Positions 1-64,000 of a DNA stretch of 64,000 nucleotides are shown here, piece after piece. Numbering within the stretch: the first letter of the stretch is position 1; each line of letters opens with the position of its first letter. Made by a program: the position numbers and the translations under genes. This stretch comes from Nitrospira sp. CG24E. Lineage in GTDB: Bacteria; Nitrospirota; Nitrospiria; Nitrospirales; Nitrospiraceae. The stretch covers positions 1 through 64,000 of the forward strand of contig NEWP02000002.1 of assembly GCA_002869895.2 (NCBI GenBank), written 5' to 3'. Under the pieces are notes generated by a model. The model was not told the origin of the DNA, ran no database searches, and saw nothing but the letters and a program-made list of their open reading frames with translations.

Positions 1-323
1 AGCTGAAACTCGCCGCGCCCAGTCAACATATTACTTTCTGACGGCTCCAGCTTGACTGTTGTTTTGCCCCCGGCTTTACCCTGTTGTATGTTGGCCTTAC
101 CCTCTCCGCCGCTGGTGTTGATTCCGTTGTTCAGGTGATCTGTGACATGAAGCACCAGCTCTCCATCCTTTGCCACAAGCTCAAGATGGTAGGGGCCTGC
201 CGCACGGACTTGCCCGCCATGGGGCGACGGCATCGCATCCAAGGATTCATCGGTATGGGCCAAAACAGGTTGGGAGATCGTCAGAGCGGCAAATAACAGA
301 GCGGCAAGGATCGATTTATTCAT
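1..323 (-). CDS. Exported protein of unknown function (3' end outside window)
   Basis: Read on the minus strand from an ATG at 321-323, preceded by a strong GAGGAGAGGAC ribosome site. The reading frame is open to the window edge, so the C-terminus is missing (107 codons visible). It opens with a typical Sec signal peptide (MNKSILAALLFAALTI, then cleavage after VLAH or just before it). The mature part begins with a PSPHGGQV stretch and continues with a small beta-rich segment containing YHLELVAKDGELVLHVTDH. This PHGG-x-GPYHLELV pattern resembles small periplasmic proteins found beside metal efflux genes, but I cannot name the family with certainty. A metal-related periplasmic role is inference only. 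Confidence 0.75.
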   Translation of the reverse strand, partial: MNKSILAALLFAALTISQPVLAHTDESLDAMPSPHGGQVRAAGPYHLELVAKDGELVLHVTDHLNNGINTSGGEGKANIQQGKAGGKTTVKLEPSESNMLTGRGEFQ

Positions 324-411
324 GTCCTCTCCTCACAACAATATGAATTGAAACGACAGGAGTATATCCAAGATGGTCCATCGCGGTTCTTTCTTGGCAA
401 AGGGTAATCCG

Positions 412-598
412 TAGGAGCCTGTCCGGCATTGTCTTCGTGACGAGGCGAAGGAGGTGTGGCCAGCTGAGCGGCGCAAGGCTTGAAAAAACCGGAGGCGTAT
501 TCGCTGGAATACGGTGAGGATTCTTTCAGGCCGAGAACGACGCATGTGGTTGCACATCCTTTGCCGCAGTAGAACGGTCAATGTCGAACAGGCTCTTA
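412..598. repeat. MITE-like element with 20-bp terminal inverted repeats
   Basis: The left end, TAGGAGCCTGTCCGGCATTG at 412-431, matches the reverse complement of the right end at 579-598 in 17 of 20 positions. The 187-bp interior is itself partly palindromic (for example CGTATTCGCTGGAATACG). No transposase and no clear target-site duplication are visible. It lies in the gap between two minus-strand genes. The rest of this gap (324-411 and 599-916) shows no gene that I can support. Confidence 0.55.
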
Positions 599-916
599 GA
601 GATTGAAAAGCGAAGACCATGCCATCATAACAGAATCAGGGAGACATCGATTGTTGAGATTTGATAAGACCTTAAGAAAGTCTGCGAGGAAGGGCAAGAC
701 AGCTGTGGGGCATTCTAGGATCCGAGGAAGAGAGCCCTGTGGCAGAAGGCAACAACCAGTCGGCCTATATTGAATCGTTATTGATTGGAGCCGGATCTGG
801 GAATCCGCCCGAGTAGTCCTTCATTGCAGGACAGAGGAGATGCGTAGACGGGATTTTCCTGTATCCGCTCGGTGCAGCGGCGGAAGGGACGCGTAATGAT
901 ACTGCCAGTCAGCCCA

Positions 917-1096
917 TTACACGGAAGCCGGTTCGACGTCTTTTGCAGCTTTCGCTGCGAGACTGTTTTTCCGATTATTGCAAATGGTCTTGTCGATGAC
1001 CGCGCCACAATTGATACATTTCCACGCGTAGAACACCAAAAAGAAATCCGAGAAACGTTCCAGCATCATCAATCCTTTGCACTTCGGGCAATCCAT
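917..1096 (-). CDS. Small zinc-ribbon protein
   Basis: A 59-residue protein. The start is set at the ATG at 1096 because GAGGGAG lies about 8 bases upstream; the longer frame back to 1147 has no such site. It begins MDCPKCKGLMM and has a second CINCG knuckle about 25 residues later, giving a CxxC...CxxC zinc-ribbon layout. Between the two knuckles is an aromatic stretch (FSDFFLVFYAWK), and the tail is basic and alanine-rich. Small proteins of this type are common in environmental bacteria. The function is unknown; binding of zinc by the four cysteines is likely. It is divergent from the DUF6502 gene downstream on the other strand. Confidence 0.7.
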   Translation of the reverse strand: MDCPKCKGLMMLERFSDFFLVFYAWKCINCGAVIDKTICNNRKNSLAAKAAKDVEPASV

Positions 1097-1319
1097 TATG
1101 CTTTTCTCCCTCGTTATGATGAAAATTGACTGACGCAGGGAGTGCATAGCAATTTACAATCCAGCGTAGCAGTTGTTACATTATCAATAACTTAGCCCTG
1201 TGGCGACTACTTATAAGTACAATTCGGTACGTCCTATTGCGTTTGTGCATTCAATTTTGTGCGGCAATTCTGTTGTCGAATAATAGAAGGGAGGAGAGCC
1301 CCTCGACTCATTGCTTTTG

Positions 1320-2189
1320 ATGAAACGCTGGGACTATATTCCCAGCATGGCTCAGCCCAAGCACTTGCATGCGCTGTCCGCTGCCACCCTCCGGCTGTTG
1401 CGCCCATTGGTCAGAATCCTCCTGCGGAATAATGTCTCCCATAGAACGTTCGCCGAACTGGCCAAACTGGTCTATGTGGAAGTTGCGAACGCCGAGTTCG
1501 GAATCGCAGGCAAGAAGCAGACGATATCCAGGATTGCCATCCTCAGCGGATTGACGCGCAAGGAAGTGCAGCGCTTATGGGCGCAACCGCCCGATATCGA
1601 ATCCGCTACAGAGGAAGAGTATCACCGGGCTTCCCGAGTCATCACAGGCTGGGTGCGGGACCCCGATTTCGGAGATGGAAAGGGTCATCCACACCCACTT
1701 CGAATGGAAGGGAAGCGCACATCGTTCAGTGAGTTGGTCAAACGCTATAGTGGAGACATCCCTGTGCGCGCAATGTTAGACGAACTGCTGCGGGTCGGCG
1801 CAGTCAAACAGCTGAAGGATGAACGGATTTGTCTGCTCGCGCGCGGATACATTCCGCAGAAGGGTTCAGTCGAAAAATTGCAGGTTCTTGGAACCGACAC
1901 AGCCGATCTCATCTCAACCATTGACCACAACCTGTATCAGAGACCATCCAAGCCCCGCTTCCAACGCAAGGTCATGTATGACAATGTGCCTGTTGAGGCT
2001 GCGAAGGAGTTTCACATCCTCGCCTCCGCCCAGGGGCAGGAACTCTTGGAGGCGATCGACCGTTGGCTCGCTCATCGCGACCGCGATGTAAATCCGGCTT
2101 CGAAGGGGACCGGCCGTGTTCGGGTAGGGCTTGGAATCTATCATTTTGAGGAACAATTGGATTCTGATCAGGAACATCCCAGGTCATGA
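1320..2189 (+). CDS. DUF6502 family protein
   Basis: A 289-residue soluble protein without a signal peptide. The N-terminal part (LRLLRPLVRILLRNNVSH followed by FAELAKLVYVEVA) and the segment ISRIAILSGLTRKEV are characteristic of DUF6502, a family often next to DUF5666 proteins; the middle part looks like a winged-helix fold, so a regulatory role is possible. Start choice is uncertain: TTG 1311, ATG 1320 and ATG 1347 are all possible. The last fits the usual family N-terminus best and follows a 7-bp hairpin. The stop overlaps the next gene by four bases (ATGA), which implies translational coupling with the lipoprotein gene. Confidence 0.8.
   Translation: MKRWDYIPSMAQPKHLHALSAATLRLLRPLVRILLRNNVSHRTFAELAKLVYVEVANAEFGIAGKKQTISRIAILSGLTRKEVQRLWAQPPDIESATEEEYHRASRVITGWVRDPDFGDGKGHPHPLRMEGKRTSFSELVKRYSGDIPVRAMLDELLRVGAVKQLKDERICLLARGYIPQKGSVEKLQVLGTDTADLISTIDHNLYQRPSKPRFQRKVMYDNVPVEAAKEFHILASAQGQELLEAIDRWLAHRDRDVNPASKGTGRVRVGLGIYHFEEQLDSDQEHPRS
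1327..1346 (+). promoter_or_regulatory. Short perfect hairpin at the start of the DUF6502 gene
   Basis: GCTGGGA (1327-1333) and TCCCAGC (1340-1346) form a 7-bp stem with a 6-base loop. The hairpin ends directly before the ATG at 1347. It could be an operator or a translational control element of the three-gene operon, or chance; only position and symmetry support it. Confidence 0.25.
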
Positions 2190-3664
2190 GGCGTGAGACC
2201 GGACAGCGTGTGTGTGCCGCCATCGCACTGTTCCTATTGTTGGCGTCATGCGGCCCCAGCCCACAAGCTGGCGGTGGAATCGGCGGAACAGGCAACACAG
2301 CTTCGGTAGCCTCTGGCCCAATCACCGGATTCGGCAGCGTCTTCGTCTCCGGATACGAGTACGATACCGCCACCACGGCAATGACAGTCGACGGGAAACC
2401 CGGCAGCCAAAGCGATCTCAAGAAAGGGATGGTGGTGCTCGTCAACGCCACGTTGACCCACAACTATGGCACGAACGATCCCCCGCAACGCACGGCCAAG
2501 CGACTTCTGTATGAGGATACGGTCGAAGGGGTCGTTCAGTCGGTGGCCCAGGATGGGTCGAGTCTCGTCGTTTTGGGCCAGACGGTGGCGATCACGACGA
2601 CGACCATCATCGACGACACCATACCAGGACAGAATGTTCTGAGCCTCGTGCCTGGCCGAAGTCTCGTGGAAGTAAGTGGGTTCGTCACGGGCGACGGAAC
2701 AATCGTCGGGACCTTCGTCGAATTGAAAAGCATCGACCCGAAGACTGCAACCCCTGACTATGAGGTCAAGGGTTTCATCAAGCACCACGATATTACTCGA
2801 AAAACCTTCGAGATCGGCTCCCTGACCGTCGACTATCGCGATGCAGATCTGAAAGACATGCAGCGCCAATCCAGCAATATCTGGAACGGACTGTTGGTGG
2901 ACGTTCGTGGAAACCAGGCGTCGTCGGGAGGCTCTGGATCGTACGGCGTCCGCTTGACCGCCAACAGAGTAAAACCGGAAGGATTGGGTTCCACCGATAG
3001 CGAGGCTACAGAGGTTGAAGGGTTCGTGACCCAGATGCTCGGTCCAGGCGACTTCTTCATCGGCAATGTGCATGTTCAAACGAGTGCCGACACGACCTTC
3101 GAAGGTGGAACCCTCAACGATATCCTGGATGGCGCCCGTCTGGAGGTGCAGGGTCCGCTGGTCGGCGGCATTGTGAACGCGACGAAGGTAGAGTTTGAAG
3201 GTGAGGCAGAGCTGCGAGCGAACGTCGCCACGATCGATTCGAACGACAATACCGTGACCTTGATAGGCTTGGCAGGTCTTGTCATCAAGTTCGACGGCAA
3301 GACTGCGCTTCATGGCCAAGGAAATCCACGACGACTGACCGATCTCCACCGCGGCGACCATCTCCAGATCCATGGGCGACTGCATGGCGAGAATACCGTC
3401 TTGGCCAAAGAAGTGGAGCGGAGCGACCCCACGTCGAACGTGCAGATACAGGGCTTGGTCATGTCAACGGCAGACCCGCTCCTGGTCCTCTTCGGATCTT
3501 CCATCGATACATCGTCGATTCCCGAGAACGGATTTCTGGGACGCTATGGCATCCTCGGGCGAAGTGCCTTTTTCAAGAGTCTCTCGAGCGGCAGGAAAAT
3601 TGCCCTCCGCGGGACCTATCAGCCGGATATTGTTTCATGGTCTTCGGCCTCGCGTGGCGATTAG
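2186..3664 (+). CDS. DUF5666 domain lipoprotein
   Basis: A 492-residue lipoprotein. The signal peptide ends in a lipobox (LLLASC, cysteine at about residue 22), followed by a glycine-rich linker. The remainder is a series of OB-like beta modules with recurring patterns of the type GxVxxVxxxxxxVxGxxVxxxxxT, typical of DUF5666 repeats (for example DTVEGVVQSVAQDGSSLVVL, and later IQGLVMSTADPLLVLFGSSI). About five modules can be seen. The start overlaps the DUF6502 stop (ATGA), and its 3' end lies 11 bases from the most likely start of the cytochrome gene. It is probably anchored to the outer or inner membrane facing the periplasm. The precise function is unknown. Confidence 0.85.
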   Translation: MRRETGQRVCAAIALFLLLASCGPSPQAGGGIGGTGNTASVASGPITGFGSVFVSGYEYDTATTAMTVDGKPGSQSDLKKGMVVLVNATLTHNYGTNDPPQRTAKRLLYEDTVEGVVQSVAQDGSSLVVLGQTVAITTTTIIDDTIPGQNVLSLVPGRSLVEVSGFVTGDGTIVGTFVELKSIDPKTATPDYEVKGFIKHHDITRKTFEIGSLTVDYRDADLKDMQRQSSNIWNGLLVDVRGNQASSGGSGSYGVRLTANRVKPEGLGSTDSEATEVEGFVTQMLGPGDFFIGNVHVQTSADTTFEGGTLNDILDGARLEVQGPLVGGIVNATKVEFEGEAELRANVATIDSNDNTVTLIGLAGLVIKFDGKTALHGQGNPRRLTDLHRGDHLQIHGRLHGENTVLAKEVERSDPTSNVQIQGLVMSTADPLLVLFGSSIDTSSIPENGFLGRYGILGRSAFFKSLSSGRKIALRGTYQPDIVSWSSASRGD

Positions 3665-3675
3665 CCGAGGACGAC

Positions 3676-5967
3676 ATGCCATCTCTTATCTGGTATTCCC
3701 TGCCCGCCAGACTTCTATGTTCGCCCCCTTCCACTTCCCGCCAGTTACCTTCCGTGAGTAAGGCTGAAACCATTATCCTCCGTCTCATCATCGGTATTGC
3801 CTTCATCTGCAGCTGGAATATCGGATACGCATGGGCCGACAGTCTTGAATCGGCGTTGATGCCGGGCCAAGTCATCCAGGGGCATGCGAAATGGGAAGAG
3901 GACTGCACAAAATGCCACAAACGGTTCGACAAAGCGGCTCAAACCAAGCTCTGCCAAGATTGCCACAAAGATGTCAGGGAAGACATCGAGCGCAAGCAGA
4001 GATTTCATGGTCGGTTGACGGAGCGACGGGATTGTAAAGACTGCCACACAGACCACAAAGGGCGAGGGGAGAATATCGTCCTGCTCAACGAGTCGACCTT
4101 TGAGCACGCACACACGAATTTTGCACTCAAGGGTACTCACGCCGACCCCAAGAAAGCCGAATGCAAAGCCTGTCACAAACCCAAGACCAAGTATCGGGAT
4201 GCCCCGTCGGATTGCCTGGCCTGCCACAAGAAGGACGACTACCACAAAGGCCTATTCAGCCCCAAGTGCGAGACCTGTCACAGCGAAACCGACTGGAAAA
4301 CATCTCCGTTCAATCACGACAAGGACACGAAGTATCCGCTGCTCGGCAAGCATCGAACGACGAAGTGCGAGAACTGCCACAAGGTTCCGGTGGCGAAGGA
4401 AAAAACACCGACAGCTTGCTATGCGTGTCATAAGAAAGACGACAAGCACGGAGGAGCGTTAGGTCGCGCGTGTGAATCCTGCCATACGGAAAAAGACTGG
4501 AAAGATACTCCCTCGTTCGACCATGATAAGACCAAGTTCCCACTCCGAGGCAAGCATATCGACACGAAATGCAAAGACTGCCATCCCGATCAACACTATA
4601 AACAGACACCGGTCGATTGTTACTCATGCCACAAAAAGAAGGACGACTCGCACAAAGGCCGATTTGGAGAGCGCTGTGAATCCTGTCATACCGACCGTCG
4701 CTGGAAAGAAATCGTCTTCGATCACGACCGCCAAACCAAGTACCTGCTACGAGACAAACACAGAGGCCCCGCGTGCGAGAGCTGCCATAAAGGCCATCTC
4801 TACAAAGACAAGACGTTGACAGCCTGTTACGCCTGCCACCGAAGGGAAGACATCCATCACGGGGTATTTGGCGAAAGTTGTGACGCCTGCCACAACGAGA
4901 AGAGCTGGAAACTCTCCTCGTTCAACCATGACCGAGATACCAAATACATTCTGTTCGGCAGGCACGCGGAGGTGAAGTGCGAGGATTGTCACAGGGCGCC
5001 GTCAACAAAAGGCACGACCCCGACAACCTGCGTTGCCTGTCACAAAAAAGACGATTCGCACAAGGGGCAATATGGGGAGCAGTGTGAGTCGTGTCACATC
5101 GCCAAGAACTGGAAACATAGTACGTTCAATCATGATCGCGACACGAAATACATCTTACGCGACAAACATCAATCGGTACAATGCCAGAGTTGTCACAAGG
5201 GCCACTTGTATAAGGATAAGACACCGGAAAGTTGCCAGTCCTGTCACGGCAAAGACGATGTTCACAAGGGCCAGTTCGGGGATCGCTGCGAGGAATGTCA
5301 CACGGAACAGAAATGGAAATCCGTCCTATTCGATCATGATCGTCTCACAAAATTTCCATTGCGCGGGAGACATGCCATGGTCGCCTGCGAGAGTTGCCAT
5401 ACCAGCCATCTCTACAAAAACAAAGTGAAGACCGACTGCTACGCCTGCCACAAGAAAGATGACAAGCACAAAGGACAGGAGGGCTCCAAATGCGAAACCT
5501 GCCATTCGGAAAAACAGTGGCGAGAGGTCGTATTCGATCATGAGACGTCTGCATTCCCCCTGCGCGGCGCCCACGACATCACTCCCTGCCGGAAGTGCCA
5601 CCAAACGCTCACCTTTAAGGACGCGCCATCGGCCTGCATCGCTTGTCACGAGAAAGAGGATATCCACAAGAGGCGATTGGGCACGGAATGTCAGACCTGC
5701 CACAATGCCAGAGACTGGAAGCTATGGGAGTTCGATCACAATACTACGACTGCCTTCAAGCTGGATGGCGCTCACCAGAAACTCGATTGTTCCAGTTGCC
5801 ACAGGAAACCGATGGGCAAGATCGTCGTGACGGCGAACAGCTGCGTGGCTTGCCATAGGAAGGACGATAAGCACGAAGGAGGATTCGGGCCGCAATGCAA
5901 TCGCTGTCACGTGACCGTCCTGTGGAAGACGCTCAAAACCGGTAGCGGGGCTTTTCGGGGCCGGTAA
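3676..5967 (+). CDS. Thirty-haem cytochrome c (tri-haem repeat protein)
   Basis: About 763 residues with 30 CXXCH haem-binding motifs by my count. From about residue 200 the protein is built of ~70-residue units carrying three motifs each, with a repeated pattern CxxCHKKDDxHxG...CExCHxxxxW...FxHDxxTKxxLRGKH...CxxCHxxHLYK. Extra histidines (FNHD, GKH) could be distal haem ligands. The start is not certain: ATG 3676 follows a GAGGAC site, while GTG 3754 gives a cleaner signal peptide (IILRLIIGIAFICSWNIGYAWA). A frame open from 3637 overlaps the DUF5666 gene. Periplasmic or extracellular electron transfer is expected. It is the third gene of the DUF6502-DUF5666 unit. Confidence 0.9.
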   Translation: MPSLIWYSLPARLLCSPPSTSRQLPSVSKAETIILRLIIGIAFICSWNIGYAWADSLESALMPGQVIQGHAKWEEDCTKCHKRFDKAAQTKLCQDCHKDVREDIERKQRFHGRLTERRDCKDCHTDHKGRGENIVLLNESTFEHAHTNFALKGTHADPKKAECKACHKPKTKYRDAPSDCLACHKKDDYHKGLFSPKCETCHSETDWKTSPFNHDKDTKYPLLGKHRTTKCENCHKVPVAKEKTPTACYACHKKDDKHGGALGRACESCHTEKDWKDTPSFDHDKTKFPLRGKHIDTKCKDCHPDQHYKQTPVDCYSCHKKKDDSHKGRFGERCESCHTDRRWKEIVFDHDRQTKYLLRDKHRGPACESCHKGHLYKDKTLTACYACHRREDIHHGVFGESCDACHNEKSWKLSSFNHDRDTKYILFGRHAEVKCEDCHRAPSTKGTTPTTCVACHKKDDSHKGQYGEQCESCHIAKNWKHSTFNHDRDTKYILRDKHQSVQCQSCHKGHLYKDKTPESCQSCHGKDDVHKGQFGDRCEECHTEQKWKSVLFDHDRLTKFPLRGRHAMVACESCHTSHLYKNKVKTDCYACHKKDDKHKGQEGSKCETCHSEKQWREVVFDHETSAFPLRGAHDITPCRKCHQTLTFKDAPSACIACHEKEDIHKRRLGTECQTCHNARDWKLWEFDHNTTTAFKLDGAHQKLDCSSCHRKPMGKIVVTANSCVACHRKDDKHEGGFGPQCNRCHVTVLWKTLKTGSGAFRGR

Positions 5968-6017
5968 CCAAGCGCTGCATGAAACCTATGCGCAGCCGAT
6001 CGTTGACGCAATCGGTA

Positions 6018-7310
6018 TTATTGTGCTCCGGCGATCACACGAAGCACGCGATGATTCCCCGCATCTGCCACCACGATATTGCCGAGTGCATCCTGAGTTA
6101 GTCCGGCAGGATTATTGAGTTCAGCGGATAACGCCCTGGTTCCATTCCCTGACGACCCGCGCGTCCCGACTCCCACCACCGTCGTAATCATGCCCGACAG
6201 ATGGTCGACTTGACGAATGCGATTGTTAAACGTATCGGCGATGAGAATATTGCCCTTCGCATCGACGGCTACGCCAGAAGGCTCCATCAGCTCGGCCTTG
6301 CTCGCCAATGCTCCGTCGCCTCCAAAACCCTGCTCACCAGTCCCTGCAATCGTCGCGATCCTTCCTGTGCGGATATCCAGCCTCCGGACTCGATTATTAA
6401 AGGTGTCGGCGATCAACACCCGGCCCTCGCCGTCTGCTGCGACCGCCGTCGGACCATTCAGTTGCGCCCCCGTTCCGGCACCACCATCCCCCGAGAAGCC
6501 CGGCGTGCCGGTGCCGGCCAGCGTGGAAATCAAGCTGGTGGCCTTTTCGACCAGCCGGATTCTATGGTTTCCCGTGTCGGCAATAAGGATGTTCCCGGCT
6601 GGGTCGACGGAGATCCCGGTCGGCTCTGACAGCTGGGTGCGAATCGCCAACCCGTCATCACCGTTCGATCCCTGGATGCCAGACCCGACAAGGGTGCTGA
6701 TGATTCCAGTCCGGTGGTCCACTATTCTAAGGCGGTGATTAAAGGTATCGGCGATGAGGATGTTCCCCCTGGAGTCGAGTGCGACGCCCCCAGGACTATT
6801 GAGTTTAGCCTCCGTCGCCAGATCTCCATCACCGGAAAATCCCTGGTATCCCACTCCTGCGACCGTGGTGATCATACCAGTCCTAGCATCTACGCGCCTG
6901 ATCCGATTGTTGAAGGAGTCAGCAACAAACACATTCCCCTCGACATCCACGGCCACCGCGGCAACGAACCAGAGGTGGGCTCTGGTGGCGAGAGCCCCAT
7001 CACCCGCGAAACCGAGGTCGCCCGTGCCTGCCACTGTGAAGATACTGGCAGTGGAAACACCGGCTGAAAAGCCTTCATCGGCAGCTTTGTTATTCAGGCT
7101 GGCGACATCCAATGATACCGGTGTCGCAGCTAACTCTGCCGCACCAGGGAGAACAAAGGCCGTTGGGCTTGGAGCCAAGGTAAGGTCCTGCGCAACCACC
7201 CCGAGAGGGAAACCGATGACAACCAGCAACACAACGCTTATCGACAGTATCGTCTCAACCGCCACACTTTGCAGACTTACGAACGCATCGCACGGCATTC
7301 CGATCTTCAT
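6018..7310 (-). CDS. NHL-repeat beta-propeller protein, exported
   Basis: A 430-residue protein. The start at 7310 is supported by GGGGAGGGGAG just upstream; the longer frame to 7376 lacks this. The N-terminus is a signal peptide or membrane anchor (ILSISVVLLVVIGFPLGVVAQ). From about residue 85 there are six units of ~57 residues with the pattern GxxGFxGDG...LxxPxGVAVDxxGNILIADTxNNRIRxVD, enough for a six-bladed propeller. Such proteins usually bind ligands or partner proteins at the surface or in the periplasm; no catalytic motif can be seen. It is convergent with the cytochrome operon. Confidence 0.85.
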   Translation of the reverse strand: MKIGMPCDAFVSLQSVAVETILSISVVLLVVIGFPLGVVAQDLTLAPSPTAFVLPGAAELAATPVSLDVASLNNKAADEGFSAGVSTASIFTVAGTGDLGFAGDGALATRAHLWFVAAVAVDVEGNVFVADSFNNRIRRVDARTGMITTVAGVGYQGFSGDGDLATEAKLNSPGGVALDSRGNILIADTFNHRLRIVDHRTGIISTLVGSGIQGSNGDDGLAIRTQLSEPTGISVDPAGNILIADTGNHRIRLVEKATSLISTLAGTGTPGFSGDGGAGTGAQLNGPTAVAADGEGRVLIADTFNNRVRRLDIRTGRIATIAGTGEQGFGGDGALASKAELMEPSGVAVDAKGNILIADTFNNRIRQVDHLSGMITTVVGVGTRGSSGNGTRALSAELNNPAGLTQDALGNIVVADAGNHRVLRVIAGAQ

Positions 7311-7725
7311 AACTACTCCCCTCCCCTGCAATAATCGAATCGTTCGACGGGATACACAGTGGGATACATTTCCCAATCATGTTCGGTCTTATTATGAGGC
7401 GTTATGGGGGGAAATCTACCCCAACATTCTGGTGGATTGAGCCCATACTTTTGGAGGGGATAGCGTGGCCACGCGTCGTGGATGGGCATGGAACTGCATC
7501 TTGATACTGCACCGTGGTTTCGTAAAAATGCTCGACAAGGGGCGGGAGTTCCCTACCCTCACAGGAAACTCCGCCGTGAAATGCTGGCCGCAATTGCATT
7601 GGAGGCTTCCATCTCGTGCCGCTTGCCTCTCCGCGTATTTCATCGAAAGGCTATCTCGTTGTTTGCAGGACAAATGGAGAGTGATCCTCCAGGCCAGCAT
7701 CATTCACAACGGTTCGTCGGCCCCT
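7311..7725. other. Intergenic region upstream of the NHL gene
   Basis: This 415-base stretch holds no gene I can support; the open frames on both strands lack ribosome sites and family resemblance. It probably contains the NHL gene promoter. A G-run/C-run pair (GGGGGG...ACCCC near 7406-7422) loosely resembles the motif described upstream of the large surface-protein genes, but is in the other orientation. Confidence 0.4.
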
Positions 7726-8139
7726 TCACAACATAAATCTCAAGCCAACAAAAAAGACCGGATGGGTCTTGCCGGTTATGAGAGGAACCTTTCTTATCCA
7801 CCTGACATCGGCCATTGTTGGAATACTGATCTCCGGTATAGGGGAGGGAACGGAGATCCTCATCATTTGATCGATCGCCGGCTCTCGATCCATTAGAACT
7901 AAGAGCCCTTGCGGACCAATATTCAACGAAAGCGCATGGCCTGTGGTGCCATTGCCTCCTTCATATGCACGGCATAGACCGGATCTGATCATTGCGTAAA
8001 CGATAGTGTGCATGAACGGCACTCGATCAAAATGCTGCCCACTGTGTTGTTTGATGATCCAAAGCCATACGAGTGATGACACTATGAACCTCCATACTGC
8101 TGCAGTTTGCCCATCATCATAGAGTACAGGCCACCTCAT
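7726..8139 (-). CDS. PilZ-domain protein
   Basis: A 137-residue protein. ATG 8139 is preferred because GGAG lies six bases upstream; GTG 8157 is the alternative. From about residue 40 the sequence follows the PilZ pattern: a basic start ending in DRVPF, a short strand HTIVYA, the NIGPQGLLVL loop (in place of the usual D/NxSxxG), an alternating strand MMRISVPSP, and ADVRWIRK followed by FFVGLRFML. PilZ domains bind cyclic di-GMP. The first arginine-rich motif is weak here (KQHSGQHFDR), so binding is uncertain. The N-terminal ~35 residues are hydrophobic and aromatic and unlike the family, so translation may begin later. Confidence 0.6.
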   Translation of the reverse strand: MRWPVLYDDGQTAAVWRFIVSSLVWLWIIKQHSGQHFDRVPFMHTIVYAMIRSGLCRAYEGGNGTTGHALSLNIGPQGLLVLMDREPAIDQMMRISVPSPIPEISIPTMADVRWIRKVPLITGKTHPVFFVGLRFML

Positions 8140-8187
8140 CCCTGACTCCTGACGCACACAGGACCGGGAGAGTCGGCTCGTAAAATT

Positions 8188-9735
8188 TCACGGTTGATGT
8201 GTGTCCTCACAGATCTGGCCTCTCTCGTCCCCGGCACTCCCTACCCCGATCCCAGTCAAAACCGCGCGATAGGCCGCCAGTGTATCGATCATGCCGCCCC
8301 CTGATTGCAATGATGTTCCGTCTAGCCCCACTAAAACCGCCGAGGCCTTCAGGGCCGATTCCAACACTGGAAGCGTGGCGGAGGGCGCCGCGCTCATGAG
8401 CAACGCCACCGCTCCCGTGACATGCGGCGCCGCGAACGACGTCCCCGCGACCGTCGCGTAGAGCGGCATCCCCCCAAACGACAAGTCCGCAGCCAGCACC
8501 TCTTCTCCCGGCGCCACAAGAACCGGGAACAACCCTCCGTCACAGGCGGAAGGACCACGGCTGCTGAACGTCGAGACCATGAAACGGCTGTCCACTGAAC
8601 CGATGGACATTTCCCCAGGATTATTGGCTGGGCTGACACTGGTGGAGACGGCGGGCCCAGAATTTCCAGCGGACATGATCACAGCGATTCCGGAAACCCT
8701 CAGCAGATCCAACTCGCTCTGAAAGACCCTGTTGCAGACGTTCACCGTCGCGACAGCCCATGAAAGATTCACCACATCCGGCGCATCGTCCGTCGAAACA
8801 TCCCCGTCGGGATCCAGCACCCACTGCAGGCTCTGATGCATGACGCTTTCACGCGAGAATCCGGCGTCGTTGAACATCTTGACCGCTACCCACTGAGCGT
8901 CCGGCGCCATCCCGATCGCAGTCCCGCCGACGGCGCGGCCGACGGCCAGACTCATCGCATGCGTCCCGTGGCCGTCCGTATCGGCCGGCGTCGGATGTTC
9001 GCCGTGCGGGTCGTACCAGCTATTTGCGCCGCCGCGATACTGCGCTGCGAGATCAGGATGGTCTCCGTCCACACCCGTATCCAACCCGGCCACCACCACT
9101 CCCGCGCCTTTGAATCCCAACGTCCAGAGATCCGGTCCCTTCACCGCGGTCAGATTCCATTCCGCGGTCGCGGGATACGAAACCGCTGTCGCCTGCGTGA
9201 CATTCTCTCGACTCATCGGCTCCGCGACAGAATGCCCGCGATTCGGATTGAGCTGTGGATTCCGCAACGGAGAAGAGCCGTTCCGCAAGGGCTGCACCCT
9301 GCGCCCCCTTCGATGGTCGGCAAAAACCCGCACCACCGCATCGCGTCGAATCGACTCGACGCCGGGCAGCGATGCGATATCACGAAGCAGCGCCGGCTCG
9401 CCTGAGAAAGCAAGCGCATGGCCGGCCCACAATGACCTGATCTGGTTCGCGCCTCGCTCCTCCGCAAAGCGCCGAACCTGCGCGGGGAATCCATCTGCCT
9501 CTCGTTTCAGCGCATGCAACAATTGAAAGCGGCGCCGCCGCCTATCGGCATCGAGAAAGGCCTGGGGATCGATTCTGTTCTGAAACGTCACGATCACGGG
9601 AATCTCCACACCGGCGCCCGCGGAATAGAGGGTTGCTTCCAATCCTGGTTCGAGGACAGCGGCCTGCGCCGAGACGCCCGGCAAGGACAACAACAGGCAC
9701 GCCAGCAATCCCATTGCGCGCCATATCAACGCCAC
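8188..9735 (-). CDS. Secreted subtilisin-like S8 serine protease
   Basis: A 515-residue protease. GTG 9735 is chosen as start because GGAG lies seven bases upstream within the end of the previous gene; TTG 9750 is less likely. A signal peptide (MGLLACLLLSLPGVSAQA) is followed by an I9-type propeptide (about residues 40-140). The catalytic domain shows Asp in VAGLDTGVDGDHPDL (about 219), His in DTDGHGTHAMS (about 256), Asn in SAGNSG (about 358) and Ser in AGTSFAAPHVTGA (about 433), so the triad is complete. No C-terminal sorting domain is seen. It is last in the run of secreted-protein genes and may process those proteins; that role is inference. Confidence 0.9.
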   Translation of the reverse strand: MALIWRAMGLLACLLLSLPGVSAQAAVLEPGLEATLYSAGAGVEIPVIVTFQNRIDPQAFLDADRRRRRFQLLHALKREADGFPAQVRRFAEERGANQIRSLWAGHALAFSGEPALLRDIASLPGVESIRRDAVVRVFADHRRGRRVQPLRNGSSPLRNPQLNPNRGHSVAEPMSRENVTQATAVSYPATAEWNLTAVKGPDLWTLGFKGAGVVVAGLDTGVDGDHPDLAAQYRGGANSWYDPHGEHPTPADTDGHGTHAMSLAVGRAVGGTAIGMAPDAQWVAVKMFNDAGFSRESVMHQSLQWVLDPDGDVSTDDAPDVVNLSWAVATVNVCNRVFQSELDLLRVSGIAVIMSAGNSGPAVSTSVSPANNPGEMSIGSVDSRFMVSTFSSRGPSACDGGLFPVLVAPGEEVLAADLSFGGMPLYATVAGTSFAAPHVTGAVALLMSAAPSATLPVLESALKASAVLVGLDGTSLQSGGGMIDTLAAYRAVLTGIGVGSAGDERGQICEDTHQP

Positions 9736-9739
9736 GGCA

Positions 9740-10276
9740 TTACTCCACAATGAGGTTGTCCAACGCGAGATCGCCGAATTGAATGGAAACCTTGCTGCCG
9801 GACTTCACAACCCCGCTCCGATTGGCGAATAAGACAGAATAGGTCCGGTCGGGAAATAAATGGCTCCTCGTCTGCTTCAAGGCCCCCACTTTGTCCATGA
9901 CCGGCACCGGCATCTCGGCCTTGGTGGCCTGATCGATGAGGGCCAGTCCCATCTTGGGGCGGATCAACCGGCCGGCCTTGGCGGTGTCCATCACGCGATA
10001 GCGGAAATCGAGCATATGACCGGCGGCCGTCATCCGAACGCCCAGAATGCTGACGCCATATTGTTGTTCGATGGCTACCCGCTGCTCCTCGGTGATGGAA
10101 CGCGTTGTGAAGGGGGCGGTCATCTGGTGCGCATGTTGAGCCGGGGTCGGCGTTTCCATTGCCAAGCCTACAGGGGTCGGCTCCGCCAGAGCCGGTCCTG
10201 TCACGACCAGTCCCCAGACCATCGTCATTGCCAGACCAAGTCCGATCGGATTCCCTCTCTGCTCCATGTGCGCCAT
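9740..10276 (-). CDS. Exported protein of unknown function
   Basis: A 178-residue protein. ATG 10276 is preferred over the frame start at 10372 because GGAGGGG lies just upstream. A signal peptide is present (GLGLAMTMVWGLVVTGPALA). The mature part has a helical segment SITEEQRVAIEQQYGVSILG, then beta strands (MLDFRYRVMD, RTYSVLFANRSGVVKSGSKV, IQFGDLALDNLIVE) that could form an immunoglobulin or cupredoxin-like sandwich. No metal-binding motif is evident. It sits between the 803-residue cupredoxin protein and the protease, and the protease start overlaps its end region, so the three are probably co-translated. Confidence 0.75.
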   Translation of the reverse strand: MAHMEQRGNPIGLGLAMTMVWGLVVTGPALAEPTPVGLAMETPTPAQHAHQMTAPFTTRSITEEQRVAIEQQYGVSILGVRMTAAGHMLDFRYRVMDTAKAGRLIRPKMGLALIDQATKAEMPVPVMDKVGALKQTRSHLFPDRTYSVLFANRSGVVKSGSKVSIQFGDLALDNLIVE

Positions 10277-10414
10277 GACCCCTCCGAGATAAGATTGATC
10301 GACCACCCTCAACCGCGAACCGATAGACCTCACGCCACCGTGATATCCGCAGCCTGCGACGGGGAGTGCCACAGGCTGCGGAACTCGGGCGAAGGCGGGA
10401 ATCCCCTCGTTCCT

Positions 10415-12826
10415 TTACGGTACCGGCACTTCAATGACTTGTGCGCCGATAGAAGACAGAGCGCTGATCTGCTGTCCGGACAAGAGAGACCCGGACGCTG
10501 TTCTGAATGTCCAGGCGCCGTTGCCTCCGACCGTGACGGACGTCTGACCCGTCGTCGTCGTCAGTGGGATTCCCGTCGTCGTGTTAGTGACCCCCACCTG
10601 GGCATTCGGCTTCGTGCTCCTTCCACGAATGATCCAATCGAGGTTCGCGGCTCGTGTGATGCTCGACACGGTCAGGTCCTTAATCAACGTCACGTTGACG
10701 ATGGCGCTGTTCAGCGATCCATCGTTCGCGCGATATTTGAAGACCCGTGTGCCGACATAGCTCGCGGTCGTCGTGTAAGTGAAAGACCCATCCGGATTCA
10801 GGACCACTGTGCCTGCCGGATTGGAGGTCTGGATAGCCGTGAGCGGATTCCCGTCCACGTCGCTGTCATTCGCCAGCACGCCTGGCGCCGGAACCACGAA
10901 CGAAATCTGTTTGTTCACCACATAGACATTCGCCACCGCCACTGGTGCATCGTTCACCCCCGTAATGGTCATGGCGACCGTGCCGATCGCCGTGCCTGCG
11001 GTCGGCGTTTGCCCATCGCTCACTGTGTAGGTGAACGAATCCGTGCCGCTGTAGTTGGCGTTCGGCTTATAGGTCACAGTAGTCCCGTTGTTCGTGACTG
11101 TGCCGTTGGCGCCCTGCGTCACTGCCGTAATCGTGAGGGTCTGTGGAGGAATATCCGTATCTGTGTCGTTCGCCAGTACGGAGATATTTACCGTGCCCTC
11201 TTCCGCCACGGTGGCGCTGTCCGGATTCGCCGTCGGTGCGGTATTCTCGACGACGGTCACGGTCACAGTTGCCGTGGCCGTTCCGGGCGTCGGAGCCTGG
11301 CCGTCGCTGATGGTGTAGGTGAAGGTATCGGTTCCCGTGAAGCCCGTGTTCGGTGTATAGGTCACGGTCGCTCCATTGATTGCGGCTGCACCGTTGGTTC
11401 CTTGCGTCACTGCGGTGATTGTGAGCGGTTGATTGTCCGGATCGCTGTCGTTCGTCAACACATTCACGGGCACCGCCGCATTGGGCTGCGTGGACGCTGT
11501 ATCGTTCACGGCGACCGGTAGACGATTCACCAAGATGGTTACCGTCGCAACATTACTGTCCGCGCCGTTGTTCGCTTTATAGGTAAAGGCCGCCTGGCCG
11601 AAGAAGGCCGGGGCAGGAATGTAGGTAAAGGACCCGTCTGGATTGAGCGACAAGGTGCCGCTCGCGGGACCTGTCACGAGAACCGCTGTTGCGGTCAGGG
11701 CATTTTGATCGTTAGCCAAGACGCCCGGGACCGCCACATTCAATGGGGTATTCACCGGAGTCGAATAGGCATCGCTGACCGCAACGGGCGCGGCCGTAGT
11801 TCCACCGATCTCCAACTTTGCCAACATGCCCTGCCGGTTCCGTCGGTCGTATATCGAATAGATACCGTTCGCCGCGGGCACCCAGATGGCATCCATCGTC
11901 TTGCCGGCCGGCAGCAACGTCTCATACTGGTCGCGACCATGCACCAACGCGTTTCCATCCTCGGCAATCGCCTGGAAATGCCCGCCCAGCAGAGTCGCCA
12001 CATGCGACTCCAGTCCGGCGTTGAGCAACCGCAACAACACCCGCTGGCCCGCTTGGCCTGCCGGAATTGGAGTGGTCGTGGTCGAATAGGGCGCGCCGTT
12101 GACGAGAAAGTACTTCGGCTGGTAGTTGATCGTGCTGGTCCGGTTACCCGGAGTCCCATAGGTTCCGTTCGCCACGTCCGTGTGCAGCGCCGGGTCGATC
12201 TCGCTGAAGAGCAGCGTCGCTTCGCTGGCGTAGGGTTGTGCCACGGGAACGGCATAGGCCTGCCCTAAGGCTGCATCGGCCTTGACGCTGCCATAGAGTC
12301 CCATCTGCACCTGCACTTGCGCATGCGTCCCGCTGTGATAGAGATAGGTGCCCGGCTTGAGAGTGGACCAGACGTAATCGCCGACTTGGCCTTGAAGGGT
12401 TTCATGGGTGAAGGACCGCATCCGGACTCGGTCAGGCTGGCCGGCGCCGTGCGGACTCGGTTCCGGCGGAAACATGACGGGCGCCATCCCATTTTCTCTC
12501 TGGCCGGGAATCACGATCGACGTCATGTTCGGCACAGTGAGCCCGGCAGGCAAACTGTTCCTCAAATGAATCGTGAGGCCGCTCGCATCTCCGGCCGGCA
12601 CAACGAGCTGTGGCCCTGGGACAGAGGCAGGGCCGCAGACCCAATTGATGTCGCACGACGCGTAGCCCCACAGCGGCACCGACAAGGGAATGCCTGCCGA
12701 ATATTCAATCCCCACCAGCGGTCTCGCGTCGAGCCAGACCTCCGCTGACCATGCCGGCATGACCCCGAGAGTCAACCCGGCAACGGCTAATGAACAAGCT
12801 CTCACAAGATGTTGTAGCGTACGCAT
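10415..12826 (-). CDS. Cupredoxin/multicopper oxidase-like protein with tandem Ig-like repeats
   Basis: An 803-residue exported protein; ATG 12826 has AGGAG eight bases upstream. After the signal peptide (ending PAWSA), residues ~30-350 have the fold signature of a multicopper oxidase (GPQLVVPAGD, GTYLYHSGTHAQVQVQMGLY, RVLLRLLNAG) but lack the HxHG, HPxHxHG and HCHxxxH copper motifs. Residues ~350-700 are cadherin-like Ig repeats with the VLANDxD...GTxxLNPDGSFTYxP pattern (about four). A last domain (~100 residues, WIIRGRST...WTFRTASGSLLSG) resembles the C-terminus of the 2048-residue protein encoded upstream. It is probably a structural or binding protein of the cell surface rather than an active oxidase. 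Confidence 0.85.
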   Translation of the reverse strand: MRTLQHLVRACSLAVAGLTLGVMPAWSAEVWLDARPLVGIEYSAGIPLSVPLWGYASCDINWVCGPASVPGPQLVVPAGDASGLTIHLRNSLPAGLTVPNMTSIVIPGQRENGMAPVMFPPEPSPHGAGQPDRVRMRSFTHETLQGQVGDYVWSTLKPGTYLYHSGTHAQVQVQMGLYGSVKADAALGQAYAVPVAQPYASEATLLFSEIDPALHTDVANGTYGTPGNRTSTINYQPKYFLVNGAPYSTTTTPIPAGQAGQRVLLRLLNAGLESHVATLLGGHFQAIAEDGNALVHGRDQYETLLPAGKTMDAIWVPAANGIYSIYDRRNRQGMLAKLEIGGTTAAPVAVSDAYSTPVNTPLNVAVPGVLANDQNALTATAVLVTGPASGTLSLNPDGSFTYIPAPAFFGQAAFTYKANNGADSNVATVTILVNRLPVAVNDTASTQPNAAVPVNVLTNDSDPDNQPLTITAVTQGTNGAAAINGATVTYTPNTGFTGTDTFTYTISDGQAPTPGTATATVTVTVVENTAPTANPDSATVAEEGTVNISVLANDTDTDIPPQTLTITAVTQGANGTVTNNGTTVTYKPNANYSGTDSFTYTVSDGQTPTAGTAIGTVAMTITGVNDAPVAVANVYVVNKQISFVVPAPGVLANDSDVDGNPLTAIQTSNPAGTVVLNPDGSFTYTTTASYVGTRVFKYRANDGSLNSAIVNVTLIKDLTVSSITRAANLDWIIRGRSTKPNAQVGVTNTTTGIPLTTTTGQTSVTVGGNGAWTFRTASGSLLSGQQISALSSIGAQVIEVPVP

Positions 12827-13140
12827 CGTCATGACTCCTGCGTTGTAATGTGAATAACGGCCATCCCTGTTGCTTTCTCATCTCCTTTACCGTTCATCAT
12901 CGTCCACTCCGAGCAGTGCCCGTTTCCCTTCCCACCCTGGCGAAAATACAAGGTAGTGCGGCGCCCCTTTCCGCACAGCCCGCGAGCCCACTCGTCCGCC
13001 TGAGATCTCCTGCCGGCCTCCGGTGAGGCCCCATGAAACCCCTCGATGTTTGTGCCGACTCGTTCGCGCCATCCTCAGCGACCGGCGCCAACTCATCAAG
13101 GGCCACAACCAATCCATGATCGACCTCCCGCATGCTGCCG
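12827..13140. other. Gap between two multicopper oxidase-like genes
   Basis: This 314-base gap interrupts an otherwise tight run of minus-strand genes. Open frames exist, including a 78-codon frame at 12897-13133, but they have no ribosome site or recognisable family. It may hold a secondary promoter or the remains of a gene. Confidence 0.35.
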
Positions 13141-14466
13141 TTACGGAATCGTCACGCTCGGATGCTCGATCATCATCATCGTCATCATGCCGCCTGGGAA
13201 CACGTCGTCGTTCACCATTTCCATTTCCGTGTGTGAGTGCCACATGAACGTGAACGCGCCGGTCGGGTTATTGCCGCCCTGCCCAGGAGGCAACGGCGCC
13301 AGCTGGCCGATGAACGGACTGCCGCTCCAATTGCCGCCGAAGGTCAGACTCTGGAGTTCCGGCATCGTCGTCGGCAACAGTTTCCCGTGATCGGGGCAAT
13401 ATTCATGGGTTATAGAGTCAAAGCCCGTCGGATTGTTACAGGTGTGGGCCGTGGCGGTCTGATTGGGATCTCCGTAAATGTCCCAGCCCAGCTTTTCTCC
13501 GGTCCAGGTGAAGATCGCATCGACTGTTCCTCCGGGCACGACTGTGATGGTGAAGTTGGACTCGGCCAGATCGGCGCCGGCGCCCGGCGCGCTCTGGAGC
13601 AGCCGTCCGTCGCGCGCGATGGTCCAGGCATTATTGCCGTGGTGATGGAAGGGATGGAGATCCCGTCCCGCCCCGATGAGTCGCAGCAAGGCCCGCTCGC
13701 CTGGATGGACTTGCGGCATGCTGTTATAGGGCTGGTACGCCAGCCACGGGGCTGCGTTGCCCGAACCCAGCATCGTATCCGGCGCGTTGCGGCCGTTGAT
13801 GAACCACAGCGTCGGGTGATAGGCGTTGAAATCCACCTGGTTCACCAGGCCGAACTCGACGAGCCGATGGATGGTGACATCCATTTCCGTGAGAAGGAAC
13901 AGGTACTCCCGCTCGAAGGCGCTGCTGGGATGTTCGTAGGCTTGGTGCTGGGGATCGGCGGCGTTCGGCCGCACGATCAAGGCGCCGACCAAACCCATCT
14001 CGACTTCCAGATCCTGTTGTGTCCCGCTGTGATAGAGATAGGTGCCCGGCTGCGAAGCCGTGAACTGATAGGTCACGGCACAATTCGTCGCGCAGGGCGC
14101 CGGCGGGGCCTCTCGAGTCAAGGTCCCGGTGGCTCCTCCCGTGGCGATCACGTTCACCTGCCCTGGGAACACGATGGAGACGGGAACAGCCAGCTCGTTC
14201 GTGAGGGTAACGGTCACCGTCTGTCCCTGATTCACAATCATGGTCGGCCCAGGGTACTGCATCAATCCACCTCCGTTCGCATATCCCCAACCCAGCAGGC
14301 TTTGGCCGTCGCCGGTGGAAATGATCCCGGCCTTGGCCACCAGGGTGAAATTCCCCCCGCTGATGCCGTCGACGGTCGCGAACGCCCGGTCCGGATGCAG
14401 GTTCGGCAGGACCGCCAATGCGGTGAAGAACGCCAAGATCCCTCGTATCATCGTTGCCATATTCAT
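13141..14466 (-). CDS. Multicopper oxidase-like protein with intact C-terminal His motifs only
   Basis: A 441-residue exported protein; ATG 14466 follows GGAG at seven bases. The signal peptide ends near FATV. The first cupredoxin domain keeps the fold (GPTMIVNQGQTVTVTLTNEL, GTYLYHSGTQQDLEVEMGLV) but has VSIVFPGQ where HxHG is expected. The last domain has LHPFHHHGNNAWTI, matching HPxHLHGH, and MWHSHTEMEMVNDD...GGMM, which corresponds to HCHxxxHxxxGM with Ser in place of the type 1 Cys. The trinuclear half-site of the last domain is thus present while the type 1 and first-domain ligands are missing. See the neighbouring gene, which has the opposite pattern. Confidence 0.85.
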   Translation of the reverse strand: MNMATMIRGILAFFTALAVLPNLHPDRAFATVDGISGGNFTLVAKAGIISTGDGQSLLGWGYANGGGLMQYPGPTMIVNQGQTVTVTLTNELAVPVSIVFPGQVNVIATGGATGTLTREAPPAPCATNCAVTYQFTASQPGTYLYHSGTQQDLEVEMGLVGALIVRPNAADPQHQAYEHPSSAFEREYLFLLTEMDVTIHRLVEFGLVNQVDFNAYHPTLWFINGRNAPDTMLGSGNAAPWLAYQPYNSMPQVHPGERALLRLIGAGRDLHPFHHHGNNAWTIARDGRLLQSAPGAGADLAESNFTITVVPGGTVDAIFTWTGEKLGWDIYGDPNQTATAHTCNNPTGFDSITHEYCPDHGKLLPTTMPELQSLTFGGNWSGSPFIGQLAPLPPGQGGNNPTGAFTFMWHSHTEMEMVNDDVFPGGMMTMMMIEHPSVTIP

Positions 14467-14514
14467 CGTCGTGCTCCTTCGTGTATCCGGTTCGTCAAGC
14501 CTGATGTGCAGGCA

Positions 14515-15732
14515 TCATAATATGCGGATCTCGGTCATCATCCCGCCGAAGTCTTCTGTGTTGTTGCTGAGATAATTCAAGTTCGTCGTATAGAGCATAT
14601 AGGTGCCAGGCGCGACGCCGGTCGTGTCGATAATGACATCCACCGCTTCGCCTCCGCCCAGCGTCACGGAATTCGTGTCGTAGTAGGCCGGGAATCCGCT
14701 CGGTCCCAGTCCCTTTAAGATATGCGCGCCCGTTCCCACGACTTTCATGGTCAGTCCCATCGCTGAGAGGGTGTAGAATCTCGTAACGTTGAGGTTGCTG
14801 ATCCGGAGTAAAATCTTTTGCCCAGCCTGCGCTTGAACCAGCGAGGATATGGGGTTGGACGACGTGTTTGCGCTTAGATAGCCTGCGTCGCTTTTCTCAA
14901 CCGGCGCCGGCAGGGGAGCGGGATTCACCGTATCCGGGTAGCCTCGGCCGTTCAGCATCGCATACGTATCCTTCATGTTCGCAAATGGCAGCACCTGGAC
15001 TGTGTTGCTGGCGTCGTGAAACACCGGGTCCATCGAACCGATTTGCAGCGGAAATTCCACATCGTAGCGCGTCGATCCATCGCCGTCGTTGTAGACATAC
15101 TTGTTTCCGGCCTGATGCCAGGGAATGGAAGGACCGGGCGGAAGATCATTCTGCTTCGGCGTCACATAGAGGTTACCAAGCATGCCCATCTGCATATGTT
15201 CTGTCGCTTCGACGTGGCAGTGATAGATGAAGGTGCCGACTTCAACCGGCTCATAGTAGTAGGTCAGGCTCGAACTCGGGTTGATACTGATGCTGCCGTC
15301 CGGTTCGCCGTCGTAGACAGTTCCCGCATTGGGGAATCCGTGCCAATGCACGCTATGAGGGTCGAACAGGTCTGGCCGATTGACGGTTCCCGCGTTGGAG
15401 AGAGTCACGTAGACCTTGTCGCCCTCCTTAAAGGACAATGTCGGCGCAGCAAACTGGGCCGCGAGGGTGCCCCAGCTCAGGGACTCCGCGATCGGCCTCC
15501 CGGTCAGATCCGAAAATCCGAAGATGTACAGGCCAGCGCGGCCATCGGCCATGCGCATGAATCCATCGCTGCCCGACAGGTGTTTGCATACGATGCCGGG
15601 CGTGTCGCTGACGCCGTCACCGGTGGTATCGCCCGGACATTGCACGTTCACGACCGCCTCGGCATTGAGGCCGGAAAGCCCGAGCCCGGCGGTTATCAGC
15701 AGCGTCAGTAAATACCGTCTTGCGAATGACAT
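14515..15732 (-). CDS. Multicopper oxidase-like protein with intact N-terminal copper motifs only
   Basis: A 405-residue exported protein. ATG 15732 is the start: AAGGAGGAG lies six bases upstream and would be inside the coding region if ATG 15750 were used. The signal peptide ends near LNAEA. The first cupredoxin domain has DPHSVHWHGFP (HxHG motif) and FIYHCHVEATEHMQMGML, giving Cys, His and Met ligands as in type 1 copper sites and two-domain oxidases or nitrite reductases. The second half keeps the fold (KILLRISNLNVTRFYTLSAM, GTYMLYTTNLNYL) but has no His cluster. Together with the 441-residue neighbour it provides a full set of motifs. Confidence 0.85.
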   Translation of the reverse strand: MSFARRYLLTLLITAGLGLSGLNAEAVVNVQCPGDTTGDGVSDTPGIVCKHLSGSDGFMRMADGRAGLYIFGFSDLTGRPIAESLSWGTLAAQFAAPTLSFKEGDKVYVTLSNAGTVNRPDLFDPHSVHWHGFPNAGTVYDGEPDGSISINPSSSLTYYYEPVEVGTFIYHCHVEATEHMQMGMLGNLYVTPKQNDLPPGPSIPWHQAGNKYVYNDGDGSTRYDVEFPLQIGSMDPVFHDASNTVQVLPFANMKDTYAMLNGRGYPDTVNPAPLPAPVEKSDAGYLSANTSSNPISSLVQAQAGQKILLRISNLNVTRFYTLSAMGLTMKVVGTGAHILKGLGPSGFPAYYDTNSVTLGGGEAVDVIIDTTGVAPGTYMLYTTNLNYLSNNTEDFGGMMTEIRIL

Positions 15733-15794
15733 GTGTGTCTCCTCCTTCATGTTTCCCGGTCCCGCGACAAGTCGCGAGACCGGAGCTATCTCAG

Positions 15795-18700
15795 TTAGTT
15801 CGGCTGAATCGTAATCGGCACGTTATTGAGGACCACTCCCGTCGCAGACAAGATTCGGATGGTGTCCCCCGCAACCGCTTGGACAACTCCCGGCTGAACC
15901 TTCGTGAATGTCCAGTTTCCGCTCCCCTCGACGGTCGCGTTGCCGATGAGGGCGTTCCCTGTCGTCCGTCTGATCGTCAGATTGCCGCAGACATTGGGAG
16001 TCCCGGTGCAATTGCTGACTGTCACTGTGCTCGTGCCGCTGATAGTCCACGAGTCATTGATGGTCCCGGCTAGGTTATGGAACACCGCAGAAGTCACCGT
16101 GATCGTTTCAGGCTTCGGCGATACCGCGATCGTGAAGGTCTGGTTCGTGAACCGCCCCATCGCATCCGTCGCCCGGACCGTTACGTTATTGCTGTATGAC
16201 ACCAGCGGGTTCGAGGCATTCGGATTCGGGATCGCCGGCGTCCACGAGATCACACCGGTACCGGAGTCAATCGTCATGACGCCCCTGGTCGCCGGTGGGA
16301 CCTGCGTGAGGCTGTAGGTCAACGACCCGGTTGCAAGCGTCGTCGCATCCACATCGTAGGTATACAGGTCGCCGATGGTTGCGGTCGTCACTGCTGTTGA
16401 GGTGAACTGAGGCGGTCCGACGACCGTAAAGGAAATCGTCAGAGGAATGCGGGCAATTCCCGTACCGTTGGGTCCGCTGTACGGCGTTGCCGTCAAGGTA
16501 TGTGCGCCGGGATTCAATGCAACCCCGAGGTAATCTCCACCGTTGTTGCCCGGCATCGTATAGGGATTCGTGTTGTCGCTCCGCGTGAGACTGGTCGCAC
16601 CACTCAACGTCAGGACTATGCTCTGGAAGGGTGCTGGTGACGGTATAGTGACGGCTTCGATATTGACCGGACAGTTATTGCCGCACAGAACGAGGCGATC
16701 GACGATAGCCCCGTTGGTTAATGAATCGACAATCACCTGGTCGTTCCCAGCGTTGCGTAAGGTGAATTTGACGACCGCCGAAGGGGGCGGAGACGCGAGG
16801 GTCGACCTTTCATCCGCGCCGATATCGGTGCGGGCGATCCCGTCGGCTGGGTCGTTCCCGTCCGTTGGCCTCGGCTGCCCGTCATAATCGAAGGCAAGGA
16901 ACGGGAAGGAGAGCACCGGTCCGTCGTTCCCGGCATCGATGGCCGGCGAGCCGGCCGACAGATGGTAGCTGCCGCCAGGCGTCAGCGGGCCGTAGTGCAC
17001 ATCGATGAAGTTGCCGCCCTCATCGAGAGCCGCAGCGGTCGCCAGCGTCGTCGTAGATTCGAGTTGCAGAATCGTGCCGTCCGGCTGCACGGTGCCGAAT
17101 CCGGGCGGCGCGTTGAAGTAGGGATTGGCAAAGACGCTCGTCGAATCGACCACGAGCTGATTCGAGGGATCGTAGCCGGCGGCGCCGTCGGTCAGGATGC
17201 CGTTCATCGGATGCAACAGAAATCCGGACCCTTCCGGCAAGACTTTCAAATCGTGCACGCCGGCAATCTTGACCTGGCCGACTGGTGGGTTCACCTGGGT
17301 ATTCACTTCCCAGAACATCGAGCGGTTGTTCAGCACAATGTTGTTTTCCATCGCAGGATCGGTGTACCGAGGGCAACCGGCCGCCTGCCCGAACGCCTGG
17401 CAAAGCCCGGCGCTGTGGCGGCTGGACACGATGCCGGCCGGCTGTGGATTCGACACGTTCGGCACACCGGCTGAGAAGGCCAGGCCCGCCGTCGCCGTGC
17501 TGTCGTTGTGCGCCACGGTATTATTGATCATCTTGACCATGGCGACGTCCTGCATGGCAATGCCACCTCCTGCCAACCCTGCCACGTTGTTCACGATGAT
17601 GTTGTTGAATAATTCGACGTGGTACCAGGTCGAACTATTCAACGGCGAGGCCAACACATCCAGGCCGTTGATGGTCTGGAGCAGCAGACCTCCTCCGTCG
17701 CCGGTGCCTGCGTTGTTGCCCTGGATGAGGTTCGAAACGATCGCCACGGACCCAGCTCCTGCACTGATCTGGTTCGGATTGCCGACGACCGGTTGCACAC
17801 CCGCCACTAACAGACCACCGCCCGCGCCGGATCCGCCTAAACCGCCGACCGCCTGCACAAAGGTCTGATTGAAGACAATCTTGTTCCATCCGATCAGGCC
17901 GTCTCGGCTGAGTCCGTAATGAGCGACACCGCCGCCGTCTTCTGTCGCAAAGTTGCCGCAGATATAGTTGTCCGTCAGCCAGTAATTGTCGCTGCCGGTA
18001 TAGAGGGCGACCCCGGCGCCCGGCGAGAACTGGCTGCCGTTCTGCACGATATGGTTATGGTGGATGAAGGCGTGATCGTTCTGGGCGCTGGCCGTAATCG
18101 TGGGATCGCCCAGCCGAATACCGCCTCCATAGGTGCCTTGATTGTTGGTGACTTGGTTGTTGCTGATCTCGAGGTACCGGGCGTACCCGTTCACCACGAT
18201 ACCGGGAGAGGTCGCCGATCCGGCGACCGAAAATCCATCGATGCGGCCAGTCCGGACGTTGTTAAAGGCACGGGGTCCATTAATCCTTGCAGCCACGAAA
18301 ATACCCGCCCCTTCATCAACCTTGAACAAGCCAGTGCCGGGGACGAAACCGCATGTGCCGGTTCCTCCAAGTCCCACCGGAGTATTATTGAGCTGGCCTG
18401 GGAGCAGCGTAATCTGGCCGCCTCCCTGCGCTGGCGGACAATTCACCAGGACATTCATCTTCTCGCGCCACGTCTGCAGTTGCGTGGTCTGAGACTGGCT
18501 GGCGATGATGTGCGTCGAGGCGGCGCCGAAGCCTTGCAGCTTGACCGGTTTGGTCATGATGAGCATTTCGTAGTAGGTGCCGGGCTGGACGAGGATCAGA
18601 TCGTTCGCCACCGCCGCATCCAGAGCCGCTTGGATCGATTGGCCCGGGGCGACTGTTCGGACATTGGGAATGCCGGCGTTACCGACCGTGACCACCACCG

Positions 18701-21700
18701 AGTTGGCGGTCGAGAAACCACTGTCGGCCCGCTTGACGATCAACTCGCCGGTCGGCGCGCCGACCGGCACATCGCCGGTAATCACGCTGTTCGACCAGGT
18801 CACGTTCTGCAACGGAACCCCAGGAATCCCACCGATCGTGACCACCCCTTCGGTCGTGCCGAACCCGAAGTCCCGCGTCACGACGGCGCCGAGGTTGCCC
18901 TCGGTTCTGATCGCGTTGGGATCCGGCACCTGCACCGATCCCACCGACGTGATCGTCAACTGGCGGCTGCCGACGTCGGCGATGAAGGGACCGCCGCCGA
19001 CTCCATTGCCGGCCGCAGTGACGGAGAAGATCTTGGGCGTCTTATCCGCGCATTCGCAGTCGGTCTGCACATTGCCCGGTCCGACGAAGGCGGCGACCGG
19101 AAGGATCGGTGTATCCGCATAGAGCGTCTTTCCTACCTCCATATGCAGAGTCCAACAAACCTGGCCGTACTGCTTGTTATAGAAAGGATCGATCACCGAC
19201 TGCCCCGTTGCCGCATCTGTGATCGGTCCGGGTGAATTGAGACAGATCTGCATCATATGAGGCGCGACACCGCTGGGCGTCGGCGCATTGATGGTGTAGG
19301 TGGAGGGTACCATCGCATTGTAGCTGCCGAACTGGTCGGTATAGACCCGCACGATTTCCCGTCCCGTCCAATCGCGGAACGAGACCGGCAGCCAGGACGG
19401 CGCCGCTTTTTCGCTGAAATTCGGCGAGAGCGGATTGAACTCGTTGGCCAGGTCGTTCAGGATGAAGCCCTTGACCTGCGCCGCCACCGGCACGTCGGTG
19501 TACATGAAGAAATTGACTCCAGGGTTTGCTCCGCTCGTCAGGGCAATGGCCTTTCGGTCGCAGAGCGGAGTGTCCGCGCCGGCATTGGGCGCTGCAACGC
19601 CTGGAAACAACGTGAGTTGTGGCGGCACTCGGTGCAGCTCGCCGACGCAGGCCGGCGGAAGTGCCAAGGGGCTGACGACCGGAGCATCGCCGAAATCGAC
19701 ATTCTTCGATTCTTCGGTCTGATGCTCGTAACCTTTCGGGGTCACGGCTTCGACAATGTACTTCCCTGCCACCAGCGGCGTTGCCGCTCCCGTGGGTAAC
19801 CAGCCGCCCGGGATATACGTCGTGAAGGCATAGCCTCCGTCGAACACCGCTGGACGTACCTGGTTAAAATTCCGAAGACCGTCGTAGCATTTGCCGTTCT
19901 GATAAAACGGATCGAGAGGATTGCCTGGACAGTCGGTCGGGAGGCTGTCGTCCCAACTGTCGGTCGATGCGATCTGCACGGCATCGCCGGCATTGAATGT
20001 GAAGGCGGGGTCGTTCGTCCCTGCAGTGCCCCCAATGTCATTGCGCTTCACATCCTCCGGTCCCATCGTTCCGCTGCCGTCTCTCCAGCCGAATGGATAG
20101 TGATCTACATCGGCCAGTTCGATGGTCCCACTGCCGTTGACGTCGTCGATGATGTTGTCGCCAAGCTGATCCCGATAGAGGAACAGGGGGACACGGGGAA
20201 TGCCCGGCTCCCACGTTTCGGCTCCTGCGTAGGCGGGATCGTTCTCGGCTCGTGTCGTCGCATACTGGACGATGCCGGAGATCCCTCCATTCTCGCCGGG
20301 CGCGTAATTCTTCTTCCCCCACTCGAACTTGTTCGTTGTGCCGAGGAAGGATTGAAACCCTTCAAGCAAGACCGGCCCGGTTTCCGTCCTCGTCGACGCG
20401 CCATCCGCTTGAATTTGCGGCGTCAGCTTTTCGCCCGGCGCGACCGGCCCGCCCGCATCGACGGTGACCGTGACGCCTGTGGCCTTAAAGCGCGCAAAAT
20501 CGACTTCCGCCACTTGCCAGCTGAAGAACGGGAAGATTTCGTCGAAAGGGACAAACCCGTCCACATCGGTTGGAAAAGATTGATAGATGGAGCCATCGCG
20601 AAAACGGAGATTCACGGCCTGATCTCGAATGCCGACCTCTCCCGAATCTCTGACTCCGTTTTCGTTGTCATCGAAGAATACGTAATGGTCCTGCGCCCCG
20701 AACCAACGGAACACGCCGACGTCGCCGAGATCCTGCCCCGCGCCGGTTACCGTGACCGGCACCAGGGCAAAAATGTTATCGAGGAATTGATCCCAGACGG
20801 CGAGTTGATAGGTGCCAGGCGGCACGTTGGGAACGGTGAAGGTGCTGTCCGCGTTGCATGCCGCAACATAGAGGCCTCTGCCGGCGCGTCCCAGGAGGAG
20901 TTCGTTCAAACCCACCCAGCATCCAGGCAGCGGGTGCCCCTTGTGCATGGTGTAGTCGGGAGGACGGGACATGTGCATGTTGACGATTCGGCCGGAAAGG
21001 CTCCCGCCGCCGACAAGGGCATTAAAGGGTTGCACGTAGCCGAATTCCGCATGGTGCCCCGCCGGGCCCAACTCGAAACTGTAGCGGGGCTCTTTGGCCT
21101 TGACCCAGGCGTCGATCGTTTTTGTCCCCTCGATGGTGGACGTCTGTTGCCAATTCGCTCCCACCAACGGGCTGATCGTCACACCATATTTCCCCGGCGG
21201 TAAATTCTTGATCACGGCCTCGCCGGCTCTGAGGTTGTAAGGATTGAGGCCCGCGTTGATTTCCGCCTGAGTGATCGTCGTGATAACGCCGCTACCGAGC
21301 AGGTAGACCGATCCGTCTGGGTTATAGAATGTTCCCAGCGGATTGCCGAACGCATCGGTGAGCACCGGTCCGCCCGCGTCCGCTATGAGGACGTTGAAGC
21401 CACCCAGGCCGCGCTCGCCTTGATCGAGCGCGTTATTGATGGGGGCCTTATCCTCGAACGCCATGACGAAAATCTGAGCGGTCGGAATCCGCTGCGAAGG
21501 GACGACGACGGTGGCATTCGTTTGGCCCGCCGCGATCGAGACACCGCTGATCGAATAACAGAGATCCGGCGTCGACGGTGTCGCGCAATGCGGCAATACG
21601 GAGATGAAATAGCGCTTCGTTGGATCTGGGATAGCGACGGTGGCCGCGCCTCCCGATGCGATCTCCCCCTTGTCGACCACCGGCATATAACTGCGATGGA

Positions 21701-21941
21701 AGTTGTAGGACAGACTATTGGGATTGGGAATTCCCGGCGCGACGAGAAAGGTCTGATCTTCTTGCAGCAACCAACGGAACCCCGTGCTGATCGAACTCCC
21801 GGCGCCGTCGTTTACCGTGAGGGAAACTGCCGGCGGCGTCTGCGCCGACAGACTCGCCGGCCCTCCGATGGTGAACATGAACGCGGCCACGACTCCCAAA
21901 TGCGTCGCGACTCTGCCAAACATCCGTCTCATCCCTTCCAT
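15795..21941 (-). CDS. Giant surface protein: SdrD-like, TIG, beta-helix and Ig-like domains
   Basis: A 2048-residue exported protein; ATG 21941 follows GAGGAGGAATTGTC. The signal peptide ends near SLSAQ. Residues ~30-900 are repeated SdrD B/carboxypeptidase-regulatory-like modules (ALDQGERGLGGFNVLI, FFDDNENGVRDSGEVGIRDQ, GTYQLAVWDQFLDN). A TIG/IPT-like module (about 1000-1100) is followed by a right-handed parallel beta-helix (about 1100-1650, beginning VAPGQSIQAALDAAVANDLI, with NNTVAHNDS-type turns and ending AIDAGNDG...DIGADE). After this come cadherin-like modules and a final domain shared with the 803-residue cupredoxin protein. It is first in the run of secreted-protein genes. Adhesion or a scaffold for the oxidase-like proteins is a reasonable guess. 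Confidence 0.85.
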   Translation of the reverse strand: MEGMRRMFGRVATHLGVVAAFMFTIGGPASLSAQTPPAVSLTVNDGAGSSISTGFRWLLQEDQTFLVAPGIPNPNSLSYNFHRSYMPVVDKGEIASGGAATVAIPDPTKRYFISVLPHCATPSTPDLCYSISGVSIAAGQTNATVVVPSQRIPTAQIFVMAFEDKAPINNALDQGERGLGGFNVLIADAGGPVLTDAFGNPLGTFYNPDGSVYLLGSGVITTITQAEINAGLNPYNLRAGEAVIKNLPPGKYGVTISPLVGANWQQTSTIEGTKTIDAWVKAKEPRYSFELGPAGHHAEFGYVQPFNALVGGGSLSGRIVNMHMSRPPDYTMHKGHPLPGCWVGLNELLLGRAGRGLYVAACNADSTFTVPNVPPGTYQLAVWDQFLDNIFALVPVTVTGAGQDLGDVGVFRWFGAQDHYVFFDDNENGVRDSGEVGIRDQAVNLRFRDGSIYQSFPTDVDGFVPFDEIFPFFSWQVAEVDFARFKATGVTVTVDAGGPVAPGEKLTPQIQADGASTRTETGPVLLEGFQSFLGTTNKFEWGKKNYAPGENGGISGIVQYATTRAENDPAYAGAETWEPGIPRVPLFLYRDQLGDNIIDDVNGSGTIELADVDHYPFGWRDGSGTMGPEDVKRNDIGGTAGTNDPAFTFNAGDAVQIASTDSWDDSLPTDCPGNPLDPFYQNGKCYDGLRNFNQVRPAVFDGGYAFTTYIPGGWLPTGAATPLVAGKYIVEAVTPKGYEHQTEESKNVDFGDAPVVSPLALPPACVGELHRVPPQLTLFPGVAAPNAGADTPLCDRKAIALTSGANPGVNFFMYTDVPVAAQVKGFILNDLANEFNPLSPNFSEKAAPSWLPVSFRDWTGREIVRVYTDQFGSYNAMVPSTYTINAPTPSGVAPHMMQICLNSPGPITDAATGQSVIDPFYNKQYGQVCWTLHMEVGKTLYADTPILPVAAFVGPGNVQTDCECADKTPKIFSVTAAGNGVGGGPFIADVGSRQLTITSVGSVQVPDPNAIRTEGNLGAVVTRDFGFGTTEGVVTIGGIPGVPLQNVTWSNSVITGDVPVGAPTGELIVKRADSGFSTANSVVVTVGNAGIPNVRTVAPGQSIQAALDAAVANDLILVQPGTYYEMLIMTKPVKLQGFGAASTHIIASQSQTTQLQTWREKMNVLVNCPPAQGGGQITLLPGQLNNTPVGLGGTGTCGFVPGTGLFKVDEGAGIFVAARINGPRAFNNVRTGRIDGFSVAGSATSPGIVVNGYARYLEISNNQVTNNQGTYGGGIRLGDPTITASAQNDHAFIHHNHIVQNGSQFSPGAGVALYTGSDNYWLTDNYICGNFATEDGGGVAHYGLSRDGLIGWNKIVFNQTFVQAVGGLGGSGAGGGLLVAGVQPVVGNPNQISAGAGSVAIVSNLIQGNNAGTGDGGGLLLQTINGLDVLASPLNSSTWYHVELFNNIIVNNVAGLAGGGIAMQDVAMVKMINNTVAHNDSTATAGLAFSAGVPNVSNPQPAGIVSSRHSAGLCQAFGQAAGCPRYTDPAMENNIVLNNRSMFWEVNTQVNPPVGQVKIAGVHDLKVLPEGSGFLLHPMNGILTDGAAGYDPSNQLVVDSTSVFANPYFNAPPGFGTVQPDGTILQLESTTTLATAAALDEGGNFIDVHYGPLTPGGSYHLSAGSPAIDAGNDGPVLSFPFLAFDYDGQPRPTDGNDPADGIARTDIGADERSTLASPPPSAVVKFTLRNAGNDQVIVDSLTNGAIVDRLVLCGNNCPVNIEAVTIPSPAPFQSIVLTLSGATSLTRSDNTNPYTMPGNNGGDYLGVALNPGAHTLTATPYSGPNGTGIARIPLTISFTVVGPPQFTSTAVTTATIGDLYTYDVDATTLATGSLTYSLTQVPPATRGVMTIDSGTGVISWTPAIPNPNASNPLVSYSNNVTVRATDAMGRFTNQTFTIAVSPKPETITVTSAVFHNLAGTINDSWTISGTSTVTVSNCTGTPNVCGNLTIRRTTGNALIGNATVEGSGNWTFTKVQPGVVQAVAGDTIRILSATGVVLNNVPITIQPN

Positions 21942-21991
21942 GACAATTCCTCCTCAATAATTCCTGTCAGTGACTGAAACCTTGACTCGCA

Positions 21992-22120
21992 TCACTCTTG
22001 GCTAAACCGAAGACCCTCTGCCTGCTGTTGTTGATCGCGGAGATGTTGCGTGAAGCGCTGCTCGCGCTTCCGTTCCCTCTCTGCCACATCGATTGTTCTA
22101 TTGTTCATTCGCTCACCCAT
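21992..22120 (-). CDS. Possible 42-residue charged small protein
   Basis: An open frame from ATG 22120 (or ATG 22108) to TGA at 21992-21994, just upstream of the giant-protein gene on the same strand. The product is very polar (AERERKREQRF, DQQQQAEGLRF) and would be a single helix. There is no strong ribosome site and no family resemblance, so it may be a leader peptide or a chance frame. Confidence 0.3.
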   Translation of the reverse strand: MGERMNNRTIDVAERERKREQRFTQHLRDQQQQAEGLRFSQE

Positions 22121-22290
22121 TGACGTCTCAGCTGACTGAGCAATGACTGCTCATCGGATTACTCATCGCTGGTCATGTGCAGGTATACGCTCCTGCGATA
22201 GCAGGCGCAGTCGCGCAACTACGACTTCTCACGAAAAACTTCACCCAATTTGTAGAGGAAACCCTACGCAACACTTTCGAGGGGGACTGC

Positions 22291-22305
22291 CCTCCGTTAG
22301 GAGGG
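22291..22305 (-). promoter_or_regulatory. CCCTCCT-NN-GGRGG motif upstream of the giant-protein gene
   Basis: On the minus strand this reads CCCTCCTAACGGAGG, an imperfect inverted repeat about 350 bases upstream of ATG 21941. Closely similar sequences lie at 25651-25665 and 28051-28066, each upstream of a LEPR-XLL gene in the same orientation. It is a candidate operator for a shared regulator. Confidence 0.4.
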
Positions 22306-22516
22306 TATCCCGGCGCGGTGCAATGGGCGGATCGGGAGATCTGTTTGACTGAAAGCAGAGAGAAAACTCTGCGCTTATGCGCCTGAATCGGAGAAGCGTT
22401 CCATCATGATGACGATACAATCAACCCATTCATCGACAGGCTACCTAGCCCGCATTAGTCATGACGTTCGTCGCGAAATCGCGCAGTCGCGTTGCGAGAC
22501 GGGCATGCGGAGGCCA

Positions 22517-22553
22517 GGGGACTGGCTCCGCCGTCTGCGGCGGTGCCTGTCCC
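22517..22553. repeat. GGGACTGGCTCCGCC palindromic repeat, copy 1
   Basis: GGGGACTGGCTCCGCCG and CGGCGGTGCCTGTCCC pair as a stem with a short loop. Copies of the same palindrome lie at 25831-25869 and 60426-60461. It is an intergenic short palindromic repeat of REP type. Confidence 0.6.
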
Positions 22554-22564
22554 GCTCTTCAGAC

Positions 22565-22599
22565 GGGGACAGACGCCAAAAAGAAAGGCGCCAGTCCCC
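22565..22599. repeat. Related GGGGAC...GTCCCC palindrome
   Basis: GGGGACAGACGCC and GGCGCCAGTCCCC form arms around an A-rich loop. It directly follows copy 1 of the GGGACTGGCTCCGCC palindrome and has the same outer bases but a different core. Confidence 0.45.
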
Positions 22600-22698
22600 A
22601 ACAGTACGTCGAGGGAACGAGTGGCGAGCCTGCCCGCCGAAGGCTCGTTGCAGCAGCGAATCCGCGATTGCAGCAGAGGGATTCACGAATAATGCGGG

Positions 22699-22827
22699 CT
22701 AGAGATACGCCGGCTTTCGATCGGCCCATCGCGCCGGACGCATGAGGACACTGAAGAGAATCACCGCAGAGATGATGCCCCCTACGACCAAACCCACTAT
22801 CTGCAACCAACCAGGGCAGGATGTCAT
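22699..22827 (-). CDS. Possible 42-residue single-pass membrane protein
   Basis: Open frame from ATG 22827 to TAG at 22699-22701. The product starts MTSCPGWLQIVGLVVGGIIS and continues with AVILFSVLMRPARW, so one hydrophobic segment of about 22 residues is followed by a basic, polar tail (positive-inside topology with the C-terminus in the cytoplasm). It has no strong ribosome site. The gene lies in the gap between the first LEPR-XLL gene and the giant-protein gene. The family is unknown. Confidence 0.35.
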   Translation of the reverse strand: MTSCPGWLQIVGLVVGGIISAVILFSVLMRPARWADRKPAYL

Positions 22828-22925
22828 GGAGTCTTTTATCGGCACGAGCAGGGCATGAAGTTCTGAGTGCTGATTCCTGAGTTCTGGGTTTTCTGACCTT
22901 CAGCCTTCACGTTTCACGCTTCACA

Positions 22926-22959
22926 GGTGTCGGTCACGCTATGCAGCGTGACCGACACC
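22926..22959 (-). terminator. 15-bp perfect hairpin after the first LEPR-XLL gene
   Basis: GGTGTCGGTCACGCT and AGCGTGACCGACACC form a perfect 15-bp stem with loop ATGC, 12 bases beyond the stop of the gene ending at 22972. There is no T-run, so it may stabilise the mRNA end or act as a factor-assisted terminator. Confidence 0.45.
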
Positions 22960-22971
22960 GATCCCGTCAGC

Positions 22972-25485
22972 TTAGCGGATCCTGTTGCTGACGTTCTTGA
23001 CGGTATTCTTATAGTTCCCCGTCACGTCCGTGAACGTCACCGTATCGAGATAGGTCCCGACAGCCGTGTGCGTCGTGCTGCTCAGGTCCAGCCCGGCGCT
23101 CAAATCTTCACCCAATACCCCCGTCGCCGTCCCGGTCGCCGTATGGGCTGCTCCATCGAAGAGCACGTCGTAGCCGGTCACCGTGATGATGGCATTGGCC
23201 TTGTTGATCGTGCTCTTCACGTTCTTGAGCGTGTTCTTATAGTTCCCCGTCACGTCCGTGAAGGTCACCGTATCGATATACGTGCCCGCATTGGTGTGTG
23301 ACGTGACACTCAAATCCAGCCCAGCACTCAAGTCCTCGCCCAGGACGCCCGTCGCCGTCCCGGTCGCCTGATGCGCTGCCCCATCGTAGGTCCCGACGTA
23401 GCCCGTCAGGCTGATCACGGCGTTGGCCTTGTTGATGGTGCTCTTGACGTTCTTGACCGTGTGCTTATAGTTCCCCGTCACGTCGGTGAAGGTCACCGTA
23501 TCGATGTACACACCCGCATTCGTATGGGACGTGACGCTCAGGTCCATCCCGGCACTCAAGTCCTCGCCCAGGACGCCCGTCGCCGTCCCGGTCGCCTGAT
23601 GCGATGCCCCGTCGTAGGTCCCGACGTAGCCCGTCAGGCTGATCACGGCGTTGGCCTTACTGATCGTGCTCTTCACGTTCTTGACGGTGTCCCTGTAGTT
23701 GCCCGTCACGTCCGTGAAGGTCACCGTATCGACGTACGAACCAGCATTGCTGTGCGATGTGACACTCAGGTTCAGGCCAACCAGGCTCTCACCCAAGACG
23801 CCGGTCGCCGTCCCCGTCGCCTGATGTACCGACCCGTCGTAGGTGCCATAGTAGCCCGTCAAGCTGAGCACGGCGTTGGCCTTGGTGATCACGATGGCCA
23901 CGCTGCCGTTCGTCTCGTTGTAGTTGGTCCCGCCGCTGAACGACCAGTCAGCCGTGCCGCCCGGCGCATTGGCGAAGCTCGCGCCCAGATTCAGCCCGGC
24001 GCTCAAGTCCTCGCCCAGCACGCCCGTCGCGCTGCCGGTCGCCCCGTGCGCCGCTGCATCATAGACGCCGGTGTAGCCGCTCACGTTGACTGTCGCGTCA
24101 GCCTTGGCGATATCTGCCGTCGTCGTATTGACCGGCGCAAGGGTATAGTTCTCCTTGTCCGTGCCTGTGAGAGTCGCACCTGTGAAGCTCACGAGCTTGC
24201 CGCTGCCGGCGTTCGCGTCAGAGAAGGTCGCAGTGCCGCCGCTCAGACCTACGACATCTGGGGCGATGACTCCCGCGAGCGTCGCGATCACACCGGACGT
24301 TGTGGTCGTACCGTCATAGACCTTGTTGTCCACTGTGAGATTGACCGTCAGTTCCTTGGCTGTGATGTTCCCTGTGCCGGTGAGGGTGGACGAGGCCAGG
24401 CTGTAGTTGAGCCTTTCTGTGCCGACGAGTGTCACGCCCGTGAGCGTCACGGTCTTGTTGCTGCCTGCATTCGCATCGCTGAAGGTTGCTGTGCTGAAGA
24501 CCACACTCACATCGTCTGGTGCGAGAACCCCAGTGAGCGTCACGATCACGCCGGTCGCTGCCGTGCTGCCGTCATACGCCTTGTCGTTCACGGTGAAGCT
24601 GGCCGTGAGTTGTTTCGGAGTCACCGTGTGTGTGATGCTGGCCGAGGTGCTGTCATTAAAAAACAGTTTGTCTCCTGTGACTGGGTCTGCTGCGCCGATA
24701 AATACGGCATGGAGATTCGGATGCGGTCCCTCAATGAGATACTGATTGACGGTGATGCTCCAGGTCGATGTTCCAACACCGGTGCTGTCGGGGACAGTGA
24801 AGGCCCCCATTAACGCCGACCCATCCCAGAACTCCACCGTGCCGGTCGGCGCATCGGTGCCAGCCGCAGCTGTCACAGTCGCGGTGAACGTCACAATATC
24901 TCCGTAGATGGTCGTGGGGGTGCTGGAGGTGAGCACGGTGGTCGTATTCACTGCCACGTCCGTGAACGCCTGAGTCGCCACAGCCCCCGACTCCTGGCCG
25001 GCGGCCGTCACTAAGAGAGACGAGTTCCTGTACTGCTCCTCTACAAACCAAGTGGTGCTGATGCTGCTGTTGACTGTGAGGTCGTTGTCCGGCGCAATCC
25101 AGTCTGCGATTCCATCGCCGCTCACGTCCGATCCCAGATGGGCCACAAACCCTCCGACTCCGTCTGTGACATACCAGGCTTCGTTGCCTGCCGGTCCTAC
25201 ATCAGACGTTGAGCCGATGTAATCCGCCATGCTGTCTGTGCGGGTCACTTGAAAATGCACCAGTTCACCGGACGTGAATTGCAGACCATCACCAGCCTGG
25301 TTCGAGGTCGTAATTACCGCTGTCTCACCCGGCGCATAGTCCAGATGATCGGTGGTGACCACCGCGGCCGTCATCGGTGTCGCCGACAGGAGCAGACGGG
25401 GTTCCATCGACTCCAGCACAAACGCATTGGCACGCGGCTCACGGCGATTACTCTTTTTGCGGGCAAACAGCTTCTTGAACTTCAT
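22972..25485 (-). CDS. LEPR-XLL domain protein with YDG and MBG repeats (paralogue 1)
   Basis: An 837-residue protein; ATG 25485 follows GGAGAG. It has no Sec signal. The N-terminus is very basic (MKFKKLFARKKSNRREPRAN) and is followed by LESMEPRLLLSA, the LEPR-XLL motif found at the N-terminus of large repeat proteins and thought to be a sorting signal. Residues ~45-200 are a domain shared with the second paralogue, and ~200-300 an Ig-like domain. Two YDG domains (KAYDGSTAATG, KVYDGTTTTSG) and then five MBG-type units of ~76 residues follow (GYVGTYDGA, GTATGVLGEDLSAGL, NAGTYIDTVTFTDVTGNY), ending KNVSNRIR. It is probably a secreted adhesin-like protein and a substrate of the export genes upstream. 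Confidence 0.88.
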   Translation of the reverse strand: MKFKKLFARKKSNRREPRANAFVLESMEPRLLLSATPMTAAVVTTDHLDYAPGETAVITTSNQAGDGLQFTSGELVHFQVTRTDSMADYIGSTSDVGPAGNEAWYVTDGVGGFVAHLGSDVSGDGIADWIAPDNDLTVNSSISTTWFVEEQYRNSSLLVTAAGQESGAVATQAFTDVAVNTTTVLTSSTPTTIYGDIVTFTATVTAAAGTDAPTGTVEFWDGSALMGAFTVPDSTGVGTSTWSITVNQYLIEGPHPNLHAVFIGAADPVTGDKLFFNDSTSASITHTVTPKQLTASFTVNDKAYDGSTAATGVIVTLTGVLAPDDVSVVFSTATFSDANAGSNKTVTLTGVTLVGTERLNYSLASSTLTGTGNITAKELTVNLTVDNKVYDGTTTTSGVIATLAGVIAPDVVGLSGGTATFSDANAGSGKLVSFTGATLTGTDKENYTLAPVNTTTADIAKADATVNVSGYTGVYDAAAHGATGSATGVLGEDLSAGLNLGASFANAPGGTADWSFSGGTNYNETNGSVAIVITKANAVLSLTGYYGTYDGSVHQATGTATGVLGESLVGLNLSVTSHSNAGSYVDTVTFTDVTGNYRDTVKNVKSTISKANAVISLTGYVGTYDGASHQATGTATGVLGEDLSAGMDLSVTSHTNAGVYIDTVTFTDVTGNYKHTVKNVKSTINKANAVISLTGYVGTYDGAAHQATGTATGVLGEDLSAGLDLSVTSHTNAGTYIDTVTFTDVTGNYKNTLKNVKSTINKANAIITVTGYDVLFDGAAHTATGTATGVLGEDLSAGLDLSSTTHTAVGTYLDTVTFTDVTGNYKNTVKNVSNRIR

Positions 25486-25650
25486 GTTGGACTCTCCTGT
25501 TGGTTAGTAATTATGAGGTGCGAAATTTATTTCTGAAGATGATGTGTTCCATCCGATCTATCTACTCATATGCGATTGGCCAAGTGGAATGCGTGCTATG
25601 TGTACACTTGCCGCTCGATAGGATGAAATCCATCTTAGGTGCAGGGAGAC

Positions 25651-25665
25651 CCCCCATAGGAGGGA
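25651..25665 (-). promoter_or_regulatory. CCCTCCT-NN-GGRGG motif upstream of LEPR-XLL paralogue 1
   Basis: Minus strand TCCCTCCTATGGGGG, about 165 bases upstream of ATG 25485. The first seven bases CCCTCCT are identical in all three copies, and spacing to the G-run is the same. Confidence 0.4.
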
Positions 25666-25830
25666 GAGAGGGAAGGGATGGAGGCTGATGCTCTTCTGTG
25701 CTTGCGCAACGCGCGGTCGGAGACTCCCCTCGTTGGACGTGCGCACTAGAAGACCAATCAGCCCCCATCCTTGAAGAGAACACAAGCAGGCTTGAAGGGA
25801 CCAGTTCTATAGTTCGAAGCGCGGAGGACA

Positions 25831-25869
25831 GGGGACTGGCTCCGCCTGCTGCGGCGGTGCCTTGTCCCC
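25831..25869. repeat. GGGACTGGCTCCGCC palindromic repeat, copy 2
   Basis: GGGGACTGGCTCCGCC and GGCGGTGCCTTGTCCCC form the arms. It is near-identical to the copy at 22517-22553, and each copy lies on the 3' side of one of the repeat-protein genes. Confidence 0.6.
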
Positions 25870-25881
25870 ATTCTCTGACCG

Positions 25882-25912
25882 CGGAGGTCACGCCGCTAAG
25901 GCGCGACCTCCG
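25882..25912 (-). terminator. Hairpin after the second LEPR-XLL gene
   Basis: CGGAGGTC-ACGCC and GGCGC-GACCTCCG form a 13-bp stem with one mismatch around GCTAA, 16 bases beyond the stop at 25928. No T-run follows. The position matches that of the hairpin at 22926-22959. Confidence 0.45.
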
Positions 25913-25927
25913 ATCGGCACGATCTGC

Positions 25928-27898
25928 TTAGCGGATCCTGTTGCTGACGTTCTTGACAGTAAACTTGTAGTTCCCCGTCGCATCGGTGAACGTCACCGTA
26001 TCGAGATAGGTCCCGACGGCCATGTGCATCGTGCTGCTCAGGTTCAGCCCGGCGCTCAGATCCTCGCCCAGGACGCCCGTCGCCATCCCCGTCGCCTGAT
26101 GCGGCAGGCCGTCGAAGAGCACGTCGTAGCGAGTCAGCGTGATCACGGCGTTAGCCTTGTTGATCGTGCTCTTCACGTTCTTGAGCGTGTTTTTGTAATT
26201 CCCCGTCACGTCCGTGAAGGTCACCGTATCGATGTACACCCCCGCATTCGTATGCGACGTGACGCTCAGGTCCAGCCCGCTCAGGCTCTCGCCCAAGATA
26301 CCCGTCGCCGTGCCCGTCATGTGGTGCGCGGACCCGTCATAGGTCCCGTAGTAGCCCGTCAGGCTGAGCACGGCATTGGCCTTGTTGATCGTGCTCTTCA
26401 CGTTCTTGAGCGTGTTCTTGTAATTCCCCGTCACGTCCGTGAACGTCACCGTATCGATATACGTGCCCGCATTGGTATGCGACGTGACACTCATGTTCAG
26501 CCCGGCCAGGTTCTCGCCCAAGACACCGGTGGCAGTCCCCGTCGCCTGGTGCGCCGACCCGTCGTAGGTCCCGTAGTACCCGGTCACCGCGATCACGGCG
26601 TTGGCCTTGGTGATGTCCGCCGTCGTCGTATTGACCGAGTCCAGGTCATAGTTGCTCGCGGCTGCGCCGGTGAGCGTTGCGCCCGTCAGCGTCACGGTCT
26701 TGCCGTTGCCGGCGTTCGCATTGTCGAAGGTGGCAGTGCCGCTGCTCAGGCTCACATCATCAACACCGATCACTCCCGTGAGCGCCCGGGTCTGCACGGT
26801 TGCAGAGACGTTGCCGTCGTACACCTTGTTCGCGACAGTGAAGCTGCCGGCGAGACTCTTCTGGCTCACCGTCTGTGCAAGATTTCCCGAGCTGCTGTTA
26901 TTGTATTGGCGATGTTTTCCATGCTCATCATGATCGGCATGGCCGTGGTGGTGTCGTTCCTGACCGCCTCGCCGATGGCTCTCTTCCTCTCCTCTATCAT
27001 GCCGATGATCATCCAGGTCTCGGTGCCGATCACGATGGTCCTGTCCGTGGTGGCGTCCAGATTCTCCCCGCTCAGACCCATGCCCCGCGCTTTCAGTAAA
27101 AACCGCGTGGATTGAGTGAGTACCGGCAGTGAGACTCGACAGAGAGATGGTAAAGATCGAGGCCGAGCCATTGCCCTTGTCGGCGGTAGAATCAATCCCT
27201 AGTGACCTCGTTCCATCGAAGAACTCGACAGATCCTCTCGGTCTTGCATGGCCAATAGCAGGCGTGACGCTCGCCGTGAACGTCACCGTATCTCCATAGA
27301 TGGACGCAGCGGCGCTGGAGGAGACCGTCGTAATCGTGTTGATTCTCGCATCCGTGAACGCCTGAGTCGCCAGAGCTCCTGACTCCTGGCCGGAGGCAGT
27401 CGCTAAGAGGGACGAGTTCCGGTACTGCTCCTCCACAAACCAGGTCGTGCTGATGCTGCTGTTGACGGTGAGATCGTTGTCTGGAGCAATCCAGTCCGCT
27501 ACGCCGTTGCCATCGCGGTCGACCGCCTGGCCATTCGCATCGAATTCTTGGCGCGCGGTAAACCCGCCGATTCCGTCGACGACATACCAGGCTTCGTTGC
27601 CTGCTGGTCCGACATTTGCCGTCGAGCCGGCAGAATCCACAATGCCGTCGGTGCGGCTGACTTGGAAGCGGATGAGTTCACCTGCCGCGAATTGCAGGCC
27701 ATCACCGGTCTGGATCGAGGTCGTAATCACCGCCGTCTCACCCGGCGCATAGTCCAGATGGTCGGTCGTCACCACGGCAGCCATCATCGGTGTCGCCGAC
27801 AGCAGCAGGCGTGGTTCCAGCGACTCCAGCATGAATTCATTGGCGCGGGGCGCACGGCGATGCTGCTTCTCGCGACGGAACAATTTCTTGAACTTCAT
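25928..27898 (-). CDS. LEPR-XLL domain protein with MBG repeats and His/Asp-rich insert (paralogue 2)
   Basis: A 656-residue protein; ATG 27898 follows GGGAGG at six bases and restores the same MKFKKLF start as in paralogue 1, whereas the frame open to 27982 does not. The layout is basic N-terminus, LESLEPRLLLSA motif, shared N-terminal domain, Ig-like domain, one YDG domain (KVYDGNVSATV), three MBG-type units, then the identical ending KNVSNRIR. The Ig-like domain is interrupted by ~65 residues rich in His, Asp, Arg and Glu (GQDHRDRHRDLDDHRHD, HHHGHADHDEHGKHR) that paralogue 1 lacks. The tail repeats are nearly identical in DNA to those of paralogue 1. Confidence 0.88.
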   Translation of the reverse strand: MKFKKLFRREKQHRRAPRANEFMLESLEPRLLLSATPMMAAVVTTDHLDYAPGETAVITTSIQTGDGLQFAAGELIRFQVSRTDGIVDSAGSTANVGPAGNEAWYVVDGIGGFTARQEFDANGQAVDRDGNGVADWIAPDNDLTVNSSISTTWFVEEQYRNSSLLATASGQESGALATQAFTDARINTITTVSSSAAASIYGDTVTFTASVTPAIGHARPRGSVEFFDGTRSLGIDSTADKGNGSASIFTISLSSLTAGTHSIHAVFTESAGHGSERGESGRHHGQDHRDRHRDLDDHRHDRGEEESHRRGGQERHHHGHADHDEHGKHRQYNNSSSGNLAQTVSQKSLAGSFTVANKVYDGNVSATVQTRALTGVIGVDDVSLSSGTATFDNANAGNGKTVTLTGATLTGAAASNYDLDSVNTTTADITKANAVIAVTGYYGTYDGSAHQATGTATGVLGENLAGLNMSVTSHTNAGTYIDTVTFTDVTGNYKNTLKNVKSTINKANAVLSLTGYYGTYDGSAHHMTGTATGILGESLSGLDLSVTSHTNAGVYIDTVTFTDVTGNYKNTLKNVKSTINKANAVITLTRYDVLFDGLPHQATGMATGVLGEDLSAGLNLSSTMHMAVGTYLDTVTFTDATGNYKFTVKNVSNRIR

Positions 27899-28336
27899 GC
27901 GGGACCTCCCTTTTGGTAATACGAGCGCCAAAATTCCGGTTGAAAATAGCCTCTGCGTTTTGCTCCATCTCACTAGAGCCATGGAGCCATTGGCCTCTAC
28001 ATAGAATAGTTATACAACGGGGCCAAGAAATGAACATTCCCCGGAGGTTGTCCCCCAAAGGAGGGAGGCTTGGGGCAGGTTGAGGTCGAGGTCGAGGTTG
28101 AGTAAAGAAAGGCTGGCGGACTATTTCAGCTTCCGGCTGGGCACGGAAACAGAGATCTGCAGGCCGGGGTACGTGAGTTAGACGCGGTAGGCTCTCTACG
28201 GGATGAACATGTAAAATTGATGGGCGAGATGGGCGAGATGAGCTAGACCTGCATGACAGGCGTGGCGTTCAGGTTGAGCAAGAAGCTGGTTTCTCACTCG
28301 ACCTTAGCCTCAACCTTAACCTTCCGATAACCGGGA
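27899..28336. other. Gap between the export genes and the LEPR-XLL genes
   Basis: No gene is supported here. The gap holds the upstream motif of paralogue 2 (28051-28066) and word-like repeats: GAGGTTGAG/GTCGAG units near 28078-28105 that are answered by CTCGACC...CTCAACC units near 28297-28322, and GGCGAGATG units near 28222-28242. The two outer blocks form a loose inverted repeat about 220 bases apart. Confidence 0.45.
28051..28066 (-). promoter_or_regulatory. CCCTCCT-NN-GGRGG motif upstream of LEPR-XLL paralogue 2
   Basis: Minus strand TCCCTCCTTTGGGGGA, about 150 bases upstream of ATG 27898, and the most symmetric of the three copies. The arms TCCC and GGGA are complementary around a CTCCTTTG core. 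Confidence 0.4.
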
Positions 28337-29668
28337 CTACCGCAGTTCTTCGACTTGTCCCATCGCGCGCGCCAGATTGACGCGCGAGGCATTGGCCCGA
28401 AATAAGCCATCGATCATGTTATCGCGCGCCCGCACCAGCGACAGCAGCGAGTTGGACAACTCCAAACTGTTCGAATTCAGCACACGGACTCGTTCGCGGG
28501 CAAGTTGAACTTCGGTCAGCGCCGACTTGAGTCCGTCCTTCGCGATTTTAAGTTGTTCCTTCGCCGAAGTGAGCGTGACCAGCGCTTCCCGCAACTCCAT
28601 CGTAATCTGGCGGGTGACGATGTTCATCTTAATCTCTTCCTGTAGGAGGCGGCTGCGGCCCTCGCCGATCCGCCCCTCCCGTTGGCCCCCGTCGAAGATC
28701 GGGATCGACAGGGTCAGCCCGACATTGTAGGTGCTCAGCGTGCTGTCGACCCTGTTTCCAATCAGCCCGAAATCTCCCTGCGCCTGCAGGGACGGCAGCC
28801 GTTCTCCCTTGATCGAACTCAGCATCAGGGTCGACACCTGCACCCGCTGCTCCTGGGCTTTCACTTCCGGCCGATTGCTGAACGCCACCTCCGTGGCATG
28901 TTCCTGAGTCGGAATCGGCTCGTCGCGCGCTTTCAGCTCATCGGTCAGAACCAGCTTCGAGTCGAAGTTGATCCCCAAGGCATTGATCAGTATCAGCTTG
29001 GTCCGCTCGACATCGCTCTTCGCCAGTTCCAATCGTTGCCGTTCATTTTCCAACTGGGTTTCCAGTCTGGCGGTATCGAGACCGGTGGCCATTCCGCCGC
29101 TCTGCCGGCTCTTGATATAGGAAACGAGTTCTTTATACAGCTCGACATTCGCCGCCCGCGCCGCTACCGTCTCGTAGTTCCGCAACACTTCCATATAATT
29201 CAAAGCCACGGTCGCCATCGTATCGTTCTTCGTCGTATCCGATTCTCCCTCGGCAACGGCCAAGGCGGCACGCGACGCGCGCCACCGTTCGATCAAGCTC
29301 CAACTGAAGAGCGACTGCGACAGGGTGCCTCGGGCATCGGCGATATCGAATGGTTGGCTGCGTGTCGGCGTACCGGCAATCGACCCTCGAAAGAAGGTCT
29401 GATTGTTGTACCGGGCGGACGAAGCCAGGTTGGGCAGTAAGGCGCCGAGATTCGTGGCCGTAACTCCACGCGCCGCTTCGATCCGTTCTTTGTACAAGCG
29501 CACATTGGGATTCTTGTCCAGCGCCGCCTCGATGGCGTCCCTCAAACTCAGCTTGAGCACCGGCTCCTCTTCCGGAACCTTCATCGGCAACTCGGCAGCC
29601 GGACTGGGTCCTGCGGAGAGAAGGCCTGCCACACAAATTGCCAACGTCACGCGCGCGCAGATTTTCAT
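28337..29668 (-). CDS. TolC-family outer membrane efflux protein
   Basis: A 443-residue protein with a signal peptide (VTLAICVAGLLSAGPSPAAE). It shows the TolC two-fold pattern: LSLRDAIEAALDKNPNVRLY at the start of the first repeat, long heptad-rich helices, and AFSNRPEVKAQEQRV at the start of the second, followed by the strand VGLTLSIPIFDGGQREGR. The length is close to that of TolC proteins from type I secretion and RND systems. It is the last gene of the export run, 150 bases after the HlyD-like gene, with a long hairpin repeat in between. It should form the outer membrane channel of the system. Confidence 0.92.
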   Translation of the reverse strand: MKICARVTLAICVAGLLSAGPSPAAELPMKVPEEEPVLKLSLRDAIEAALDKNPNVRLYKERIEAARGVTATNLGALLPNLASSARYNNQTFFRGSIAGTPTRSQPFDIADARGTLSQSLFSWSLIERWRASRAALAVAEGESDTTKNDTMATVALNYMEVLRNYETVAARAANVELYKELVSYIKSRQSGGMATGLDTARLETQLENERQRLELAKSDVERTKLILINALGINFDSKLVLTDELKARDEPIPTQEHATEVAFSNRPEVKAQEQRVQVSTLMLSSIKGERLPSLQAQGDFGLIGNRVDSTLSTYNVGLTLSIPIFDGGQREGRIGEGRSRLLQEEIKMNIVTRQITMELREALVTLTSAKEQLKIAKDGLKSALTEVQLARERVRVLNSNSLELSNSLLSLVRARDNMIDGLFRANASRVNLARAMGQVEELR

Positions 29669-29694
29669 CCGATCATATCCCCTTCACGGACAGG

Positions 29695-29815
29695 CTGGTT
29701 GCTCTGGTTTGTTTGGTTCATCTGGTCTATTTGGTTTGTTTGGTTTATTCGGTTCATTCGGCACGTTCCGTTCAACCAAACAAACAAAACAAACCAAACA
29801 AACTATACGAACCAG
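29695..29815. repeat. Long TTTGGT-type hairpin repeat, copy 1
   Basis: A left half made of GGTTTGTTTGGT-like units and a right half of ACCAAACAAACC-like units flank a core GTTCCGTTCAACC. It lies within the export gene run, between the TolC and HlyD genes. Related hairpins are at 37592-37741 and 40171-40251, with the same TTCAACCA core. Confidence 0.6.
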
Positions 29816-29818
29816 CGT

Positions 29819-30703
29819 TCACTGATTCTCTCCCGGCGGGCGGTGAAACTCCACCGTGCAAGCCAGGCCGGCGGGAATCGTATTATTCGGATTCGGCATT
29901 TCCAGACGAACGCCAAACGTGCCGCTGGCACTATCGACAACCTTGTTTACCACCATGACCTTCGCCTGATAAACCGGTTGCCCCTTTCCTTCCGGACGCA
30001 CATCGGCTCTCATGCCGGTTTTCAATTTACCGAGGAGCGAGATTGGCGCGAAGACTTCCACTCTCAGTGGATCGATCTGCGCCAGTTTCATCACCGGTGT
30101 CTGCTGGCGGGCCAATTCGCCGGGAGACAGCAGTCGATCCACGACCACGCCATTGATGGGGCTTCGAATCGTACGCAGCTCCAGGGCCACGGAGGCTCGA
30201 TTCAAATCCAACTCTGCCAGACGCCTGTTCTCAGACGCCTCTCGATGCAACACTTCCGCCAAGGATTTTTCCATCTGAGCCTCATCCATCTCGTGCTGGG
30301 CAATCGAGTTGCTCTTGAGCAACTCCAGCGCCCGTTCGTGCTTCCGACTGGTAAAGCCGATTTTCACCTGGCTGTTCTTCAACGCTGCCTCTGCCTCCGC
30401 CTTGGCTTTCGCAAACGCCACGGTCGCTTCTTCCATACTCGATTCGAGCGTCACGATCACTTGCCCCTTCTTCACCCAGTCCCCTCGGTCCACCGGCACC
30501 GTTTGAATCAACCCTTCCACCGGAATCCCGATAGAGATCTCGTCATAGGGTGTGATCACACAGGCCATTCCCGCTGCCGACGCCGGCGCCGGCGTCAGGA
30601 GATAGAGGCCGGCCGCGACAGTCAGGCTGCCTATCGCACATAGCCCTTTCAGCCGCCATCTGTGCAACTGTCTCGCTTCCTGACATTCCCCTAGCATGTC
30701 CAT
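29819..30703 (-). CDS. HlyD-family periplasmic adaptor
   Basis: A 294-residue membrane fusion protein. A single N-terminal membrane segment or signal (CAIGSLTVAAGLYLLTPAPA) is followed by a split biotinyl-lipoyl domain (GLIQTVPVDRGDWVKKGQVI and IRSPINGVVVDRLLSPGE) around a ~80-residue coiled-coil hairpin. A beta-barrel domain follows (LRVEVFAPISLLGKLKTGMR), then a short C-terminal part. It is shorter than adaptors of RND pumps and lacks a second C-terminal domain. It lies between the SecA-like and TolC genes and probably links the inner membrane part to TolC. Confidence 0.9.
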   Translation of the reverse strand: MDMLGECQEARQLHRWRLKGLCAIGSLTVAAGLYLLTPAPASAAGMACVITPYDEISIGIPVEGLIQTVPVDRGDWVKKGQVIVTLESSMEEATVAFAKAKAEAEAALKNSQVKIGFTSRKHERALELLKSNSIAQHEMDEAQMEKSLAEVLHREASENRRLAELDLNRASVALELRTIRSPINGVVVDRLLSPGELARQQTPVMKLAQIDPLRVEVFAPISLLGKLKTGMRADVRPEGKGQPVYQAKVMVVNKVVDSASGTFGVRLEMPNPNNTIPAGLACTVEFHRPPGENQ

Positions 30704-30744
30704 TCCACCATCCTATTTAATTTGTGTCGACTTGGGATGTGCTC

Positions 30745-30855
30745 AGAACACCTTCAGTCTTCAGCCTATCCACCTGAATAGTTGCTCTGGTCGAACGAGA
30801 AACAAGATACTCGAAACTTCCTCACGAGATACGCTTCACGCTTCACGTGACCCTA
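30745..30855. repeat. Word-like repeat DNA with CACGCTTCACG units
   Basis: Short sequence words such as CACGAGATACGCTTCACG and CTTCAGTCTTCAGCC occur here and recur at 22860-22925 and 40966-40990. No gene is present in this 160-base gap between the SecA-like and HlyD genes. Confidence 0.4.
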
Positions 30856-30864
30856 TTTCGCTTT

Positions 30865-32856
30865 TCACTCCAGCCGCCCGGAAAAGGCGAGCGACGTTTC
30901 CAGTGAATCCTCATGCTGCAACAGTTCCCGGCGAATCCGCGCGTGCAGGGACTCGGCAGACAGCTGAGCCTGCCGCACGAGAAACGCAGCCGGCTTACCC
31001 TGCAGCGGCCTTCCTCGACTCACCAGCGCCCGAGCCGTCCATCGCCATAGCAGACGCCGCGACGTCGCCATAATCTCATCCTCCAGCGACGCGACAATTT
31101 CAAAACTTCCCGGATCCCCCTGGCGACCGCTGCGGCCGTAAAGCTGCCGATCGATGCGCCCTGCTTCGTGCCGCTCTGTCGCCAAGACATGCAACCCCCC
31201 CGCCTCCGCCACCTTCGGCAACAATTTGATATCCGTGCCGCGACCGGCCATGTTCGTCGCCACCGTGACACGCCCCGGCAAACCGGCCTTGGCGACGATA
31301 TCGGCCTCTTCTTTGTCCTGTCTGGCATTGAGGACCACGTGCGGAACATTCGACGCGGTGAGTTTCTCGCTCAGAATTTCGGATGCGGAAACCGATTTCG
31401 TCCCCACCAGGATAGGCCGCCCCTGCTTATGGAGCTTCGTAATATGTTCGACGACCGCTTCCCACTTCTCATCCGCCGTCGAAAACAGCCATTCCCCTGT
31501 CGACTTCCTCTGTATCGGACGATTGGTAGGAACCGTCACGGTGGCCAAGCGATACACTTGCCACAACTCGGTGGCGACTTCCTGGCCCGTGCCGGTCATG
31601 CCGGCGAGCCACAAATACCGGCGGAAGAACCTCTGATAGGTGATCCGCGCCTGCGACGTCTGCATCGGTGTCAGCGGGCACCCTTCCTTCAATTCGATCA
31701 TTTGATGCAGCCCCTGTTCCCACGACCGGTCCTCCATGACACGCCCGGTGTACTCATCGATAATCTGGACCTTCTCATTCCTGACGAGATAATGGGTATC
31801 GCGATTGAATAAATGGAGGGCCGTAAGCGCCTGCCGAGCGAGTTCTTCTCGCCGCCGCGGCCCCGACCAGAAGCCGGTGAGATCCTTTGCCCGGGCCGTC
31901 AACAGGGCCTGTCCATCCGCGGTCAGGCGAATGCTCCGTTCACGCAGATCGATCTCATAATGGGATCCGCGTGTGAGGCCTCTCGCGAGCGTCAGCGCCG
32001 TCTCATAAATCGGCTTCTCCGGCACCTCTCCGCCGCTATTGGCGATGATGAGCGGGACTCGCGCCTCATCCACCAGAATGCTGTCCGCCTCGTCCACAAT
32101 GCCGAAACACAAGCCCCGGAGCACCAAATTCCGGAGCCTTGTCGCATCGCCATATAACTTTTCTAGTTGAAGCTGGATACGGTTGGGCTGCCGGCCCACG
32201 ACCAGGCGATCCCGCAGATAGTCGAACACCAGTTCCTTGTTCGTGCAGTAGGTCACATCGCAGGCATAGGCCGCGCGGCGCGCCACAGGGCCTTGCTCGT
32301 GGGTGATGACCCCGACAGACAGGCCCAGCATGTCGTAGATCGGGCCCATCTCTTCCGCATCCCGCGCCGTCAAATAATCGTTCACGGTAATCAGATGCAC
32401 CGGCACGCCGGCCAGGGCGGCAGTCGCCGCAGCCAAGGTGGCGGTCAAGGTCTTCCCTTCTCCCGTCGCCATCTCTGCCACACAGCCATTGAGTAAGACC
32501 CACCCACCGAGGATCTGCACGTCATAGTGCCGTTGGCCGATCGTCCGATGGGCCACCTCCCGCACCAGGGCAAAGGACCGAAACACCAGCTCGTTGCTGA
32601 AACCCTCGAGCCGGAGCTGCTCGCGCAAGAGCACGACCTCTTTACGCAACTGATCGTCGCGCAAGGCAGACAGGGAACGGCCCTGTTCCTTGACCGGTTC
32701 CACCACTTCGGTCCGCATGGCGGTGCGTTCCCGGATCCGCCGCATGATGGGACTCGCCAACTTCACTCCCTGCCGGTCGAACCAGCTCTCGCGTGGCACC
32801 GCCCGTTCCGGATAGGCGCTATGCAGCGCCGTCTGTTGCCGGGCCATATCAAACAT
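30865..32856 (-). CDS. SecA-like translocase ATPase, C-terminally shortened
   Basis: A 663-residue SecA paralogue. ATG 32856 overlaps the end of the upstream M50-HlyD gene by eight bases, implying coupling; the frame open to 32937 is less likely. Motifs: EMATGEGKTLTA (Walker A, Lys about 135), VHLITVNDYLTARDAEEMG, YCTNKELVFDYLRD, IVDEADSILVDEARVPLII (DEAD), MTGTGQEVATE, and ATNMAGRGTDIKL with YGRSGRQGDPGS in the second motor domain. The helical domains after the motor are reduced to ~70 residues, and the C-terminal linker and zinc site of house-keeping SecA are absent. It is most likely an accessory motor for a special set of substrates. Confidence 0.92.
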   Translation of the reverse strand: MFDMARQQTALHSAYPERAVPRESWFDRQGVKLASPIMRRIRERTAMRTEVVEPVKEQGRSLSALRDDQLRKEVVLLREQLRLEGFSNELVFRSFALVREVAHRTIGQRHYDVQILGGWVLLNGCVAEMATGEGKTLTATLAAATAALAGVPVHLITVNDYLTARDAEEMGPIYDMLGLSVGVITHEQGPVARRAAYACDVTYCTNKELVFDYLRDRLVVGRQPNRIQLQLEKLYGDATRLRNLVLRGLCFGIVDEADSILVDEARVPLIIANSGGEVPEKPIYETALTLARGLTRGSHYEIDLRERSIRLTADGQALLTARAKDLTGFWSGPRRREELARQALTALHLFNRDTHYLVRNEKVQIIDEYTGRVMEDRSWEQGLHQMIELKEGCPLTPMQTSQARITYQRFFRRYLWLAGMTGTGQEVATELWQVYRLATVTVPTNRPIQRKSTGEWLFSTADEKWEAVVEHITKLHKQGRPILVGTKSVSASEILSEKLTASNVPHVVLNARQDKEEADIVAKAGLPGRVTVATNMAGRGTDIKLLPKVAEAGGLHVLATERHEAGRIDRQLYGRSGRQGDPGSFEIVASLEDEIMATSRRLLWRWTARALVSRGRPLQGKPAAFLVRQAQLSAESLHARIRRELLQHEDSLETSLAFSGRLE

Positions 32857-34996
32857 TAAATCGCGACAAGAATAATTGTCGTCCCTGACGGAACCACTGG
32901 GCCATGAGCGGCACCCAACCATGATCGAAACGCACATACACGCGCCCGCCGACGTTCACCACGCCCAGATCGACGGGCAATTGGAGATCCATCTGAAAGA
33001 CCTTTCGCAGGGCTTTCTGGCCCTTGGGATCTTTCGGATCTATCGGTACCTGTCCCCCTCCTGCGCTCCCAAGCGCCGGGCTGGGAAGTTCATCGCTTGC
33101 CGCCGGTACCAGCCGCGTCACTCCGGCGTCGATGGGACTCACGATTCGTTCAGCCAACCGTACCTGGACCTGCTTCGTACTATGCCGGATCAAGTCGATA
33201 TCTGTCTGATCCACGACGGTGCGTACGGTCAACGTCTTGAGATCCACCACATGGGCCAACACATCGCCGCGATGCACAAATCGACCGGGTAAATCCTCCA
33301 CACGCGAGACGACCAAGGTGCCGTCCACCTTCGCGGTAATCACCAGATCGCGAACCCGTTCTCTCGTGCGGGCGAGTTTCTCTTCGATGTACCGCTTTTC
33401 TTCTTCGAGAATCTTCGCTTTGACGAGGTTCGTGGGAATGTGCTCGCGAATACGGGCATCGATCTCCTGGACCTGCGCCTGAAGCACTGTAAGCTGCGTC
33501 GTCAGCACCGAGTCGCGACAGACCACCAACACGTCGCCTTGCGACACTTTTGACCCTGGGATGCCCACCACCTGCTCGACGAACCCGTCGGCCCCGGCGC
33601 GCACGACCGCTTCGTCCGGAATCCACACGACCCCTTCTGCGCGCGTGCGAAACGGCACAGGAGTCAAACAGAGCGCCACGATGACAACTGCCACCGCTCC
33701 GGCCGTCACCGCGATCGCCCTGCCACGCACGCGGCGGAGGCGCGGGCCCGTGAAGAGATAACCGAAGCCCTTTCCCAGCGGAATCAGGAACCAGGTGATC
33801 GCCGTCACTGCGGCGAAGAACATACCCAGCGCAAACCATTGATCGGTCAGATACATCAGGATCACGAATACGATGAAGACTCGATAGAGAAAGGCGCTGA
33901 CTGCATAGCCGACAAACCAGACTCGCTCGCCCGGTGTGGCATGCGGCACCTGTGCCTCCGTCCGGCCAAAGGGATACCGCTCGCACAGGTACCCCAGATA
34001 CTTGTTGCCTCGCTGGCCCAAATTGGGAATTTCAGTCAGATCGGCGAGCATGTGGTACCCATCGAACCGGAGCAGAGGATTGCCGTTGAAGATGACAGTC
34101 GAGATCCCCGCAATCATGACGGTGTTATAGGCCAGGGTGCTGACAAGGCCCGGCTCGACGCTGACCCATACCAAGATGGCGATCGAGGCGATCATCAATT
34201 CGACGATCATGCCGGCTGCGCCGACGACTGCCCTCTGCCACTTACTGGAAAAGGCCGACGAGGCAGAGGCATCGACATAGGGCACAGGCGAAAACACCAG
34301 CAGCATGATGCCCATCTCGTGCACTTCCCCGCCGAACGCCTTGACGGCAAAAGCGTGACCAAACTCGTGCAGCGCTTTGATGATCGGGAACAGGAACCAG
34401 AGCAGCACCAGATTCTGTGGAGTCGTGATCTGGTCGATGAGATTGGCCGTCAGGTCCGACCAATGCGTGGCCCCGACCAGCAGACCCGGAATCACGATCG
34501 CGAGCCACAAGGCCGCGCCGCCCCAGCCGAAGAAGGGGCGGACCAAGGACACGAAGGTCTGCAGCAATCGTTCCGGGTCGAAGAGGGGAAACTGCCAGGC
34601 AAAGACGTTCATCAGCTTGCGCTGCCACTTCTTCTGTCGCGTACGCTCATGTCGATGCAACAATTCCGCGATGTCGGGAGGAATATCGCACTGCAACACA
34701 TCAGTCGAGTGGAGCTGGCTCAAGAGCTGCACCACTTCAGGTTGAGTCGGAGCATCGTCGCCCAGCTTCGTGGAGACGAGGTCCCAGATCTCCTGGACCG
34801 TGCGCTTCCCATCCATCAAGCCGATGAAGGCGTAGGCAGAGGGAGAAAAGCGATGGTACCGTTCGTTCGACCGGTCCTGGAGCACGTACCAGGTCTGACC
34901 GCGATACTGATGCCGATGCAATTGAGCATGGCTGCGCAAGCGTGGGGAAAGGGTCGCCACGCGATACCAGGAAGGGCTAAAGAGGGCTTCGCTCAT
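32849..34996 (-). CDS. PqqD-like/M50 peptidase/HlyD fusion membrane protein
   Basis: A 715-residue polytopic membrane protein. Residues ~20-100 resemble a PqqD or winged-helix peptide-binding domain (YRGQTWYVLQDRSNERYHRF, GKRTVQEIWDLV). Residues ~150-430 form an M50/site-2-protease-like membrane domain with HEFGH (His210, Glu211, His214) and NGNPLLRFDGYH (Asn306 to Asp312), so the zinc site looks intact. After the last membrane helix (~440-455), a HlyD-type part follows with split lipoyl motifs (GFVEQVVGIPGSKVSQGDVL, ITAKVDGTLVVSRVEDLPG) and a coiled coil. It is translationally coupled to the SecA-like gene and is probably the central inner membrane part of the export system. Confidence 0.9.
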   Translation of the reverse strand: MSEALFSPSWYRVATLSPRLRSHAQLHRHQYRGQTWYVLQDRSNERYHRFSPSAYAFIGLMDGKRTVQEIWDLVSTKLGDDAPTQPEVVQLLSQLHSTDVLQCDIPPDIAELLHRHERTRQKKWQRKLMNVFAWQFPLFDPERLLQTFVSLVRPFFGWGGAALWLAIVIPGLLVGATHWSDLTANLIDQITTPQNLVLLWFLFPIIKALHEFGHAFAVKAFGGEVHEMGIMLLVFSPVPYVDASASSAFSSKWQRAVVGAAGMIVELMIASIAILVWVSVEPGLVSTLAYNTVMIAGISTVIFNGNPLLRFDGYHMLADLTEIPNLGQRGNKYLGYLCERYPFGRTEAQVPHATPGERVWFVGYAVSAFLYRVFIVFVILMYLTDQWFALGMFFAAVTAITWFLIPLGKGFGYLFTGPRLRRVRGRAIAVTAGAVAVVIVALCLTPVPFRTRAEGVVWIPDEAVVRAGADGFVEQVVGIPGSKVSQGDVLVVCRDSVLTTQLTVLQAQVQEIDARIREHIPTNLVKAKILEEEKRYIEEKLARTRERVRDLVITAKVDGTLVVSRVEDLPGRFVHRGDVLAHVVDLKTLTVRTVVDQTDIDLIRHSTKQVQVRLAERIVSPIDAGVTRLVPAASDELPSPALGSAGGGQVPIDPKDPKGQKALRKVFQMDLQLPVDLGVVNVGGRVYVRFDHGWVPLMAQWFRQGRQLFLSRFNV

Positions 34997-34998
34997 AA

Positions 34999-35138
34999 AG
35001 TTGCAAGTTGTGAGTGGCGAGTAGCGAGTGGCGAGTGGGCGAATCGGTCCATAATCATAAGACAGAAACTCGCAACTCGAAACCTCCCGCGCCTTGCGCT
35101 TCCTACTTTCTACTTCCTACTAGCTACTTGCCAGTTAC
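34999..35138. repeat. Word-like repeat DNA (GAGTGGCGAGTAGCGAG)
   Basis: Units of GAGTGGCGAGT and later CTACTTTCTACTTCCTACT occur in the gap between the two HlyD-fusion genes. The first block has partial complementarity to ACTCGCAACTCG downstream, so a weak hairpin is possible. No gene is present. Confidence 0.35.
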
Positions 35139-35142
35139 TTTG

Positions 35143-37065
35143 TCAGGGGAGCCACGACCAAGCGGCCAACCTCATCCAATCCACCATCTGGTGCGTCCAG
35201 ATCCAGACCAAGGAACGACGATCGATCTCGATCTTGCCCGCTCCTTCCATCCCTGGGCGCAGGCGATCGTGCGGTTGATCGAACCGCGCCTCGACTCGAA
35301 AGAAATTCCTGTTCTCCTTCGCCGTGGACACGGGCGTCACCTTCTCCACGGTCACCGCGATCTCCTCGCTCGGAAAGGCCGACAGCAAGAGGGAGCCCGG
35401 TTGCCCGACCGCAACATCCGCGATATCCCGCTCATCGACTTCGATCACCAGACGGTAACTGTCGAGCGGCGCGACTTCGAAGAGCACTTTCCCCTTTTCG
35501 ATCGGCGCGCCCAACTGCTGGCTGAGATCGCCGGTCACGACGATCCCGTCGAAGGGCGCGACAACCTTGGTATGCGCGAGCTGATCGTCCAGCAGGGCGA
35601 TCTCCGCCTGCGCCTGGTGCATCTGCGCAGTTACGATTTCCACCTTAGCCGCTTCCCGTTCGGCCATCGCCTTGTGATATTCCTTTTGATATTCTTCAAG
35701 CTTGCTCAGCGATTTCAGCCGCTCCAACCTCAGCTCCCGGTCATCCAGCGTGCAGAGCATCTGGCCTGCCTGCACCAGATCGCCAGCCCGCACCGGCGCT
35801 TCGCGGATATACCCATTGAACGGCGCCGCAGCGGCGCGCTGCACGATCGGCTCCAGAACTGTTTTGGCCGAAACGCGGTAGTCTCCCTTCGCCAGAAAGC
35901 AAAAGAGCGCGAGACCCACGACCGCGACGGTCGTCACCTTCAACGCCACATGTCGCGGGCCGACCAAGGAGACGAGATAGTATTTGACTGAGTCCGCCGC
36001 TTTGGTAATCAGCCAACGATCGTCCCGCCGGTGCGTTTCCAGAATCGGGCCGGCCAGTGCGGCGACCGATTGGCAGAGTTCGATCGCCTTGCTATCGAAT
36101 GGCCGATCCATCGGCCGTTCGAGCATCACCGCGCCAATCGGGATCCCGAGCGCTTCCAGCGGAACCGAACAGAGGGCCACGGACCCATGCTGCCGGGCCA
36201 GCTCTGTATGGGTGCGCGATATCACACCCGTCTTCGGTGACCCGTTGGGAAAGACAATGGTCTCCCGTTGATCCACCGCTTCGTCCATGGCCTCGGAGAT
36301 ACTCCGGATGAGATTGGTCTGTTGCTTGAATTCTGCGCTGTGCGACACGGCAAAGCCCCGCGTGCGGCCCCGCGTCACAAACCCGACACTCACACGATCG
36401 CACTGCAGCTTCGTGGCCAGGGCGGTCACCAGCGCCATCGCCGATTCGTAGAACCGTTCGTGGCCGACAGAGGTGGCCACCAGATCCAGCGCGGTTTGAA
36501 TGCGCTCGCGGGTCTCCTGTTCAGCCTTCACCGCTTCTCGCGAGAACAGCAACTCCAGCCAAGCTGCGCCCCAATGGAGTTGCCGCATCATGGCCTGCAG
36601 ATTTTCGGCGCTCTTGGACACGACTTCGAAGACGGCGGCGCCGTGAATGACTCCGCCCGCTTCAATCGGACGCCCGATCGCGTACCGCCCGATCCCGGAC
36701 TCGGTGGAGACGAGCCCGTCCCCGCCCCGCATGACGATTTCCCGCCGTTCCTTCAGTGTCTTCTCAGCCGTCTTACTCAGATGAGTGAGAAAGTGCCCTT
36801 TCACAGGCCAGGTCGCAACAGGACGGAAGGGACCTCGATCAGCCGGGCCCAACAGGATCATGCCGGCTTCCACCGGGCCGATCACGCGACATTGGAGTTC
36901 GAGCCAGCTCGCGCAGAAGGATTCGATGCTCGCCGCATGGGCAAACCGGGCCCAAAGCCCTGAGTCCTGCTCGCCTTCGGCCGGGGCCACGGAAGCAGCA
37001 GCAGCAGACTCAGTCCCTCGACGTAATGCGCCTCGTTCAGATTCAGACTCGACGTATCGATCCAT
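35143..37065 (-). CDS. GAF-domain/HlyD fusion protein
   Basis: A 640-residue protein. The N-terminal ~350 residues are cytoplasmic and contain two GAF-like domains (about 45-175 and 190-345, the second with CDRVSVGFVTRGRTRGFAVS and SVALCSVPLEALGIPIGAVM) joined by a helix. One membrane segment (about 373-391) leads to a periplasmic HlyD part: lipoyl half NGYIREAPVRAGDLVQAGQM, coiled coil, second half VVAPFDGIVVTGDLSQQLGA, and a beta barrel up to GMEGAGKIEI. A sensory domain directly fused to an adaptor suggests that a signal molecule could gate export. The start at 37065 is without a clear ribosome site. Confidence 0.88.
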   Translation of the reverse strand: MDRYVESESERGALRRGTESAAAASVAPAEGEQDSGLWARFAHAASIESFCASWLELQCRVIGPVEAGMILLGPADRGPFRPVATWPVKGHFLTHLSKTAEKTLKERREIVMRGGDGLVSTESGIGRYAIGRPIEAGGVIHGAAVFEVVSKSAENLQAMMRQLHWGAAWLELLFSREAVKAEQETRERIQTALDLVATSVGHERFYESAMALVTALATKLQCDRVSVGFVTRGRTRGFAVSHSAEFKQQTNLIRSISEAMDEAVDQRETIVFPNGSPKTGVISRTHTELARQHGSVALCSVPLEALGIPIGAVMLERPMDRPFDSKAIELCQSVAALAGPILETHRRDDRWLITKAADSVKYYLVSLVGPRHVALKVTTVAVVGLALFCFLAKGDYRVSAKTVLEPIVQRAAAAPFNGYIREAPVRAGDLVQAGQMLCTLDDRELRLERLKSLSKLEEYQKEYHKAMAEREAAKVEIVTAQMHQAQAEIALLDDQLAHTKVVAPFDGIVVTGDLSQQLGAPIEKGKVLFEVAPLDSYRLVIEVDERDIADVAVGQPGSLLLSAFPSEEIAVTVEKVTPVSTAKENRNFFRVEARFDQPHDRLRPGMEGAGKIEIDRRSLVWIWTHQMVDWMRLAAWSWLP

Positions 37066-37128
37066 AGCGATGTCTCAGTGGATAGAGCTGCGATGACTGC
37101 GCGGTGTTACCATCTGTATCCGGATGCC

Positions 37129-37473
37129 TTACTTCGCCGGAGTCCGTTCCGTCTGCGCCGCGCCCATGTCCATGACACCGAAGCGGGCTTCATACTGTTG
37201 CACCACGGAATTCAGCAAGAGCGCCAGCCGTTTTGCGGCAAAGGGGCTGAGGATCACCCGTGAGTTCAACTTCACATGCACTTCCGACGCATCACGCTCC
37301 CACGCGTTATTCATGCCGAAGACCAGCACGACCTCTTCCCGCGAACTGGAGACGTTGCACACATTCGCATAGGCATTGATAATCCCCGTATCGTCGAATT
37401 TAACGACCGGGCTGGTCGCTACCGTCTTGGCAGCCTCGGACGTTCCATTAGCGTCTTTTTGTTTTGTAGACAT
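37129..37473 (-). CDS. DUF3467 family protein
   Basis: A 114-residue soluble protein; ATG 37473 follows GAAGAGGACC. The pattern INAYANVCNVSSSREEVVLVFG, then HVKLNSRVILSPFAAKRLALLL and YEARFG, is that of DUF3467, a small family of unknown function. It is the first gene of the export run, 60 bases upstream of the GAF-HlyD gene. DUF3467 genes are also found apart from secretion loci, so the link comes from position only. Confidence 0.85.
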   Translation of the reverse strand: MSTKQKDANGTSEAAKTVATSPVVKFDDTGIINAYANVCNVSSSREEVVLVFGMNNAWERDASEVHVKLNSRVILSPFAAKRLALLLNSVVQQYEARFGVMDMGAAQTERTPAK

Positions 37474-37964
37474 GGTCCTCTTCCTTCGTTATAGGAAACG
37501 ACTGTGAACGTGCATTCCACCATTCTTTTCCCATCCTGCAGAGGGCTGCTGAAAGCACCCGCAAGCCTCTGGGCACATCTATCCTGTTCGTGTAGTCTGT
37601 TCAGTCTGTTTGGTCTATCTGGTCTGTCTTGTCTATTCGGTCTATCTGGCTTCTCAGGCCTATCCGGCGCGTTTCATTCAACCAGACAGACCAGACGGAC
37701 CAGATGAACCAGATAGACAAGATTGACCAGATAGACCTGACTTGTGACCCCCTTACAAGCCCTTGTACGTGTCACAGTCTAGCAGACTGTTTCTGGATCA
37801 CTAGTAAATTGCGAATACCCTTTTCTCCTAAGACTCCCTGTTCATTGAAGACTCTGTGAACTCCATGGCATTGCGGCCGGCAGGCACAACCTCGGAGGTT
37901 TTTCTCTTCCATTCCTATCTCCTCCCCCTTGTGATACGGTGTACGAACTGTGGAATCTTCATTC
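37474..37964. other. Divergent promoter region between the export genes and glgB
   Basis: This 491-base region has no supported gene. It should contain the promoters of the minus-strand export run and of glgB. Its middle is taken up by a long hairpin repeat (37592-37741). Confidence 0.45.
37592..37741. repeat. Long TTTGGT-type hairpin repeat, copy 2
   Basis: The left half has TCTGTTTGGTCTATCTGGTC-like units, and the right half ACCAGACAGACCAGA-like units. The centre is GCGTTTCATTCAACCAGAC. It is the longest of the three copies, about 150 bases. Confidence 0.6.
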
Positions 37965-40163
37965 ATGTCAGACATGCCGCTCGATCAACTGGTCCAGGGC
38001 CACCATTGGGACCCCCTCGCCATTCTTGGCGCCCATCCGATGACCCAGGGCAATTCCCCTACTGTTGCCATTCGCTGTTTTCTGCCGGAAGCCAAAACTG
38101 TGGCGCTACTTCTGAGTGAGCGGGATCGACTGTCCGTTCCTATGACGCGCCTGCATGAAGCAGGGCTGTTCGAAGCAATTGTCCCAGGACCACTCGGAGC
38201 CAGCCCCTATCGGCTCCGCATCACAAACTACGAAGGACAAGTCTCGGAACGGTACGATCCCTATGGATTCTCACCCCTCCTGACTGATTTTGAATTGCAT
38301 CTCTTCGCCGAGGGCACCTTCTTCAAAGCCTATGACACAATGGGAGCCCATCTCCGAACGGTTCAGGGTATCGCCGGAGTCCATTTTGTCGTCTGGGCGC
38401 CGAATGCCGCACGTGTCAGCGTCGTGGGCGACTTCAATCGATGGGACGGACGCCGCCACCCCATGACGAGCCGCGGAGCAACCGGCCTCTGGGAACTCTT
38501 TATTCCTGAACTCATCGACAACACGCTCTACAAATATGAAATTCTCTCGCGCCACCATGCCGCGCCGCTTCTGAAAGCCGATCCCTATGCGGTTGCCTCG
38601 GAGCTACGCCCCAGGACCGCCTCGATCGTCCGATCACTCTCTCAGTACCAATGGAATGACCAGTCCTGGATGGTGGCTCGAGCACAACAGGATCCGCTCG
38701 CTCGCCCCCTCGCAATCTACGAGGTCCATCTCGGTTCCTGGATGCGCATTCCTGAAGAGGGCAATCGCTGGCTCAGCTATTCGGAGCTTGCCAGTAAGCT
38801 CATCCCATACGTGAGGTATATGGGCTATACCCATGTAGAGCTTCTTCCTATTACGGAACACCCGTTCGATGGATCTTGGGGGTATCAGACCACCGGCTAT
38901 TTTGCTGCTACCAGCCGGCATGGATCTCCCGACGACTTCATGTCCTTTGTCGATATAGCTCATCAGGCTGGAATCGGTGTGTTGATGGACTGGACCCCCG
39001 CACACTTTCCAGACGATCCGCACGGGCTGGCCCAATTTGACGGCACGCACCTCTACGACCATGCAGACCCACGGCTCGGGTACCATCCGGACTGGCATAG
39101 CCGCATTTTCAACTACGATCGCGTCGAGGTTCGGAACTTCCTGCTGAACAGCGCGCTCTTTTGGCTGGATCGATACCACATCGACGGCTTGCGTGTGGAT
39201 GCCGTTGCCTCGATGCTCTATCTGGATTATGGACGAAAGGAGGGAGAGTGGATTCCCAATCGGTTCGGCGGACACGAAAACATCGGCGCCGTCACCTTGC
39301 TGAAGGACTTGAATGTCCTGGTCCACCGTGATTTCCCAGGCGCCATGACCATCGCCGAAGAGTCCACGTCCTGGGCAGGAGTCTCACGTCCCACCTATGC
39401 GGGGGGACTGGGCTTTACGTTCAAGTGGAATATGGGCTGGATGCACGACATGCTGGGATACTTCGGCCACGATCCCGTGCACCGTCCGTTTCATCAGAAT
39501 CAGATTACGTTCGGGCTCCTCTATGCGTTCAATGAAAACTTCGTCCTGGTCCTGTCGCACGATGAAGTGGTGCATGGGAAACGGTCGCTGCTCGATAAAA
39601 TGCCCGGCGACGAGTGGCAACGGTTTGCCAATCTGCGCGCCCTCTATAGCTTCATGTACGGACATCCGGGCAAGAAAATGCTGTTCATGGGAGGAGAGTT
39701 CGGACAGTGGTGCGAGTGGAACCACGACCAGAGCCTGGAATGGCATCTCTGCGATTTCGATCGGCATGCGGGGCTGCAGCGCCTCGTGCGGGACCTCAAC
39801 TTCCTCTACCGCCAAGAACCGGCGCTGCACGAGATCGATCACGACTGGCCCGGGTTTCAGTGGATCGACTTTTGCGATGCGATCCATTCCGTCATCGTCT
39901 TCCTCCGAAAAGCCAAGGACCAAGGGGGTCAGATTGTCTGTGTCTGCAACTTCACCCCTGTTCCCCGCTACAACTATCGAATCGGCGTCCCGCTCGCAGG
40001 CTTTTACTGCGAACTGTTGAACAGCGATTCCACGGTCTACGGAGGAAGCAACATGGGAAACTTCGGAGGACTTCCCACGAACCCTGTCCCCTCCCACGGC
40101 ATGCCCCATTCGCTTGCGCTCACACTTCCACCTCTCTCGGTGTTGTTCTTCAAGCGAACCTGA
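37965..40163 (+). CDS. glgB: 1,4-alpha-glucan branching enzyme
   Basis: A 732-residue glycogen branching enzyme from ATG 37965 (GTG 37950 and ATG 37974 are alternatives; none has a clear ribosome site). An N-terminal CBM48 module (GVHFVVWAPNAARVSVVGDF, NRWDGRRHPM) precedes the GH13 catalytic domain. Catalytic residues can be placed as Asp in DGLRVDAVASMLYLDY, Glu in TIAEESTSW and Asp in VLSHDEVVHGK. The C-terminal beta domain ends with LPPLSVLFFKR. Length and motifs are normal for the family. It transfers alpha-1,4 chains to alpha-1,6 branches in glycogen. No other glg gene is adjacent. Confidence 0.97.
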   Translation: MSDMPLDQLVQGHHWDPLAILGAHPMTQGNSPTVAIRCFLPEAKTVALLLSERDRLSVPMTRLHEAGLFEAIVPGPLGASPYRLRITNYEGQVSERYDPYGFSPLLTDFELHLFAEGTFFKAYDTMGAHLRTVQGIAGVHFVVWAPNAARVSVVGDFNRWDGRRHPMTSRGATGLWELFIPELIDNTLYKYEILSRHHAAPLLKADPYAVASELRPRTASIVRSLSQYQWNDQSWMVARAQQDPLARPLAIYEVHLGSWMRIPEEGNRWLSYSELASKLIPYVRYMGYTHVELLPITEHPFDGSWGYQTTGYFAATSRHGSPDDFMSFVDIAHQAGIGVLMDWTPAHFPDDPHGLAQFDGTHLYDHADPRLGYHPDWHSRIFNYDRVEVRNFLLNSALFWLDRYHIDGLRVDAVASMLYLDYGRKEGEWIPNRFGGHENIGAVTLLKDLNVLVHRDFPGAMTIAEESTSWAGVSRPTYAGGLGFTFKWNMGWMHDMLGYFGHDPVHRPFHQNQITFGLLYAFNENFVLVLSHDEVVHGKRSLLDKMPGDEWQRFANLRALYSFMYGHPGKKMLFMGGEFGQWCEWNHDQSLEWHLCDFDRHAGLQRLVRDLNFLYRQEPALHEIDHDWPGFQWIDFCDAIHSVIVFLRKAKDQGGQIVCVCNFTPVPRYNYRIGVPLAGFYCELLNSDSTVYGGSNMGNFGGLPTNPVPSHGMPHSLALTLPPLSVLFFKRT

Positions 40164-40170
40164 ATGAACG

Positions 40171-40251
40171 TTGTTCGGTTTGTCCGGTCTGTTTTGTTGT
40201 TTGGTTGAACGAACTACACCAGATAAACCAAATGAACCAAACAAACCGGGT
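40171..40251. repeat. Long TTTGGT-type hairpin repeat, copy 3
   Basis: Present in the opposite orientation to copies 1 and 2. Left GTTCGGTTTGTCCGGTCTG and right AACCAAACAAACCGGG arms surround GGTTGAACGAAC. It fills the gap between the convergent glgB and DUF882 genes and could act as a bidirectional terminator. Confidence 0.55.
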
Positions 40252-40268
40252 TTGAACCGAGGAGGGAA

Positions 40269-40835
40269 CTACCAAAACCGGAAGGGACCGCAATCGAGAT
40301 GGATGAACTTCGCGCGCGGATAGACCCCCACACCACCGTACTGCAGCTTCAATGCAGCATGGCGCATCTCGCGAATCGTGACGCCGGGAATATAGAAATC
40401 GAGCGCCTGTCCCTGGACATGTAGGCTGTGCTGCGCGACTCGCCGGCTCCGCTTCACAAGCTGCGCATTATACTCGGGCGCCCGATAGCCGGAAATTACG
40501 TGGATCTCTCCCCCGCTATCGACCGCTTTCTGTACGAGATTCACATGTTCCAGCATGCGCACATCGATGGCGGCAACCTCTCCTGTGTGATGGCAGCGCA
40601 TAATATGGTTCACTTCGTCCAACGCCGTCAGGTCGTAACGACCTTCGCTATCGCGATACTGGACTTGCAGCCGTTCATTCGTGTGCACGTTGAAAAAGGT
40701 GAGTTCGCCGTCGGGGAGTCCGCGCGCATGCGCGACCGATGGCAACAACAGCCTGCTCCCGAGCAGCAGAAGCCCGGCAACGGATGTTTTCAGAAGAGAT
40801 CGGCGAGTCCAAGACCAGGAATCTGGATGCTGCAA
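40269..40835 (-). CDS. DUF882/YcbK-type M15-like peptidase with Tat signal
   Basis: About 188 residues from TTG 40835, which has GGAG seven bases upstream; the frame runs back to GTG 40904 without a good site. The N-terminus is a twin-arginine signal (WTRRSLLKTSVAGLLLLGSR). The mature domain carries the zinc-peptidase-like residues of the family: ISGYRAPEYN, then SLHVQGQALDFYI and FIHLDCGPFRFW. The family includes E. coli YcbK (MepK), a murein endopeptidase, so a cell-wall role is likely. It is convergent with glgB. Confidence 0.88.
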   Translation of the reverse strand: MQHPDSWSWTRRSLLKTSVAGLLLLGSRLLLPSVAHARGLPDGELTFFNVHTNERLQVQYRDSEGRYDLTALDEVNHIMRCHHTGEVAAIDVRMLEHVNLVQKAVDSGGEIHVISGYRAPEYNAQLVKRSRRVAQHSLHVQGQALDFYIPGVTIREMRHAALKLQYGGVGVYPRAKFIHLDCGPFRFW

Positions 40836-41090
40836 AGAACCGCTCCACCAAAAAGTGCACTGCGGTCTATCGGAACGACGGGCACTTGTATCAAAAGCAG
40901 TCACGGCCCGTCAAGCCACAAATCTTGGACCGGCACCCGACGCAGTGCCATGTTCTTTCGCCCTTACGAGATACGCGTCACGCTTCACGAGGAACTGCTG
41001 AAAGGATCCGCTGCTTGACGACATGACCAGGATAGGTCATATCACCCTGGCCGTCCCGGCCCGGAACAACATCCTATGATGGAGGACTCC

Positions 41091-43178
41091 ATGTACACAG
41101 AGTCGATTCGCTCCGGTCACACCCTCCTGCAGCAGTTGATCCTCGCCTCATTCCTGCTGCTCCCCTGGCCTGTCCTGGCGGAGGAAGGAACCGTACTTCC
41201 CCTCTCCAAGATTTCGCTCTATTCCAGCGGGATGGGATACTTTCAACATGACGGCACCGTGAACAATCGCACCCAGCTCGACCTGCGCCTGCAAGCGAAC
41301 CAGATCAACGACATCCTGAAAAGCCTGGTGGTACAGGACTTCGGCGGCGGCAGAGTCTCGACCGTCACCTACGGCTCGCGCGATCCCCTTACTAAAACAC
41401 TCGGCAGTTTCGGGATTAACTTGAACGGCCATCCGACGCTGGGGCAGATTCTGACTCAAGTGCGGGGCGAGCCGGTCGAAGTCGCTACGCCCAATCCCAT
41501 CGTCGGCACCCTGCTGGGCGTGGAGAAAAAAACGGAGTCCATCGGCGAGGGTCCGCAGCACCGTATCGTGGAGCAGGAGTACGTCACGCTCCTGACAGAA
41601 GACGGGTTCCGCTCACTCTCGCTGGCAACCGTCCAACGCATCAAACTCACAAATGCCACCTTGAATGCCGAACTCCAGCAGGCACTGGCAGCCCTCGCCA
41701 CGAACCACGATTCCCAGAAGAAGACGGTCTCGATCGCATTCGACGGAACAGGAAACCGTCAGGCCCGAGTTTCCTACCTGACGGAAACCCCGGTTTGGAA
41801 AACCACCTATCGACTCGTCTTGGACGAGGGCAAGGCCCCCTATCTGCAAGGCTGGGCCATTGTGGAAAATCAGACCCCTCAGGACTGGCGCAATGTCACA
41901 CTCTCGCTTGTCTCGGGACGACCCATTTCCTTCGCGATGGATCTGTATCAACCGCTCTACAATCCGCGTCCAGTTGTCCAGACCGAGCTCTATGCCAACC
42001 TCAGACCCCAGACCTATGGCGATGCGATGGACGAACTCACGCCGATGGCGGCAGCCCCTGCAGCCCGCAACGAACCGAAGAAAGAGCGTTTCCTCGGCAA
42101 GATGACACAAGCTGCTGCCGGTGGCCGAGCCACTGCCCTGGGAGAATCCGACGTCACTGCCGAGAGGATGCGAGTGAATAGCCTGGAAGATGGCGGCGTT
42201 TCCATGGCCATGGCCGAAGACAAGGGCGAGTTGTTTGAATATCGTATCGACCAGCCTGTTACCCTGGCCAAACACCAGAGCGCGCTGTTGCCCATCATCG
42301 GCCAAACGCTCCAGGGACAGAAGGTCTCAGTCTACAATCAAAGCGTCAACGCGAAACATCCATTGAACGGGTATCGGCTCAAGAACACCTCGTCACTCCA
42401 TCTCATGCAGGGGCCAATCACCCTGTTCGATAGCGGCGCCTATGCGGGCGATGCGCGCATCGAGGATCTTCCTCCCGGACAAGACCGGCTCATCAGCTAT
42501 GCCCTCGACCTCAAGACCGAAATAGAGCCGACCCTCCAAGGCGGCACACAAGAACTCGCAACCGTTTCGATCAAGAAGGGCACGATGCTCATCTCGCGCC
42601 GTTTAATCGAAGACCGGACCTATCTCGTCAAGAACCGCGATACGAAGGCCAAGACCGTCCTGATCGAACAGGCCTACCGGGCGGACTGGAAACTAGCCGA
42701 ACCCAAAGAACCGACGGAACGGACCAGGGACATGTACCGGTTCAGCGTGGCAGTCGATCCAGGGAAAAGCGCGACGATCCGAGTAAAAGAAACGCTGCCC
42801 ATTCAGGAATCGATCCTCTTGATGGAGAGCGGTATGGACCAGATCATCTATTACCAGCAAGCGAAGGAAGTCAGCCAGAAAGTGAAGGAGGCCCTGCAGC
42901 GCGTGGCGCAGTTACGCAGCAAGCTGGACGACACCCGCGCCCAGCGGACGCGCCTGGACCAGCGGACCGCTGAGATCACGGCAGAGCATGGCCGCATCCG
43001 CGAAAACATGCAGCGACTCCAGCAGAACTCCGAGCTGTATAATCGCTATGTCAAGAAGTTGGACCAGCAAGAAACCGAGCTGGAGAAACTACGCAAAGAA
43101 ATCGAAAGCCTCAAGAACATGGAAGAGGAACATCGGCGGGAGTTGCAGCACTACGTAATGAGTCTGGACGTGGCGTGA
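41091..43178 (+). CDS. DUF4139 domain protein, exported
   Basis: A 695-residue protein. ATG 41091 follows GGAGG at five bases; the frame start at 41076 would include this site. A signal peptide (LILASFLLLPWPVLAEEG) is followed by LYSSGMGYFQHDGTV and a beta-rich region. The DUF4139 segment (about 220-560) contains ARVSYLTETPVWKTTYRLVL and GWAIVENQTPQDWRNVTLSL. The last ~110 residues are a coiled coil (KVKEALQRVAQLRSKLDDTR onwards). The role is unknown; similar proteins are periplasmic or outer-surface. It stands alone, with a divergent neighbour upstream. Confidence 0.88.
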   Translation: MYTESIRSGHTLLQQLILASFLLLPWPVLAEEGTVLPLSKISLYSSGMGYFQHDGTVNNRTQLDLRLQANQINDILKSLVVQDFGGGRVSTVTYGSRDPLTKTLGSFGINLNGHPTLGQILTQVRGEPVEVATPNPIVGTLLGVEKKTESIGEGPQHRIVEQEYVTLLTEDGFRSLSLATVQRIKLTNATLNAELQQALAALATNHDSQKKTVSIAFDGTGNRQARVSYLTETPVWKTTYRLVLDEGKAPYLQGWAIVENQTPQDWRNVTLSLVSGRPISFAMDLYQPLYNPRPVVQTELYANLRPQTYGDAMDELTPMAAAPAARNEPKKERFLGKMTQAAAGGRATALGESDVTAERMRVNSLEDGGVSMAMAEDKGELFEYRIDQPVTLAKHQSALLPIIGQTLQGQKVSVYNQSVNAKHPLNGYRLKNTSSLHLMQGPITLFDSGAYAGDARIEDLPPGQDRLISYALDLKTEIEPTLQGGTQELATVSIKKGTMLISRRLIEDRTYLVKNRDTKAKTVLIEQAYRADWKLAEPKEPTERTRDMYRFSVAVDPGKSATIRVKETLPIQESILLMESGMDQIIYYQQAKEVSQKVKEALQRVAQLRSKLDDTRAQRTRLDQRTAEITAEHGRIRENMQRLQQNSELYNRYVKKLDQQETELEKLRKEIESLKNMEEEHRRELQHYVMSLDVA

Positions 43179-43262
43179 TTCGCTGAGCAGGCTGAGGAAA
43201 ATTTCTTCGGATGGGCCAGTGCTTTACCGATTCGTACGTCTGAGATAAAAGGAGGACCTCTT

Positions 43263-43387
43263 GCAGGATGCTCAAAAAGATCGTCCAGCAAGGCCGCAGC
43301 GAGTGAAGGACCGAGGCGTACCCGGAGGGTACGTTGAGGGTCTGAACGATGCGAGAACGCCGCTGGAGGACTTTTTCAGCATCCTGC
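43263..43387. repeat. 125-bp palindromic repeat, copy A
   Basis: Ends GCAGGATGCTCAAAAAG and CTTTTTCAGCATCCTGC are inverted repeats with one mismatch; inner parts (GGCGTACCC...GGGTACGTTGAG) are also palindromic. A second copy is at 54839-54962. Its right end touches the stop codon of the DsbA-like gene (CTAG at the junction), so insertion or folding occurs right at the gene end. Confidence 0.75.
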
Positions 43388-43962
43388 TAGGCAAAAAACT
43401 GCCGGACCTGCTCGACCGGCGCGCAGCCGACGAGCAGCTCACCTTCCGGCGAAACCATGAGGGGAACCCCGGCCTGGCCCGTTCTGTGCCAGGCCTTTTC
43501 CCAATCGTGAGCCACCTGGCGACTCTCGTCATCGATCTGCCCCGCAGTCTCCGTTTGGCCGCCCGCCTGCTCAACCAATTGTCTCAGCACTCCCGGATCG
43601 GAAATGTCTTTACCTTGGCACCAAAAGGCCCGATAGGTCTCGCGCACAAACGCCATCCCCTGTGAACGATCGCGCTGGAGGAGTGCCACCGCCTGTTCAA
43701 TCGCCGGTTTCGTATTGGGCTTACCGGGAGGAAGCGCAATGGGCAGACCAGGCGCCAACCGCTGCACAACCGCCACTTCGTGACGCAGCTCAGCGCCCAA
43801 CGAACCCTGCCAGGGTTTCATCGGACGAGGCAGATGCGACGCATGCTGCACACCGCGCCATTGACAGCGGGCGATCAAATCCATCTCGTGCAACCGCTCG
43901 TGCATCGCATAACAGAACGGACAATTGAAATCGCTGTACAGAAGGGTTCGTGCCTCGATCAT
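43387..43962 (-). CDS. DsbA-family thioredoxin-like protein
   Basis: A 191-residue protein without a signal peptide, so probably cytoplasmic. The active-site motif is CPFC in LLYSDFNCPFCYAMHERL, placed after the first strand as in DsbA/FrnE proteins, and the cis-proline loop is GVPLMVS. The helical insertion between the two halves has the expected size. Substrates cannot be predicted. The C-terminal stop lies at the edge of a palindromic repeat; the final residues (VEQVRQFFA) look normal, so the end has probably not been truncated. Confidence 0.88.
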   Translation of the reverse strand: MIEARTLLYSDFNCPFCYAMHERLHEMDLIARCQWRGVQHASHLPRPMKPWQGSLGAELRHEVAVVQRLAPGLPIALPPGKPNTKPAIEQAVALLQRDRSQGMAFVRETYRAFWCQGKDISDPGVLRQLVEQAGGQTETAGQIDDESRQVAHDWEKAWHRTGQAGVPLMVSPEGELLVGCAPVEQVRQFFA

Positions 43963-44073
43963 GCTCTATCCTCTCCCGATCAATCCTGCCGAATCGTGGT
44001 GACCATCCATGGAAATGGCTCCGCCGCGCACGAACGATAGCGACTATCGGGAAAGGCTGTCAAGGGTCCTGGT

Positions 44074-46017
44074 TTAGCGATGGCGGAAGTCTGGTTGTGC
44101 GAGAAGACGCTCCAGCGTTTCGCGAAGGATCGGGAGGGTTATGGGTTTTGTCACGACGTCATCCATTCCGGACTGTCTGCACTTCTCTGCATCCTCCGAC
44201 GAGGCATGCCCGGTAAGGGCGATGATGGGCAAATGCCTGGTCGTGGCCTGTTCCTGTCGCCTGATCTCTCCTGTCGCTTCATAGCCGTTCATCTCCGGCA
44301 TTTCGCAATCCATCAGCACAGCATCGTAGGTCGCGTGAGTAATGGACTCCACCGCCTCTCGTCCATTCCTCGCGATCTCAACCTGGCAGCCAAGCTTCTG
44401 CAGAAATTTGCACGCCACCACCTGATTGATCTCATTGTCGTCGGCGACAAGAATCCGGAGCGGTGCGGTGCGGTCCGCAATCGATGCCACTGACGCCTTG
44501 CCGACATGAACAGACGTCTCTCGTTGAATCGCAGGCAAGAGGCTTGTGGTATAGGAAAAGGTACTGCCCTCGCCCGGCTTACTCTCCACCATCATCGCTC
44601 CACCCATGAGCTCGACCAATTGGCAACAGATCATCAACCCGAGCCCGGTCCCTCCAAATCGCCTGGCCGTCGAGGCTTCTGCCTGAGAATAGGCCCCGAA
44701 TAATCGCGCCTGTTGCTCTGCGGTGATGCCGATGCCCGTATCCTTGACCGTCCAGTAGAGCACAATGGCGTCGGAGTTCTTCTGATTGCAGGGCACGGTC
44801 TTCACAGAAACATAGACCCCGCCCCGCTCGGTGAACTTAATGGCGTTACCCACCAGATTGAACAGAATTTGCCGCAGACGGATCGGATCGCCGCGTAACT
44901 CAGCTGGGATGTCCGGTGCCAGCCGCACCTGAACGGTCAACGCCTTCTTCTTCGCCAATTCCGACGTCAACGTGATTACATCCTCGATGAGAGGGCGGAT
45001 CTCGACGTCGGCGACTTCCAACGTCATCTTCCCTGCTTCGATCTTCGAGAAGTCGAGAATATCGTTGACGAGCACTAGGAGCGACTCTGCCGACCGATGC
45101 ATGGTTTCCAGCAACTGCCGTTGCTGGTCGGTGAGGGACGTATCTTGAAGGAGTTGAGTGCACCCCAGCACGCCGTTCATCGGCGTGCGCAATTCGTGGC
45201 TCATCGTGGCCAGAAAGATCGCTTTCGCGCGCGCTGATTCCTCTGCCGCTTCTTTCGCACGGCGCAATGCCACATCTGCAGTAATGTCCGCTCCATAGAC
45301 TCGCACCTGCTTCGAACTCCCTAATGGAAAGAAAGACCAAGCCAGCACAAGGCCTTCGACCTGATGCTCCAGTCGAACAGTAGGTTGCTGCGATTCAAGA
45401 CAGTCTTTCAGCAGATCCGGCAAATTCGGCGGGAATAGGGCTTCGACCCGTCCTTGAATGGACACGCCGTAATTGAGGAGTTCCACCATGGCCGTATTGG
45501 CAAAGAGCATGCAGCCCTCTTCGTCGAACTCGACAATGGGATTCGGGGCATCCTCTGCAAGCCGGGCCACTCGTTGAACGTCTCGCTCCGCTTCCCGTTC
45601 CACCGTCAGGTCGCGGCAGACAACAATGACTCCAACACATTCCAAACCTTGATACCTGGGCCAGAACGTCGCAGCGATCTCAATCCCGGCGCCATTGGCT
45701 CGGATCCACTGATGGGGCGAGACCATGGTCACCTCACCGGTGCGCACGGTGTGATTCAATGGACAGCCGCGAGGGCTTCCCTCCCCGGAGGTAATGCACC
45801 CCACCAACTCGTGAAAGACGGTGCCGATGACATTCTGATGCCGGCCGACAAGCTGCTGCGCCACAGGGTTCAGAGACAGGATCAGGCCGGCCCGATCCGT
45901 CACAAACATCGCTTCTCCCGACGACTCGAAAATGAGGGACATATCCTCACGACTGGGCAACCAGGACAGGCTTCCTTTGGGGGAAGAATCAGGGGTGGGG
46001 CTGAGAGCCGGGCTCAT
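44074..46017 (-). CDS. Hybrid histidine kinase with PAS domains
   Basis: A 647-residue cytoplasmic sensor kinase without membrane segments. Domains in order: PAS (about 25-140, SSGEAMFVTDRAGLILSLNP), PAS (about 150-245, NPIVEFDEEGCMLFANTAMV), HisKA with His274 in ATMSHELRTPMNG, HATPase (NLVGNAIKFTERGG, DTGIG, RFGGTGLGL), and a C-terminal receiver with Asp at about 573 (AVLMDCEMPEMNG). The start overlaps the stop of the HD-GYP-like gene by four bases. No separate output regulator is adjacent, so the partner is unknown. Confidence 0.92.
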   Translation of the reverse strand: MSPALSPTPDSSPKGSLSWLPSREDMSLIFESSGEAMFVTDRAGLILSLNPVAQQLVGRHQNVIGTVFHELVGCITSGEGSPRGCPLNHTVRTGEVTMVSPHQWIRANGAGIEIAATFWPRYQGLECVGVIVVCRDLTVEREAERDVQRVARLAEDAPNPIVEFDEEGCMLFANTAMVELLNYGVSIQGRVEALFPPNLPDLLKDCLESQQPTVRLEHQVEGLVLAWSFFPLGSSKQVRVYGADITADVALRRAKEAAEESARAKAIFLATMSHELRTPMNGVLGCTQLLQDTSLTDQQRQLLETMHRSAESLLVLVNDILDFSKIEAGKMTLEVADVEIRPLIEDVITLTSELAKKKALTVQVRLAPDIPAELRGDPIRLRQILFNLVGNAIKFTERGGVYVSVKTVPCNQKNSDAIVLYWTVKDTGIGITAEQQARLFGAYSQAEASTARRFGGTGLGLMICCQLVELMGGAMMVESKPGEGSTFSYTTSLLPAIQRETSVHVGKASVASIADRTAPLRILVADDNEINQVVACKFLQKLGCQVEIARNGREAVESITHATYDAVLMDCEMPEMNGYEATGEIRRQEQATTRHLPIIALTGHASSEDAEKCRQSGMDDVVTKPITLPILRETLERLLAQPDFRHR

Positions 46018-47261
46018 GCGGCCGCCTGTCTGAGAATAGCCTCGACATCGAGACCTTCTCGACCAGCATTCCGTACATCACGAATCGTCCTTCCTCCCTC
46101 CGGTTCATGGATCAAATCCAAGGAAACCGGTGGAAGACAGGTATTGCCGGATTGGTCTTTACAGATATACAGAAGGGGCAGGTGGGATTTCCCCGGTGTG
46201 ATTGCGCCGATGACGGCCAGCTCTCCCGAACTCAACCCGACCACACTGTACAGAGGATAGACGCCGATCGCCCGAATCATGCACGACACCACCTGCAAGA
46301 GATCTTCATCGGCCCGATACCGTTGGTAGAGCTGCGTCAGCGCCTGATGCGATGACATCGGAGTGAGGCCTGCCTGTCCGGTGACCAGTTCATCGTACTG
46401 GTCGATGATTCCAACCAACCTGAGAGATTCATGGTGGACCGCAGATGAGACTCCTGTCTCTCCGATCTGCGCGGTGAGATGATGATGGCCCTTCACAATG
46501 GCGAGGATCTCTTGGTCGGACGATCCACTCTTTTCGAGGATCGTACTCCCCTGAGTCGTGTGGCTGTCGTAGAGAGCCTGCTGAGCCGGCGACATCTTGG
46601 CCGGTCGCTTCACAATGTTCTGAGGTAAACGCGTGAGCCCGATGTCGTGCAGCAACCCTGCGATCCCCAGCCGCTGCAACCGTTCACGAGAATAGTCCAA
46701 TGCCTGCCCAAGCATCACGGATAGGGTGCAGACGGTCAGACCATGTTCGTGCATTGTTGGGTCGGACTGTCGTAGTCCTATCGCGGCATAACAGGCGGCC
46801 TGTCGATCGAGAACATCACCGATAATCTCGTCGATAACCTGGCACACGGCATCGTACTGCACAAGCCCGGTGATGCGGGTCTGTTCAAACAGGCCATTCA
46901 GACGATGGACCCATTCGGCACGACGCTGCGTGGCCCTTGACAGATTCTCAGCCAGCACTGCCGCAGGAAGCCGCGAAGATGAACCGGCCAAAGAAGCCTC
47001 GGGGGTCGGGGCGGCGGAGTTTTTGACAAGCACTGTCTCACACACCATTGCGCGTGAGGGCTCATGGTCGGCAACATCCAGCCCTTGCTCAGTATCGATC
47101 GTCACTTCAGCAATCCCGGCATGCCGAAGCGCGTCGATTTCCGATTGATCCTTGATTTTGAACTTATGGCGAAGAAACGGCGTCTGCAACCATGATCGGT
47201 CTACGCCGATCAGGTACATCCCGACTTTCAGACGCGCAAGAGGAATGGTCCGCTTTGCCAC
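46014..47261 (-). CDS. DUF3391/HD-GYP-like protein with incomplete GYP motif
   Basis: A 415-residue protein. DUF3391 is at the N-terminus (IPLARLKVGMYLIGVDRSWL). The HD domain (about 170-350) has MHEHGL, GLLHDIGLTRLP, SHTTQGSTIL and GHHHLT. In active cyclic di-GMP phosphodiesterases the last motif is HHERxDGxGYP; here it is HHHLTAQIGE without GYP. The tail IRAIGVYPLYSVVGLSSGEL is typical of DUF3391-HD-GYP proteins. Metal ligands seem partly kept, so activity is uncertain. It is co-translated with the downstream hybrid kinase (ATGA overlap), suggesting one signalling module. Confidence 0.88.
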   Translation of the reverse strand: MAKRTIPLARLKVGMYLIGVDRSWLQTPFLRHKFKIKDQSEIDALRHAGIAEVTIDTEQGLDVADHEPSRAMVCETVLVKNSAAPTPEASLAGSSSRLPAAVLAENLSRATQRRAEWVHRLNGLFEQTRITGLVQYDAVCQVIDEIIGDVLDRQAACYAAIGLRQSDPTMHEHGLTVCTLSVMLGQALDYSRERLQRLGIAGLLHDIGLTRLPQNIVKRPAKMSPAQQALYDSHTTQGSTILEKSGSSDQEILAIVKGHHHLTAQIGETGVSSAVHHESLRLVGIIDQYDELVTGQAGLTPMSSHQALTQLYQRYRADEDLLQVVSCMIRAIGVYPLYSVVGLSSGELAVIGAITPGKSHLPLLYICKDQSGNTCLPPVSLDLIHEPEGGRTIRDVRNAGREGLDVEAILRQAAA

Positions 47262-47516
47262 AGGTCAGATCCAATGAATTCTAGATGCATTCAGCTCTAC
47301 CGTATCGGCAGACCTAGCTGACCTCTTTAGTACAGTCCCTAGGAGCCTAGGCCCAAGTTGCCCGGTCAACCGTCCGATAAGAATGTCGATAGGGATAACC
47401 AGGGCTCGTCGACGACGACTCAGAATCGAAGCCTGGATAGAAACCTCCTGGAGCTGCCTGATGATCGGCGCCATGCCGCGTAGCATTCTGCTCGACCAGT
47501 ATGGTATGTCGAGTCC

Positions 47517-49694
47517 ATGGCTGGCCTATCTGTGCTGCTGCTCACCCCTCCCCTCACGCAGCTGAATACCCCCTATCCATCCACTGCGTTTCTCACGGGA
47601 TTCCTCCGTTCACAGGGAATCGCCTGTCACCAGGCAGATCTTGGGATCGAAATGGTGCTGCACCTGTTTAGTCGTGCGGGGCTTCAACAGGTCTTCGATT
47701 CGATTCGTGCGCAGGGAGAGAAGTTGCCTGAGGAAGCCATGCAGATGCTCGCCATGGAGCAATCGTATCTGGGAAAGATCGCTCCCGTCGTGGAATTTCT
47801 GCAGGGACGCAATCCTGCCCTGGCAGTACACCTGGCTCGAGCCGGTGTCTTACCACAGGGACCCAGATTCCGCAGGAGACCGGCATTCGCTCGCAGGGTG
47901 CCGTTGGAAGACCGGGCGAAACAATATGCGACCTGGTTTCTCGAAGATCTGGCGGATCTGGTACAGGCGACCCTATCACCCTATTTTGCCCTCAGCCGAT
48001 ATGCAGAACATATCGCGCGTTCCGCTTCTTCCTTCACCGCCATGGAAACAGCCTTGGCGGAACCACCGAACCTGACCGATCGATGTATGCTGGACGCCCT
48101 ATGGGCTCACCTCGATCGCCTGGACCCATCGCTCGTCGGCCTATCGGTTCCGTTTCCCGGCAATCTCTATGGAGGCTTTCGAATCGCCCAGGCCATCAAG
48201 CAACGACGTCCCGACATTCTCGTCGCCCTTGGCGGAGGCTATGCCAATACGGAGCTGCGCCGCGTCAGCGATCTCCGCGTGTTCGACTATGTGGATTTCA
48301 TTACCTTGGATGACGGCGAACGTCCGCTGCTCTCGCTCGTGGAGCATCTCGCTGGAACCAGACCGCGCAGGGCTCTCTGCCGCACTTTTTACCGAGACGC
48401 AGATCGTGTCGTCTACGCAAACGATCCCACCGCGAAAGACTTCACGATGGGCGACGTCGGTTGCCCGACCTACGATGGACTCACGCTCGATCGCTACCTG
48501 ACGATCCTCGACAGCACCAACCGCATGCATCGCCTCTGGTCGGAGGGTCATTGGAATAAACTCACCGTCGCCCACGGCTGTTATTGGAAACAATGCACCT
48601 TTTGCGACGTCGGGCTCAACTACATCAGCCGCTATGAGATGACACCGACCGATCGATTGATCGGACAGATCGAACAGCTGGTTGCAGAAACGGGAAGCCG
48701 GGGGTTTCATTTTGTCGATGAAGCAGCGCCTCCCGCTGCCCTGAAAGCGCTCGCCTTGGCTCTGCTGGAAAGAGGCCTCACGATTTCATGGTGGGGCAAC
48801 ATCAGATTCGAGGAAGCCTTCACCCCGGACCTCTGCCGTCTCCTGGCTGCTTCCGGCTGTATTGCCGTGACGGCAGGACTTGAAGCTGCTTCGGACCGAC
48901 TGTTGGAGAAAATCAAAAAGGGGATTACCGTCGATCAGACTGCGCTCGTCGCTGCAGCCTTTAAGGAAGCAGGCATCCTGATCCATGCCTATTTGATGTA
49001 TGGCTGTCCATCCGAAACGGTTCAAGAAACAGTCGATTCGTTGGAGCGAGTCCGTCAGTTGATCGAGGCCGGTCTGATCCAATCCGCCTTTTGGCATCGG
49101 TTCACTGCTACGGCCCACAGCCCCATCGGCCGCAATCCGGTCGCGAATGGCATCCGTATCGTAGGTCCGGAGTTCCATGGGTTTGCGGAGAATGACTTGC
49201 TGCATCAAGACCCCCGGAGCAAAACCCCGGAATGGCTCGGCGAGGGGTTACGACGATCCATGCTGAACTATCTCGAAGGCCGCGGCCTTCAGCTGGACGT
49301 GCGGGAGTGGTTCGATCGCGAGGTCCCACTGCCTCAGGTTCTCCCCACATGGATAAACTGTCTCCTCAAAAACAGAATTGTGAAAGATGACCCACTGGCA
49401 GAACGACGATTTGTCTGGTTCGGAGGACAACCAGTCTGTGAACCGGCCGGGAGGGAAACACGACTCATCCTGCCGGGACGTACCACTGATCAAGCCGTGA
49501 CACTACCTACTCCAGAGGCTCAGTGGCTTGATGGTCTGATCCGACAATCCACACCACAGAACAACCCATCAAATCCCTACCCACTGCTCCGAGAAACGAC
49601 AACTACATTTCCAGGAACCGCGCAGGAATTCGAAATTTTCCTCAAGACTACTTCTTGGAAAAAGATTCGCAACGCCGGCCTGCTGCTTGTGTAG
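47517..49694 (+). CDS. B12-binding domain radical SAM protein
   Basis: A 725-residue protein. The N-terminal half has a cobalamin-binding-like Rossmann domain (LDPSLVGLSVPFPGNLYGGF, VALGGGYANTE). The radical SAM domain starts with HGCYWKQCTFCDVGLNYI: the cluster-binding cysteines are spaced CX4CX2C instead of CX3CX2C, as in a known subgroup of B12-type enzymes. VTAGLEAASDRLLEKIKKGI and AYLMYGCPSET follow the usual barrel strands. The reaction is unknown; members methylate or rearrange unreactive carbon centres. The gene stands alone, divergent from the HD-GYP gene. Confidence 0.88.
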   Translation: MAGLSVLLLTPPLTQLNTPYPSTAFLTGFLRSQGIACHQADLGIEMVLHLFSRAGLQQVFDSIRAQGEKLPEEAMQMLAMEQSYLGKIAPVVEFLQGRNPALAVHLARAGVLPQGPRFRRRPAFARRVPLEDRAKQYATWFLEDLADLVQATLSPYFALSRYAEHIARSASSFTAMETALAEPPNLTDRCMLDALWAHLDRLDPSLVGLSVPFPGNLYGGFRIAQAIKQRRPDILVALGGGYANTELRRVSDLRVFDYVDFITLDDGERPLLSLVEHLAGTRPRRALCRTFYRDADRVVYANDPTAKDFTMGDVGCPTYDGLTLDRYLTILDSTNRMHRLWSEGHWNKLTVAHGCYWKQCTFCDVGLNYISRYEMTPTDRLIGQIEQLVAETGSRGFHFVDEAAPPAALKALALALLERGLTISWWGNIRFEEAFTPDLCRLLAASGCIAVTAGLEAASDRLLEKIKKGITVDQTALVAAAFKEAGILIHAYLMYGCPSETVQETVDSLERVRQLIEAGLIQSAFWHRFTATAHSPIGRNPVANGIRIVGPEFHGFAENDLLHQDPRSKTPEWLGEGLRRSMLNYLEGRGLQLDVREWFDREVPLPQVLPTWINCLLKNRIVKDDPLAERRFVWFGGQPVCEPAGRETRLILPGRTTDQAVTLPTPEAQWLDGLIRQSTPQNNPSNPYPLLRETTTTFPGTAQEFEIFLKTTSWKKIRNAGLLLV

Positions 49695-49836
49695 GTAGTC
49701 TGGCGAGACAGGCTGTATACCTACTCCGGCAATCCCATAACCAAATTACCATTCCTCGCAGAACCAGAACCACACAAGACGCTTGCCTCCAATCCTGCAC
49801 AGTCTTATTGACAGCAAAGGAGGCATAGCCGCGTCC

Positions 49837-52800
49837 TTATGGTTTGAATGGAAATTGCTGGCTGCCGATGATCCGTCTGTAGAGGGCCGGGATGATCAGC
49901 AACGTTAATAGCGTCGAGGTGAATAGGCCCCCGATGACGACAGTGGCGAGGGGCCGCTGGACCTCGGCGCCCATGCTGGTGGCCACTGCCATGGGCAAAA
50001 ACCCAAGACTGGCAACGAGTGCTGTCATCAGCACTGGCCTCAGTCTGTCCATCGCTCCTTGCATGATGGCCTGATCAATTGGGAGCCCTTCTGCTTCAAG
50101 TAACCGGATATGGCTGATGAGCACGACACCATTGAGTACCGCAATGCCAAACAGGGCAATGAATCCAATGACCGCTGACATACTGAGCGGCAAGCCGCGA
50201 AGCCAGAGGGCGACGATGCCACCAGATAGGGCCAGGGGGACATTAAGAAAAATCAGCATCGCTGGACGCATGGCCCCAAAGATGACCGACAGCACACCCA
50301 GAATCAGGAGGAGAGTGATGGGCACGACCAGAGTTAACCGACTGGTGGCTTCTTGAAGATGCTGGAACTGTCCGCCCCATGTCAATTCGTACCCGGTCGG
50401 AAGGGACACCTCACGTGCCACGGTTCGCTGCGCCTCTGTCACGAAGCTTCCCAAGTCCCTTCCTCGAATGTTGTTTTCCACTACGATACGTCGCTGCACA
50501 TGCTCCCTGCTGATCTGCGCCGGTCCCGTATCCACCCGGATAGCCGCGACGCGGGAAAGGGGAACGAGTTCACCGTGAGCAGTTGGAATGAGTAAACTGC
50601 CTAGTGTGCCAGGATCAGCTGATGCGCTGTCGACTATACGGACGACGAGGTCAAATCGTCGTGGGCCTTGAAACACCGTGCCGACGACACGTCCCACCCT
50701 TGTGGTTTCAACGAGGTTGAGCACGTTGTCTGCCGTGAGCCCATACCGGGCGATCTGCTCCCGGTCCACAATCACCCGTAGTAGTGGAAGGCCCGCTACC
50801 TGCTCAACTCTGACGTCTGCAGCGCCTCGCACGGTTTCCAAGACACGCGCCACGGCCTCAGCCTGCTGCTTGAGGACATCTAAGTCAGGCCCAAAAATTT
50901 TGACGGCAAGATCAGAGCGTGTCCCTGCGATCAATTCATTGAAACGCATCTCGATCGGTTGGGTAAAACCGAGGCCGACTCCTGGTACAGCATCGAGAAT
51001 GGCGGACTTCATTTTGGCGATCAGGTCCTCCCGCGTGCCGGCCGTCGTCCATTCATGCTTTGGCTTGAGAATGACGAACACATCGGACATCTCCACCCCC
51101 ATCACATCGGTCGCCACCTCGGGACTCCCGGTCCTGCTCACCACCTGCACGACTTCTGGAAATCGGCGCAGCACCCGTTCAACATCTGAGGCATTCTTGA
51201 CCGACTCACTCAAAGACACGCTGGGCAATCGCCAGAGTTGAATGGCCATGTCTCCTTCGTCGAGACGAGGCACAAACTCTATGCCGAGCCACCCGGTGAT
51301 TCCTAGGCTCACGACAAACAGCCCTACCGCAGGCGTCACTACCCAAGCTGGGCGCGCCATCGCACATCTAAGACAAGGTTCATAGGCACCACGCAGCATG
51401 CCGATGACACGTGTGGTCTCATGCCCTGATCTGGCCCGCACAAACCAATAGGCGAACAGCGGGGTGACCGTCACCGCGAGGAAGAGCGATCCGGCCAGGG
51501 CCAGGATGACAGTCAGGGCCATCGGACGGAACATCTTCCCCTCGATCCCGGTCAGCGCCAGAATGGGCACGTACACGAGAATAATGATGCTGACGGCAAG
51601 GGTCATGGGGCGAAGCACCTCGCGGCCAGCCGCATGAATCTCACTCAGCCGCGCTTCCTGGCTCATGACACCTTTCTTCGCCAGTCGTCGGAGGATGTTG
51701 TCGATCATTACCACCGAGCCGTCCACAAGTAAGCCGAAATCGATGGCGCCGAGGCTCATGAGGTTGCCGGAAAGCCCGGCCTGCATCATCCCGCTGAAGG
51801 CCATCAGCATCGATAGCGGAATAGCCAACGCCACGATCACGCCTGCGCGGAGATCTCCGAGAAAAAGAAACAGCACGGCAATGACAAGGAATCCCCCCTC
51901 AAGCAGATTGTTCCGCACGGTCTGCATGACCTTCGAAACGAAGAGCGTCCGGTCGTAGTAGGGCTCGATTGTCACACCAGCGGGGAGAGTCGCTTCAATC
52001 TCTCTCACGCGGATCTTGACTCGCTCGACCACCAGCTGCGCATTCTCACCCGCCAACATCTGGACCATGCCGATTACGGTTTCGCCCTCGCCCATCGCGG
52101 TGGCCGCGCCAATACGAAGTGCCGACGCCTCCTTCACCTCCGCAAGGTCTGCAATATAGATCGGTACCCCTCCGGGGCCGTGCGCCACCACAATCTTCTC
52201 CAGATCAGCCACCTGCGTCGCCAAGGCTTCACCACGAATGAGCAATTGTTCGCGTTGATGCTCAATATAGCCGCCGCCTGCGATGGCATTGTTGCGTTCC
52301 AGCGCGTCAAACACCTGCCGAAGCGAGAGTTTATAGGATAGGAGCTTCGCGGGATCCAGCACGACTTGGAACTGTTGCGGTTCCCCGCCCCAAATATTGA
52401 CTTCCACCACACCCGGCACCGCCCGTAGCCGCATCCCGATATCCCATTCGAGGAGTGTCCGGAGTGCCATGGGGCTGAAGCCCTTTCCTGTCACAGTGAA
52501 TTGATAGACTTCGCCCAATCCAGTCGTCAGCGGTCCCATGATCGGACGGCCATACTCAACTGGAATACGTTCTATCGCACGCGCTAATCGTTCGCTGACT
52601 AACTGCCTAGCACGATAGATGTCTGTCTGATCTTCGAAGATCGCCGTGACCGCCGAGAGTCCATAGCGCGACACGGAACGGAGTTCGCGTAGCGCTGGTA
52701 ATCCGTTCAGCGAGGCTTCAATCGGAAACGTGATGAACTGTTCCACTTCGACTGGGCCGAGCGCTGGGGAACGAGTCAGGATTTGAACCTGGACAGGCGT

Positions 52801-52923
52801 CAGATCAGGCATGGCATCGATGGTGAGGCGGGTAAAGGACCACAGCCCGATGACGATCACGAACATGACCGCCACCAGAGTGAAGAAACGATAGCGCAAT
52901 GAGAGGGTGAACAGCCTGTCCAT
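49837..52923 (-). CDS. Heavy-metal RND efflux pump, CzcA family
   Basis: A 1028-residue inner membrane transporter. The two-fold RND layout has a first helix (FFTLVAVMFVIVIGLWSFTR), large periplasmic loops and twelve predicted helices. The segment GAIDFGLLVDGSVVMIDN in helix 4 matches the DFGxxVDGxVV signature of the divalent-cation CzcA/CnrA type rather than the CusA type. Porter-domain motifs such as GLGEVYQFTV and AVPGVVEVNIWGGEPQQF are present. It uses the proton gradient to export metal ions. The adaptor gene precedes it by one base. No outer membrane factor is in the cluster, so another TolC must serve it. Confidence 0.93.
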   Translation of the reverse strand: MDRLFTLSLRYRFFTLVAVMFVIVIGLWSFTRLTIDAMPDLTPVQVQILTRSPALGPVEVEQFITFPIEASLNGLPALRELRSVSRYGLSAVTAIFEDQTDIYRARQLVSERLARAIERIPVEYGRPIMGPLTTGLGEVYQFTVTGKGFSPMALRTLLEWDIGMRLRAVPGVVEVNIWGGEPQQFQVVLDPAKLLSYKLSLRQVFDALERNNAIAGGGYIEHQREQLLIRGEALATQVADLEKIVVAHGPGGVPIYIADLAEVKEASALRIGAATAMGEGETVIGMVQMLAGENAQLVVERVKIRVREIEATLPAGVTIEPYYDRTLFVSKVMQTVRNNLLEGGFLVIAVLFLFLGDLRAGVIVALAIPLSMLMAFSGMMQAGLSGNLMSLGAIDFGLLVDGSVVMIDNILRRLAKKGVMSQEARLSEIHAAGREVLRPMTLAVSIIILVYVPILALTGIEGKMFRPMALTVILALAGSLFLAVTVTPLFAYWFVRARSGHETTRVIGMLRGAYEPCLRCAMARPAWVVTPAVGLFVVSLGITGWLGIEFVPRLDEGDMAIQLWRLPSVSLSESVKNASDVERVLRRFPEVVQVVSRTGSPEVATDVMGVEMSDVFVILKPKHEWTTAGTREDLIAKMKSAILDAVPGVGLGFTQPIEMRFNELIAGTRSDLAVKIFGPDLDVLKQQAEAVARVLETVRGAADVRVEQVAGLPLLRVIVDREQIARYGLTADNVLNLVETTRVGRVVGTVFQGPRRFDLVVRIVDSASADPGTLGSLLIPTAHGELVPLSRVAAIRVDTGPAQISREHVQRRIVVENNIRGRDLGSFVTEAQRTVAREVSLPTGYELTWGGQFQHLQEATSRLTLVVPITLLLILGVLSVIFGAMRPAMLIFLNVPLALSGGIVALWLRGLPLSMSAVIGFIALFGIAVLNGVVLISHIRLLEAEGLPIDQAIMQGAMDRLRPVLMTALVASLGFLPMAVATSMGAEVQRPLATVVIGGLFTSTLLTLLIIPALYRRIIGSQQFPFKP

Positions 52924-52924
52924 C

Positions 52925-54109
52925 TTACCCTCCCTCTCCGGACCCGATATGTTCTTTCAACAACACGTTCTTCAGATCAAAGACACCGTCCACTACCACC
53001 TGCTCGCCCGCTGTCAGTCCTTTCTGTACTTCAACCCATACCCCGCCTTCACGGCCGGTCTTGATCGGAACGAATGCATACCCGGCCTCCCGTTGCACGA
53101 AGACGCCAGGCACATTGTTCACCATGGTCAGAGCTGAGACGGGAACCGCTAAGGTCGGTGGACTCTCGATGGTCAGCTGAACGTTGACATATTCTCGTGG
53201 CTTCAGAGTGTGTTGCTGGTTGACAACCTCGAACCGAACTCGAATCGTACGCGTAGCCTCGTCCGCGACCAGCGCAAGATACGTGAGCGGAGCCGTGACC
53301 GGCTCACCGCCCTTTGGCAGGATCGTCCCCACGTCACCCTCTTTGAACTTTCTGGCCTGTTCGATCGGCAAATTCGCAAAGACCCAGACCCGGCTCGTGT
53401 CGACGATCTCGAACAGCTCATTGCCCGGTGCCACACCCTGTCCTATCACAACATTTTGCGCGACTACCGTCCCCGCGATCGGCGATGTGAGGGTATAGCG
53501 ATGCCCCTCTTGGTGGCTTCCATGCTCTAATTGACGCAATTCACCAGTTGTCATGCCCATATTCAGGAGCTTCTCACGAACATGCTGATGACGGGCCTGC
53601 GCTTCAATGAAACGACCCCGGTCTTCGACCAGTCGGCGCTCTGCCACGACCTTATCGGCTACGAGTTTCTCCGTCCGTCGGTACACGTTCTCGGCCACAT
53701 CGAGCTGCGCTTTGCTCACGAGGTACTCTTCAATCAGTTGATCAAGCTGCAAGCTGCCGATGGCGGCAAGCGGCTGACCTGGCTTGACTCGATCCCCGAG
53801 CTGAACGTGAACTTTTTCTACTTGCCCTTCAATTCGGGACATAATCTTGGCAACCTGATTGAGATCGAGTGCGACTTCGCCAGGGGCCGTTACGATATCT
53901 GGAACCAGGTGTGCGGTGACCGGATCGATCCGTACTCGATCTCGCACGGCCGCCGGAACTTGAATGGCCATAGTGCGTTGAGCGCCTGACTGAGGATTCG
54001 CTTTCGGGGGCGGAGTCGGCTGTTCACTCCCGCGGTCTCCACAGGCCGTAATAAACAGGAACAGCGCGAACACACACGATCCAGCCTGTGCTGTCCATTT
54101 AGTTTTCAT
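52925..54109 (-). CDS. RND efflux periplasmic adaptor, CzcB/CusB type (lipoprotein)
   Basis: A 394-residue adaptor. ATG 54109 follows AAGGAG at six bases. The signal peptide ends in a lipobox (LFITAC), so it is probably lipid-anchored. Domains: GEVALDLNQVAKIMSRIEG strand region, lipoyl half GQVEKVHVQLGDRVKPGQPL, coiled coil, lipoyl half TSPIAGTVVAQNVVIGQGVA, beta barrel and a C-terminal domain (PVSALTMVNNVPGVFVQREA). It has no His-rich metal-binding tail. It is immediately upstream of the czcA-like gene. Confidence 0.92.
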   Translation of the reverse strand: MKTKWTAQAGSCVFALFLFITACGDRGSEQPTPPPKANPQSGAQRTMAIQVPAAVRDRVRIDPVTAHLVPDIVTAPGEVALDLNQVAKIMSRIEGQVEKVHVQLGDRVKPGQPLAAIGSLQLDQLIEEYLVSKAQLDVAENVYRRTEKLVADKVVAERRLVEDRGRFIEAQARHQHVREKLLNMGMTTGELRQLEHGSHQEGHRYTLTSPIAGTVVAQNVVIGQGVAPGNELFEIVDTSRVWVFANLPIEQARKFKEGDVGTILPKGGEPVTAPLTYLALVADEATRTIRVRFEVVNQQHTLKPREYVNVQLTIESPPTLAVPVSALTMVNNVPGVFVQREAGYAFVPIKTGREGGVWVEVQKGLTAGEQVVVDGVFDLKNVLLKEHIGSGEGG

Positions 54110-54290
54110 GGTCAGCTCCTTCTCATTCGTCAGATCCCACCAGCAGCACATTCACACGACAAGAGGACGCTCGAAAGGCCTGCGTCGCCTACACACCAGG
54201 ACACGTGGCATGGGTCGAAAAGGTCCAGGAGACTAGCGGCCCTCTCCTGGAAACTGATGCACGAGACCGATGTCAGGAAGCGAAAATGGA

Positions 54291-54770
54291 TCAGACAGAT
54301 TGGAAGGGGGGCGCACGCAGAGGGAGTGCAGTGGAGAGAAACAGAATGGCGTGTGAGGTGCCGGGTTGAAACGAAGCCACGGTAAGGGCTTGTTGATCTG
54401 CGGGGTACTCGACAGCCAGCAATCCAAAGATCGTAACCCCTGGCTTCGGAATAGGACGATCAATCGGAACAGTCAGCAGTGAGAATTCAATCTCAGGGTG
54501 ATTGAGCGCATGACTGGACTGCGCGCGAGCTTGAAGGTGCTGATGTGCTGAGTCAGGACAGGTTGAATCATGGAGATCCTGCTGGTACTCACAATCCAGA
54601 TCTGGAGAGAATACCGTATGGATCGTGCCGCCGTGAACATGGCCCGTATCTCCATGACGATGATCGGCCTCGGGATGTATGTGGAAGAATGGGAGCATGA
54701 GCATCCAGAGAGACGCCCACACAAGGAGCAGCACCCGAAAGCACGATGACTTGATAGAAATCCGTAGCAT
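54291..54770 (-). CDS. His-rich exported protein beside the metal efflux genes
   Basis: A 159-residue protein with an N-terminal hydrophobic segment (VLLLVWASLWMLMLPFFHIH). The following ~60 residues are rich in histidine and acidic residues (HIHPEADHRHGDTGHVHGG), with two cysteines (DLDCEYQQDL and STCPDS), suited to metal binding. The C-terminal part is hydrophobic and proline-rich. It lies 180 bases upstream of the adaptor gene on the same strand and is probably in the same operon. The function is inferred from composition and context; the family is not known to me. Confidence 0.7.
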   Translation of the reverse strand: MLRISIKSSCFRVLLLVWASLWMLMLPFFHIHPEADHRHGDTGHVHGGTIHTVFSPDLDCEYQQDLHDSTCPDSAHQHLQARAQSSHALNHPEIEFSLLTVPIDRPIPKPGVTIFGLLAVEYPADQQALTVASFQPGTSHAILFLSTALPLRAPPFQSV

Positions 54771-54838
54771 AGTGGATTCACTCTAGCACAGTTCCCACGA
54801 CCCATCAATCAACCGCTTGGAGCAAGAAACAAAGCCAA

Positions 54839-54962
54839 GCAGGATGCTCAAAAAGGCTGTCCAGCAAGGCCGCAGCGAGCGAAGAGGCGAGGCGTACGCT
54901 TCAGTACGTTGAGCCTCTGAACGAAGCGAGAACGAAGCTGGCAGACTTTTTCAGCATCCTGC
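54839..54962. repeat. 125-bp palindromic repeat, copy B
   Basis: Same ends as the copy at 43263-43387 (GCAGGATGCTCAAAAAG...CTTTTTCAGCATCCTGC), with about 80 percent identity by eye and the same palindromic core (GGCGTACGC...GTACGTTGAGCC). The copy sits between the His-rich protein gene and the peroxiredoxin gene and is directly followed by the peroxiredoxin terminator. Confidence 0.75.
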
Positions 54963-54965
54963 TAG

Positions 54966-55006
54966 AAATACAAAGGGCGGAAGCGGCATTGAGCCCCTCC
55001 CGCCCT
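54966..55006 (-). terminator. Intrinsic terminator of the peroxiredoxin gene
   Basis: On the minus strand AGGGCGGGAG and CTTCCGCCCT form a GC-rich stem followed by TTTGTATTT, about 20 bases after the stop codon at 55028. This is a standard rho-independent layout. Confidence 0.55.
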
Positions 55007-55027
55007 CCATATCAATCGCCTGGCTTA

Positions 55028-55663
55028 TTACTTGTTCGGCTGGGGGGTATAGCGCAGGTAGGGCTTCACAATCTTAAAGCCCTTGGGAAACAAAGTCTTG
55101 GCTTCGTCGTTGTTCACCGCCGGTGTGATGATGCAATCCTCTCCATCCCTCCAATTGGCCGGTGTCGCAACCTTGAACTTTGCCGTCAACTGAAGTGAGT
55201 CGACTACTCTCAGTAATTCATCGAAGTTTCGCCCACATGAAGCTGGATAGGTCAATGTCAACTTCACCTTTTTATCCGGCCCAACGATGAATACTGAACG
55301 GACCGTCATGTTGTCTATGGCGTTCGGGTGGATCATGTCGTACATGGTCGCAACCTTCTTATCAGGATCAGCGATGATCGGATAATTCATCGTCGTCTGT
55401 TGCGTCTCATTGATGTCATTGATCCAGCCCTTGTGGGAATCCAAGGGATCGACACTGACGGCGATGACTTTGACCCCCCGCTTCTTGAACTCCGGCGTAA
55501 TCTTCGCGACAGTTCCCAACTCGGTGGTACAGACCGGGGTATAATCCTTTGGATGCGAGAAAAGAATCCCCCATCCCCCGCCTAGCCACTCGTGGAAATT
55601 GATGGTTCCCTCTGTCGTCTCTGCCGTGAAATTCGGTGCTTCATCTCCCAATCGTACTGCCAT
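55028..55663 (-). CDS. 1-Cys peroxiredoxin (Prx6 type)
   Basis: A 211-residue cytoplasmic peroxidase. The peroxidatic cysteine is in SHPKDYTPVCTTELG (about residue 45), with the usual catalytic Thr/Ser and Arg around it. The C-terminal extension (VATPANWRDGEDCIITPAVN, FPKGFKIVKPYLRYTPQP) is typical of the Prx6/1-Cys group and serves dimerisation. Another Cys in DGEDCII is not in the position of a 2-Cys resolving residue. The protein reduces hydrogen peroxide and organic peroxides. ATG 55663 follows GGAGGGTACC. The gene stands alone with its own terminator. Confidence 0.94.
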   Translation of the reverse strand: MAVRLGDEAPNFTAETTEGTINFHEWLGGGWGILFSHPKDYTPVCTTELGTVAKITPEFKKRGVKVIAVSVDPLDSHKGWINDINETQQTTMNYPIIADPDKKVATMYDMIHPNAIDNMTVRSVFIVGPDKKVKLTLTYPASCGRNFDELLRVVDSLQLTAKFKVATPANWRDGEDCIITPAVNNDEAKTLFPKGFKIVKPYLRYTPQPNK

Positions 55664-55813
55664 GGTACCCTCCGTTCTATAGACGTCAGTGATAATAGCA
55701 ATCTACGGTCCTGGATCAGCTACGATACTGCGCCTGACATGGAGACTTCAAGAGGGACGAGTATCTCAAGTCTATCGGAGCGAAAGATCGTCAGACCTGG
55801 AAGAACGTACCGC

Positions 55814-58759
55814 TCATGGTGCAGCCGCAACGGCCAATCTGCTTCGTATCTGCTCATGGTCCGACGCGTTCAAATCAACGTCCAACAGAAAGACACGTTC
55901 ATCGGCGAGCTTCCCCTCACCAGTCAATTGCTCCCGAACCTGGTCGGCACGCTGACGGGCCAAGGCGCGAAGCGCCTCTTCATCCAAAGACATGGCAGCT
56001 ACCAACACCTGCCTCATCTCTTCGATTGTCGGTGGTTTGGCAGGACTATCCGCTGGGGACGGCGCAACGGGCAGGGCCGATTTTTTCTGATGCGCCTCGT
56101 ACAGTTCTCCTATCAGCCGCTGCTCGTCATCTGTCGGCAGCGCCTCTCCTTTTGCCGCAGGCTTTCCACGCTCGCGTTGCCACAGAACCTGGATGTCCGT
56201 CTGGAGTTTCAGACGATTAAGCGCCTGTCGATCACGGACTGGATCGGCAGTCCCTGCGATTTCGAGCCGGAGGCTCGGCCGCTCCTCCAGCCCCTTCGCC
56301 AAGGCTTCGAGCTTTTTGGCCTCCTCATCCGGCACCGTCGCACTCCCAGGAGGGAACGAGATGAACTGTAGATCCTCTTCGTTACCGCCACCGGGAATAA
56401 GCTTTCCCATCAGCGAAAACGGAGATGCCACGATTTTTGTGAATAAATTGAGCAGGGTCGAAAGGACCACCTTACCGTACTTGAAGTCGGGGTCCTTCAA
56501 GTCGCCGCGAATGGGCAGATCGATGTCGATACGTCCCTTACGATCCTTCAAGAGCGCCACAATCAGCGGAACAGGCAGCGAAGTCGCATCCGGGCTTTCG
56601 ACCTTCTCCCCGAACGTCAGTTGATCGACGACCACTTTGTTTTCCGCCTCAAGTTGTTTTTGAGAGATCTTGTATTTCAAATCGAGCGAGAGCTTCCCCT
56701 TCGACAATCCATAGCCGACATACTTGCCGCTGTAGGGACCTTCTGCGGTCAAATCCATACCCCCAAGGGTAATCGTGAGATCCGTAAATGCATCCTCGCT
56801 TAACGGATTGATGGTCCCAGCAATCTTAAGCGGCGCCGCCTTACCCACTCGCCCGGCGAGATCGACATCCGCCCTGGCCAATTGCTTTGACGACAATCTT
56901 TTAATCGTACCGGTCAGATCAGATAGTCCGGTCTGGACAGGAGGTTGCACCGAGTTATCCCGGAACGTCACGGCTGCTTTTCCCAGCTTCAGCACACCGA
57001 CCGTCACCGGAACCGGTGAGCTCTTGGCCTTCTGAGGCGCCACAGACCCCTCATCCGCTGCTGCCGATGGCGGAGGCGCAGCGGCAAGCTTGCCGAGATT
57101 CAATCCCCCGTCCGGCAGGACAACGAGATGCGCCGTGGGCTGCTGGAGCCCCACCTCTTGAATCGAGACTGTGGTGGGATCAAGGGTCATACGAATCCTG
57201 TTGAGCGACAAGGCTTGCAGTGAAGCTACCTCGTCACCCTGATCGCGGTCTGCTACGCTCAATCTCTCGACGCCCACGTTGCCTTCATAGGATAAAAGTG
57301 GGCCGTTCGGATGTTCCGTTGCAAGGTGCATCGTCCCATCCAAATTGATGGAACCGGACTGAACATCGATCTGCGCAAATTTCTCAAAGTACGGCTGAAA
57401 CGGCCTGATCGCAATGTCCTTCAGCACCAGCGCGACATCCGCTTGAAACGGGTTGGGCAACACAGCCCCATTCACACGAATAGTCCCGGTTTCATTCAGC
57501 TGTAACCCCACTTCAAGCGGCAGGGCTTTTGTGATGGGAATCCGCAGATCGTGGGTTTTGACAGTCAAGGCCCGCACCTCGATATGGGCAGGAGTCTGCA
57601 AGGTGCGATCATCGAAATCGATTGAATGGTCCTGGAGCGTGATCTCCTTGAGCCACACAGCCCATGGCTTTTCATCGTTGGGTTTTGGAGAAGCGTTGCC
57701 GGAAGCAGACGGTGGCTGGACGGAGTCGGCTGGAATAAACATCTGCTGATAGTTCACAGTGCCCTCGGGATTCAACCAGGCAGTGAATGACGCGCGCTCA
57801 ACCGCAATGCTCCGAACCGTGACCTCGCGCGTCGCGAGGTCCACGTCCACACCCTCGACCTTCAGCGCCGGAATCGTAATGACCGGGTCGAGACTCCCAT
57901 CTTCCCTGAGTGCGAGATTTTCGACATGGACATTCCCCTGTGAAATTTGAAACTTGACGGGAGTAGCGCTGGCATCGAATGAGTACTTGGCATCGGCCGC
58001 AACTGTGCCGTCGGTCACATCGAAGCGGAATCGATCATGGAGGTATTGCCACAGGCCTGGCAGCTTCACGCCGGAGAGGGACACCGTACCGGAAGATTGA
58101 ATCGGTTCGAGCGAGATGGTCCCGGTCCAGGAAAGAGTTTCGCCCTTGCCCAACTCCGCTGTGAAGGCATAGGTATTGTCGCCGCCTGGCTTGGTATGGA
58201 AATTCTTCAACACAATATGGATCGGAACGATCGCGAGCTCATAGGGCCTGGGTTTCGATTCATCGCGAAACTCGACAATCCCTTGCGTGATCTCGAACTC
58301 ACCGATCTCGATCGCGGGCACCTCGGCCTTAGTCTTCTCGGCTTGCTGCGGCGCTACCGGTTGCGATCCGCCGTCAGGCGGCACAAGCTCCGCCAGGTTC
58401 ATGCGCCCATCCTTGAAGACCCGCGCCGACACATAGGGGACCGTGATCCGGATGGTATCGAAGACATAGGCCCGGCGAATGAGAGAGCTTGCCTGAAAAT
58501 TGATGTAGAACTCGTCGAACCCGAGCAAGGCGGACTGATCCGGTTCTCGAATTTCCAGGCCTGTCAACCGGAGCGAAAGGGCAAAGGGGTTCAGCTCAAT
58601 CTCTTTGACGAGCACAGGACGCTTGAGCTTCTCGGCAACGGCAGGAATCGCGTAGGCTTTAATCAGGTAGGGAGCGAGAAAAAACCCAACGAGGGTGTAA
58701 AGAAGCACTGCGCCCGCTGCAAGGATCGCAAGACGGGACGGATGAAATAACCAGCGCAT
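55814..58759 (-). CDS. DUF748 (AsmA-like) envelope protein
   Basis: A 981-residue protein anchored by an N-terminal helix (LAILAAGAVLLYTLVGFFLA). The long beta-rich body has recurring segments such as IELNPFALSLRLTGLEIREP and VDQLTFGEKVESPDATSLPV followed by PLIVALLKDRKGRIDIDLP, which is the DUF748 signature. The C-terminal ~150 residues contain ISFPPGSATVPDEEAKKLEA and ERPSLRLEIAGTADPVRDRQ, resembling an OmpA-like peptidoglycan-binding region. AsmA-like proteins are thought to carry lipids between membranes; this is family knowledge and was not tested here. Confidence 0.9.
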   Translation of the reverse strand: MRWLFHPSRLAILAAGAVLLYTLVGFFLAPYLIKAYAIPAVAEKLKRPVLVKEIELNPFALSLRLTGLEIREPDQSALLGFDEFYINFQASSLIRRAYVFDTIRITVPYVSARVFKDGRMNLAELVPPDGGSQPVAPQQAEKTKAEVPAIEIGEFEITQGIVEFRDESKPRPYELAIVPIHIVLKNFHTKPGGDNTYAFTAELGKGETLSWTGTISLEPIQSSGTVSLSGVKLPGLWQYLHDRFRFDVTDGTVAADAKYSFDASATPVKFQISQGNVHVENLALREDGSLDPVITIPALKVEGVDVDLATREVTVRSIAVERASFTAWLNPEGTVNYQQMFIPADSVQPPSASGNASPKPNDEKPWAVWLKEITLQDHSIDFDDRTLQTPAHIEVRALTVKTHDLRIPITKALPLEVGLQLNETGTIRVNGAVLPNPFQADVALVLKDIAIRPFQPYFEKFAQIDVQSGSINLDGTMHLATEHPNGPLLSYEGNVGVERLSVADRDQGDEVASLQALSLNRIRMTLDPTTVSIQEVGLQQPTAHLVVLPDGGLNLGKLAAAPPPSAAADEGSVAPQKAKSSPVPVTVGVLKLGKAAVTFRDNSVQPPVQTGLSDLTGTIKRLSSKQLARADVDLAGRVGKAAPLKIAGTINPLSEDAFTDLTITLGGMDLTAEGPYSGKYVGYGLSKGKLSLDLKYKISQKQLEAENKVVVDQLTFGEKVESPDATSLPVPLIVALLKDRKGRIDIDLPIRGDLKDPDFKYGKVVLSTLLNLFTKIVASPFSLMGKLIPGGGNEEDLQFISFPPGSATVPDEEAKKLEALAKGLEERPSLRLEIAGTADPVRDRQALNRLKLQTDIQVLWQRERGKPAAKGEALPTDDEQRLIGELYEAHQKKSALPVAPSPADSPAKPPTIEEMRQVLVAAMSLDEEALRALARQRADQVREQLTGEGKLADERVFLLDVDLNASDHEQIRSRLAVAAAP

Positions 58760-58774
58760 GGATAGGAAACCCTA

Positions 58775-58851
<77 letters not shown>

Positions 58852-59172
58852 CTTCATTCTGGAGGTAAGGGGTGAGGGGTGAGGTGATATTCCAAGAAAT
58901 TTGAACCTCCGACATCCTGCTCTCAAAGCCCCTTTAATGATATGACGATAGATAACATCACGCCGCACAATACAGCAGCAGGCCCAAGCCCATCAAGTGG
59001 TTTGTGGTCTTCCGTTGTTTCCCATGCTCCACTGTGGCACCCTCTAACCGTGACCAAAACCGTGACTTACACCGTTACAAGCAAGACCGTAAGCTCCCCC
59101 GTCAAGGAGACACTGCCAAAGGAGAATGTCTGGCTCATGGACTGCGCTCAATAGCTTCGTGTACTCGTCGCC
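58852..59172. other. Gap downstream of the exported protein gene, upstream of the tRNA
   Basis: This 321-base stretch contains no gene I can support. A 70-codon plus-strand frame at 58942-59154 is Thr/Ser-rich and low in complexity, without a ribosome site. Confidence 0.4.
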
Positions 59173-59502
59173 TCATTTGTTGATGGGAGCAAGCGGGTGT
59201 CCTTCCTGCGACATACACTTCCAAAATTTAAATCTCTCCCTCTCTGTGCCGACAGTGCTCACGATGTTGCCGTCCACATGCGCCTCGAAATGGCCACCCG
59301 GCATCTCGCTGTCAACCGCCTTAACGCAGAGAGCACCCGCGCGTTCGAGTTCACGCCGTTGTGCGTCCGAGGGTGCTGGATCAGATGGTATGGTCTTGAA
59401 AGACTTTCTATCGAGTGGCGAAGAGTTGCGCGGCTCGGCAACGTTGACCATCAAAGAGCTTATTGCCAAGCAGATTGATGAAGCAATTGCGACAAGTTTC
59501 AT
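59173..59502 (-). CDS. Small exported protein of unknown function
   Basis: A 109-residue protein from ATG 59502; the frame extends to 59571, but the shorter form begins with a proper signal peptide (MKLVAIASSICLAISSLMVN). The mature part is polar, with two cysteines (GALCVKAVDSEMPGGHFEAH and FWKCMSQEG) that may form a disulfide. There is no clear ribosome site. The function is unknown. Confidence 0.55.
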   Translation of the reverse strand: MKLVAIASSICLAISSLMVNVAEPRNSSPLDRKSFKTIPSDPAPSDAQRRELERAGALCVKAVDSEMPGGHFEAHVDGNIVSTVGTERERFKFWKCMSQEGHPLAPINK

Positions 59503-59590
59503 ATTCTGAATAGATGTGAGACCCTGCACCGGAAATCGTTGAAAGGGACGAATCGAAAAGGGCACAGGCACCTCGCAGGGTGGCTCATTC

Positions 59591-60070
59591 TCATTTGAGC
59601 TGTGACCCTGCTCGCACGGTCGGCCGTCTCAATTGGATAATGAGATAGGCCACGATGGCCAGATTCAGCAGCAGTACGCCGATTCGAAGCAGCGATACCT
59701 GCTCAACAACCTCGTAGATTTCGAATGGAAGCAAGAGGCCGGTCGATACCACCGTCAGATACGAAGCCCAGGTGAGTTCCAACCACAGGCCAACACCTTC
59801 GATCAACAAAATCCCCGCGTACCCCAGACTGACTAGCCCGGCCAGCAGGACACTGTTCGATTGCAGCGCATCCACCTTCAACACCAAAGTGTGAATGAAA
59901 CGCGAGTCGGCATTCAAATGCAGCGCTTCGATCAGAAGTGAAAACAGCGTGGCAATCTCAGCATGCATCAACTTTAAAAGGCCCAAGCCGAGCAGCAGTA
60001 AGAGCAGCCCCTTCACCACCTTGAACAAGGCGATCACAGCCAAGCCTGTATGGTGCGAGCGAGTCGTCAT
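59591..60070 (-). CDS. DUF2127 family membrane protein
   Basis: A 159-residue protein with four predicted membrane helices (AVIALFKVVKGLLLLLLGLG, LLAGLVSLGYAGILLIEGVG, a third around SYLTVVSTGLLLPFEIYEVV and a last one around RIGVLLLNLAIVAYLIIQL). The GLWLELTWASYLTVV and LPFEIYE segments are typical of DUF2127. Its function is unknown. ATG 60070 has no strong ribosome site. It lies upstream of the small exported protein on the same strand. Confidence 0.85.
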   Translation of the reverse strand: MTTRSHHTGLAVIALFKVVKGLLLLLLGLGLLKLMHAEIATLFSLLIEALHLNADSRFIHTLVLKVDALQSNSVLLAGLVSLGYAGILLIEGVGLWLELTWASYLTVVSTGLLLPFEIYEVVEQVSLLRIGVLLLNLAIVAYLIIQLRRPTVRAGSQLK

Positions 60071-60143
60071 CGATTCGAGAGACTATCACAAACGGCAGCA
60101 ACTCTAGCGGTGGGCGGCGGACGAGACCGGGACGTCTATTCAG

Positions 60144-60269
60144 TTAATCCTGCGGCATCTTATCCACCACACGATCCCACTCTTTCATGGCGGGCTTCAC
60201 ATGATGATCAAATGGCGTTACGATAGAATCTCTGTCGGCCACCGTTGACTGTCGTGACTTCTTAATCAT
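60144..60269 (-). CDS. Possible 41-residue soluble small protein
   Basis: ATG 60269 has AAGGAAAG about six bases upstream; the frame open to 60386 is less likely. The product is polar (MIKKSRQSTVADRDSIVTPF, then HHVKPAMKEWDRVVDKM), with no membrane segment or known motif. Its composition looks like a real protein, but there is no family evidence. Confidence 0.4.
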   Translation of the reverse strand: MIKKSRQSTVADRDSIVTPFDHHVKPAMKEWDRVVDKMPQD

Positions 60270-60425
60270 AGCGCTTTCCTTTCTGCAACCGTCGTTCGAG
60301 ATTGGCTGTGGGCTGTTCCCACGCTTTGATCTCAACTTGCCAGTGGCGAATAAGTCTCCGGTCGGGATTCGCGCCTTGCTGTTCAAGTGCGATCTTAATT
60401 CGATGAGGAGCCCTTCGTAAGCAAC

Positions 60426-60461
60426 GGGACAGGCACCGCCTCAGACGGCGGAGCCAGTCCC
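60426..60461. repeat. GGGACTGGCTCCGCC palindromic repeat, copy 3
   Basis: GGGACAGGCACCGCC and GGCGGAGCCAGTCCC form the stem around TCAGACG. It lies eight bases after the tex stop codon and may serve as its mRNA end structure. Same family as the copies at 22517-22553 and 25831-25869. Confidence 0.6.
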
Positions 60462-60468
60462 TTGTTGG

Positions 60469-62889
60469 CTACTTTTTCTGCTTGGCTCGGGCCAAAGCCA
60501 TGGCCATCGCCATTGTACCGACTGGTTGCGGCTGGCGATCCTGAGCCTGTTGGGGCGCCGGCGGACGACGGTGACGCGGCGCCTGTACTATGCCCGTAGA
60601 AGCCGCGACCGGCGCACGACTCGCAGCCGGCGCACTAGCAGGCGCCTCGTCGAGGCGCATCGTCAGAGAAATACGCTGGCGCTTCGCGTCGACATCCAAC
60701 ACCTTCACCTGCACAATTTGGCCAGGCTTCACGACTTCATGGGGATCCTTGATGAATTTATTGGCCAGGGCGGACACATGGACGAGGCCGTCCTGATGCA
60801 CACCGACATCGACAAAAGCCCCGAAAGCAGCCACGTTCGTCACGACCCCTTCGAGAACCATGCCAGGATGCAGATCCGTCAGGGACTCGATGCCCTCTTG
60901 GAATGTGGCAGTCTTGAATTCCGGGCGGGGATCGCGGCCAGGCTTTTCGAGCTCGGTCAAGATATCGCGTACCGTCGGCACACCGAATTTTTCATCGGTG
61001 AAGTCGGCGGGAGATAGCCCCTTTAAGACAGCAGGCTGGCCCATCACATCCACAATACCCTTGCTGATGCTGGCCAAGATACGCTTGACGACCGGATAGG
61101 CTTCGGGATGGACCGAGGAACGATCCAGCGGATTGTCGCCATCGTTGACACGTAGAAAACCGGCTGCCTGCTCGAACGTCTTGTCTCCCATACGAGACAC
61201 CTTGCGTATCGTCGTGCGATTCGGAAAGGGGCCGTTCGCATCGCGGTACTCCACAATGTTTTTTGCCAGGGCCTTGTTCAAACCGGATACCCGCTCAAGC
61301 AGCGGCGCGGAAGCGGTATTGACATCCACGCCCACGGCATTCACGCAGTCTTCGACCGTCGCATCGAGCGAACGGGCCAGCGCCCGCTGGTTCACATCGT
61401 GCTGATATTGGCCGACCCCGATCGCCTTGGGATCGATCTTCACCAGCTCAGCCAGTGGATCTTGTAGCCGGCGGGCGATGGAGACGGCGCCGCGCAGGCT
61501 GACATCCAATTCAGGAAATTCGGCTGCCGCAAAAGCCGAGGCGGAATAGACAGAAGCCCCAGCTTCGCTGACGACGATCTTGGCCACTGTACGTTCCGGC
61601 TTCAGCACTGCCACCATCTTGATCGCCTCAACGGCATGCTTGTCTGTCTCTCTGCTGCCGGTCCCATTGCCGATCGAGATCAGTTGGACCCCATGCTGCA
61701 CGACCAACCGCACCAATGTCGCCAGCGATCCTTGCCGATCGTTGCGCGGCTGGAATGGATAAATCGTCGTGGTCTCCAGTAACTTCCCGGTCGCATCGAC
61801 GACCGCCACCTTACAGCCGGTGCGGATGCCCGGGTCGAGACCCAACACGGCTTTCGGCCCTGCCGGCGCAGCCAGTAACAGTTCGTGCAGATTGCGGCCG
61901 AAAATCTTGATCGCTTCCGTTTCAGCCGCTTCGCGCAACTGCACCAACAGCTCCACCGAGAGTTGCAGATGGATCTTCACGCGCCAGGCCCAATCGCAAA
62001 CCGCCATGAGCCACTGGTCGGCGGAACGCCCGCGGTCTTCGATCCCGACATGGGCCGCGATCATCGCGATGCAGGGATGGGGCACAACCCCTTCAAGCGC
62101 CTCGCCCAGGTTCAGATCAAGCTTCAACACACCCAACGTCCGTCCGCGGAACAGAGCCAGCGCCCGATGAGAAGGAATGGCGCGGATGGTTTCAGAGTAG
62201 GCGTAATAATCCCTGAACTTTTCTTCATGGGCCGATTCCTGGTCTTTCATGACAGCAGAGGTCACGATGCCCTGCTCCCAGAGGCGAGTACGCAATTTAG
62301 CGAGCAGCTCGGCGGTTTCCGCAAAACGTTCGACCAGAATATCCCTCGCGCCCTCAAGCGCGGATTTGGCGTCCGGTACGTTGATGGCTTCCACTCCCTC
62401 GGCCGCAGGCTTCACGTTCAGATACTTCGCGGCCTCCTGATCGGGATCGAGTGTCGGATCGGCAAAGAGGGCATCGGCCAACGGCTCGAGCCCTGCCTCG
62501 CGCGCAATCTGCGCCTTCGTGCGGCGCTTGGGCTTGTAGGGTAAGTAGAGATCTTCCAACGTTTGCTTGGTCGCCGCTGCCTCAATTGTGACGCGCAGCG
62601 AATCGGTCAGTTTGCCCTGCTCCTCGATCGAAGCCAAAATCGCCGCGCGGCGCAATTCCAATTCCCTGAGATAGAGAAGTCGTTCCTCCAAGGTACGCAG
62701 GTGCGTATCGTCCAGATTGCCGGTGGCCTCCTTGCGATAACGAGCGATAAAGGGCACGGTCGAGCCTTCGTCGAGCAGGGCCACCGCGGCCGCGACCTGA
62801 TGGGACCCCACACCGAGTTCTTTAGCGATGAGTGGAACGATCTTCAACTGTGCCGCATCTGAAACTGTCTGGGGCGTTGGAGAAACCAT
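60469..62889 (-). CDS. tex: Tex-family RNA-binding transcription accessory protein
   Basis: An 806-residue protein. The N-terminal helical region has [20 protein letters not shown] and [20 protein letters not shown]. The YqgF-like central domain ([20 protein letters not shown]), a helix-hairpin-helix region ([20 protein letters not shown]) and a C-terminal S1 domain ([36 protein letters not shown]) follow in the usual order. An Ala/Pro/Gln-rich tail ends the protein. Tex influences transcription and RNA turnover. Length and layout are normal. The start ATG 62889 has no strong ribosome site but fits the family. Confidence 0.95.
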
Positions 62890-63059
62890 CTGTGTCTGTT
62901 ACCGATCTTTCTGAAAGCGGCCCCCAGCCAAGCGCCGGCCACTCGGGGTGACGCCCGCCTTCTTGTTAGAATTCGTCACACGTCTTCGTTGTTGGAGTAC
63001 TGCCAATACAGGCGCAACCGAGGAGATGCCGCATTTACGTTTTTCTCTAACCTGCGCCG

Positions 63060-63515
63060 CTAGGGGCGAAACGGCTTGACGTCACCTGCTGTACGCAGCA
63101 TCTTATTCACTTCATCCAGATGAAGCTCTTCACCGACGATCATCTCTCTTGCATACTCTTCCAGGAGGATGGACTTTCCTTCGGAGAGTTTTAGCAATTC
63201 ATAGTAGGCCTCGATGGCGCCTTTCTCGTGCTCCAGACTTTCACGTAAAATATCCCCCACATCATGCTTCTCTGTTTCCAGTAACGTGCCGATTTTCAAC
63301 GAAGGGTGGCCTCCCAATAGGGTGACAAGTTCCCCGGCTTTATGCGCATGGGCAAGGCTCTCGTCCGCATTGCCTTTCAGCCATGAGACGATGGGAATAC
63401 GGTTATACCCATAGATCATCAGCGAGTAATGCATGTAGCGCACGACTCCTGCTAACTCATGTTCCATAATGCGGTTGAGAATCCCTACCGCCTGCTTCGT
63501 TTCTTGATCGTTCAT
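63060..63515 (-). CDS. Bacterioferritin-like di-iron protein
   Basis: A 151-residue ferritin-like protein. ATG 63515 follows GGGGAGACAAGG; the frame open to 63635 is an extension without a good site. The four-helix pattern has Glu/His pairs suited to a di-iron centre: IMEHELAGVVRYMHYSLM, ADESLAHAHKAGELV, ESLEHEKGAIEAYYELL, and MIVGEELHLDEVNKML. Members store iron or act on oxygen stress. The haem-binding Met of classical bacterioferritin cannot be identified with confidence, so the exact subgroup is open. Confidence 0.88.
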   Translation of the reverse strand: MNDQETKQAVGILNRIMEHELAGVVRYMHYSLMIYGYNRIPIVSWLKGNADESLAHAHKAGELVTLLGGHPSLKIGTLLETEKHDVGDILRESLEHEKGAIEAYYELLKLSEGKSILLEEYAREMIVGEELHLDEVNKMLRTAGDVKPFRP

Positions 63516-63791
63516 CCCTTGTCTCCCCTTCTTATGGGCGCAACGGCGTTTCACGACGTTGCACCTGGCCTTAGCCAAGGCCGAACGGACATGACCACCG
63601 GGAAGCAAGTCTACTCTAAACCTCCGCGTATCCACCAGCCCCGTCTCCCCGCGCTACTTTACTTCTCTTTGAGCAAGGGATACCCTCTTATTCCGTTCCC
63701 TTTTCTACCCAGCACAAGCCCGGAGCTGCACCAGGATGGGACTCACACAAACCAACGCCACCTTGCCACACATCTCAGGAAGGAGCCTGTC

Positions 63792-64000
63792 ATGTTACGA
63801 CGTCTGTGCGCATTGATCGCGCTCGCCACTCTGTTCGCCGCAACACCGGTTTGGGCGGCCCAAATGAGCCGTCCTCAAGTGGAGTACTCGGCCGATTCGA
63901 TGATTCAAAGTGAGGAAGGAACTATCCAGCAGCGTATCTACGTGACACCGGCCAAAGAGCGCAAGGAAATGCTGACAGGCGCCGGCGATGGGGCGGTCCA
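63792..64000 (+). CDS. Exported protein (3' end outside window)
   Basis: ATG 63792 follows GGAAGGAG at six bases, and the frame is open to the window edge (69 codons visible). A signal peptide (LCALIALATLFAATPVWAAQ) precedes VEYSADSMIQSEEG and QQRIYVTPAKERKEML. The latter part resembles the start of LolA/DUF4412-like lipid-binding beta proteins, but too little is visible to assign a family. Confidence 0.75.
   Translation, partial: MLRRLCALIALATLFAATPVWAAQMSRPQVEYSADSMIQSEEGTIQQRIYVTPAKERKEMLTGAGDGAV

Follow-up and report, generated by a model that had tools for sequence, protein, structure and literature searches.

Two adjacent genes of Nitrospira sp. CG24E, here termed A and B, probably encode subunits of a single secreted multicopper oxidase, each contributing part of its active site, with a third neighboring product, C, closing the ring. 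Judging from the distribution of the copper ligands, it is very likely that A and B share a copper center, and a 1:1:1 stoichiometry of A, B, and C is deduced with moderate confidence. To annotation, the cluster looks like a pair of ordinary copper oxidases and a protein without motifs; if this were followed, either oxidase, expressed alone, would be inactive. The genes lie within the window (the stretch of 64,000 nucleotides analyzed here, contig NEWP02000002.1), to which all positions refer unless another contig or locus is named.

The genes are arranged in an operon-like manner on the minus strand, in the 5′–3′ order 2048-aa protein, A, B, C, 210-aa protein, and 520-aa subtilase (Table 1). 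A and B are separate genes, each with its own signal peptide. Because a ribosome-binding site (AAGGAGG) adjoins the ATG at 15732 just upstream, A is best taken as a protein of 405 residues; its residues are numbered as in the 411-aa frame, six higher than in the 405-aa protein. The 2048-aa protein is likely a scaffold or an adhesin to mineral or cell surfaces, and the subtilase is possibly a processing protease. Searches of Pfam and NCBIfam assigned no family to the 210-aa protein. Two secreted adhesin-like proteins with YDG and Big_3_5 repeats are encoded upstream on this strand (22972–27982). The region 28337–37065, possibly a dedicated export system, contains genes for an outer-membrane efflux protein, a SecA-like protein, and three HlyD-type proteins, one of them with M50 peptidase and PqqD-like parts and another with a GAF domain. 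A 776-aa multiheme cytochrome of the c7/c3 type encoded near the operon (3637–5967; MtrC-like match weak) is a possible electron-transfer partner. Further multicopper-oxidase genes are found on other contigs of the same genome (G000:C45:21575-21892, G000:C5:2515-2838, and G000:C51:1132-1473), two of them within very long frames (1656 and 1163 aa); the size of the first is presumably within the range of MofA-like metal oxidases. For comparison, about 50 loci were gathered from Nitrospirota, Acidobacteriota, Burkholderiales (including Cupriavidus metallidurans CH34 and Paraburkholderia), and Gammaproteobacteria.

Table 1. Genes of the cluster and copper-ligand motifs of A and B.
Feature	Position	Strand	Description
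Secreted repeat protein	15795..21941	-	2048 aa; SdrD_B, fn3_3 polysaccharide-lyase-type (sub-threshold), beta-helix-like, He_PIG
Subunit A	14515..15732	-	405 aa; from ATG at 15750, 411 aa (14515-15750); secreted two-domain cupredoxin
Subunit B	13141..14466	-	441 aa; secreted two-domain cupredoxin
Subunit C	10415..12832	-	805 aa; N-terminal two-domain cupredoxin (about 11798-12727), then Big_9/cadherin-like repeats
Exported protein	9740..10372	-	210 aa; conserved downstream of C
Subtilase	8188..9750	-	520 aa; conserved at most loci
HSVHWHG of A	15337..15357	-	type 1 His132, trinuclear His135 and His137; column match to complete type C enzymes
HCHVEATEHMQMGM of A	15181..15222	-	trinuclear His177/His179; type 1 Cys178, His185, Met190
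HPFHHHG of B	13636..13656	-	His271, trinuclear His274 and His276
HSHTEME of B	13219..13239	-	trinuclear His410/His412; invariant Glu414, Glu416

Both A and B scored above the cut-off of the Pfam multicopper-oxidase models (Cu-oxidase_3, Cu-oxidase_2, and Cu-oxidase along both proteins), and the solved structures nearest to A are the two-domain enzymes 3g5w (1.4e-17) and 2zwn. Assignment to the copper nitrite reductases (NirK) was rejected, as TIGR02376 gave 34–41 bits against a cut-off of 296 and A contains HxHG and HCH, which is not the NirK pattern. Two-domain oxidases are trimers whose trinuclear center lies where domain 1 of a monomer adjoins domain 2 of the following one; in those of type C, the type 1 copper resides in the N-terminal domain (PMC13151041). 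In a column alignment to complete type C enzymes of other Nitrospirota genomes, which the same searches had turned up, A matched eight of eight ligands in domain 1 and none of five in domain 2. The domain 1 ligands, located in PH132-SVH135WH137G and Y-HCHVEATEHMQMGM (H177, C178, H179, H185, and M190), constitute a type 1 copper site (H, C, H, M) plus one half of the trinuclear center (HxH, HxH), and all eight are invariant in 49/49 aligned rows; no ligand motif is present in domain 2. The sequence-only reading had recognized HxHG and HCHxxxxxH...M in the first domain of the 405-residue protein and none in its second, which alignment and invariance bear out. Between residues 38 and 57 of A (15580–15639; CPGDTTGDGVSD...C), two nearly invariant cysteines surround a DxTxDGxxD motif resembling a calcium-binding loop.

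The other half of the trinuclear center is carried by B, in domain 2. In the same type of alignment, B matched none of eight ligands in domain 1 and five of five in domain 2 (HPxHxHG and HSH), located in H271PFH274HH276G and WH410SH412TE414ME416M; domain 1 contains only LYH146SG. Among the aligned rows, H271, H274, and H276 are invariant in 50/50 and H412, E414, and E416 in 46/46, and every complete B has the domain 2 histidines together with the two glutamates (HSHxExE). Thus, HPFHHHG and HSHTEMEM in the last domain of the 441-residue protein had been identified correctly from the letters, but the accompanying claim that Ser replaces the type 1 Cys there was a misreading: complete type C enzymes have Asp at this place and their type 1 copper in domain 1, and since their domain 2 reads HDH, the Ser of B is no lost type 1 Cys. 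HDH is still present in one B orthologue (L043). The lone histidine of YHS was discarded as a ligand because the position varies (Tyr in 26, His in 14, and Gln in 7 of 50). As A and B each hold exactly one half of the oxygen-reducing site, a mixed complex is very probably needed, and because the trinuclear center of two-domain oxidases forms between neighboring subunits, an A–B pair can complete one site.

In the proposed enzyme, domain 1 of A would supply the type 1 copper and four trinuclear histidines and domain 2 of B the other four, which would place the trinuclear center at the interface of these two domains. The N-terminal part of C would close the ring, resulting in a heterotrimer with one type 1 and one trinuclear site. 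Electrons from an extracellular reductant would enter at the type 1 copper of A, and O2 would be reduced at the A–B interface, while the giant repeat protein and the repeats of C would anchor the complex at the surface.

As to the nature of the reductant, previous work on another genus is informative. Three tandem extracellular multicopper-oxidase genes were reported for Sideroxydans lithotrophicus ES-1 (He et al, 2017; PMC5566968), and according to a proteome study from 2025, Slit_1812-1818 were higher on magnetite than on Fe(II)-citrate; Slit_1817 and Slit_1818 have canonical motifs, the large Slit_1816 has none, and similar clusters occur in Paraburkholderia (PMC12016527). Slit_1816-1818 resemble the Nitrospira genes in comprising three adjacent extracellular cupredoxin genes, one of them very large, with adhesin/polysaccharide-lyase-like domains and devoid of copper motifs. 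They differ in that SCO1 and a cytochrome are encoded nearby, whereas neither a mofC-like cytochrome nor an SCO1 chaperone was found directly beside the Nitrospira operon, where the repeat protein is also a separate gene. SCO1 lies near the cluster in several Burkholderiales loci, and that of Paraburkholderia contains A and B followed by a 2723-aa fusion of C with the 2048-type protein; SCO1/SenC and a cytochrome c are encoded nearby. Since A–B–C and these accessory genes occur together there, the Nitrospira cluster is regarded as one of the Slit_1816-1818 type, matched by description. The cluster itself is, hence, already known by description; no description of a site split between subunits was found in the two reports (PMC5566968 and PMC12016527).

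A role in oxidizing solid metals is plausible, and the cluster is a candidate for solid-iron oxidation, an open problem. That the reductant is a reduced metal (solid-phase Fe(II), perhaps Mn(II)) has close to an even chance of being correct, as deduced from expression in that other genus. It is also possible, if somewhat doubtful, that the substrate of the complex is an organic reductant or Cu(I) instead of solid metal: two-domain oxidases can act as laccases (PMC13151041), and the cluster is present in the metal-resistant C. metallidurans. However, the greater abundance on magnetite than on Fe(II)-citrate of a cluster of like description (PMC12016527) and the adhesin-like partners, which suggest action at a surface, speak against this.

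The first 330 residues of C matched multicopper-oxidase Pfam models and are followed by Big_9/cadherin-like repeats, but column alignment to complete type C enzymes revealed no conserved copper ligand. C adjoins B in 48/49 loci (the exception, L061, is a contig end), and in L131 and L133, it occurs bare, as a protein of some 350 aa made up of the two domains. It is less conserved than A and B (median identity 37% versus 45–46%). Fusions of the 2048-type protein involve A in L057, L059, L060, L061, and L131, and C in Cupriavidus, Paraburkholderia, and a number of Nitrospirota and Acidobacteriota. A and C are thereby linked to a common scaffold, with B located between them in gene order. In a maximum-likelihood tree, A, B, and C each formed one supported clade, with B and C as sisters (95/88), and A grouped with homomeric enzymes. 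A divergent two-gene version from Nitrospirota (L145, positions 4962–7320 of that locus, genome G075) consists of a 344-aa protein with domain 1 ligands and a 447-aa protein with domain 2 ligands; the third paralogue is absent from its contig. The B-like member branches below B and C, on a long branch. A simple path would lead from a homotrimer via a two-gene split to duplication of B into the ligand-free C. The L145 version, demonstrating that A and B occur without a nearby C, and the long adhesin-like repeats of C are points in favor of a shared site in a complex of other composition (A1B2, A2B1, or some larger ring of A and B), with C as a separate adhesin. This arrangement is rather unlikely: the two-domain module of C has been kept in 48 of the 49 loci, sometimes in its bare form, and C is the sister paralogue of B.

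The genes for A, B, and C lie side by side at about 48 loci from four lineages. A motif search found each ligand set in 48/48 complete orthologues, the two exceptions being cut off by contig ends, although median pairwise identity among orthologues of A or of B is only 45–46%; as the ligands are invariant across the aligned rows, their conservation is not due to chance. Canonical motifs in the unused parts were found in 0/48 for domain 2 of A, 1/49 for domain 1 of B (a stray HPHG in L057), and 0/48 for C. One could take A for a mere type 1 electron carrier, B for an independent metal-binding or structural protein, and the trinuclear histidines for relics, as A alone has a complete type 1 site and the two proteins are encoded separately, each with its own signal peptide. 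This is improbable, because relics would drift at 45% identity, whereas the trinuclear ligands are invariant in about 48 loci and the unused halves have lost every ligand. That A and B are inactive homotrimers or decoys, left over from a degenerating oxidase operon, would account for the half of the ligands missing in each, but is highly improbable given intact reading frames, a gene order kept across phyla, the invariance of the remaining ligands, and the higher abundance of the apparent counterpart on magnetite.

Both A and B were present in the identical 20 of 396 Nitrospirota genomes (B at E<1e-50, A at E<1e-45). Among 297 Acidobacteriota genomes, 12 contained the B type and 13 the A type; the surplus A sits at the edge of a contig, beyond which B would fall. 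Neither was detected in any of 60 close relatives of the window's genome; the distribution of the cluster is, therefore, patchy, as with horizontal transfer or repeated loss. Homologues standing alone in many genomes, which would have counted against the hetero-oligomer with a shared copper center that the sequence-only reading had proposed, were thus not seen, and ligand split, invariance, and co-occurrence together support it as the best reading. The earlier interpretation was incomplete in that the proteins correspond to type C two-domain oxidases and not to a three-domain laccase, C was missed, and the cluster had already been noticed (PMC5566968; PMC12016527).

For structure prediction, mixed single-protein alignments were abandoned, as MAFFT placed the homologous subunits on top of one another in a single slot; instead, adjacent genes were folded as natural in-frame readings in which only the intergenic stop codons were read as a residue. 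With AlphaFold2, A–B of the window resulted in a weak model (pTM 0.52), and A–B–C of L049 (1183 aa, 19 rows, register checked) in one with pTM 0.75 and mean pLDDT 70.8, which is consistent with a shared center but not decisive. The top Foldseek matches of the A–B–C model were all six-domain proteins (ceruloplasmin, factors V and VIII, and MnxG, 9bxa), over the whole length; 3g5w matched with 301 columns (rmsd 2.6). The A–B–C chain could not be superposed rigidly on ceruloplasmin when sequence order was kept (TM 0.21, rmsd about 34 Å). Because the site of ceruloplasmin joins domain 1 with domain 2 of the preceding unit, the order required here is B, A, C. In a toy ring model, the opposite cyclic order gave 32–38 Å, the same order about 3 Å, and an open string about 50 Å; for pairs, the rmsd was 16–19 Å in the toy ring versus 17–19 Å observed. 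The misfit to ceruloplasmin is, hence, consistent with the opposite cyclic order that contact between A and B would need, although this argument is indirect and falls short of proof.

Of the known systems, type C two-domain oxidases (Nitrosomonas europaea 3g5w; 2zwn) are similar in having the two-cupredoxin fold with the type 1 site in domain 1, and domain 1 of A and domain 2 of B together match every ligand column. As in these enzymes, the type 1 site is confined to domain 1 (H/C/H/M in domain 1 of A, HSH in domain 2 of B). Known members, in contrast, are homotrimers with all ligands in each subunit, whereas here they are split among paralogues, A lacking those of domain 2, B and C those of domain 1, and C having none at all. 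No report of a heterotrimeric multicopper oxidase with a split trinuclear site was found in the open-licence literature. If the proposed assembly is correct, three paralogues that divide the ligands, together with the two-gene form of another genome, would show the loss of unused sites once subunits differ. The most far-reaching version of this proposal, an obligate three-subunit split-site oxidase that is the evolutionary counterpart between homotrimers and six-domain enzymes and acts extracellularly on solid iron or manganese in at least four bacterial lineages, is put forward tentatively. Triplication of two-domain enzymes is the presumed origin of six-domain oxidases (PMC3600357). The latter (ceruloplasmin and the bacterial MnxG, 9bxa) share with the A–B–C complex, as proposed, six cupredoxin domains, a single trinuclear site, and ligand-free domains, but consist of one chain instead of three; at no locus were A, B, and C all found in one chain, and the cyclic order needed, with B preceding A, runs against that of the genes. 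By analogy, the A–B–C heterotrimer would be the unfused counterpart of a ceruloplasmin-like enzyme.

What the first reader, a model, noticed from the sequence alone, without database searches (positions are those of the whole stretch)
22972..37473. Candidate SecA-like/M50-HlyD/TolC export system for LEPR-XLL repeat proteins, without an ABC exporter
Eight minus-strand genes lie in one run: DUF3467, GAF-HlyD, PqqD/M50-HlyD, shortened SecA, HlyD, TolC, and two LEPR-XLL proteins. The parts resemble a type I apparatus (adaptors and TolC) in which the ABC transporter is replaced by a SecA-like motor and an M50-type membrane protein that also carries an adaptor domain. The LEPR-XLL proteins have no Sec signal, only a basic start plus the LEPRLLLSA motif, which could be the recognition signal. 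The PqqD-like domain (a peptide-binding fold) is a candidate receptor for it, and the HEFGH site a candidate processing enzyme. Gene order and motifs are seen; the mechanism is inference.
Basis: partly seen in the sequence, partly recalled or inferred. Interest (0 to 1): 0.88.

Follow-up and report, generated by a model that had tools for sequence, protein, structure and literature searches.

The report
ABC-less exporter for giant surface proteins
This bacterium carries a gene set, already predicted in 2015 to be a secretion machine that uses a SecA-like motor instead of the usual transporter, and the new result is that across many bacterial groups the machine almost always sits beside genes for very large surface-type proteins that begin with one shared short motif, which makes those proteins its likely cargo.

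Summary
In detail: all eight minus-strand genes are present. The apparatus is not new. Kamneva et al. 2015 (PMC4452313) described secondary SecA + M50-HlyD + GAF-HlyD + HlyD ± OEP loci without an ABC transporter, but named no substrate.

What appears unreported in the literature I could search is the cargo link.
- Of 55 SecA-type M50-HlyD loci in 45 genomes, a LEPR-XLL gene lies on the same contig in 31. In all 31 it is within 11 kb, and in 30 on the same strand. Four genomes with two sets have one LEPR gene beside each.
- In unselected Gammaproteobacteria, 13 of 16 LEPR genomes carry the set (p 6e-16). In Nitrospirota all 7 sets have such a gene.

The own genome also has a second, SecA-free class: TolC-HlyD-HlyD-M50-HlyD beside a DUF4347 protein starting LEPRLMFDAA. 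In Nitrospirota, DUF4347 and this class coincide in 19 of 20 genomes. So the constant partner of the LExR motif is PqqD-M50-HlyD, not SecA.

M50 catalytic residues and SecA ATPase motifs are conserved. The PqqD domain is predicted cytosolic and HlyD periplasmic. Mechanism remains inference.

The parts
37129..37473 (-). DUF3467 protein (114 aa); small cytosolic accessory, role unknown
   Evidence: Pfam PF11950 72 bits; found at 29 of 80 class A loci; AF2 model beta-beta-beta-alpha, pLDDT 69, no significant PDB match
35143..37065 (-). GAF-HlyD: cytosolic GAF, one TM (~377-392), periplasmic membrane-fusion domain
   Evidence: Pfam GAF + HlyD_3; TM position; 77 of 80 class A loci
32849..34996 (-). 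PqqD-M50-HlyD (715 aa): PqqD/RRE-like domain (~24-97), membrane zinc-protease core (HEFGH 210-214, NP..RFDG 306-313), HlyD domain (446-715)
   Evidence: Pfam PqqD, M50, HlyD; HExxH and N..P...FD invariant in 39 of 39 class A+B members; AF2 pLDDT 85 with beta3-alpha3 N-domain; C-half matches MexA/MacA/AcrA, E 6e-11
30865..32937 (-). Short SecA (690 aa ORF): NBD1 + PPXD + NBD2; ends in the scaffold helix, lacks wing, two-helix finger and C-tail
   Evidence: Pfam; alignment with the genome's own 932-codon housekeeping SecA frame; ATPase motifs conserved in 83 relatives
29819..30703 (-). Free HlyD-family periplasmic adaptor with hydrophobic N-terminus
   Evidence: HlyD_D23/HlyD_3; TIGR01730 131 bits over cut-off
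28337..29668 (-). TolC-family outer-membrane protein with Sec-type N-terminus
   Evidence: OEP 150 bits
25928..27898 (-). LEPR-2, likely cargo (about 656 aa): basic start, ESLEPRLLLSAT, Ig-like/YDG repeats; ORF list start 27982 is probably too early
   Evidence: NF012209 28.3 bits; SD GGGAGG before ATG 27898
22972..25485 (-). LEPR-1, likely cargo (837 aa): basic start, ESMEPRLLLSAT, Ig-like/YDG repeats (228-bp tandem units)
   Evidence: NF012209 27.2 bits; tandem repeats 22991-23890
27773..27835 (-). LEPR-XLL motif of LEPR-2 (proposed export signal)
25360..25422 (-). LEPR-XLL motif of LEPR-1 (proposed export signal)

Best explanation
The locus encodes a type I-like, trans-envelope exporter and two of its cargo proteins. 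Proposed working: the cargo's N-terminus (basic stretch then E-x-L-E-P-R-x-L-L-S-A) is not a Sec signal but an address tag. It docks on the cytosolic PqqD/RRE-like domain of the PqqD-M50-HlyD protein. The short SecA, kept as a two-lobed ATPase with its polypeptide clamp but without the parts that drive SecYEG, grips the unfolded chain and feeds it into a path formed by the M50-HlyD membrane core, through the periplasmic collar made by the three HlyD-type proteins and out through TolC. The M50 zinc protease cuts the tag, probably at or near LLSA|D. SHOWN: gene set, conserved order, conserved catalytic and ATPase residues, predicted topology, and the near-exclusive linkage of LEPR proteins to this set. 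INFERRED: cargo status in the strict sense, docking, cutting, the path, and SecA as energy source.
For: Linkage: 31 of 31 same-contig LEPR genes within 11 kb, 30 on the same strand; genomes with two sets have one LEPR giant at each (G175, G180, G186, G192). Unselected sets: Nitrospirota LEPR 7, class A 7, both 6 of 148, p 4e-9; the seventh set has LEGRILLAAD beside it and the seventh LEPR genome is a class B case. Gammaproteobacteria without the centre genome: 16 with LEPR, 16 with class A, 13 with both, p 6e-16. Plasmids: LEPR giants beside or near the set in Pseudosulfitobacter, Methylosinus, Mesorhizobium, Pontibrevibacter, Thalassospira and a rhodobacteraceous strain. Motif: 49 hits against 0.0 expected; N-termini of 45 LEPR genes are basic (mean charge +4.1) and have no Sec-like core (mean maximum hydropathy 0.77 against 1.8-2.4 for secreted window proteins). 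Apparatus: SecA in 74 of 80 loci, 4 of the 6 misses at contig ends. M50 residues invariant. Seven TM helices with K/R only on the cytosolic side put PqqD inside and HlyD outside. Many giants carry RTX-type GGxGxD repeats, which by general knowledge fold only outside the cell.
Against: No experiment was available. A SecA-free class pairs with the same kind of motif and two complete-looking class A loci (L104, L109) plus Thalassospira L059 lack SecA at the locus, so SecA may not be the obligatory motor. 45 of 76 LEPR sites in the 45 genomes are on contigs without the set; contig breaks and several cargos per set would explain this but were not separated. G273 and G409 have LEPR hits without any M50-HlyD match. 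LEPR-1's own leader region reaches a hydropathy of 1.62 just after the motif, nearer to a signal peptide than the family mean. The M50 core as a conduit for a polypeptide has no precedent known to me.
Confidence: 0.62

Rival explanations
1. PqqD-M50-HlyD with HlyD and TolC is the whole exporter and is driven by the proton gradient or an ATPase encoded elsewhere; the short SecA of class A is an add-on that unfolds or holds very long cargo, not the translocation motor.
For: Class B has TolC, two HlyD and M50-HlyD directly beside a motif-bearing DUF4347 protein and no ATPase conserved in the operon; 19 of 20 Nitrospirota genomes with DUF4347 have class B and all 19 class B genomes have DUF4347.
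Against: SecA adjoins M50 in 74 of 80 class A loci with strict order and conserved ATPase motifs, so in class A it is more than incidental.
Confidence: 0.2
2. Two-step route: the short SecA works with SecYEG like an accessory SecA2, and HlyD/TolC only take the protein from the periplasm outward.
For: SecA homology of 43% to the genome's own SecA over both ATPase lobes and the clamp domain.
Against: The two-helix finger, wing and C-tail that work on SecYEG are missing; it is far below the NCBIfam SecA2 cut-offs; no Sec-like signal in the cargo family.
Confidence: 0.13
3. LEPR proteins leave through an ordinary ABC type I exporter encoded elsewhere, and this locus only processes, anchors or regulates them at the surface.
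For: A LEPR protein with C-terminal RTX/serralysin-like domains is reported in Vibrio (PMC10868602); several giants have RTX repeats.
Against: No ABC signature in the window, ABC-like ORF in 4 of 80 loci; window cargos have no RTX; three HlyD domains and TolC in the set are export parts.
Confidence: 0.1
4. The adjacency is incidental or the M50 set makes a modified peptide (RiPP-like) and the LEPR proteins are unrelated neighbours.
For: PqqD and M50 domains resemble daptide/epipeptide maturation proteins (all below cut-off).
Against: Repeated one-to-one adjacency across phyla and of duplicated sets; no modifying enzyme is conserved at the loci.
Confidence: 0.02

Closest known systems
Secondary SecA_DEAD / type I-related locus of Kamneva, Poudel & Ward 2015 (PMC4452313)
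   Same: Short SecA without the wing-scaffold, M50-HlyD, GAF-HlyD, HlyD, sometimes OEP, no ABC transporter; Nitrospirae named among the hosts; SecA proposed as ATPase and M50 as membrane part.
   Different: That paper names no cargo, no LEPR motif, no PqqD domain, no DUF3467, and proposes M50 as a pore rather than a protease. The SecA-free sister class is not described in its main text as read here.
Classical type I secretion (HlyB-HlyD-TolC)
   Same: HlyD-family adaptors and TolC; cargo without Sec signal; very large repeat/RTX proteins.
   Different: No ABC transporter; signal is N-terminal, not C-terminal; SecA-like ATPase and membrane protease instead.
Accessory Sec (SecA2, SecA2/SecY2)
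   Same: A second SecA dedicated to a few large surface proteins.
   Different: Here SecA is truncated, no SecY2 seen at the locus, and the set ends in an outer-membrane channel.
LEPR-XLL domain NF012209
   Same: Both window proteins score over the family cut-off.
   Different: NCBIfam defines only the domain; this report attaches it to an exporter.
Planctomycete extracellular motif PF07595
   Same: Sub-threshold matches (E 0.006-0.1) exactly on the LE.R.LL motif of three of five class A N-termini of relatives.
   Different: Below the curated cut-off; link to the exporter in Planctomycetes not tested.
Daptide / epipeptide membrane metalloproteases (NF041824, NF058609)
   Same: PqqD-like N-domain plus M50 core; 169 bits to NF041824.
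   Different: Below the 300-bit cut-off; here fused to a HlyD domain and paired with giant proteins, not peptides.

Membership tests
Kamneva 2015 secondary SecA_DEAD locus | SecA_DEAD protein lacking all or most of SecA_SW, in addition to housekeeping SecA | tested here: met
Kamneva 2015 secondary SecA_DEAD locus | Neighbouring M50-HlyD, GAF-HlyD and HlyD proteins, no ABC transporter | tested here: met
Kamneva 2015 secondary SecA_DEAD locus | SecA falls in the PVC/proteobacterial secondary clade of the SecA tree | not tested
   No tree was built; order and domain make-up match
Type I secretion system | ABC exporter encoded with the adaptor | tested here: not met
   no LSGG[QEM] in the window
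Type I secretion system | HlyD-family adaptor and TolC | tested here: met
Type I secretion system | C-terminal secretion signal / RTX in the cargo | tested here: not met
   Pfam finds only YDG and Big_3_5 over cut-off in the window cargos, no RTX; some relatives have RTX
Accessory Sec SecA2 | Match to an NCBIfam SecA2 model over cut-off | tested here: not met
   best 559 bits against 1085
LEPR-XLL NF012209 | Score over curated cut-off 17 bits near the N-terminus | tested here: met
   27.2 and 28.3 bits
PqqD / RRE domain | Pfam PF05402 over cut-off and beta3-alpha3 fold | tested here: met
   24.5 bits against 23.4; predicted secondary structure of residues 24-97
PqqD / RRE domain | Binds the N-terminal leader of its substrate | not testable with these tools
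M50 site-2-type protease | HExxH plus third ligand motif NP..xFDG in a membrane core | tested here: met
   invariant in 39 of 39; Pfam M50 score 25.3 is just below its cut-off 27.2
M50 site-2-type protease | Proteolytic activity | not testable with these tools
   needs experiment
Daptide metalloprotease NF041824 | Score over cut-off 300 bits | tested here: not met
   169 bits
Planctomycete extracellular PF07595 | Score over cut-off 25.5 bits | tested here: not met
   best 16.7 bits, in a relative; no match in LEPR-1 of the window

The most novel reading that the evidence does not exclude
A widespread secretion pathway in which a membrane protease that is also an adaptor (PqqD-M50-HlyD) reads an N-terminal LExR leader and passes giant, up to ~14,000-residue proteins from cytosol to surface in one step, in two forms: with a dedicated SecA motor (LLSAD leaders) and without one (MFDAA leaders, DUF4347 proteins). 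The planctomycete extracellular motif would be the same leader.
Probability: 0.4. Interest if true: 0.92.

Novelty: new variant of a known kind. Interest (0 to 1): 0.76.

Why it matters
The 2015 paper left this machine without a cargo or a role. Tying it to LEPR-XLL proteins gives it both: it would be the exporter of some of the largest proteins bacteria encode, including surface proteins of nitrifiers, Accumulibacter, methylotrophs, rhizobia and marine roseobacters. It also turns an orphan N-terminal motif into a testable export signal, and makes a direct test possible of whether a SecA can power a trans-envelope exporter without an ABC transporter.

Tried and rejected
DUF3467 as a SecB-like chaperone: the predicted beta-beta-beta-alpha fold has no significant PDB match and none of the listed matches is SecB; dropped. 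M50-HlyD against PDB sequences: no match. Alphaproteobacteria as a third independent co-occurrence test: uninformative, since only the centre genome in the 240 drawn had class A. DUF4347 as a specific class B marker: holds in Nitrospirota but not in Gammaproteobacteria, where class A genomes also carry it and 6 of 22 DUF4347 genomes have no M50-HlyD match. First attempt at adjacency without contig identity gave false pairs and was replaced. Planctomycetes: no genome handle could be reached, so the PF07595 link stays a lead. Literature for a published LEPR-exporter link: none found in the held library, which lacks most subscription papers and bioRxiv. A secretome paper on Methylococcus capsulatus gave no evidence either way.
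Full report
OBSERVATION. The eight genes are real, contiguous and on the minus strand. Domain searches give: DUF3467; GAF + HlyD; PqqD + M50 + HlyD; SecA_DEAD + SecA_PP_bind + P-loop_SecA; HlyD; OEP; and two proteins with an NF012209 LEPR-XLL domain followed by Big_3_5 and YDG repeats. LEPR-2 probably begins at 27898, behind GGGAGG, so its N-terminus is MKFKKLF..., like LEPR-1. The own genome has exactly two LEPR-XLL genes, both here, and two SecA genes: a housekeeping one in a 932-codon frame and this short one, 43% identical over the shared part.

PRIOR ART. Kamneva, Poudel and Ward 2015 (PMC4452313; [quoted passage not shown] They noted the missing ABC transporter and proposed SecA as ATPase and M50 as membrane part. 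They state that the biological role is unknown; the words LEPR, PqqD, DUF3467 and cadherin do not occur in the main text. So the machine is known as a prediction, and the window is a new member of it. I found no paper that links it to LEPR-XLL proteins, within the limits of the held library.

CARGO LINK. A profile of 14 M50-HlyD proteins (class A: the SecA-linked type) found relatives in Nitrospirota, Rokubacteria, Alpha-, Beta-, Gamma- and Deltaproteobacteria, Omnitrophota and Myxococcota. The 80 best loci have SecA in 74 (4 of the 6 misses are cut by contig ends), GAF-HlyD in 77, HlyD in 57 and DUF3467 in 29, in a largely fixed order. Of 50 of these genomes, 44 have an NF012209 gene, with open frames up to 14,390 codons. 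The rate in unselected sets is 7 of 148 (Nitrospirota), 17 of 229 (Gammaproteobacteria) and 2 of 240 (Alphaproteobacteria), each including the genome used as centre. With contig identity checked, 55 class A sets in 45 genomes have a LEPR gene on the same contig in 31 cases; all 31 lie within 11 kb and 30 on the same strand. Four genomes with two sets have one LEPR giant beside each. In the unselected sets LEPR and class A coincide: Nitrospirota 7 and 7 genomes, 6 shared (p 4e-9); Gammaproteobacteria without the centre 16 and 16, 13 shared (p 6e-16). Relatedness between genomes makes these p-values too small, but the spread over phyla and the pairing of duplicated sets do not depend on them. 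Some exceptions dissolve on inspection: G043 has LEGRILLAAD beside its set, and G135 and G420 carry class B-type motifs (LEPRLLFDGA) and class B M50-HlyD genes. G273 and G409 remain unexplained.

A SECOND CLASS. The own genome has another, distant M50-HlyD (25% identity) on contig C82. Around it and its relatives in 19 Nitrospirota genomes the operon reads TolC-HlyD-HlyD-M50-HlyD-large protein, with no SecA, GAF or DUF3467 in the operon. The large protein starts with LE(P/S/Q)RLMFDAAA, then DUF4347 and cadherin-like repeats. DUF4347 is found in 20 of 148 Nitrospirota genomes: the 19 with class B and one 74%-complete genome (p 5e-23). The Variovorax plasmid gene of about 16,000 codons begins ALEARYMFDAAA beside the same set. 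Thus the LExR leader goes with PqqD-M50-HlyD in both classes, and SecA goes only with the LLSAD form. In Gammaproteobacteria DUF4347 itself is not class-specific.

THE SIGNAL. Across 45 LEPR N-termini the consensus is (F/L)-E-x-L-E-P-R-(L/I/V)-L-L-S-A-D, with R invariant, after a basic stretch (mean charge +4.1) and without a Sec-like hydrophobic core (the set was picked by the NF012209 profile, which sharpens the consensus). Independent of that profile, a strict regular expression hits 49 of 1,521 ORFs in the fetched loci against 0.0 in shuffles.

HOW IT COULD WORK. PqqD-M50-HlyD: predicted structure with mean pLDDT 85. Residues 24-97 form beta-beta-beta-alpha-alpha-alpha, the order of PqqD-type leader-binding domains (established knowledge of RiPP recognition elements). 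Seven TM helices with K/R confined to one side place this domain in the cytosol and the HlyD half, which matches MexA/MacA/AcrA (E 6e-11), in the periplasm. HExxH and the distal N..P...FD motif are invariant in 39 of 39 class A and B proteins, which argues for a working protease. Short SecA: both ATPase lobes and the preprotein clamp domain are kept, with conserved motifs in 83 relatives, but the chain ends inside the scaffold helix, so the two-helix finger, wing and C-tail are absent. This fits a grip-and-feed motor that no longer works on SecYEG in the usual way; that is inference. GAF-HlyD has one TM with GAF inside and HlyD outside. Together with free HlyD and TolC the parts span the whole envelope. 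Which protein forms the inner-membrane path is not shown. The SecA-free class is the main reason for not calling SecA the essential motor.

VERDICT. Observation confirmed; interpretation partly supported. The window is a member of a machine predicted in 2015; the cargo assignment, the leader motif, the PqqD reader candidate and the SecA-free sister class are the new content. The step from linkage to export remains to be done at the bench.

Noticed in passing
L049 (own genome contig C82, 1-6161): Class B set in the same genome: TolC-HlyD-HlyD-M50-HlyD and a DUF4347 protein starting SLEPRLMFDAAAAA, without SecA.
   Followed up: yes
N-termini of class A cargo; Pfam PF07595: The planctomycete extracellular motif PF07595 matches three of five class A leaders at E 0.006-0.1 exactly over LE.R.LL; it may be the same signal.
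   Followed up: partly
window 26872-27073: LEPR-2 carries a histidine- and acid-rich stretch (about 65 residues) that looks metal-binding, absent from LEPR-1.
   Followed up: no
window 29694-29816 and 37595-37740: Imperfect inverted arrays of a 9-base unit (TGGTTTATT / AACCAAACA type) that could form long hairpins, between the HlyD and TolC genes and upstream of the DUF3467 gene.
   Followed up: partly
window 15795-21941: A 2048-aa protein with SdrD_B, NosD-like and choice-of-anchor Q parts and a Sec-type N-terminus, next to multicopper-oxidase-like genes; a surface protein by another route, not LEPR.
   Followed up: no
L093:3403-4524, L109:4030-5280, L150:3374-4498: DUF3467 fused to a conserved C-terminal domain of about 270 residues in 373-416-aa proteins near the sets of three genomes; function unknown.
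   Followed up: no
L051, L053, L085, L125, L137 (C-terminal ends of the giants): Alphaproteobacterial cargo giants share a short C-terminal tail like GLLKRLGSLFKK / GLLSRLVSLFGGR, perhaps an anchor or second signal.
   Followed up: no
L051:17260-18081 and L084:12069-12848: A SapC-family gene, a family linked to S-layer proteins, sits within or beside the set in two roseobacter-type plasmids.
   Followed up: no
L041:13260-19501: A LEPR-XLL protein of a same-genus genome carries animal-haem-peroxidase and RHS-repeat domains, so cargo can be enzymes, not only repeat adhesins.
   Followed up: no
L059 (Thalassospira plasmid), L104, L109: Class A sets with a LEPR cargo or DUF3467 but no SecA gene at the locus; SecA may be elsewhere in the genome or lost.
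   Followed up: partly
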